Source: Gammaproteobacteria bacterium (lineage in GTDB: Bacteria > Pseudomonadota > Gammaproteobacteria > UBA6429 > Thiohalophilaceae). From it: a stretch of DNA of 37,518 nt. A program made the translations under genes and the position numbers. The stretch's first letter is position 1; every line of letters begins with the position of its first letter. Positions 1 to 37,518 of this stretch are shown piece after piece. The notes under the pieces are model-generated. The model was given only the letters and a program-made list of their open reading frames with translations. It ran no database searches and was not told the origin of the DNA. Location of the stretch: the NCBI GenBank assembly GCA_003233255.1, contig QILH01000084.1, positions 1-37,518 of the forward strand, in the 5' to 3' direction.

Positions 1-40
1 AGGCGGCGCAGGTGCTGGAGCAGGCGGCGCAGGTGCAGGC
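1..40. repeat. Short tandem/direct repeat (21-nt period) coding for the PAPAPP linker
   Basis: AGGCGGCGCAGGTGC at 1-15 is repeated exactly at 22-36. Confidence 0.7.
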
Positions 41-165
41 GTCGGGCTTGAGCCGGATGCGGGTGTTGAGCCATTAACATTGTTTTCACCACCACCACAT
101 GATATTAATGTGAGTCCTGCTAAGAGGATGATGGCCTGGATGTATTTACCGGGTAAAACGAACAT
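1..165 (-). CDS. N-terminus of a lipoprotein with Pro/Ala-rich linker (partial, runs off left edge)
   Basis: Reverse-strand translation from ATG at 165: MFVLPGKYIQAIILLAGLTLISCGGGENNVNGSTPASGSSPTPAPAPPAPAPAPP. Hydrophobic signal, lipobox LISC, then a PA-repeat linker. AGGA upstream of the ATG. Not in the supplied ORF track. Confidence 0.75.
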   Translation of the reverse strand, partial: MFVLPGKYIQAIILLAGLTLISCGGGENNVNGSTPASGSSPTPAPAPPAPAPAPP

Positions 166-736
166 GTGTATCCTTCCTGTGCTCAGCACTTCTTTCTCTC
201 TATGGTCAAGAGAGTAGTTGAGCAAAAAATATAAAACATTAACGACTGCACACTTTAGCGTCATGAAGATCAAACTCTTGCGACTAACTTGCCGAGTTGA
301 GAAACAGAACACATTTTCATTTACATATAACACTAACAACCATTCACATAGAGGATCCTTTGTTTATTTAGCCGGGCTATTAATGCCTATAAAAATAAAT
401 GTTAAATGAGGATCGTATTCAGACTAAATGTCAGGATTTTTTAAGGGGTATAATCGTTCACTATGCCGGAGTAATTAATTGAACATTTAGTATCTGTGTG
501 GGCAGGGGGCTTTATAGATTCGGTAATCAAACTGTGAGGCTTATATCGGGCGCTGATTAGAAAACGAACAGCCTCTACCTCTGTACCTCAAGGGCCAACA
601 ACGTTACCCTGTAACCGTTAGCGACCATACTCTACGTTTGACTGAAATTTCCACAAATGAAAATCAATCCAGGTTGTCGTAAGTCGCAGCAGGCTGTAAA
701 TACCAGACATATAATATAGTTAAAGTCGAGAAAATA

Positions 737-1861
737 ATGAAAAAGGTGCTTATCATTTTAGGAACGCGGCCGGAGGCAATCAAGTTTGCCCCGGTTATTC
801 ACAAACTCAACGAATACTCGGAACAATTTGAAACGGCTGTCTGTTCGACCGGTCAACACAGTGAAATGTTATATCAAGTGGTCGATTATTTTGATCTCAA
901 ACTTGATTATGATCTAAAACTGATGAAAACGGGTCAGACCTTATCCGGGCTCACTTCTGCATTGGCCTCCAGATTGTCTGATGTCATCGATGAGTTTGGG
1001 CCTGATATTATTCTTGTTCAAGGCGATACAACAACGGCCTTTATGGGTGCCCTGATTGGTTACTATCATCAGATAAAGGTAGGGCATGTCGAAGCAGGTT
1101 TAAGAACGGATAACAAATTTGCTCCTTTCCCTGAAGAAATGAATCGACGCCTGGCGGGTGTGTTAACGGATTACCATTTTGCACCTACGGATAAGGCCAG
1201 AAATGCTCTCTTGAAAGAAGGTGTAGATCCATCAACTATAAATCTATCCGGTAATACGGTTATTGACGCATTATTGTATACACTTGCGAAAAACAAACTT
1301 GCTCAGCCTTCGTTGGATGAGTTAGAAAAAGTCCTTGATCAAGGCCGGAAAATTGTTTTAATTACAGGTCACCGCAGAGAAAATTTTGGCGACGGGTTTT
1401 ATAGCATATGCAATGCAATACGTGAGCTTGCGGATACGTTTCCTGAAGTAAATTTCATTTATCCGGTTCACTTAAATCCAAATGTACAAAAACCTGTTTA
1501 TGAAATACTGGGGGATCATGACAACATATATCTTGTTCCGCCGATGGGTTACGTCAGTTTCGTGCGATTAATGAATGAGTCGCATATCGTATTGACAGAT
1601 TCGGGTGGTATACAGGAAGAAGCCCCATCACTTGGAAAACCTGTGCTCGTCATGCGAGATGAGACTGAGCGTCAGGAAGCAGTTGATGCGGGAACGGCTA
1701 TTCTTGTGGGCACGGATAAAGACAAAATCATCTATGAAGTTTCACGCCTGTTAACGAACGATGAAGCCTGGAATACAATGAGCAGTATTACGAATCCATT
1801 TGGGGATGGCAATTCTGCCCAACGCATCGTTGATTTTTTGATTAAAGTGCTGGATGACTGA
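737..1861 (+). CDS. wecB: UDP-N-acetylglucosamine 2-epimerase (non-hydrolysing)
   Basis: MKKVLIILGTRPEAIKFAPVI, GHVEAGLRT, PEEMNRR, TGHRRENFG, LTDSGGIQEEAPSLGKPVLVMRDETERQEAV motifs of the WecB family. Confidence 0.95.
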   Translation: MKKVLIILGTRPEAIKFAPVIHKLNEYSEQFETAVCSTGQHSEMLYQVVDYFDLKLDYDLKLMKTGQTLSGLTSALASRLSDVIDEFGPDIILVQGDTTTAFMGALIGYYHQIKVGHVEAGLRTDNKFAPFPEEMNRRLAGVLTDYHFAPTDKARNALLKEGVDPSTINLSGNTVIDALLYTLAKNKLAQPSLDELEKVLDQGRKIVLITGHRRENFGDGFYSICNAIRELADTFPEVNFIYPVHLNPNVQKPVYEILGDHDNIYLVPPMGYVSFVRLMNESHIVLTDSGGIQEEAPSLGKPVLVMRDETERQEAVDAGTAILVGTDKDKIIYEVSRLLTNDEAWNTMSSITNPFGDGNSAQRIVDFLIKVLDD

Positions 1862-3033
1862 TGAGTGACAATCTGCAGAGCAGCGATTATGAACTGGTTG
1901 TGTTTTCTGACGACTGGCATGGATTACCGTTTAGTTGTAAACATCTACTCAAACACTTTGCACCGGAAACGCCAATCATTTGGGTTGAGACTATTGGGCT
2001 TCGATCACCCGGTCTGAATCTCTATGATATAAAACGAGCTTTCCAGAAAATATCCGGTTGGTTAAAAAAGCCGGATCGGGATGAACGGCCGCTTCCTAAA
2101 AATGTACGATTGCTTGATCCATTTCAAATTCCTTATAATCATTTTAAGTTTGTACGTGACATTAATAAAAGAAATTTAATTAAGTCTGTTAACCGTATCT
2201 CTCGTCGTTCACCGTCTACCCGGCGGGTAATATTAACAACCTGGCCATTTTTAGGTAATCTAATAGGTTGTCTGGACGAAGATCTTAGTATTTATTATCG
2301 TGTGGATGATTTTTCTGAATTTCCTGGAGTGCGAAAAGATTACATACTGGAACTCGAACAGGAAACCATTAAGCGTTCAGATTTGATCGTCGCATCAGCC
2401 GAAAAACTTGCTGATGTAGAAAATAAACGCGGCCTGGTTAAGTATCTTCCTCATGGCGTGGATTACGAACATTTTGCTTCGGGTATGGAGCGCGATGGAT
2501 CACCCGATCCATTTGCGGGTATTTCTTCTCCCCGAATTGGCTTTTTTGGTCTATTAAATTCCTGGCTGGATCTGGAGCTTGTTTGTGAGGTAGCAAAAAA
2601 CAATCCCCAATGGTCGTTTATTATGCTGGGGCCATCGCAGCTTCCTGAGTCGGAACTGCCAAAAGCCGATAATTTATATTATCCAGGTGCCGTTCCCTAT
2701 GAGGCATTACCGGTGCAGGCTTCATTCTTTGATGTGGCACTCATACCATTTCAAATAAATAAATTAACATTGGCGGTTAACCCATTGAAGTTACTTGAAT
2801 ATTTTGCACTCGGATTACCCGTTGTCAGTACCCCGCTGCCTGAGGTCGTTAAGTATGGCAAACAGGTTAATATCGGTTCGGATCTGGAATCGTTAACGAA
2901 TGCAATAAAAAATGCTCTGGGGAGCACAAAAGAACAGGCTAATCAGCGTAAAAGTGTTGCTGAAGCAAGTAGCTGGAAGGCGAAGGCAGGCGAATTACAA
3001 AACTGGATAGAAACCGCTTTAAACAATAAATAA
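1861..3033 (+). CDS. Glycosyltransferase (GT-B, group 1-like)
   Basis: IYYRVDDFSEFPG, LIVASAEKLADV, YLPHGVDYEHF, IGFFGLLNSWLDLELV, NPLKLLEYFALGLPVVSTPLPEV are typical of GT-B transferases. Abuts the wecB stop. Confidence 0.85.
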   Translation: MSDNLQSSDYELVVFSDDWHGLPFSCKHLLKHFAPETPIIWVETIGLRSPGLNLYDIKRAFQKISGWLKKPDRDERPLPKNVRLLDPFQIPYNHFKFVRDINKRNLIKSVNRISRRSPSTRRVILTTWPFLGNLIGCLDEDLSIYYRVDDFSEFPGVRKDYILELEQETIKRSDLIVASAEKLADVENKRGLVKYLPHGVDYEHFASGMERDGSPDPFAGISSPRIGFFGLLNSWLDLELVCEVAKNNPQWSFIMLGPSQLPESELPKADNLYYPGAVPYEALPVQASFFDVALIPFQINKLTLAVNPLKLLEYFALGLPVVSTPLPEVVKYGKQVNIGSDLESLTNAIKNALGSTKEQANQRKSVAEASSWKAKAGELQNWIETALNNK

Positions 3034-3034
3034 T

Positions 3035-3059
3035 GTGTTGTTTATTTGTATAAACACAC
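3035..3059 (+). terminator. Possible stem-loop after the wecB-GT operon
   Basis: GTGTTGTTTAT-TTGT-ATAAACACAC pairs with one bulge; no clear U-tract follows. Confidence 0.3.
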
Positions 3060-3290
3060 TAATATAGTAGGGAACTATGGGGATATAGCTTTTTGGTCAG
3101 AAAATATAACGTACTGTCGCTAATTGGGAATACGGTGCTATATATTTTCTAAACTTTGCCGATAAAACTCTAAGAGAGTAGGAGAAGAAAGACAATATAC
3201 GGATATAACGGCGTTTTAGAATAATTTGGCAGTATCATCAGGGAGTCTTGTTACCCTGGGGGTGTCAGGTTGATTTTAGGTTGATGGTTT

Positions 3291-4280
3291 ATGCTCAAAA
3301 CGAATGTTTTGTTAACAATAGATGTTGAATTTTCGATAGGTGGACATTTTCAGTTTCCTACGAATAAACCTGTTCCTGCAGATCGTATTATTTATTGCAA
3401 AATAAATGGTAAGGAATACGGAATTAACCTGATCATGGACATACTCGATGATTACGGCATGAAAGGGATATTTTTTGTTGAGACCGAATCACGCTTCTAC
3501 TTTGGCGAAAGTGTCGTTGCAGATATCGCCAATCATATACAATCACGAGGACATGAAGTCCAGTTGCATACGCACCCAAACTTCCGAACGTTTATCGATG
3601 GCAAAGTGAAGCTTGATGATATGCGAAAATATTCGCTATCCGAACAAACCCAAATCATTAATGATGGACGAACATTCCTGCAGACACACGGAATTAACAA
3701 TATATCGGCGCATCGAAGCGGTGGTTTTCATAGCAACCAGGACACAATTGAGGCGCAGGTAAACAGCGGCTTAAAGTTCAGCTCAAATTATAATATTGCT
3801 TATCCAAATTGCAGTTACATTGAACGATATCCTTGTCGCAATGATATTTTTCAGGTTGATAAAATTATCGAAGTCCCCGTCACCTGTTATAAAGAATTTA
3901 AAATGCATAAGGAATGGAACTGTTTTCAATTAAGCGCCGCATCGTTTAGCGAAATAAAAGAAGCATTAAACTTCTATCATGACAATGGCACACAGGTGAT
4001 TACGTTTCTCACCCACTCCTTTGAGTTTGTCGAGAAAGGCAATGTTCAATATGCCAATAGTAGGCCATTAAAATATTTAATAAAACGGTTTTCAAATATT
4101 TGTAATTATCTGGAAAAAAATCAGGATAAATTTGAAGTAGTGACCTTCGCTGATCTGGAAAAAAACATGGATTCAGAGCAGTTTGAATTTTGCCAATCGA
4201 CCAGCGCCTATTGCAAAAGCTCATTTGTAGACACAAGCTTTCGTTATCTTGAGAATATTTTCCAGTTTGCCCGACCTTAG
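3291..4280 (+). CDS. Polysaccharide deacetylase-like (NodB homology) protein
   Basis: LLTIDVEF, GIFFVETESRFYFG, GHEVQLHTHPN (HxxxH-type metal site), SAHRSGGFHSNQDTIEA. Confidence 0.8.
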   Translation: MLKTNVLLTIDVEFSIGGHFQFPTNKPVPADRIIYCKINGKEYGINLIMDILDDYGMKGIFFVETESRFYFGESVVADIANHIQSRGHEVQLHTHPNFRTFIDGKVKLDDMRKYSLSEQTQIINDGRTFLQTHGINNISAHRSGGFHSNQDTIEAQVNSGLKFSSNYNIAYPNCSYIERYPCRNDIFQVDKIIEVPVTCYKEFKMHKEWNCFQLSAASFSEIKEALNFYHDNGTQVITFLTHSFEFVEKGNVQYANSRPLKYLIKRFSNICNYLEKNQDKFEVVTFADLEKNMDSEQFEFCQSTSAYCKSSFVDTSFRYLENIFQFARP

Positions 4281-4392
4281 AATCTAGCCACGATTTATTG
4301 TACTGAATCGTCACCAAACACAACATGGAATTGACAGCATACCGACTATGAGGTGGTTGATTCATTCCTGTTACTCATTTGCTGTCAAAATA

Positions 4393-4743
4393 AAACCTGA
4401 GCTATATGCTGGGGTATGTTTACGCCATTCAGGGCATAAAAATATTATTGTAAAATAGACTTTCAGATTCCATATCATGAACCTTGGGATCTGCTGGATG
4501 TGTTTGCTTATCAAAATGAGCGGGTTTATTACGTGCGACGAACAAAAGCCAGTTTTATTTAGAATAACGTCAAAATGGATATCTTCAAAATACTGTGGAG
4601 TAGTTATTCCGTTTGTGAATGGTGGGTATGAGAGCTGGCAAGATATGGTGGCTATGAAAAAACTGCTTTCGCGTTACGGCGTTGATGTCATTGAATCAAA
4701 GAAAGGGCGATTCAATATCCTGGAAGGTGTACTCAAAAACTGA
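4393..4743 (+). pseudogene. Possible decayed ORF (two out-of-frame coding-like segments)
   Basis: One frame reads KIDFQIPYHEPWDLLDVFAYQNERVYYVRRTKASFI*. A different frame (ORF 4477-4743) gives CGVVIPFVNGGYESWQDMVAMKKLLSRYGVDVIESKKGRFNILEGVLKN*. Both look protein-like but are separated by a frame change; family not identified. Confidence 0.3.
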
Positions 4744-5052
4744 GGGGGGTGTTCAGATATAACACAACACCTGAACCGCAATGGAATGGTATAATAGTTT
4801 TAATGGTTTACTCTAATGCTGCGCATCCCCTCAACAGTATTATTATACTTATTGGCTATTTTTTGCCTGATAGATTTAATGTCTGGTAAAATTATAACAA
4901 TATGAACTATGTGCATATTCTGGTGCATTCGTTCTTATGTTGGTTATTCCTCATATCCATATCATAGTGGATGCTGCCAAGTAAAACTCTACAAATAGTA
5001 GTGTTAATATGAAGGGGCGGGGTCTGTTATATTCGAGAATAGAAGTATAGGA

Positions 5053-5083
5053 TTGATTTATTTAAGTATATTTGCAATATAAT
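5053..5083 (+). promoter_or_regulatory. Candidate sigma70-type promoter for the NRPS-PKS operon
   Basis: TTGATT (5053-5058), 19-nt spacer, consensus TATAAT (5078-5083), 53 nt upstream of the 5136 ATG in a long AT-rich intergenic region. Spacer is longer than ideal. Confidence 0.3.
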
Positions 5084-5135
5084 TTACTTTAACGTTACTT
5101 AACCTGTAGTTGTGAACTAAAAATGAGCCGAAAAA

Positions 5136-8100
5136 ATGGTCAATAATCAAACAAAACAGTGTATTTTATTGGGGAGTAAATCCCTGCTGATCCAGTGCGC
5201 AACCTACCTGCAGGACAATAATTTTAAAATTGTCGCAGTGGTTACAGATGATTCGGTCATTTCGAACTGGGCGAGCGGCGAGTCGATTAAAATAGTGAGT
5301 TATGGATCTTACAATGAAATATTAAATCTTACTAAAATAGATTATATCTTCAGTATCACTAATCTGCGTATCGTTCCGGAATCGATACTAAAATTAGCTA
5401 ACAAAGCGGCAATCAATTTTCACGATGGGCCATTACCGGGCTACGCCGGATTAAATGTTACCACCTGGGCGCTGGCTAATCAGGAAACGAAACACGCGGT
5501 TACCTGGCATGAAATGTTGGCTGAAGTTGATACAGGACGTCTATACAAAACGGAATCAATAGACATTGATGACAGGGAAACCGCGTTCACCTTAAATGCA
5601 AAATGTTATGAGGTTGCGTTAAACTTGTTCAAACAAATTGTAAATGACATTAATGCCGACAATTTACAAAGTGTTGCTCAGGATTCAGGCGAGAGCCATT
5701 TTTACGCAAAATGTCATCGTATGCCGGCGGTAGAGATTTTAGATTGGCAACGAACCGCGAGTGAGCTGGACGCCATGGTTCGTGCGCTTGATTATGGGCC
5801 ATATGAAAATCCACTTGGAGTCGCTAAATTAGTAGTACATGACCAGGTTACATATGTGAAAGAGGTAAGTGTTGCGGATATGACATCCTTACCGGCGGGT
5901 GAATGCCTTATTCAGGACGCGCAGATATTTATTGGTTGTGCCACGGGTGCTGTTAAGTTAGAGAAGATCATATCTTTAAATGGCGAGCCGTTAGCATCAG
6001 ATGAATTTATAGAAATATCAGGCCTAAAATCAGGCGAGTTACTCTCGCCGCCGGATAAAAATATCATACCCGTTATCTCGGAGTTGGATCATCATTATTG
6101 TAAAAACGAAAGCGCAATCCTTAGCGCTCTTGTTCGTTTCAAAGCACCTGAAATTCCCTACGCTAAAACTGTTCAGGATGCTGAAGGCGAGATACAGATC
6201 GGATTTAAAAAACAAAAACTGTCATCAAAGGCTGAGAAAGCGGTTGAAAAATTTACAAATAAATACGATGTATGTGCTTTATTTGCTGTATACGTATTTA
6301 AGATTTCAGCAATGGATTCATTTGGGCTTGGTGTCAATCTGGAACGTAAAAAATCAATAGCGGACTTATTGTTTGCTTCGACGGGGCCGATTGTTATTGA
6401 TGTTGATGGCCAGGAAAAATTAAATAACTTTATTAAAGCGAAATCTGAATTAATAGAGCAAGTCGTTACACGAGGGGGGGTTCTAACAGAAATTTCTTTG
6501 TGTCGGCCAGAGCTGAACGGTGTCGTTCCTGACTTCCCACTTCAAATTACTAATGTACCTTCGATAGAAAGCTACCAGCCGGAATCGATTAATGGACTTC
6601 GGTTTGTTACCGACGATAGTAATAATATTGCCTGGATATATGATGCACGCATATATGATGAAGACAACATTACTGCGATGCAATCTCAGTTTGATAATTT
6701 GCTGCAACAAATTGAAGGTGATGACAGCAAGGCTATAGCAGAATACGGTTTGATATCGGAAATAGAGTTAGATAAATTACTGAATCAATGGAATAAAACC
6801 GATTTAGAAATGCCGGCAAACAAATGTGTCCATCAATTATTTGAAGAGCAGGTTAGAAGTCAGCCGGATTCAATTGCTGTTTCATTCTCTGGTCATACCA
6901 GTACTTATCGGGAGTTGAATAACCGGGCCAATCAAATAGCCAATTATCTAATCGAACTTGGCGTTAAACCTGACCGGCTCGTTGGTGTTCTGGTTGACCG
7001 CTCGATCGACATGATTGCGGCGATGTTAGGGGTATTGAAATCTGGCGGCGCGTATTTACCTCTGGATCCAACGTATCCCAAAGAACGCATCAGTTACATG
7101 CTGGAAGATGCCGATGTCTCGGCTGTTATTAGTCAGTCTGATCACTCCGCCTATCTGTTAGGAGTGGAAGCACCTGCATTATATCTGGATACGGATGATG
7201 GCCTTATCCGTCAACAGCCTGAGCATCTTGATTCTACAACGGTTGCTCCAACGCACCTTGCTTATACTATATATACCTCAGGTTCAACAGGTAAACCCAA
7301 AGGGGTCATGGTTGAGCATAGGAATGTAATTAATTTCTTTTCTGGTATGGATCAACAGCTCGGTACTCAAAAAGGTGTCTGGCTGGCGGTAACCAGTATT
7401 TCATTTGATATTTCGGTTCTTGAGTTATTCTGGACGTTGGCGAATGGATTTGAAATCGCTTTATACGCAGATCAGGAACGCAAGGTATCAAAGAAAGTTA
7501 AGACTCGATACCCGGATCAGGACATGCAGTTCAGCCTGTTTTACTGGAATGTTGCCGACGATGAATCTGATTACGATGAAGATAAGTACAATCTGTTAAT
7601 TGAAAGCGCAAAATTTGGCGATAGAAATAATTTTAAAGCCGTATGGACTCCTGAGCGACATTTTCATGCCTTTGGCGGGCTGTATCCTAATCCATCTATT
7701 ACCAGTGCGGCACTTGCTACTATTACAACGCAGATTGAAATTCGGGCGGGTAGTTGCGTGGCACCATTACATCACCCAATAAGAATTGCTGAAGAATGGG
7801 CAATGGTTGATAATTTGTCACATGGTCGGGTTGGAATGGCTGTTGCCGCAGGTTGGCAGCCCAATGACTTTGTCATTATGCCAGATAATCATGCCGACGC
7901 TAAAAACATCATGTTTGAAACGGTTGAAACAGTAAAAAAATTATGGCGAGGGGAGACCCTGGAGTTTCCTGGGCCTAAAGGAAATATGGTTAAAGTCAGG
8001 ACTCTACCACGGCCTGTGCAAAAGGAATTACCGATATGGGTTACAACTGCAGGAAATCCAGAAACATTTCGTCAAGCAGGCGAGGTTGGTGCGTATATTT

Positions 8101-9812
8101 TAACTCACCTGCTTGGTCAGTCGGTTGATGACGTTGCTAAAAATATCGATGTGTATCGCCAGGCATATAAAGGCGCGGGCCATGAGGGTGATGGGCATGT
8201 GACATTACTGCTCCACACGTTAGTGGGGTCTGATGAAGGGAAAGTGCGTGAATTAGCGCGTGAACCGATGAAGAACTACCTTAAAAGTGCAGTGTTTTTA
8301 GTGAAAGCGGCGGCATGGCACTTTCCTACGTTTAAAACCATGTCAGAAGAGCGGGGTCAAACACTGGATCAAATTTTTGACAACATGGGCGAAGAAGATC
8401 TAGATGGTTTGTTAGAGTTTGCTTTCGAACGGTATTATTCTACCAGCGGTTTATTCGGAACGCCTGAGCGGTGTGTTGAACTGGTCGATAGATTAAAAGA
8501 AATCGGGGTTAATGAAATTGGATGTTTGATAGATTATGGGCTGGATACTCAGAATGTTCTTGCGCATTTGCCCAACCTGAATGACTTACGCAAAGCTTCA
8601 ATAAAGCAAGACCATCAGCAAGCAGAGGAAACGAAAGAGCTGTCAATAGCCGATATTATTTCGAGTCGACAGGTTTCTCATTTGCAATGTACTCCTTCCA
8701 TGGCGAGCATGCTGGTATCAGAGGACGCCTCCGCAAACGGACTCAAGAAAATAAAACATATGATGGTGGGCGGTGAAGCTTTCCCTCCGAGCCTGGCGAG
8801 CAAATTACGCCAATTAATAAATGGTCGTGTTACAAATATGTATGGGCCTACTGAAACAACTATTTGGTCATCTACGTATGATGTTCCTGAAGGGGAAACG
8901 TCAATAAGCATCGGGAAACCAATTGCCAATACGCAAATGTATATCCTTGATCAATACATGCAACCTGTCCCTGTGGGAATTCCCGGTGAATTATATATTG
9001 GTGGAGATAGCGTTGTTCGTGGTTATCATGCTCGCGAAGACATTACGGCCGAACGCTTTGTAAAAAACCCCTTTAGCAATAAAGTGGGGGCCCGTATATA
9101 TAAAACGGGTGATCTGGTGAAGTATCGGGAAGATGGCTCATTAGAATATATTAGCAGAATTGATAATCAGGTTAAGATTCGAGGTTACCGAATCGAGTTA
9201 GGAGAAATTGAATCGCTGTTACAGTCTCATTCGTCAATTTCTGAAGCGATAGTATTGTTGCGTGAAGACATTGAAAATGACAAACGTCTGGTTGCCTATA
9301 TTAAATTAGCGGAAAATGAAGTTTTTGATACAAATGTAATAAAAGGCTATTTAAAGAATGATTTGCCTGAATTTATGGTGCCGGGTATTTTTGTTGAGAT
9401 CACAGCGATGCCGCTTACTCCTAATGGGAAGGTTGATCGAAAGGCATTACCGCCTCCGGAACAGGAGCTAAAAAGCACCAGTAACAAAAAATATGTTCAA
9501 CCGGAAAATGACCTGCAAAAATCCATAGCCACTATATGGCAAGATATTTTAGGTCTTGCTCAAGTAGGCCTGGAAGATAATTTCTTTGACATTGGCGGGC
9601 ATTCATTACTGGTTGTTCAAGTGCTGGACAAACTTAGAACCGCAACCGACGTTCAGGTAAAGATGATAGATATGTTCAGGTTTCCTACTATCAGCTCATT
9701 GAGCAAATACCTTGGTCAGACCGATGATGCTGGAAATAAACTCGATGAAAGTAAAGGGCGAGCAGAAGCGCGAAAATCTGCCATGTTGAAACGAAGAAAA
9801 AGCAGAAAATAG
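5136..9812 (+). CDS. NRPS loading module: formyltransferase - degenerate C-like region - adenylation (glycine-type) with inserted luciferase-like monooxygenase - thiolation
   Basis: F domain: INFHDGPLPGYAGLNVTTWAL...VDTG. A domain: YTIYTSGSTGKPKG, SFDISVLE, NMYGPTETTIW, YKTGDLVKYREDGSLEYISRIDNQVKIRGYRIELGEIE, PLTPNGKVDRKAL. LLM insert: MQFSLFYWNVADDES...VWTPERHFHAFGGLYPNPSITSAALATITTQIEIRAGSCVAPLHHPIRIAEEWAMVDNLSHGRVGMAVAAGWQPNDF. T domain: NFFDIGGHSLLVV. Confidence 0.95.
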   Translation: MVNNQTKQCILLGSKSLLIQCATYLQDNNFKIVAVVTDDSVISNWASGESIKIVSYGSYNEILNLTKIDYIFSITNLRIVPESILKLANKAAINFHDGPLPGYAGLNVTTWALANQETKHAVTWHEMLAEVDTGRLYKTESIDIDDRETAFTLNAKCYEVALNLFKQIVNDINADNLQSVAQDSGESHFYAKCHRMPAVEILDWQRTASELDAMVRALDYGPYENPLGVAKLVVHDQVTYVKEVSVADMTSLPAGECLIQDAQIFIGCATGAVKLEKIISLNGEPLASDEFIEISGLKSGELLSPPDKNIIPVISELDHHYCKNESAILSALVRFKAPEIPYAKTVQDAEGEIQIGFKKQKLSSKAEKAVEKFTNKYDVCALFAVYVFKISAMDSFGLGVNLERKKSIADLLFASTGPIVIDVDGQEKLNNFIKAKSELIEQVVTRGGVLTEISLCRPELNGVVPDFPLQITNVPSIESYQPESINGLRFVTDDSNNIAWIYDARIYDEDNITAMQSQFDNLLQQIEGDDSKAIAEYGLISEIELDKLLNQWNKTDLEMPANKCVHQLFEEQVRSQPDSIAVSFSGHTSTYRELNNRANQIANYLIELGVKPDRLVGVLVDRSIDMIAAMLGVLKSGGAYLPLDPTYPKERISYMLEDADVSAVISQSDHSAYLLGVEAPALYLDTDDGLIRQQPEHLDSTTVAPTHLAYTIYTSGSTGKPKGVMVEHRNVINFFSGMDQQLGTQKGVWLAVTSISFDISVLELFWTLANGFEIALYADQERKVSKKVKTRYPDQDMQFSLFYWNVADDESDYDEDKYNLLIESAKFGDRNNFKAVWTPERHFHAFGGLYPNPSITSAALATITTQIEIRAGSCVAPLHHPIRIAEEWAMVDNLSHGRVGMAVAAGWQPNDFVIMPDNHADAKNIMFETVETVKKLWRGETLEFPGPKGNMVKVRTLPRPVQKELPIWVTTAGNPETFRQAGEVGAYILTHLLGQSVDDVAKNIDVYRQAYKGAGHEGDGHVTLLLHTLVGSDEGKVRELAREPMKNYLKSAVFLVKAAAWHFPTFKTMSEERGQTLDQIFDNMGEEDLDGLLEFAFERYYSTSGLFGTPERCVELVDRLKEIGVNEIGCLIDYGLDTQNVLAHLPNLNDLRKASIKQDHQQAEETKELSIADIISSRQVSHLQCTPSMASMLVSEDASANGLKKIKHMMVGGEAFPPSLASKLRQLINGRVTNMYGPTETTIWSSTYDVPEGETSISIGKPIANTQMYILDQYMQPVPVGIPGELYIGGDSVVRGYHAREDITAERFVKNPFSNKVGARIYKTGDLVKYREDGSLEYISRIDNQVKIRGYRIELGEIESLLQSHSSISEAIVLLREDIENDKRLVAYIKLAENEVFDTNVIKGYLKNDLPEFMVPGIFVEITAMPLTPNGKVDRKALPPPEQELKSTSNKKYVQPENDLQKSIATIWQDILGLAQVGLEDNFFDIGGHSLLVVQVLDKLRTATDVQVKMIDMFRFPTISSLSKYLGQTDDAGNKLDESKGRAEARKSAMLKRRKSRK
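7515..8600 (+). other. Luciferase-like monooxygenase domain embedded in the A domain between core motifs A4 and A5
   Basis: Flanked by SFDISVLELFWTLANGFEIALYADQE (A4) and LSIADIISSRQVSHLQCTPSM...NMYGPTETT (A5). The second A domain in this window (ORF ending 18647) runs through the same point without an insert. Confidence 0.9.
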
Positions 9813-9814
9813 AA

Positions 9815-12800
9815 GTGACTAACAAAAATAATATTGAATTTGAAGAAACTGATATTGCCGTAATAGGTATGGCTGCACGGTTTCCCGGTGCGAATAACGT
9901 CGATCAGTATTGGGATAATTTACGTAATGGAGTTGAAGTCTTTACTGAATTTACGGATGAGGTGTTATTAGAAAAGGGCGTGCCGCTCGATCTGATTAAT
10001 AATCCCAATTACGTCAAGATAGGCCGCCCGCTGGATAAAATGGAAATGTTTGATGCCCCTCTGTTTGGTTTTACACCAAAAGATGCGTCAATTATGGATC
10101 CACAACATCGCCACTTTTTAGAGGTTGCATGGGAAGCACTTGAGCATGCAGGTTATGATCCCGAACGCTATGAAGGTGCGATTGGTGTTTTCGGTGGTTC
10201 CGGACATAACGCCTACATGCCCTATAATTTATTATCCAACCCTGAGCTTATGAATTCGGTTGGATTGTTTTTAGTTCGTCACACATCGAATGATAAAGAT
10301 TTTTTAACGACCAGAGTTTCATATTGCTTAAATCTACGGGGGCCTAGTGTCAATGTGCAAACCGCATGTTCCACATCGCTGGTAGCGACGCACCTTGGGT
10401 TTCAGTCACTGATCAGTGGCGAGTGTGATATAGCTCTGGCCGGTGGCGTAACGATTGAGTTGCCGCATAATGTTGGTTACCTGTATAAAGACGGTGAGAT
10501 TCTATCACCAGACGGGCATTGTCGAGCCTTTGATGAGAATTCTAAAGGAACCGTTTTTGGCAGTGGTGCCGGGCTGGTCGTTTTGAAGCGCGCTGAAGAT
10601 GCATTAAATGATGGCGATACGATTCATGCAATCATAAAAGCAACGGCTGTGAATAATGACGGTTCCAATAAAGTAGGTTACCTTGCACCAAGTGTTGAAG
10701 GTCAGTCAGCTGCAATCACCGAGGCATTAAGCTTGTCGGGTGTTGATGCGGACAGTATAAGCTATATAGAGACGCATGGCACGGGAACCCCGGTCGGCGA
10801 CCCTATTGAAATTACCGCACTTACCGACGCATTTAGGACGCAAACAAAGGCGTCGGGGTTTTGTGCAATCGGTTCTGTAAAAACGAATATTGGTCACCTT
10901 GATACCGCTGCGGGGGTTGCCGGTCTTATTAAAGTTATTCAATCATTAAAGAACAAAGAATTACCTCCCTCTTTGAATTATAAAGCACCTAACCCCAGTA
11001 TTGAATTTAATGACACCCCTTTTTATGTAAACAATAAACTTAAGAACTGGGATACAAATGGCGGTCTACGCCGTGCAGCCATTAACTCGCTTGGAGTAGG
11101 TGGGACGAACGCACATGTTATTCTGGAAGAAGCTCCTGAATTTGATCGAACTCACGCCTCAAGATCATATCAGACTCTTTGCTTGTCTGCCCGGACTAAG
11201 CCGGCTTTAGATGTTCTTTCGAAAAATCTGGGTGACTATTTTAATATGCATCCTGATATTTCTTTGGCCGATGCAGCTTATACATTGCGTGTTGGCAGGA
11301 AATTGCAGGCTTTTCGAAGAACTTTAGTCTGTGACACAGCCAAAGATGCGGCAGAGACTCTGTTAGAGTTGCCGCATAACCGGATATCAACATTACGCAA
11401 TACTTCTAGCACTCCCTCCATCGTGTTTATGTTTACTGGCCAGGGTTCACAGTACGTCAATATGGGAAAGGCATTATATGAATCTGAGCCGGTGTTTAGA
11501 GAAGCATTGGATGAATGTGCGGCAGGTTTGCGAACTTATCTTGATACAGGATTGCTTGAATTATTATTTCCGGATGCGGCCAGGGAAGAGGAAGCACAGC
11601 AACAACTCCAACAGACTCAGTATACTCAGCCCGCTTTGTTTTCAATCGAATATTCTCTCGCTAAACAGCTGTTACATTGGGGAATCAAACCTGATGCAAT
11701 GATCGGCCATAGTATTGGGGAATACGTTGCCGCTTGCTTATCAGGTGTTTTTGGGTTAAATGATGCCCTAAAGCTGGTGGCTAACCGTGGACGCCTAATG
11801 CAAGGACTTCCCGGTGGCTCAATGTTAGCTATTTCTTTGAGTCAGGATGAAGTGCAGCAATATATTAATAATAAAGTATCACTTGCCGCAGTTAATTCTC
11901 CCGGATTGTGCGTTTTATCTGGAGATCATGAAAGTATCGATAAGTTGCAAGCTAGTCTGGAAGCAAAAGAAGTAAATTGCAGACGGTTATTAACCTCGCA
12001 TGCATTCCATTCAGCTATGATGGTACCCATTCTTGATGAGTTCAAAGGAATTGTAAGTTCGCTAGCTATTTCTGCTCCAACCATTCCGTTTGTTTCAAAT
12101 TTTACAGGTAAATTTATTACGGATGAGCAGGTCGTGGATCCTGGTTACTGGGCCGATCATTTAAGATATACAGTGCAGTTTACGGACGGACTTGACGAGC
12201 TATACAAAGATTCTGAGCGAGTATTTATTGAAGTGGGTCCCGGAAATACACTGTCATCCCTGGCAAAACAACACCAGTCTAAACTTGATACCCACTTGAT
12301 TTATAATTTAATAAGACATCCAAAGGAAAAAAACAACGATGTCCAATACTTATTTTCTGCTATAGGTGATTTATGGATGGCAGGCATAAATCTTGATTGG
12401 TCTGCAATTGAAAAAAATGAAGTCAGAAGAAGAATCCCGCTCCCGAGTTATCCATTTGAACATCAGTATCACTGGATCGAGCCGGGTATTGGTGCAATAG
12501 ATGTAAATATTTCTAGTACGATGCACAAACAAAAAATGGGTAAGTGGTTATACATCCCATCCTGGATTAAAACAGCACCAGCAGGTATCCAGGGGGTATC
12601 AGATACTGATAAAACCATTCTCGTGTTTGTAAATGATAATGAGTTTATTGGTTCGCTTTTAGAACGATTTAAATCAATCGACGGTACGCTTATTGAAATC
12701 AGAGGTGCGGGTGGGTTTAAAAAGCATTCTAGCAACTCATATGAAATCAAGCCAGGCTCTGAAACAGATATGTCCGAACTGTTTTCATCGTTGAATAATG

Positions 12801-15397
12801 ATGGCGTTAAGGTAACACACATTATCCATAGCTGGTTGCTGGATGAGGATGTGCAAGCGTCCATGAATAACTATAAGCACGAACAGGAATTCGGTTTTTA
12901 TACGCTACTGGCTCTTTCGAAAACATTAGCCAACCTGGAAATGGATGATGAGTTGTTAGTTACAGTGCTGGTGAATCAGATGCAGCAAGTAACTAATGAG
13001 GTTGTTGGTCATCCGGCTAAAGCAACACTAATTGGCCCTGTAAAGGTGATGTCGCAGGAAATTAATAACGTTACCGCTAAATATTGCGACATTAATCTTA
13101 ATGCGTTGAAGCCGTGGGAAAAAGAGAGTTTGTTAAATAATCTTTTTGTTGAAACCTTAGTAGATGACGGGGATGAGGAAATATCATACCGTGGTAATTC
13201 ACGTTTTATTAGAGAGTACAGCTCGGTAAAAGTTGATAATCACGAAGAGCTTGTTCTTTTACCGTCCAGGCTTAAAAATAATGGAACTTATTTGATTACT
13301 GGCGGGATCGGTGGGCTGGGTGCGGTGTTGGCCAAACATTTTGCTTCAATAGCGAATGTAAATATTGTTTTAGCTAGTAGAACAAGTTTACCGATCAAAA
13401 CGGACTGGGATAAGTGGTTGGATGAACACGAACCCTCAAATAGTATTTCTTTGCGTATTGAATCGATAAAAGAGATTGAGTCACTCGGTTCCAGGGTTGA
13501 GGCTATAACAGCAGACGTTACCGATGTCGGACAGATGAAAGCTTTGGTAAAACAGTGCCATAAAGAATTTGGTGCTATTAATGGTGTTTTTCATACCGCT
13601 GGAATAGTCAAAGATAATTTGATTGCATTGAAATCTTTTGATGATGCACGAGCTGTGCTTGCGCCTAAACTTGATGGATTAGTCGTTCTCGATGAAGTTC
13701 TAAAGAATGAATCACTCGATTTTATGGTGCTATTTTCTTCATTAGCATCCTTTATAGGGCTTAGTGGGCAAATTGATTACACTGCGGCGAATGCTTTTCT
13801 TGATGCGTACGCCCACCACAAACGAGGTATTGATGGTACACCAGTATCGTCAATAAACTGGGGCGTATGGGCGGATGTTGGAATGGCAGCGACCCTTGCC
13901 AGTGATTTGGGCATTGGGTCTAGTAAACTTATAGTTGATGATATAGAACATTATTTTTTTGAAAAACATCAGAATGTAACAACAGGTGTTGATGAATATA
14001 CTGCAAAATTAAGTACAGCAAAACATTGGCTGCTTGATGGTCACAGAAACAAAAATGGTGTTTCTCTTGTGCCAGGCACGGCTTATCTAGAAATGGCCAG
14101 ATCAGCATTTAATCTGGATAATGTTTCTAAGGCAATAGAATTAAGTGATGTATTTTTTGTTTCTCCTTTTGTTGTTGAAGGCGATGAAGAAAAAGAAATA
14201 AGAGTCAGGTTAAATAAAACAGCACATAATTCGGGATTTGTAATTCAAAGCGAGTATGGTGAAGAAAATGTCCGGGGAATCATACGATATATCGATGATA
14301 AAGCGGGTGCGAATTTAAGTTTAGATGCGATAAAGGAGCGTTGCAATGTCTCTAAGGAGCAGCGGCAGGGTACAGCCGATCATAACCACCTTAATTTCGG
14401 TCCACAATGGAAATGTATAAATAATATATTTTTCGGAAAAAAAGAAGCATTAGTTGAAATAGAAATAGCCGACGAATTTGAATCCGAACTTGATGATTAT
14501 ATTCTTCACCCGGCTGTTATGGATATGGCTACGGGTACCGCTCAGTCTTTGAATCCAGACTATGATGCTGAAAATGATTTATATATTCCTATTTCATATA
14601 CTCGGATAAAAGTATTCAAGCCTCTAGAGAAAAAAATGTACAGCCATGTGGTTTACGGTGCTGATGAGGGGGCGGGTGGACAAACTTCAATATTTGATAT
14701 TACGATATCCAATGTTGATGGTGAGATTCTTGTTGCTATCGAAAATTTTGTAATGAAACGAATTTCACCATCTGTATTGTTATCTATTAAATCAAGCAGG
14801 CCGGCCGATGTGATCGAGGTTGAGCATAAATCAGCTAGCGAGCGCTTTTTTGAGTCGGGGGTGTTAGCGGGAATGACGTCCGAAGAGGGAATGAAAGTTG
14901 TAGATTATGTATTGTCTAATTTACCCTCTGAGCCGCAGGTCATAGTCTCAACCCTTAATCTTGCAGAATTCATAAATGAGGCACGGAAATTACGAACGAT
15001 TGATGAATTAGAAGATGACACTCTGGATGAGGACTTGCTTATTACACAAGAGAGGCCGAATCTAAGTGTTGAATATGTTGAGCCAGAAACCAGGCTAGAA
15101 AAAGATATCGAGAGTGTCTGGAGAGTTGTTTTAGGAATTAGCAATATAGGTCTTGACGATGACTTCTTTGAATTAGGCGGACATTCTTTATTGCTAACGC
15201 AGACTGTATCTCGCTTGCGTAAAAAATTAAAAATGGAACTTCCGATTTCCAGTTTATTTGAAACACCAACGATAAAAGAATGGGCGATTGTTTTGTCTGA
15301 CGAATCGGTAGTTTCGGGTGAAATAATTCCGTCAGTGATTCCGGTCGTGCGTGAAAAATATCTTTCAAAGCGATCAATGATTAATGCGGCAGCATAA
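9815..15397 (+). CDS. Type I PKS module, KS-AT(malonyl-type)-KR-DH-ACP
   Basis: KS: NVQTACSTSLVATH, ETHGTGTPVGDP, KTNIGHLDTAAG. AT: FTGQGSQYVNMG, GHSIGEY, HAFH. KR: TYLITGGIGGLGAVLAKHFA, FHTAGIVKDNLI, SSLASFIGLSGQIDYTAANAF. DH-like: KHWLLDGHRNKNGVSLVPGTAYLEM, LHPAVMDMATG. ACP: DDFFELGGHSLLLTQ. GTG start. Confidence 0.95.
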   Translation: MTNKNNIEFEETDIAVIGMAARFPGANNVDQYWDNLRNGVEVFTEFTDEVLLEKGVPLDLINNPNYVKIGRPLDKMEMFDAPLFGFTPKDASIMDPQHRHFLEVAWEALEHAGYDPERYEGAIGVFGGSGHNAYMPYNLLSNPELMNSVGLFLVRHTSNDKDFLTTRVSYCLNLRGPSVNVQTACSTSLVATHLGFQSLISGECDIALAGGVTIELPHNVGYLYKDGEILSPDGHCRAFDENSKGTVFGSGAGLVVLKRAEDALNDGDTIHAIIKATAVNNDGSNKVGYLAPSVEGQSAAITEALSLSGVDADSISYIETHGTGTPVGDPIEITALTDAFRTQTKASGFCAIGSVKTNIGHLDTAAGVAGLIKVIQSLKNKELPPSLNYKAPNPSIEFNDTPFYVNNKLKNWDTNGGLRRAAINSLGVGGTNAHVILEEAPEFDRTHASRSYQTLCLSARTKPALDVLSKNLGDYFNMHPDISLADAAYTLRVGRKLQAFRRTLVCDTAKDAAETLLELPHNRISTLRNTSSTPSIVFMFTGQGSQYVNMGKALYESEPVFREALDECAAGLRTYLDTGLLELLFPDAAREEEAQQQLQQTQYTQPALFSIEYSLAKQLLHWGIKPDAMIGHSIGEYVAACLSGVFGLNDALKLVANRGRLMQGLPGGSMLAISLSQDEVQQYINNKVSLAAVNSPGLCVLSGDHESIDKLQASLEAKEVNCRRLLTSHAFHSAMMVPILDEFKGIVSSLAISAPTIPFVSNFTGKFITDEQVVDPGYWADHLRYTVQFTDGLDELYKDSERVFIEVGPGNTLSSLAKQHQSKLDTHLIYNLIRHPKEKNNDVQYLFSAIGDLWMAGINLDWSAIEKNEVRRRIPLPSYPFEHQYHWIEPGIGAIDVNISSTMHKQKMGKWLYIPSWIKTAPAGIQGVSDTDKTILVFVNDNEFIGSLLERFKSIDGTLIEIRGAGGFKKHSSNSYEIKPGSETDMSELFSSLNNDGVKVTHIIHSWLLDEDVQASMNNYKHEQEFGFYTLLALSKTLANLEMDDELLVTVLVNQMQQVTNEVVGHPAKATLIGPVKVMSQEINNVTAKYCDINLNALKPWEKESLLNNLFVETLVDDGDEEISYRGNSRFIREYSSVKVDNHEELVLLPSRLKNNGTYLITGGIGGLGAVLAKHFASIANVNIVLASRTSLPIKTDWDKWLDEHEPSNSISLRIESIKEIESLGSRVEAITADVTDVGQMKALVKQCHKEFGAINGVFHTAGIVKDNLIALKSFDDARAVLAPKLDGLVVLDEVLKNESLDFMVLFSSLASFIGLSGQIDYTAANAFLDAYAHHKRGIDGTPVSSINWGVWADVGMAATLASDLGIGSSKLIVDDIEHYFFEKHQNVTTGVDEYTAKLSTAKHWLLDGHRNKNGVSLVPGTAYLEMARSAFNLDNVSKAIELSDVFFVSPFVVEGDEEKEIRVRLNKTAHNSGFVIQSEYGEENVRGIIRYIDDKAGANLSLDAIKERCNVSKEQRQGTADHNHLNFGPQWKCINNIFFGKKEALVEIEIADEFESELDDYILHPAVMDMATGTAQSLNPDYDAENDLYIPISYTRIKVFKPLEKKMYSHVVYGADEGAGGQTSIFDITISNVDGEILVAIENFVMKRISPSVLLSIKSSRPADVIEVEHKSASERFFESGVLAGMTSEEGMKVVDYVLSNLPSEPQVIVSTLNLAEFINEARKLRTIDELEDDTLDEDLLITQERPNLSVEYVEPETRLEKDIESVWRVVLGISNIGLDDDFFELGGHSLLLTQTVSRLRKKLKMELPISSLFETPTIKEWAIVLSDESVVSGEIIPSVIPVVREKYLSKRSMINAAA

Positions 15398-15416
15398 AGG
15401 TACATATCAGGTAACT

Positions 15417-18400
15417 ATGCATACAAAATCAGAATTAAAGAACGAGTTCGGAAATCCGGACGAAGAAGTTTATGTTTTCCCGACAACTTACCCGCAGAAG
15501 CAACTCTGGTTTTTAAATCAGATGTCGCCAGATAGCCCTGCGTACAATATACCGTTTGCATACGATATTATTGGTATCCTGGATACTGATGCGCTTCGTG
15601 ATGCAATAAATGAAATTATAAGACGTCATGAAACCTTCAGAACAACATTTTCCGATAATGAAACTGGGCCAGTGCAATTAGTCTCGAAATTATTAAAAAT
15701 TGATATACCTGTTATAGATATGTCAGGTAAAGATGAAGCTGCGATAAAGGAATACATTCATACGAATTCTATTAGACCTTTTCAGCTTGAATCGGGGCCG
15801 CTCATTAGGGCTGAGTTAATCAAGCAGGATGAAAAGTATTTTATTCTATTTTTAAACTTCCATCATATAATTCTTGATCATATATCAATTGTGCAGTTTG
15901 CAGAGGAGCTCGAAAAATTATATGGGGCTTATAAAGAAAACAAATCGACGCCGCTTGTTGAGCCTGAATTACAATATGCGGACTATACGGTATGGCAAGA
16001 GTGTTGGCAGTCACATGAAAAACTGGAACCGAAATTAAGTTTCTGGAATGAGCTTTTAACGGATAGAAGTGATTACCTGGATATTTCCACTGACTTTAAG
16101 CGTCCATCAATCCAGAAAATGAATGGAAGAGAATATAACCTGTGGTTTCCAGCTTCATTGTTAGATAAGCTCAAAAAACTAAGTCGTTCAGAAAGTGTTT
16201 CAATGTTTATTGCACTTTTGGCGGGATTCTCGATCATATTAAGTCGTTATACATCTCAGAATGAAATATCGGTGGGAACCCCTTTTGCTAATCGAGGAAT
16301 CCAGCCTGAATTAGAAAAAGTCATGGGATGTTTTATAAATACAGTGCCGATTTTTATGGATCTAGAGGGTGATCCAAGTTTCCGAGATGTACTTGCTCGT
16401 GTACGCAAAGTGGTTTTTGGTGCGAATGCCCATCAGGAAGTGCCCTTCGAGATGATTGTAGAGTCTATTAAACCTAAACGTGAGACAAGTTATAATCCGT
16501 TATTTCAGGTGGGGTTTACTTTCCAGGAACCGCCGATGGAAATATTTTTATCAGATTGTAAAGTTAAGTCGCAGCGTCTTCATAATGATGCGGCAAAATT
16601 TGATATTTTAGCATGGCTATGGGAATCGGAAGATGGAATACGAGGCTTGTTAGAATACAGCACCGATCTATTTGAATATGAAACGATCGAAAGATTTGCT
16701 AGTCATTATCAGGTGTTATTAGAGTCTGCCGTTGAGCAACCTGATGCTCCGATCTCACAGCTTCGTGCTATTTCAAAGAAAGAACGGGATCTTATGATCG
16801 ATCTATGGAATGACACGACGAGAGATTTTAAGGACAGTACAGGAATTCATGGTTGTTTTGAGGAGCAGGTTCGTAATTTTGAATCCAAATCGGCAGTAGA
16901 ATGTGAAGGGGTAAGTTTAAGTTATTTAGAACTAAATAATCGATCGAATCAGCTTGCTAACTATCTTATTGAATTAGGCGTAAATTCGGGTGATTTTATC
17001 GCGGTCAGCTTGAAACGTTCTGCTGATATGTTGGTGGCTATATTAGGTATTTTAAAATCTGGAGCGTGTTATATTCCTTTAGATCCTGAATATCCAGATG
17101 AACGACTGTTTTATATGCTTGATGACTCTGGATCTAAATACCTTTTACTACAGGATCATCTGCTTGAGCAATATGCAAAATATACCGGAAAAAAAATAAG
17201 TATAGATGGTGATTGGAATAAAATAAAAGAACAGGATATTACTTCTCCATGTGTCAAAATAAAGGCATCAGATCTTGCCTATATAATTTACACCTCAGGC
17301 TCAACAGGAAAACCTAAAGGTGTAATGGTGCCTCATCATGCGGCCGTTAATTTTCTAAAAAGTATGGCGGTTGAGCCTGGGTTGACCGAACAAGATAAAT
17401 TGTTGGCGGTGACCACGCTGTCATTTGATATTGCGGTGCTTGAATTGTACTTACCGCTAACTGTTGGCGGCACTGTAGTCATAGCTACGGCTGAAGAGGC
17501 TTCCGATGGTGATGATTTGGCAGAACTTATTACTGAAAATAACATTACCGTTATGCAAGCAACTCCTGCAACCTGGCGTCTTTTATTTTCTTCAAGATGG
17601 AAGGGGAATTCGTCTCTAAAAGCACTGTGTGGCGGTGAAGCCATGCCATCAGATCTGGTTGGTGATCTTCTGGTTCATGTTGGGGAGCTTTGGAATATGT
17701 ATGGGCCAACTGAAACCACAGTATGGTCAACGTGTTATAAGGTAACAGATCCTGATGCGCCGATTTTAATCGGAAAACCCATCAATAATACAAAAATATA
17801 TATTTTGGATAAACATTTGAAGCCTGTTCCAATGGGGGTGCCAGGTGAGATGTTTATTGGTGGTGATGGAGTCACTAGCGGTTATTTGAATATGGATGAG
17901 CTAACAACAGAACGGTTTATTCCTAACCCCTTTGATAGTGATAATCGTATTTATCGCACTGGCGATATAGTTAGACATAAAGCCGATGGAAATATTGAGT
18001 ATCAGAGAAGAGTGGACAATCAGGTAAAAGTCCGAGGTTTTCGGATTGAACTGGGTGAGATTGAAACGGTTCTATTAAAACAGTCTAACATCAGTCAGGC
18101 GGTAGTTGTCGTAAGAGAGGATACGCCGGGCGATCCACGTTTAGTTGCTTATTATATTCCTGATGCGGATAGCAGTATTACGGCTACAGAAATGAGGAAA
18201 TCCCTTCGTCAGGAATTGCCAGATTATATGATTCCTCAACACATGGTGGAGATGGAAGAATTTCCACTAACCCCCAATGGGAAGGTTGACAAAAAGGCGT
18301 TTCCTTCTCCGTTTATCAGCTCCACGGTTGATAATGAAATTGTTGTACCGCGAGATTTTGCTGAGAAAAAATTGGCAGCCATCTGGAATGAGTATTTGGG

Positions 18401-18647
18401 GTTTGGTATAGAAAATATAAGTATTTACGATAACTTTTTTGATCGTGGCGGACACTCATTGCTATCAATGCAAGTGATAGCCAAAATACGCGAATTAACG
18501 GGTACAAAATTAAATCCCCGAGTAATGATTTTAAGCACGCTTGAACATATAGCGCCGCAATGTGGATTTATAGAAACGCAGACAGAAAAAACTGAAAAAT
18601 CTCGCGGCTTTTTCTCGATGCTATCGAGCCTGTTTACGAAAAAATAA
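15417..18647 (+). CDS. NRPS extension module C-A(glycine-type)-T, no thioesterase or reductase
   Basis: C: [121 protein letters not shown]; ends [14 protein letters not shown]. The track starts at 15384 (GTG/alternative, overlapping the PKS stop); ATG at 15417 preferred. Confidence 0.93.
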   Translation: [1076 protein letters not shown]

Positions 18648-18740
18648 TAATATTGTTAAGGGTGCGGCATAATGGCAAGCTGCTATTGGGTGTTCTAAAC
18701 GATGTTGATTTTACATAACGACTATAATTGAGCTCTGTAT

Positions 18741-19505
18741 ATGAATCCTATGTTTTTTGGTCAGTCTGTGTCCCCATTGTTTGGTGTATACCACCCCCCT
18801 ATAGGAGGCTCTTTTTTAAATAAAGCGGTTTTGGTTTGCAGTCCTATAGCTCAGGAACATAATCGAAGCTATAAACCCATTCGCAATTTTGCCAAACTGT
18901 TATCGAACAAAGGTTATCATGTCTTAAGGTTCGATTTTTCAGGCGTGGGTGATTCTTTTGGTGATTTGAGGGAGCTTAAATTCACCGACTGGTTAGAAGA
19001 TGTTAGTTTGGCATATAACGAACTGGTTGACATTTCCGGAGTAAAGAAGGTTAGTGTTTTTGGGGTCAGATTAGGCGGAACTCTCGCTGTGTTGTCAGAT
19101 AAATATGAATCGATGGAAAAAGTTGTATTATGGGAGCCCATCCAAAAAGGTGGAGATTATGTCGTCGAAATGAAAAACATGCACCAACAAATGCTAGTAG
19201 ATGAAATGAGATTTAATGCGCCCAGAGATGCTGCCGATTCGTATGAAAACGAAATGCTTGGGCATATTTACAATAAAGAACTGATTAATGAGTTGTCAAG
19301 TGTCCAGCTCGACATTACTGCTATGCATAAAAAGGATATGGAGCTGCATTCAAATAGTGAAAATTTACCAGTATCAACCAAAAAAAGTAAGAACAAGAGT
19401 ACAGTGTATTTGCGTTACGAAGATGATGCATGGACTGATGTTAAAAGAATAGGGGACATGTTACTAACAAGTGCTGCTTTAACTAATATTGCTGATGAGT
19501 TTTAA
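18741..19505 (+). CDS. Alpha/beta-hydrolase-fold protein resembling exosortase A-associated hydrolase 2; nucleophile elbow GVRLGG
   Basis: AVLVCSPIAQEHNRSYKPIRNFAKLLSNKGYHVLRFDFSGVGDSFGDL; VFGVRLGGTLA lacks Ser at the elbow. Confidence 0.75.
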   Translation: MNPMFFGQSVSPLFGVYHPPIGGSFLNKAVLVCSPIAQEHNRSYKPIRNFAKLLSNKGYHVLRFDFSGVGDSFGDLRELKFTDWLEDVSLAYNELVDISGVKKVSVFGVRLGGTLAVLSDKYESMEKVVLWEPIQKGGDYVVEMKNMHQQMLVDEMRFNAPRDAADSYENEMLGHIYNKELINELSSVQLDITAMHKKDMELHSNSENLPVSTKKSKNKSTVYLRYEDDAWTDVKRIGDMLLTSAALTNIADEF

Positions 19506-19508
19506 GAT

Positions 19509-20348
19509 ATGAATGAAAAAATTATCATCATGGGCGAAAAAAAGAATCTGGTCGGAATTCTAAGTGACGCTGAAAATTCGGGGGGTGCCTGTTCACGTCC
19601 CTCGGTTTTGTTTTTAAATTCTGGTCTGGTTCACCGGCCAGGCCCATTCAGGATGAATGTTGATCTTTCGCGGCAATTAGCCAGCATTGGCTTTGATGTT
19701 TTACGCATGGATATTTCTGGTGTAGGTGATAGTGAAATCCCCGCAAACGATAGTCGTTCTTATGAACAAAGAAATCTTGATGATATTGGAGAAGGGATCA
19801 GGTATCTTGCGGCTCAAAATACTCACGGAGTCATTGTGATGGGTTTATGCACCGGGGCGGATCATGCGCATAAAGCAGCATCTAAGTATTCTGAGGTTGT
19901 TGGAACGATTTTATTTGATGCGTACGGATACCCAACTTTAAAATTCTATCTTAAACGATATGGCCCTATATTATTCAGCCCCAAAAGAGTAATCAATATT
20001 GTTATTAAAGTACTTAAAAAAATATTTAGAGTAAGCACATCTACTTCCAGTTCGGGTGGTGGTGCTGATGCTTATTTTTGGAAACTTCCTCCTGAGCAAG
20101 ACTATATGAAAGATATGGAAAACCTGGATAAGCGAAATGTAAAGCAGTGTTATATCTACTCAGGTGGCGTGTCTGATTACTACAATTATAAGGATCAATT
20201 TAAGGATAAATTCGGTTCTAGCCCGATTGCCAGAGGAATTACCGTTAAATACCACGAGCAGGCAGATCATATATACAGCCTGAGGAAAGACAGAGAGAAA
20301 ATGTTTGAAGAAGTTAAAAGCTGGATCAGCAAGAACTTCGGAACATGA
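19509..20348 (+). CDS. Alpha/beta-hydrolase resembling exosortase A-associated hydrolase 1; nucleophile elbow GLCTGA
   Basis: SVLFLNSGLVHRPGPFRMNVDLSRQLASIGFDVLRMDISGVGDSE; VMGLCTGADHA (Cys at elbow); YSGGVSDYYNYKDQF; QADHIYSL (candidate His). Starts 3 nt after the previous stop. Confidence 0.78.
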   Translation: MNEKIIIMGEKKNLVGILSDAENSGGACSRPSVLFLNSGLVHRPGPFRMNVDLSRQLASIGFDVLRMDISGVGDSEIPANDSRSYEQRNLDDIGEGIRYLAAQNTHGVIVMGLCTGADHAHKAASKYSEVVGTILFDAYGYPTLKFYLKRYGPILFSPKRVINIVIKVLKKIFRVSTSTSSSGGGADAYFWKLPPEQDYMKDMENLDKRNVKQCYIYSGGVSDYYNYKDQFKDKFGSSPIARGITVKYHEQADHIYSLRKDREKMFEEVKSWISKNFGT

Positions 20349-20363
20349 ACGTTAAATAGAAGG

Positions 20364-22529
20364 TTATTTGGTACTGAAAAGCGATGATTTTATTGGTAGC
20401 TTTCGTATACGGTTTCCTGTCGCGGCAAAAATAGCGTTGGTTATAGCTGGGAGCGTCGGCGGTACACCTGCTTCGCCAACGCCGCCTGGTTCCTGAGTAT
20501 TTTCAATGACATGACAAGTAATATTGGGCGACTGATCGTATCGAATAATTGGATAATCATGGAAGTTGCTTTGCACGACGCGCCCATCCTTTATATTAAT
20601 TTCATGAAATAATGAGCTTAATCCGAAGATAATAGAACTTTCCATTTGAGCTTTGATAATGTCAGGATTCAAAGTCATTCCACAGTCAATCGCACAATAC
20701 ACATGATTGAGAGTCATAATTCCATTCTCGGAAGTGATTTCTGCAACTAGCGATACGTGGCTGCCATATGAGGAATGACATGCAATTCCATAATAAGAAT
20801 TAGAATTTTGTTTCCAGTTTGAGATATCTTTAACAGTGTTGAGAGTATTTAATAATCTTGGATTAAATTGCAACAGCGTTGCCCTGTATTTATAAGGATC
20901 TTTGTTGGCATGGTGTGCAAGCTCATCGATAAAGGACTCAATGAGATAAGCATTAATTGATGCGCCAACAGAACGCCAGTAGCCAAGGGGTATTTTATTA
21001 GATATATGGGAATAAGATAGTTTGTGATAGTTGATTTCGTAAGGTAGTCGTAATGCTCCCTCAATAGCAGTGGAATCTATTTTTCGTTTTTGATTTATAT
21101 ATCCAGGGCTTAAGCTATCACGTAGCGACGGCGATACAATATGGTGTTGGAATGACACTGGAAACCCATTTTCATCCAGGCTGGCTTCGAGTTTGCTGAG
21201 TGCGATCGGTCGATATCGATCGTGCTGTATGTCTTCTTCTCTGCTCCAAATTAGTTTTAGCGGAACATCAAAATGAAGTGCTATTTGAACGGCCTCTGCG
21301 ACGAAGTCTTGCTTTAATCTTCGACCAAATCCACCGCCCACATAAGTTGTATGAACTATGATATCTTCTGATATTGAGTCGGAAAAAATCGACTTAAGTT
21401 TTTTCCACATTTTGCTGTATTTGGTATGGAAATATAATTTTGCTGTTGATTTTGCATTGCTAGGGGACTGGGTAGGCGCCCATATCTCACAGATACCATC
21501 GTGAATATAAACGGTACAGTTCATGGGTTCCATGGTTGCGTGAGCCTGAAACGGGACTGAATATTCGGCAGAGACGCTTTTGTTATCTTTATGTACCAAT
21601 TTTTCGCCGTGTTCCTGCGCAAGTTCCCCTTCTGTTTTCAATGCCTGTTGCAGAGCATGGCTTATTTTCATGTCGTCACTTAGATTGCTGGGTATGTCCC
21701 AGTCGATTTTGAGTGACTTTGCAACCTTATGGGCTGTCCAAAAGTCATTGGCAACGACAGCAACCAGGGTTTTTAAATTTATTATTTTAATAAGTCCTGG
21801 GAAATCAGAGTTATTTAGCGGTTGTATTTTGTTGATCGTGCTCCCAAAGACAGGTGCGTGAACAGTGGTAGCGATGATTAAATTTGGTAATTGGACATCA
21901 ATTCCAAATACGGCCTGACCGGTTACTTTTTCGTGGTCGTCCAGACGGGGATTATCTTTGCCAATTAATTTAAAGTCTTTCGGATCTTTCAGCTCTACAT
22001 TTTCAGGGATTTCAATCTGGTTAGCGTCCGAAATTAGTTCGGCATAGGAAATGTTTCTGGATCCCCCGGACAAATATACTGCACCGGATTGCGTGTAGCA
22101 TTTTTCGGGTTTAACGTTCCACTTTTTTGCGGCCGCAAGTACAAAAATTTTACGGGCAATTGCTCCTGCTTCGCGGAACTTTAACCATGCATTTCTAATG
22201 CTTGTACTTCCGCCAGTTAACTGATAACCGTAAATCTCGGAAGAGTCGGCACGGACAACGTTAACCTGCTTCCAATCTAAATCTAATTCTTCAGCAACTA
22301 ATGTTGCGATTCCAGTGTAAACGCCTTGCCCCATTTCAGTTTCAGGAACAATAATGGTGCAGATATTATCCTGATCAAGTTTCAACCAAATACTGGGAGA
22401 GAAATTATTGGCGCTTTCATTCTGACTTGCGTATACAGACTTATTTTGTGATAGATTTACACCCAGGATAAAAGCCGTGCTGCCTTGTAAGGTATATTTC
22501 AAAAAATGGCGTCGAGTTATCTTAATCAT
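20364..22529 (-). CDS. Molybdenum hydroxylase large subunit (xanthine dehydrogenase/IorB-like), Tat signal
   Basis: N-terminus MIKITRRHFLKYTLQGSTAFILG; TEMGQGVYTGIATLVAEELD; GKDNPRLDDHEKVTGQAVFGIDVQLP; YVGGGFGRRLKQDFVAEAVQIA; EPGGVGEAGVPPTLPAITNAIFAATG with active-site GxGE. Confidence 0.92.
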   Translation of the reverse strand: MIKITRRHFLKYTLQGSTAFILGVNLSQNKSVYASQNESANNFSPSIWLKLDQDNICTIIVPETEMGQGVYTGIATLVAEELDLDWKQVNVVRADSSEIYGYQLTGGSTSIRNAWLKFREAGAIARKIFVLAAAKKWNVKPEKCYTQSGAVYLSGGSRNISYAELISDANQIEIPENVELKDPKDFKLIGKDNPRLDDHEKVTGQAVFGIDVQLPNLIIATTVHAPVFGSTINKIQPLNNSDFPGLIKIINLKTLVAVVANDFWTAHKVAKSLKIDWDIPSNLSDDMKISHALQQALKTEGELAQEHGEKLVHKDNKSVSAEYSVPFQAHATMEPMNCTVYIHDGICEIWAPTQSPSNAKSTAKLYFHTKYSKMWKKLKSIFSDSISEDIIVHTTYVGGGFGRRLKQDFVAEAVQIALHFDVPLKLIWSREEDIQHDRYRPIALSKLEASLDENGFPVSFQHHIVSPSLRDSLSPGYINQKRKIDSTAIEGALRLPYEINYHKLSYSHISNKIPLGYWRSVGASINAYLIESFIDELAHHANKDPYKYRATLLQFNPRLLNTLNTVKDISNWKQNSNSYYGIACHSSYGSHVSLVAEITSENGIMTLNHVYCAIDCGMTLNPDIIKAQMESSIIFGLSSLFHEINIKDGRVVQSNFHDYPIIRYDQSPNITCHVIENTQEPGGVGEAGVPPTLPAITNAIFAATGNRIRKLPIKSSLFSTK

Positions 22530-23004
22530 TTTTCAGGAGATTATTATTGGTCAGTTTCTTGATGGCTTTTTCAACGCGGGGATATGTACCGCATCGACAT
22601 AAAACTTTCGACATGGCATTGATTACTTCTTCATCACTCGGGTTCGGTGTTTTTAGAAATAATGAGGCAGCCATCATTATTTGTCCGGGTTGACAATAGC
22701 CACACTGTGAGACCTGTTCATCTATCCAGGCTTGTTGGATAGGATGAATTTGCTGGTTGCTGAGGCCTTCTATTGTTGTGATTTTTTTAGTCAAAATTTG
22801 CTCAATGGGGAGTAGGCAGGAAAACTGAGGTGAGTCATCGATAATGACAATACAGGCTCCACAATCGCCGTTACCACAACCATATTTAGTGCCGGTTAAG
22901 CCAACATGATCTCGTAGTACCCACAACAATGGCGTGTCCGGGGTAACTGAGACGGTATATTGTTTTGAATTTACAGTAATAGTGTATGTTTTTAAACTGG
23001 CCAT
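22522..23004 (-). CDS. 2Fe-2S subunit of molybdenum hydroxylase (IorA-like)
   Basis: GCGNGDCGACIVIIDD, CGYCQPGQIMMAASLFL, LCRCGTYPRVEKAIKKL. Overlaps the large-subunit start by 8 nt. Confidence 0.93.
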   Translation of the reverse strand: MASLKTYTITVNSKQYTVSVTPDTPLLWVLRDHVGLTGTKYGCGNGDCGACIVIIDDSPQFSCLLPIEQILTKKITTIEGLSNQQIHPIQQAWIDEQVSQCGYCQPGQIMMAASLFLKTPNPSDEEVINAMSKVLCRCGTYPRVEKAIKKLTNNNLLKND

Positions 23005-23371
23005 ATTGAATGAAAACTACTAAAGGTTGTTTTGAATGCCGCTAGTATAAATCTGATCGGTTGACTTATTCAATTACTGTTTAGTTATATTTTCAATAGT
23101 GTACTTTAGTGATTTCTAATGTTTATAACAGAGTAAATCATAGGGTGTTTTATGACTATGACACTCTAATTTATATATCGAGCAACATCTATGTATACAT
23201 CATTATTTATCTATGATTGATGTGATAGATCTGGATTCTCAATTGCAAAATTATTTATTGGCATTGGAAGTGTTTATAATGGACAAGACGTATAGTACAG
23301 GCCAGAAAAAGGCAGGGAAAATCTGTTTTATGTTATTTGTAGAAGGAAAAAATAGATGAGTTATTTCGAAA

Positions 23372-24328
23372 ATGCATGAAATAGATTGTGAAGACAGTGA
23401 AATCATAAAAGAAATTCTCAGAATTCTAGATGACTCTGAGAGCTTACTCTTATGTACTGTTCTCAAAACATGGGGTTCTTCACCCAGAGCGCCAGGTTCC
23501 CTTATGCTTATTCGGAAAAATGCAAGTATAATGGGTTCACTTTCTGGTGGTTGTGTCGAGGATGATATTATCCGGAAATACAAGGCGGACTATTTTTGTG
23601 GCGATAACCTGTATAAGTTGATTTATGGAGGTAGTGATGAGCCACAGGTTCGCATACCGTGTGGGAGCATTCTGGAGATCCTGGTTGAAAAAATCAGCAG
23701 AAGAGAAGATTTTGAAGATATAAAAAACACGCTTGCCGATAATAAACATATTACAAGAGTGGTAAATATCGAAACCGGAGATAATTATCTTACCCGCCAA
23801 AACGCTGGGGTGACTGCTTTTTATTATGATGAGAAAGTTGTAAAAAAAACCTTCGGGCCCGTCTGGCAATTATTGCTTATTGGTGCAAACCAGGTTGCTT
23901 TATACGTGTCACGTCTTGGTAAAACATTAGGCTATAATATTACTATATGCGAACCTAGAGAAGAATACCGTGACAGCTGGAACGCCGGTGATGGTGAACT
24001 CTTAACGATGATGCCCGACGATGCGGTGAATAAATATTCGACAGCGGCGGCTAATTCAAGTGTGGTTTTAGCTTTAAGTCATGATCCAAAACTGGACGAT
24101 ATGGCATTAATGGCTGCGCTCGAACAAGATATATTTTATGTTGGCGCCATTGGCTCAGCAAAGAATAATAAAGCAAGAAGAGACAGGTTAAAATGTTTGG
24201 GCCTAAGCCATGATGACATTGCCCGGCTTCATGGGCCTGTTGGGATGGATATAGGCAGCAAGATGCCATCTGAAATCGCCGTATCAATTTTTGCGGAACT
24301 TATTTGTTTGCGTAATAATAAATGCTAA
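23372..24328 (+). CDS. xdhC: XdhC/CoxI-family molybdenum cofactor insertion/maturation protein
   Basis: TWGSSPRAPGSLMLIRKNASIMGSLSGGCVEDDI; IPCGSILEILVEKI; LLLIGANQVALYVSRLGKTLGYNITICEPR; FYVGAIGSAKNNKARRDRL. Confidence 0.88.
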   Translation: MHEIDCEDSEIIKEILRILDDSESLLLCTVLKTWGSSPRAPGSLMLIRKNASIMGSLSGGCVEDDIIRKYKADYFCGDNLYKLIYGGSDEPQVRIPCGSILEILVEKISRREDFEDIKNTLADNKHITRVVNIETGDNYLTRQNAGVTAFYYDEKVVKKTFGPVWQLLLIGANQVALYVSRLGKTLGYNITICEPREEYRDSWNAGDGELLTMMPDDAVNKYSTAAANSSVVLALSHDPKLDDMALMAALEQDIFYVGAIGSAKNNKARRDRLKCLGLSHDDIARLHGPVGMDIGSKMPSEIAVSIFAELICLRNNKC

Positions 24329-24341
24329 TACCGCGGACGAT

Positions 24342-24938
24342 ATGAATTCCAGATCAATACAGGGCGTTGTTCTGGCGGCAGGGTATAGTCGTCGATTTAC
24401 GGGCGATAAAACACTTTTAACTGTCGATGGAATGCCTTTAAGTGCACATATAGGACTAAAGTTAAGCGAAATTTTGGCTAATGTCGTTATTATTGTCAAC
24501 GAAGAGAACCACTCGCTGCGCGAACACCTGGAAAAATACCAGTTAAAATATATTATTAATTATTCTAAAAAGAATACGGGCATCGGTTCGAGTATTTCGG
24601 TGGCGGTATCATCTTCAGGCTCTTCAGACGGGTGGTTGTTTTGTCTTGGGGACATGCCTTTTGTAAAAAGTAGTACATACCTTGGCGTATTAAAAAATCT
24701 ACAACGTAGTGATGATATAGTTGTACCTAGATTTAATAAGTTACCCGGCAATCCGGTCGGGTTTGGATGCAAATATAAAAGCCAGCTTATTAACAAGTTA
24801 GGTGATACAGGGGCTAAATCTATTGTCAATAACAATTCAGGCTGTGTAACTTACCTTGATGTGCAGGATGAAGGAATTATTATGGATATCGATACCCGCC
24901 AGGATGCTGATTTATATTCAATTGGCGCGGGCAAATAA
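24342..24938 (+). CDS. MobA/MocA-like molybdopterin nucleotidyltransferase
   Basis: IQGVVLAAGYSRRFTGDKTLLTVDGMPL, GWLFCLGDMPFV, VVPRFNKLPGNPVGFG, MDIDTRQDADLY. ATG at 24342 preferred over the track start at 24291, which overlaps xdhC. Confidence 0.85.
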   Translation: MNSRSIQGVVLAAGYSRRFTGDKTLLTVDGMPLSAHIGLKLSEILANVVIIVNEENHSLREHLEKYQLKYIINYSKKNTGIGSSISVAVSSSGSSDGWLFCLGDMPFVKSSTYLGVLKNLQRSDDIVVPRFNKLPGNPVGFGCKYKSQLINKLGDTGAKSIVNNNSGCVTYLDVQDEGIIMDIDTRQDADLYSIGAGK

Positions 24939-24990
24939 GCACAATAATTTTTTGAGCCATTACGTTGACAATTTTAAATCAGAGTATTAG

Positions 24991-25632
24991 CTATAAAAAA
25001 GCACAGGAATAGATGTGTCTTTGGGTTATATTAAACCGTATATTGAGCTCAGGAATTTGTTGTCTGGAGTTCATGGAGAGCGTGGCCGTATTCGAGTCAA
25101 GATTCGGGCATATTGAATAAGCCTGGAACCCCATTTTACTTTTGCTGACGGGATACATGCACTTATAAATAGATTCTTTAATGCTAAAAATGAGCAATAT
25201 TAAAACTTTTTGAAACGCTCTTTCCTGTTCGCATATCCATTCCCGCTCTTCCCCCGTACAAACAAACCTGGCTATATCTTCACGAAAAACTTTTATATTT
25301 TCTATATCAAATCCTATTGAGATTAGTTTGCCCGATCTGGCCAATACGGCGCCACCAAAATCTTTACAGTGGGTGATGCTTCCAATAATCCCTGTGGGCC
25401 AAACAGGTTCTCGCTCTGCTCCAGATAGAATAGAATCGACTGTGACGTCAAGTAGCGTTAATGTTTTTTTTGCGCAAAATCGACCAGTAGAAAATTCATT
25501 TTTTCGTTTTTCACTGGCCGTGCAGATGATTTTTAATTCTGCAGGGTGTAAATGATGGGTGTAATCAGCGATAGGAAGAATCGTGCCTAGCACCTCATCA
25601 GGAAATAAGGAAGAAATGAGTTTTGAAGACAT
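24991..25632 (-). CDS. 4'-phosphopantetheinyl transferase (EntD-type)
   Basis: KRKNEFSTGRFCAKKTL, EPVWPTGIIGSITHCKDFGGAVLA, SIGFDIENI, FSIKESIYKCMYP. Confidence 0.92.
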   Translation of the reverse strand: MSSKLISSLFPDEVLGTILPIADYTHHLHPAELKIICTASEKRKNEFSTGRFCAKKTLTLLDVTVDSILSGAEREPVWPTGIIGSITHCKDFGGAVLARSGKLISIGFDIENIKVFREDIARFVCTGEEREWICEQERAFQKVLILLIFSIKESIYKCMYPVSKSKMGFQAYSICPNLDSNTATLSMNSRQQIPELNIRFNITQRHIYSCAFL

Positions 25633-25680
25633 CGTGTTTAGTTTGAGTGTAGTGAGGCTGGTTAGTGACTTGCCCCCTGG

Positions 25681-26682
25681 TTAAACAAATCCTTGCGAGT
25701 TGTCTTTTAATCGATATTCCCAATCGAGTGAGGTTTTAACAATAACATCAAGCTGGTCATATTTAGGTGTCCAGTTTAATTTGTTTCTGATTTTATCTGC
25801 AATGGATACGAGAGCAGGAGGGTCGCCTTCTCGGCGTTCTTGTTCGATGATATTAAGTGGTTTACCGTCGATACGTTCAACCGCATCCATCACTTCGCGC
25901 ACACTGTAACCATGGCCATATCCGACATTTAAAATGGTTGACTTGCCACCCGTGCGTAAATAATCCAGGGCGCACAAATGTGCATCGGCGAGGTCTTCGA
26001 CGTGTATGTAATCGCGTACACCCGTGCCATCATTCGTCGGGTAATCGGTGCCAAATATATAGACATGATCGCGTTTACCTACAGCCGCTTCGCAACAAAC
26101 TTTAATAAGTAACGTTGCATTCGGTGTGCATTGCCCAATTTCACATTCCGGATCGGAACCGGCGACATTAAAGTAACGCAGAGCAACAAAATTAAGATTG
26201 CTGGCAAAACTAAGATCTTTTAACATCATTTCAGTCATTAATTTTGACGAACCATATGGATTAATAGGGGCCGTTGGTGTGTCTTCTTTTGCTTTACCGG
26301 ATTCTGGAGTCCCATACACTGCAGCGGTTGATGAGAAAATAAAATTTTTCACCTTGTGTTTTTGGCATTGCTCCAAAAGATTGCGGGTGCTACAGGTATT
26401 ATTCCAGTAATACTTCAACGGATTCGATACTGACTCGGGGACAACCGTGTGTGCGGCAAAATGTATAACTGTATCGACATTATAATCACTCAATATTTTA
26501 GAAACTAATTGGCTATCACCGGTGTCGCCCTGGACAAAATCACCATACAGGATGGATGCTTTGAATCCGGTTGATAGATTATCAAGGATAACTATGTTCT
26601 CACCGTTCTTACCAAGTTGTTTGATAGTATGGCTGCCGATATATCCTGCTCCGCCTGTAACGAGAATAGTTTTATTGCTCAT
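25681..26682 (-). CDS. galE: UDP-glucose 4-epimerase
   Basis: [93 protein letters not shown]. Confidence 0.95.
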
Positions 26683-27320
26683 GATGTTTCCTGAAGAGTT
26701 AAGATGGATCTTAATTTAAGTAGATGAATAATTTGATCGACGCAGGAGTCGAGTGTGTTTGATCCTGATTTTACGATCAAATCGGGGTTGACCGGTGCTT
26801 CGTATGGCGACGAGATCCCGGTGAATTCTTCGATCTCACCATTCCGTGCTTTTTGGTATAAGCCTTTTACGTCGCGCTGTTCGCAAACCTCGATAGGCGC
26901 ATCGCAATAAATCTCTAAAAATTCACCACTGGGAACCATATTTCTTACTAAGGCACGATCACGCTGGAAGGGTGAAATAAAAGCGGTAAGTGTAATGACT
27001 CCTGCTTCAAGGAATAACTTCGCCAGGTTACCTATGCGTCGAATATTTTCAGCGCGATCATTATGAGTAAAAGTCAGGTCGCTGCATAAACCATGACGCA
27101 CGTTGTCGCCATCGAGTACAAACGTCCGGCACCCTAGCGTGTGAAGTTTATCCTCAACGGCATGAGCCAATGTTGATTTTCCAGCACCGGATAAACCGGT
27201 AAACCAAAGTATGACGCTTTTATGATTGTTAAGTTTTTCGCGATGTTTTCTTGTGATTGTCGCATGGTGCCAAACAGTGTTATTACGGGTAACAGTTTCG
27301 TTCTTGCCGGTATTTGACAT
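26679..27320 (-). CDS. cysC: Adenylylsulfate (APS) kinase
   Basis: [89 protein letters not shown]. Overlaps galE by 4 nt. Confidence 0.95.
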
Positions 27321-27602
27321 TATAATTGCTCATAGCCGCTATATGATTAATTCTACAGGAATTATACCTGATTTGAAGGGCATGGGCTCCACAAAAACTA
27401 CATAGAATGCTTATTGCCTGCCTCGGTGAGTTGTGAATGGACATTCAACCTGGATTGCTTTATTTAATGGCTGATTTGGAAGATTTAACTACAGGTTCCA
27501 GATTTTTACAATTCATTATTTCATTGTGATGGTTTGTATCGAATGAGAATTGATTAGTTATTAAATTAGGTGCAGGTTGTGAATGGTCTTTTAGTTTTCA
27601 GG

Positions 27603-27614
27603 TAGCCGCGGCTA
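27603..27614. repeat. Perfect 12-bp palindrome TAGCCGCGGCTA in intergenic region
   Basis: Read directly; may be chance. Confidence 0.4.
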
Positions 27615-27781
27615 TACATCTGGGTGCTTATGCAAAATCACCAGACTGGATTAATTCAGTATTAGCGTGTTCGAGATTCTACCGATGGCTACGACTTTGG
27701 TTGATAATCAGGTGACTTGCTTAAGTAGACATAAACCATGTCTATCGAAGTTCAGATATTTATTTAACGCGGTTACATGAA

Positions 27782-27810
27782 AATCAGGGCGGAAATATTC
27801 CGCCCTGATT
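27782..27810 (-). terminator. Rho-independent-type terminator
   Basis: Perfect 13-bp stem AATCAGGGCGGAA / TTCCGCCCTGATT with a 3-nt loop; T-run on the minus strand after the stem, just downstream of the stop of the 27829-28341 minus-strand gene. Confidence 0.75.
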
Positions 27811-27828
27811 GGTAATTTTTCGAACAAC

Positions 27829-28341
27829 TTATGGAAAAGCGGGAATATTGGGATCGAAACCGCGAATATCGGCCTCTGGATGTTGCCCTCGCACCAAATC
27901 AAGTATCTCATCAATACGTTTATAGCGAACATCAACCATGTAGAGGATTTTTCCGATCTCAATATCGTGTCGAAACTGTTTTAAGTGGGTATTACGGACA
28001 TTGATGGCAATCATGCTGGAAGCAAATGCTCCGAGAAAGGCACCACCCAGCGTTAAGGACGTAATCGACCAAACCTCAATGCCCTGGACAATCATGTTCA
28101 TGCTAACGGCTATGGCACTCAATATCATGCCGGTCAAGCCTCCAAGTACGATGCCAATCTGCATACCACGAAAAATATCAGTTTTTTGACGTAAATCTGC
28201 CTCGGGCAAGTCTTCCAGATCGGTTTTGTCATTAGCAATAACATGTTGATGGCGCTCATCGATTTTTGCTAATAATAAATCGTTGTGGACGACTCTGGCA
28301 CTTTTTACGTCGGGGAGAAGAAAATACAAACGCCGTTTCAT
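27829..28341 (-). CDS. Small membrane protein with glycine-rich paired TM segments (DUF1269-like)
   Basis: MKRRLYFLLPDVKSARVVHNDLLLAKIDERHQHVIA; MQIGIVLGGLTGMILSAIAVSM and LTLGGAFLGAFASSMIAI. AAGGAGGTG directly upstream of ATG 28341 supports this start over the track start at 28470. Confidence 0.75.
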   Translation of the reverse strand: MKRRLYFLLPDVKSARVVHNDLLLAKIDERHQHVIANDKTDLEDLPEADLRQKTDIFRGMQIGIVLGGLTGMILSAIAVSMNMIVQGIEVWSITSLTLGGAFLGAFASSMIAINVRNTHLKQFRHDIEIGKILYMVDVRYKRIDEILDLVRGQHPEADIRGFDPNIPAFP

Positions 28342-28540
28342 ACTGCACCTCCTTGGACTTAGAATTGTGTGAATGAGAATGGTCTTATTGGCCATTCCCT
28401 TAAAGTATAGACAAGATAATGTTGTCTGCGTTGCATTAATATCCATGTTGTTTTCAGGGGAATATCTCAACTGGAATAAGACGTTTTGTGTCTAAGCCGT
28501 TATGATACGGCTGATTTTTACTGACGAGGCCACCTTAGCC

Positions 28541-29965
28541 ATGCAATTCCTGCCCATATTTATGAATATTCGAGATCAAACCTGCCTGGTTGTCGGAGGA
28601 GGGTCGGTGGCGGCGCGCAAGGTGTATATGATTGATCGGGCCGGGGGTAAAACCAGGCTAGTGGCCCCTCAACTGTGTGACGAATTAGCCCGATGGGCTC
28701 AAACCGGGTCTCTTGAGTACATTGAGCGGACGTTCATGGCCGAGGATATGGCTGGAGCCAAACTCGTAGTGGCCGCTACCGACGATACAGAGCTCAATCG
28801 TACCGTATCCGAATTAGCCCAAGCACAAGGCATTCCCGTCAATGTGGTCGATAATCCAGAGCTATGCAGCTATATCATGCCTTCTGTTATTGATCGGAGC
28901 CCGGTTCAGATTGCGATTTCAACTGGAGGGGCTTCGCCGGTGCTGGCACGGCTTCTCCGGGCAAAGCTGGAGACCTTTATCCCTGCTGCTTATGGGCGCT
29001 TAGCAACCTTCCTAGAGCGGTTTAGGGGCAAAGTAAAGGCACGATTTGCCGGTAATACGGATGAAATTCGCCATTTTTGGGAAGCAATTCTTGAGGGGCC
29101 CATTGCCGACAAGTTGGTCGCGGGTAAGGATATTGAGGCCGAGGCTGACCTTGAGACGGCGATTGAACTCGCCGAGGTATCTGTCCATCACGGTGAGGTA
29201 TATTTGGTGGGGGCGGGTCCAGGTGACCCTGATCTTCTAACTTTTCGTGCTCTCCGATTGATGCAAAGAGCCGATGTGGTGGTCTACGATCGGCTGGTTT
29301 CAGCTCCGATACTGGATTTAGTTCGTCGCGATGCTGAATTTATCTATGCCGGTAAAGAGCGTGACAAGCACACCTTACCTCAGGAGAGCATCAATGCCCT
29401 GTTGGTGCGTATCGCCAAAGAAGGCAAAAAAGTGTTAAGACTCAAAGGTGGGGATCCGTTTATCTTTGGTCGTGGCGGTGAAGAGATCGAAACCCTGATG
29501 GAAGAGGGCGTCCCGTTTCAGGTGGTGCCAGGCATAACGGCAGCGGCCGGTTGTTCAGCTTATGCGGGCATACCATTAACCCATCGAGATTACGTGCAAT
29601 CCTGCATGTTTGTGACTGGGCATCTCAAAGATGGCACGACTGATTTAAACTGGGATGCGATAGCGCAGCCGAACCAGACGGTGGTGTTTTATATGGGGCT
29701 GCATACCGTTGCACAGTTGTGTGAGAATTTAGTAAAACATGGCCTGGACGCGAACACCCCTGCCGCGTTAGTTGAACAGGGCACAACTCAGAATCAACGT
29801 GTGCATATTGGCGATTTACGTTCCCTGGCTGATCTGGTTATTCAGAATGATGTAAAACCACCGACATTGATTATTGTTGGTAACGTTGTGCAACTGCACG
29901 ATAAATTAAAATGGTTTGAGCCAGCCGGAGAAAAAACCCGTTCGTATCCTACCGCAGGGAAGTAA
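28541..29965 (+). CDS. cysG: Siroheme synthase (precorrin-2 dehydrogenase/ferrochelatase + uroporphyrinogen-III methyltransferase)
   Basis: MQFLPIFMNIRDQTCLVVGGGSVAARKVYMI; VYLVGAGPGDPDLLTFRALRLMQRADVVVYDRLVS; KVLRLKGGDPFIFGRGGEEIE; VPGITAAAGCSAYAGIPLTHRDYVQS. Internal ATG 28541 preferred over 28502. Confidence 0.95.
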   Translation: MQFLPIFMNIRDQTCLVVGGGSVAARKVYMIDRAGGKTRLVAPQLCDELARWAQTGSLEYIERTFMAEDMAGAKLVVAATDDTELNRTVSELAQAQGIPVNVVDNPELCSYIMPSVIDRSPVQIAISTGGASPVLARLLRAKLETFIPAAYGRLATFLERFRGKVKARFAGNTDEIRHFWEAILEGPIADKLVAGKDIEAEADLETAIELAEVSVHHGEVYLVGAGPGDPDLLTFRALRLMQRADVVVYDRLVSAPILDLVRRDAEFIYAGKERDKHTLPQESINALLVRIAKEGKKVLRLKGGDPFIFGRGGEEIETLMEEGVPFQVVPGITAAAGCSAYAGIPLTHRDYVQSCMFVTGHLKDGTTDLNWDAIAQPNQTVVFYMGLHTVAQLCENLVKHGLDANTPAALVEQGTTQNQRVHIGDLRSLADLVIQNDVKPPTLIIVGNVVQLHDKLKWFEPAGEKTRSYPTAGK

Positions 29966-29969
29966 ATAA

Positions 29970-32900
29970 TCAGCTTTGATATGCTGTTTGTTTTGCATGA
30001 AAGAGTTTATATAAGCTCGGTACGATAATTAAACTCACCAACATTGAGAAAAACAGTCCCCATACGATCACAATGGCCAGCGGCTGTAACATTTCTGAAC
30101 CGCGACCTAAGCCTAGCGCCAATGGCAGCATACCGAACACCGTGGTTAGCGTTGTCATTAAAATTGGTCGTAATCGAAGTTTAACCGCATCCAGTATTGC
30201 CTGCTCGATAGCTTGCCCCTTCTCACGTTGAATCTCGATCTGCTCAACCAGAACAATTGCATTGTTCACTACTATACCGGCTAACATGATGATGCCTAAT
30301 TTAACAGGCATGGAAACAATCATGCCACTGGGTAAATCGGATAACCATAAACCGAGGGCAACACCAATCAGACCAAAGGGCAGGCTAAACAAAATAATCA
30401 AAGGGTTTAACAGGGACTCATATTGAATCGCCATGACAACATAAACTAAAAATATCGCGAGCACGATTAATATAATCCCGGTTTTTTGGCTATCCTGTAA
30501 TGTTTTAGTCGCACCGCCATCGTATAGCGCATAACCGTCCGGTAAAGTTAAACTGCCTAGCCGAGAATCAATTTCATGCATTATTTGTTTAAGATCGGCG
30601 TTAGCCGTTAATGAGGCACTTATTTCCACGATACGGCGTTGATTGTCGCGCTTGATAACTTGCGGCGATTGTGTAAATTCGGGTGTCGCTACTTCAAGCA
30701 GACGGATGGCGTTATCATCTTTGTAACCAACAAGCAAGTTATTCAGGTCGTCACGCGTGGTAATGGAATTGGCCGGGAGGCGAAGGCGAATGTTATAAGC
30801 GCGATCACCTTCAAGATATTCGCTAACGATTTTTCCTTCAAGTGCAACCTGTAGCGCATCACCTATGGAGCTGATTTCTATACCCAGGTTGGCTGCGCGT
30901 TCACGATCAATATTCACGCTGATATCTTCACGCACATCTTCATAGGTTTGGCTGAGATTTCGCAGTCCTTTAATGCCTTCAAGACGAGTAACTATTTCGC
31001 CACCAATCATTTCCAGTTGTTCAATATCATTGCCTAAAACACGTAGGCTAATGTCGTCATCACCCTGGCTAAGGCGTATACCACGGACGCCGCGATTGCG
31101 AACGTATGCAGTTACTCCAACCAGGTTTAACTGTGTTATTTTGCTGCGAATGGATTTTATCCAGTCGTCTGATTTGTATTGAGGATATAATTTTATATAG
31201 ATGCTCCCACTGTTACTGGAAATAATTTCTGTGCGACCGTAGATAAAACCACCTGAGGTTGTGAAAACGTCTTCAACTTCGGGTTGCTGTAGAAAGAGGT
31301 TTTCCAGGCGCGATATTGTTTCATCCATATCGTTAAACTGAGTGCCAGTATCGGACTTCACATAAACTCTAATTTGTCCTTCATCGACGGCGGGCAAAAA
31401 TGTTTCTTTACTTAAGATAAATATTTGCATAACGGCCAGGAACAGCAGCGGAATCAGGAACAATAGCGGCTTCCATGTGAAGGTAAGAATTACGGGCAAA
31501 GCCCTGCTTAAAATTGAATTTAACTGGTGAAGCACCGTGTCGATCCATCGTGTGGGTTTAGACAGGTTATGGTGTGTACTGATAACTCTTGCCCCAAGAC
31601 TCGGCACCAGAGTTAATGAGACTAACATGGAGGCAGAAATCGCTGCGCTTAACGTGAATATAAGATCGCTAAATAACAGGCCAATTACGCCAGAAATAAA
31701 TAAAAAAGGCAAAATTGCCGCCAGGTTGGTGCTGGTTGATGCAACAATAGCGCTGTTTATTTCTATGGCCGCATTAACGGATGCGGCAATGGGTTGCTCC
31801 CCTTTCAACTGGTGACGGGTTATGTTTTCCAGCATTATGATCGTACTATCTATCAATAAACCCACGCCAAGAGCAATACCCCCCAGAGTCATAATGTTTA
31901 GTGTAAGATTACCCAGTGACATAATAATAAAAGTCACCAGAATAGCTAACGGGATTGCGGTGCCAATGATCAGTGTGCGGCGCAGGTTGCCTAAAAAAAT
32001 ATAAACGACCAGCATGGCCAGCATCGCACCACTAAAGGCCGCCATACTGGCATTTCTAAGTGCGTATCGAATAAAGGTGGACTGATCATCAATTGTTTTT
32101 ACATCCACATCATTGGGAATTAGTTTTTCTGTACTGAGCCATTGAAGTCGTTGTCGGACGGCATCAACCACCGCCACCGTGTTTGCCTGCGGTTGTTTTT
32201 GAATTGAGAGTTTTATCGAAGGTTCTTTATTAAGCCGAACTCGCAAGCGTTCATCCTCATATAAATCAACTACCCTGGCCACATCAGACAAACGAATTAT
32301 ATTCGAACTGGATTCATTTAAGTTCCAAAGAGGGAGCTGTTTTATATCATCGACTGATCTAAAACGCGCAAAGGCTCGTGCGCTGATTTCCCGGTTCTTT
32401 GTTAGCAAGCGCCCGCCAGGTATCTCAATATTGTTATCGCTTATTTTAGCAGCAAGTTGGCTAAAGCTATAACCAAAGCTGGCCAGCCTTTCCTGATTAA
32501 CGATAATTTGTATTTCTCGTATATTACCTCCGCCAATTTCTGCCGCAGCAACGCCAGGCAGGTTAACAAACCAGCGGCTAAAGTTATAATCAACCCATTC
32601 GCGTAATTTAACCGCGTCCATTGTATTTGAGCTAACCGCTAATTCTAAAACGGCTATCTGTGACGGGTCTCGCTTGTATATAATCGGTGGATCTATCCCT
32701 GCAGGTAAAAAACGTTTTGCTCTATCGAGTCGAGTGCTGGCATCGCGTAAGGCGATATCAATGTCAGTACCGTATGGGAAACTTAAACTTACGCGGCTGG
32801 CACCTTCCGAGGTGCTTGATTGAACGGAAATGGCGCCTTCAGTTATTGCGAGTTGTTCCTCTAATTGGCGAGTGACTTGATCTTCCATGATCGTGGCGGG

Positions 32901-33083
32901 TACGCCAGGTTGTCTTACTACAATTCGAATCTCGGGATAAATTATGTGTGGTAACAAGTCGATGCGCAGACGATCAAGCGAAAAAAATCCTAAGACGACA
33001 ATACTCAACGCTAACATCGAGACCGCAACGGGTCGATGTATTGACCAGGCTGCTAGCCCCCCTGTGCGAAAACGTTTTCCCAT
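29970..33083 (-). CDS. RND-family efflux pump inner-membrane subunit (AcrB/HAE-like)
   Basis: WSIHRPVAVSMLALSIVVLGFFSLDRLRIDLLPHIIYPEIRI; ALGVGLLIDSTIIMLENI; LSLPFGLIGVALGLWL; IMLAGIVVNNAIVLVEQI; LRPILMTTLTTVFGMLPLALG. Confidence 0.94.
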   Translation of the reverse strand: MGKRFRTGGLAAWSIHRPVAVSMLALSIVVLGFFSLDRLRIDLLPHIIYPEIRIVVRQPGVPATIMEDQVTRQLEEQLAITEGAISVQSSTSEGASRVSLSFPYGTDIDIALRDASTRLDRAKRFLPAGIDPPIIYKRDPSQIAVLELAVSSNTMDAVKLREWVDYNFSRWFVNLPGVAAAEIGGGNIREIQIIVNQERLASFGYSFSQLAAKISDNNIEIPGGRLLTKNREISARAFARFRSVDDIKQLPLWNLNESSSNIIRLSDVARVVDLYEDERLRVRLNKEPSIKLSIQKQPQANTVAVVDAVRQRLQWLSTEKLIPNDVDVKTIDDQSTFIRYALRNASMAAFSGAMLAMLVVYIFLGNLRRTLIIGTAIPLAILVTFIIMSLGNLTLNIMTLGGIALGVGLLIDSTIIMLENITRHQLKGEQPIAASVNAAIEINSAIVASTSTNLAAILPFLFISGVIGLLFSDLIFTLSAAISASMLVSLTLVPSLGARVISTHHNLSKPTRWIDTVLHQLNSILSRALPVILTFTWKPLLFLIPLLFLAVMQIFILSKETFLPAVDEGQIRVYVKSDTGTQFNDMDETISRLENLFLQQPEVEDVFTTSGGFIYGRTEIISSNSGSIYIKLYPQYKSDDWIKSIRSKITQLNLVGVTAYVRNRGVRGIRLSQGDDDISLRVLGNDIEQLEMIGGEIVTRLEGIKGLRNLSQTYEDVREDISVNIDRERAANLGIEISSIGDALQVALEGKIVSEYLEGDRAYNIRLRLPANSITTRDDLNNLLVGYKDDNAIRLLEVATPEFTQSPQVIKRDNQRRIVEISASLTANADLKQIMHEIDSRLGSLTLPDGYALYDGGATKTLQDSQKTGIILIVLAIFLVYVVMAIQYESLLNPLIILFSLPFGLIGVALGLWLSDLPSGMIVSMPVKLGIIMLAGIVVNNAIVLVEQIEIQREKGQAIEQAILDAVKLRLRPILMTTLTTVFGMLPLALGLGRGSEMLQPLAIVIVWGLFFSMLVSLIIVPSLYKLFHAKQTAYQS

Positions 33084-33084
33084 T

Positions 33085-34155
33085 CTATTTTTTACTGTTA
33101 TTCTTAGTTTGTTCTAAGGTATTTTTTTCGGTTGAGTCAATTTTAACGAGAGAATGGTTACGTAATTTCAAAAAACCTTTGCTCACAACACGATCACCTT
33201 CGGCCAGGCCGGTTATGATCTCGATCCGATCTCCTAGCTGAATCCCCGTTTTTATGCTTGTGTATTCTGCTTTGTTTTCTCTGGTGATGCGAAATACATA
33301 TTCTCCGCGCGTGTCATGACGAACCGCATGTAATGGCAGATTGGGTAGCGGTTTAGTCTGCCCGATGATTTTAACTCGCGCCAACTGTCCAGGATATGCG
33401 CCCTCGGGTGCATTATTTATTTTGACTTCCATGATGCCCTGTCGGGTGGATGAATTGATCAGGGGATGTTTACGAATGATGGTTCCAGAGAGGAGGGTGT
33501 CGCCAAGGGCATCGACCCTTATATTTACCTGAGAAGTGACTTTAATGCTTTGCAGTATAATTTCAGAGACATATATTTTGGCGATTAAGGAATTCGGATC
33601 ATAAACCGTTAATATATGACTGTGCAAAGGAACAATATCCCCCGGTTCTTTTAATCGTTCACTAATAAGTCCGGTAAAGGGAGCTTTTATTACCGTGCGG
33701 TTTAATTTTGCCTGTTGTAATGCCCGTTCGGCACGAGTCAGTTCAACAGCAGTCTCTGCACGGGTGACCTCGTCCTCAGAAGCCAGATTTCTTGGTTTGA
33801 GTTTTTTAATTCGTTTGTAATCCAGTCGTGCCTGTTTATGTGCGGCGATGGCTTTGTCCAGTTGTGCTCGAATTATGGTGTTGTCTAACTCTAAAATGAT
33901 GTCACCTTTATTCACTTTGTCGCCTGGATAAACGGGCATTGAGGTGATCCGTCCTTGTTCTTCGTTATGGATTTGAACGATGCGGCTGGCTTCCAAACTC
34001 CCTGTTACGGTTAGGTTGCTTGTCAACGGTGTGCGTTGGAGGGTGATGCTCTGTACTAAATGAGCCTGAGCGCTACGTTTGCCAGACGGATCCTGTTTTG
34101 AGTCGCAGCCAACGATAAAAATGGCAATAACTGCATAGTAACTGAATAATCGCAT
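33085..34155 (-). CDS. RND efflux periplasmic adaptor (MFP), lipoprotein
   Basis: MRLFSYYAVIAIFIVGCDSK lipobox; GSLEASRIVQIHNEEQGRITSMPVYPGDKVNKGDIILELD; VIKAPFTGLISERLKEPGDIV. Confidence 0.92.
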   Translation of the reverse strand: MRLFSYYAVIAIFIVGCDSKQDPSGKRSAQAHLVQSITLQRTPLTSNLTVTGSLEASRIVQIHNEEQGRITSMPVYPGDKVNKGDIILELDNTIIRAQLDKAIAAHKQARLDYKRIKKLKPRNLASEDEVTRAETAVELTRAERALQQAKLNRTVIKAPFTGLISERLKEPGDIVPLHSHILTVYDPNSLIAKIYVSEIILQSIKVTSQVNIRVDALGDTLLSGTIIRKHPLINSSTRQGIMEVKINNAPEGAYPGQLARVKIIGQTKPLPNLPLHAVRHDTRGEYVFRITRENKAEYTSIKTGIQLGDRIEIITGLAEGDRVVSKGFLKLRNHSLVKIDSTEKNTLEQTKNNSKK

Positions 34156-34299
34156 AGAATTTAGGTGTATTTTGTCCGAGTGGGTTAACTATACCGATAT
34201 TCTTTGTCTCAAGACAATCTCCCAAGCCATTGAGTTCATTTATTTTTCTCTCTTAGTGGTTGGCATGGCATAATGGCGCGGTTTTGACCTGGACTGCCT

Positions 34300-36099
34300 A
34301 TGCAACATTATATCAGTTACACCCATGAGCCCCATTCGCAGCGCCGCGATTTTAGCAATCTCGCACGCATGCTGCCCTTTATCTGGGATTACCGCGGCCG
34401 GGTAGTGATCGCACTATTGAGTCTGGTGATATCAAAACTGGCCATGGTTGGCGTTCCCTTTTTACTTAAAGATATTGTTGATAAGTTAGACGTCAAAGCA
34501 GACGCGCTACTGGTACTACCGCTGGCCTTATTGTTGGCGTATGGTGCGCTGCGGCTGGTTAGCAGTTTATTCAACGAACTGCGGGATGCCGTATTTGCCC
34601 GGGTTCGATACCATGCCATGCGTTCGGTTTCAAAACGTGTCTTGAAACATCTGCATAGCTTATCGTTACGTTACCACCTGGAGCGTAAGACGGGTGGTGT
34701 GTCGCGAGATATGGAGCGCGGTGCCAGCAGCTTAAGCTCTATTCTCAATTATCTTGTTTTTAATATCATCCCGACTGCAGCAGAGTTTATATTAGTTGCG
34801 ACTATTCTACTAACTCAATACGAATCACGGTTTGCGGTTGCGATTTTTTCCACTGTTTTTATATATATAGTATTTACTTTTTTGGTGACTGAATGGCGAA
34901 TGCATTTTCGGCATGAGATGAATCGCCTGGATTCTACCGCAAATGCTCAATCGGTTGATAGTCTGCTTAATTATGAAACGGTTAAATATTTTAATAACGA
35001 GAAACTCGAATGTACGCGTTATGATGACACCATGCGGCAGTGGGAAAATGCAGCAGTAAAAAGCCAAAACTCCATGTCACTCTTAAATTTTGGCCAGGCA
35101 AGCATTATTGCAGTTGGTGTAACGTTGATCATGATTTTTGCCGGGCAGGGCGTGGTTGAAGGCAAGCTTACGCTGGGCGATCTAGTTTTAGTTAATGCCC
35201 TGATGCTACAATTGTTTATTCCTCTTGGTTTTCTTGGTATTGTATATAGGCAATTAAAATATTCATTAGCGGACATGGATTTATTGTTTAAGTTACTTGA
35301 GCGTGATCCGGAAATAAAAGATATAGATAATGCTAAAGATATTACTATAACCGATGGTTATGTTGTTTTTGATGAGGTTAATTTTTCGTATAATAGAGAT
35401 AGACAAATACTGCACAAGGTTTCATTTCAGATACCCGCAGGGAAAAAAATTGCCATCGTAGGTCCTTCGGGTTCGGGGAAGTCGACTTTGGCCAGATTAC
35501 TATTTCGATTTTATGACATTCAAAGTGGATCTATCAAGATTGATAATCAGGATATTCGAGAGGTTACTCAAAATAGTGTTCGCCAGAGTATTGGTATTGT
35601 TCCACAGGATACGGTTTTATTTAACGACACCATCTTTTATAACATCCAGTATGCCAACAATGAATCAAGTCGGGCTCAAGTTATTGAGGCGGCCAGGCTG
35701 GCATCAATACATGACTTTATAGAAAGTTTGCCTCAAGGTTATGAAACCCTGGTGGGTGAACGTGGGCTTAAGCTTTCCGGAGGTGAAAAACAACGGGTGG
35801 CCATCGCCAGAGTGATTCTTAAAAACCCCAAAATCCTGGTATTTGATGAGGCGACATCGAGTCTTGATTCTCATTCGGAACAATCAATTTTAAAGGCGTT
35901 AAAGGACGTTGCCCAACATCATACCGCCCTGGTGATTGCACATCGACTTTCAACTATTATCGATGCGGATCAGATATATGTATTAAGAGATGGGCGGATT
36001 GTGGAGCAGGGTACCCATATTGAATTATTGGCAAATAAGGCTATGTATGCTGAACTATGGGCCATTCAGCAGCAAGAACGTAAAATAGAAATTGAATAA
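34300..36099 (+). CDS. ABC transporter, fused permease-ATPase (Atm1/HMT1-type)
   Basis: YETVKYFNNEKLECTRYD (Atm1-type TMD), GPSGSGKSTLARLLFRFYD, LSGGEKQRVAIARVILKNPKILVFDEATSSLDS, AHRLSTI. Confidence 0.93.
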   Translation: MQHYISYTHEPHSQRRDFSNLARMLPFIWDYRGRVVIALLSLVISKLAMVGVPFLLKDIVDKLDVKADALLVLPLALLLAYGALRLVSSLFNELRDAVFARVRYHAMRSVSKRVLKHLHSLSLRYHLERKTGGVSRDMERGASSLSSILNYLVFNIIPTAAEFILVATILLTQYESRFAVAIFSTVFIYIVFTFLVTEWRMHFRHEMNRLDSTANAQSVDSLLNYETVKYFNNEKLECTRYDDTMRQWENAAVKSQNSMSLLNFGQASIIAVGVTLIMIFAGQGVVEGKLTLGDLVLVNALMLQLFIPLGFLGIVYRQLKYSLADMDLLFKLLERDPEIKDIDNAKDITITDGYVVFDEVNFSYNRDRQILHKVSFQIPAGKKIAIVGPSGSGKSTLARLLFRFYDIQSGSIKIDNQDIREVTQNSVRQSIGIVPQDTVLFNDTIFYNIQYANNESSRAQVIEAARLASIHDFIESLPQGYETLVGERGLKLSGGEKQRVAIARVILKNPKILVFDEATSSLDSHSEQSILKALKDVAQHHTALVIAHRLSTIIDADQIYVLRDGRIVEQGTHIELLANKAMYAELWAIQQQERKIEIE

Positions 36100-36111
36100 T
36101 ATCAGAGGTTT

Positions 36112-36438
36112 ATGATGGATTTAGGTGGGTGCGGAAGTACAGAGCCGTTTGCATTACAGGTAACCGACAATAGTATGGAGCCTGAATTTAAGAAAGATTG
36201 CATTATTATTATCGATCCCAATGGTCTGGCAGAGCATGGCGCTTATGTGTTTGCGCAGGTCGAAAATGGTTTTATTTTTCGCCAGCTGGTGATTGAAGCG
36301 GGTGTTCGTTATCTTCAACCCCTGCACGAAGATTACCTGCACGAAAAACGAGAAATTACCCTGGAAGAGATCAAAGGCGTGATCACATCGCAATCAGGGG
36401 CAAAGGGTAAACGTTCGGAACGGAAGAAATATTTATAA
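36112..36438 (+). CDS. Short S24 (LexA/signal peptidase-like) domain protein, no HTH
   Basis: LQVTDNSMEPEFKKDCIIIIDPNGLAEHGAYVFAQVENGFIFRQLVIEAGVRYLQPLH. Confidence 0.8.
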   Translation: MMDLGGCGSTEPFALQVTDNSMEPEFKKDCIIIIDPNGLAEHGAYVFAQVENGFIFRQLVIEAGVRYLQPLHEDYLHEKREITLEEIKGVITSQSGAKGKRSERKKYL

Positions 36439-36468
36439 CGCAATTGTTGCTGGTTAGGGGTGGCGATT

Positions 36469-36930
36469 TTATTTAGCTGAAAGCTGTTCTGGCTTTAGTT
36501 TTGGCGTAAAATATTCGTCAGCCAACTCAACTTCTACAGTATTTTTTTCGCTGTTGACCAAAGGATATTCGGCATCATTCCAGCCGCGTAATCCAGTCTT
36601 TAGAGAAATAACATCGGTATATCCCATCTTTTGCATTACCGCGGCAACGAATATGCTGCGGTTACCAGAACGACATACCACCACCACAGGTTTATTTCTT
36701 GCTTTTACAAGCGTTGGAACGGTCTCTTCAAAATCGTATTCGCATGCAGTTTCAAGTATTCCTCGCGGGACATTGATCGACCCCTTGATATGCATAGCTT
36801 CAAACTCATAGGGCTCGCGAACGTCTACGATCAGGGGTGCGCTAGAGTCATTTTTGTCGGCCAAGTCCCAGGGGAATATTTCTCTTACATTTTCCGCTGC
36901 AGCCTTTATCAGCTGGTTAAACGTTTTCAT
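36469..36930 (-). CDS. Rhodanese-domain sulfurtransferase
   Basis: LIVDVREPYEFEAMHIKGSINVPRG; active-site loop VVVCRSGNRS; GLRGWNDAEYPLV. Confidence 0.9.
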   Translation of the reverse strand: MKTFNQLIKAAAENVREIFPWDLADKNDSSAPLIVDVREPYEFEAMHIKGSINVPRGILETACEYDFEETVPTLVKARNKPVVVVCRSGNRSIFVAAVMQKMGYTDVISLKTGLRGWNDAEYPLVNSEKNTVEVELADEYFTPKLKPEQLSAK

Positions 36931-36933
36931 ATT

Positions 36934-37518
36934 TTAATTTTTACTGGGTAAGCCTTTAACAACGGCCATCACCGCAGCTTCCACACGTGAATGTACGTCA
37001 AGTTTTCTTAAGATGGCTTTAACATGAAGTTTAACGGTGCCATCAGAAATACCTAAATTACGTGCAATGGCCTTATTACTTTGTCCTTCCGCTAACAAGC
37101 CTAATATTTCTGTTTCACGTGGGGTTAGTTCATCGAAGGGGCCAGATATTTCTGGAGCACCACCATCTTTACCCCGTACCGCGCGAGCTAATATCGGTGC
37201 GAGGTCGGGAGCCACGACAGTTTTGCCTGCAACGATATCGCGTAATGCTATAACCAGGGCATCGGGCTCCATGTCTTTTAGTAAATAACCTTGCGCGCCA
37301 GCGCGCAAGGACTCAACCAGATCGGTTTCTTCTGCGCTGGTTGTTAACATGACAATGGGCATATCAAGCTTATGTTCGCGAAGTTTTTTGAGTACTCCAA
37401 TGCCATTAATGTCTGGCATACGCATATCGAGCAACACAACATCTGGTTGAATTTCGTTAACCAGGCTCACGCAATCTACACCGTTATCTACGGAAGCCGC
37501 AATTTCAATCCCGCGGCT
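36934..37518 (-). CDS. narL: NarL/FixJ-family response regulator (partial; N-terminus beyond right edge)
   Basis: Frame is open to the window end (SRGIEIAASVDNGVDCVSLVNEIQPDVVLLDMRMPD...). GYLLKDMEPDAL and LTPRETEILGLLAEGQSNKAIARNLGISDGTVKLHVKAILRKL closely resemble NarL. Confidence 0.85.
   Translation of the reverse strand, partial: SRGIEIAASVDNGVDCVSLVNEIQPDVVLLDMRMPDINGIGVLKKLREHKLDMPIVMLTTSAEETDLVESLRAGAQGYLLKDMEPDALVIALRDIVAGKTVVAPDLAPILARAVRGKDGGAPEISGPFDELTPRETEILGLLAEGQSNKAIARNLGISDGTVKLHVKAILRKLDVHSRVEAAVMAVVKGLPSKN

Follow-up and report, generated by a model that had tools for sequence, protein, structure and literature searches.

Two coupled genes, hyd2 and hyd1, that directly follow an NRPS-PKS assembly line quite probably constitute a module for the offloading or acyl transfer of chains bound to carrier proteins. 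They are located in the window, the whole 37,518-nucleotide stretch of DNA analysed here (contig QILH01000084.1, Gammaproteobacteria, Thiohalophilaceae). The initial annotation had proposed such a general role, and this is supported by related pairs that lie behind NRPS/PKS genes (72/87), by 20 hyd2 fusions, by the gene order ACP-hyd2-hyd1 in exosortase-type loci and by fused pairs in aaRS-type operons. The same pair is found at the same spot in dozens of unrelated bacteria, and therefore probably serves to detach the completed chain or to pass it on. The relevant genes of the window are as follows:

737..4280, + strand: glycan genes encoding a UDP-GlcNAc 2-epimerase (wecB), a glycosyltransferase and a polysaccharide deacetylase (Pfam/NCBIfam)
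5136..9812, + strand: NRPS loading protein with a formyltransferase-like domain, an A domain interrupted by a MupA/Atu3671-type luciferase-like monooxygenase, and a PCP (Pfam/NCBIfam)
9815..15397, + strand: type I PKS module, KS-AT-KR-DH-ACP (Pfam, annotation)
15384..18647, + strand: terminal NRPS module, C-A-PCP (Pfam)
18741-19505, + strand: hyd2, 254 aa ORF, alpha/beta-hydrolase fold (TIGR03101, 97.4 bits, under the cut-off)
19509-20348, + strand: hyd1, 279 aa ORF, alpha/beta-hydrolase (TIGR03100, 60.3 bits, under the cut-off)
24991..25632, - strand: 4'-phosphopantetheinyl transferase (Pfam 4PPT_N/ACPS)

The two hydrolase ORFs are separated by 3 bp and are transcribed on the same strand as the upstream NRPS-PKS-NRPS line, whose loading protein has the domain order F-A(LLM)A-PCP. 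As noted in the initial annotation, the line has no release domain: neither a TE nor a reductase (R) domain is found in it with Pfam/NCBIfam, and the last protein stops ~30 aa past its PCP, so that the pair occupies the position of a release enzyme at the end of a line without TE or R. The phosphopantetheinyl transferase likely primes the carrier domains of the line, and the glycan genes upstream of it are a possible source of an acceptor. Directly downstream of the pair (20364-24938) are xanthine-dehydrogenase-like molybdenum hydroxylase genes (large subunit, 2Fe-2S subunit, XdhC and MocA-like), and genes for GalE, APS kinase and siroheme synthase are situated near the cluster (25681-29965); sulfate activation so near an assembly line could reflect a sulfated product or a coincidence. 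A promoter and terminator scan yields no promoters above chance.

The nearest families of the pair are those of the exosortase A hydrolases, with clear homology. The best NCBIfam match of hyd2 is TIGR03101 hydr2_PEP (9.4e-28, 97.4 bits) and that of hyd1 is TIGR03100 hydr1_PEP (1.7e-16, 60.3 bits), with curated cut-offs of 202.75 bits and 168.45 bits respectively; a pair from an exosortase locus (L033) scores 236.3 bits against TIGR03101 and 356.9 bits against TIGR03100. Because 60 and 97 bits are far under these cut-offs, the window proteins are not exosortase equivalogs and, judged by their scores, are a sister type in the TIGR03100/TIGR03101 superfamily, whose wider hallmarks they carry (an adjacent pair with Cys-His in hyd1 and Arg in hyd2). 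The resemblance to exosortase hydrolases 1 and 2 noted earlier thus stands as homology but not as membership of the strict exosortase type. Neither protein matches the PF00975 thioesterase family, and their Pfam matches are weak ones of the Hydrolase_4/Abhydrolase_1 type.

Related pairs were sought in 369 genomes of the class and in 84,980 species genomes. The first search gives a high-scoring hyd1 group (109-227 bits) well separated above the rest, and the second gives 80 loci. The NRPS-type set contains 87 non-redundant pairs scoring at least 200 bits against a profile of the high-scoring group; it was seeded with the window hyd1, so the 87 represent one subfamily, and it includes near-copies (e.g. 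ten Corallococcus/Myxococcaceae rows). The pairs span at least eight phyla, with carriers in the Pseudomonadota, Myxococcota, Planctomycetota, Gemmatimonadota, Acidobacteriota, Calditrichota, Nitrospinota, Lentisphaerota and KSB1. In 72 of the 87 pairs an NRPS/PKS domain on the same strand lies no more than 600 bp upstream, compared with one of 22 lower-scoring pairs, and a PCP is directly upstream in 70. Eight further pairs have NRPS/PKS elsewhere in the stretch read (80/87 in total), and some of the seven without are at contig ends.

In 20 pairs hyd2 is fused in cis to the synthetase (18 PCP-hyd2, one C-hyd2 and one A-hyd2), and the PCP-hyd2 fusions put hyd2 at the usual thioesterase position. 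Examples are C-A-PCP-hyd2 (G228, two copies), A-PCP-C-A-PCP-hyd2 (G183), C-hyd2 (G018) and A-PCP-hyd2 (G090, G332, G236, Planctomycetes), and Rhodopirellula maiorica (L155) has A-PCP-hyd2-hyd1 within one ORF. Where the genes are unfused, 12-339 bp separate the PCP from hyd2, too little for a TE domain. No PF00975 domain is present in the assembly-line proteins checked with Pfam, and PF00975 thioesterases account for two downstream neighbours in the survey. In the hyd1 tree (midpoint root; SH-aLRT as the support measure) the fused/separate label requires at least five changes, and the exosortase-type and aaRS-type proteins each form one group amid the more varied NRPS type.

The hyd1 protein contains Cys114 within the motif GLCTG, together with His254, and both residues are invariant in the NRPS-type homologues (87/87). 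At the nucleophile elbow of hyd2 is Arg110 (GVRLG), and no His is conserved; this position is Arg in 85 and Gly in two of the 87 NRPS-type homologues, and Arg is also found in 22 of 22 lower-scoring proteins, mostly of the exosortase or aaRS type. Since hyd2 is without a nucleophile, hyd1 is likely to be the only catalyst of the two and is the predicted catalytic subunit; from its conservation hyd2 looks like a pseudoenzyme kept by selection. Position 137 of hyd1 (window numbering) is Asp in 76 of 88 NRPS-type proteins and mostly Asn in the other types, 21 of 26 of which carry an Asp beyond a later strand (post-beta7). The alignment columns point to Asp137 as the probable catalytic acid of hyd1, with the acid position differing between types; the post-beta7 Asp of the window hyd1 (GGVSDYY) was dropped as a candidate, not being conserved in the NRPS type. 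Loci L027, L071, L109 and L118 carry two hydrolase pairs each, and in the second, fused copy of L027 the hyd1 Cys is replaced by Ser (GISAG). Folded alone, the models have a pLDDT of 89.4 and pTM of 0.88 (hyd1) and a pLDDT of 88.5 and pTM of 0.89 (hyd2). The closest PDB folds to the pair belong to feruloyl esterases and lipases rather than to thioesterases; the alpha/beta-hydrolase DcsB is among the fold matches, and the hyd2 profile weakly matches the thioesterase entry 1tht.

The pairing, the position, the fusions, the conservation of Cys/His and Arg and the recurrence of the same syntax elsewhere are read from the sequences, and are consistent with a split release module, formed by hyd1 and hyd2, that would serve the TE-less line. 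The catalytically dead hyd2 would be located at, or dock to, the terminal carrier domain and hyd1 would be recruited beside it, presumably in a physical complex. Cys114, activated by His254 and probably by Asp137, would accept the chain from the phosphopantetheine arm in a thioester exchange, and from hyd1 the chain would then be hydrolysed off, cyclised or passed to an acceptor. No biochemistry or product for any member of the pair was found in the literature searched (open-licence papers).

Carrier proteins accompany the pair in other systems as well. Five exosortase-type loci (L032-L036) have an ACP gene directly upstream of hyd2, giving the order ACP-hyd2-hyd1, and in the operons of amino acid--[acyl-carrier-protein] ligases (e.g. 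Azospirillum B510 and Mycetohabitans rhizoxinica) the two hydrolases form one fused hyd2-hyd1 chain of 580-620 aa, encoded together with an ACP, an acyl-CoA dehydrogenase, a DUF1839 protein and a GH2 protein. The predicted common element is thus a carrier protein, then a dead hydrolase, then a cysteine hydrolase. The TIGR03100/TIGR03101 exosortase A hydrolases resemble the NRPS type in being paired with hyd2 ahead of hyd1, in carrying the hyd1 Cys and the hyd2 Arg, and in the ACP gene directly upstream in several loci, whereas the NRPS-type proteins score only ~60-98 bits against them, do not need an exosortase and differ in the probable acid position. The aaRS-type fused hydrolase shares the hyd2-hyd1 order and a carrier protein in the operon, but in these operons the only carrier protein is charged by an aaRS-like ligase, and there is no NRPS/PKS. 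A type I thioesterase (PF00975) likewise has an alpha/beta-hydrolase fold and ends a line after the last PCP, but the pair consists of two proteins, with a Cys where a Ser is usual, a dead partner and no PF00975 match. SurE (a PBP-type TE) and DcsB are, like the pair, encoded separately from the line, although the fold of SurE differs from that of the alpha/beta-hydrolase pair and neither SurE nor DcsB is known to have an obligate dead alpha/beta-hydrolase partner.

The window itself contains no exosortase, in agreement with the initial annotation, and a search of its own genome (70% complete) returns a sub-cut-off fragment with two stops (22.7 bits; L004, G000:C204:1655-1822), possibly a decayed or misassembled gene. 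Among congeners, an exosortase is present in G002 and G003 and none is detected in G001. Eight genomes with an NRPS-type pair have no detected exosortase (G228, G183, G090, G332, G209, G403, Corallococcus interemptor and Bradyrhizobium centrolobii), and an exosortase is not required for the NRPS-type pair. The distant TIGR03100/03101 homology and the glycan genes nearby could suggest a relic of an exosortase or EPS locus that was moved here and is functionally unlinked to the NRPS-PKS genes; this reading is highly improbable and was rejected, being contradicted by the survey, in which the pair has a subfamily of its own that follows NRPS/PKS across phyla (80/87) and occurs in several genomes without an exosortase.

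The pair is unlikely to act as a type II (editing) thioesterase, clearing misprimed carriers and not releasing the final product: stand-alone alpha/beta-hydrolases of NRPS clusters are frequently editing enzymes, but the pair lies immediately past the terminal PCP, with cis fusions at that point, the window line has no other release domain, and type II thioesterases are not known to occur strictly together with a dead partner. Esterases and lipases as the closest solved folds would also suit an enzyme that tailors or hydrolyses a released small molecule (an ester or lactone), release itself being spontaneous or catalysed elsewhere, and another enzyme could be missing from this fragmented, 70% complete MAG; the repeated fusion to a PCP and the carrier-protein adjacency in three different systems make this improbable.

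A special case of offloading, in which the pair is an acyltransferase moving the carrier-bound chain to a sugar, polysaccharide or other acceptor, is a reasonable but tentative possibility. Single-module A-PCP-hyd2 + hyd1 loci without other NRPS/PKS domains (L064, L065, L066, L105, L111, L124, L129, L153 and L155) argue for transfer, because hydrolysis of an unmodified aminoacyl-PCP would just regenerate the free amino acid, although tailoring on the carrier ahead of hydrolysis would equally escape this futile cycle. Among 101 downstream ORFs glycan genes are frequent, with ~8 matches to glycosyltransferases, 5 to polysaccharide synthesis and 5 to polysaccharide deacetylases (raw counts), a Variovorax NRPS-PPTase-pair is followed directly by a polysaccharide export locus, the window carries wecB, glycosyltransferase and deacetylase genes upstream, and the exosortase-type and aaRS-type pairs have glycan or glycosidase contexts; yet glycan genes are not evident around the NRPS-type loci of G018, G228 and G183. 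In L064 and L066 the gene directly preceding A-PCP-hyd2 looks aminotransferase-like on inspection by eye, and hyd1 is followed by a polysaccharide deacetylase gene in L065 (Pfam) and probably in L064; these neighbours hint that the amino acid may be non-standard and the acceptor a glycan. It is similarly conceivable, on comparison of the three systems, that a widespread two-subunit cysteine acyltransferase (live hyd1, dead hyd2) serves NRPS/PKS lines, aminoacyl-carrier-protein ligase operons and exosortase-A polysaccharide loci alike, passing their acyl or peptidyl chains on to glycans or other acceptors. If true, this would account for what hydrolases 1 and 2 do in exosortase loci, a role for which no explanation was found in the literature searched, and would give the exosortase-A hydrolases a function that can be tested directly.

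Assembly lines without a visible release domain are a long-standing annotation gap, and the PCP-hyd2-hyd1 signature would let genome mining call the termini of many clusters in the Myxococcota, Planctomycetota, Gemmatimonadota and Pseudomonadota. A release enzyme needing a dead paralogue for docking would also be a new handle for chain-release engineering. No description of such a pair was found in open-licence papers on exosortases, TE-less release and LLM-A domains, which is a weak indication of novelty; one founding paper on exosortases is silent on the hydrolases, and the parts seen of a review of unusual NRPS termination show no such pair.

LLM-interrupted A domains recur in other loci with the pair (L058, L081, L085, L109, L131, L138, L149 and L154), some with an N-terminal formyltransferase-like domain, which suggests a related product family, and G084 has the same rare F/LLM loading architecture as the window.
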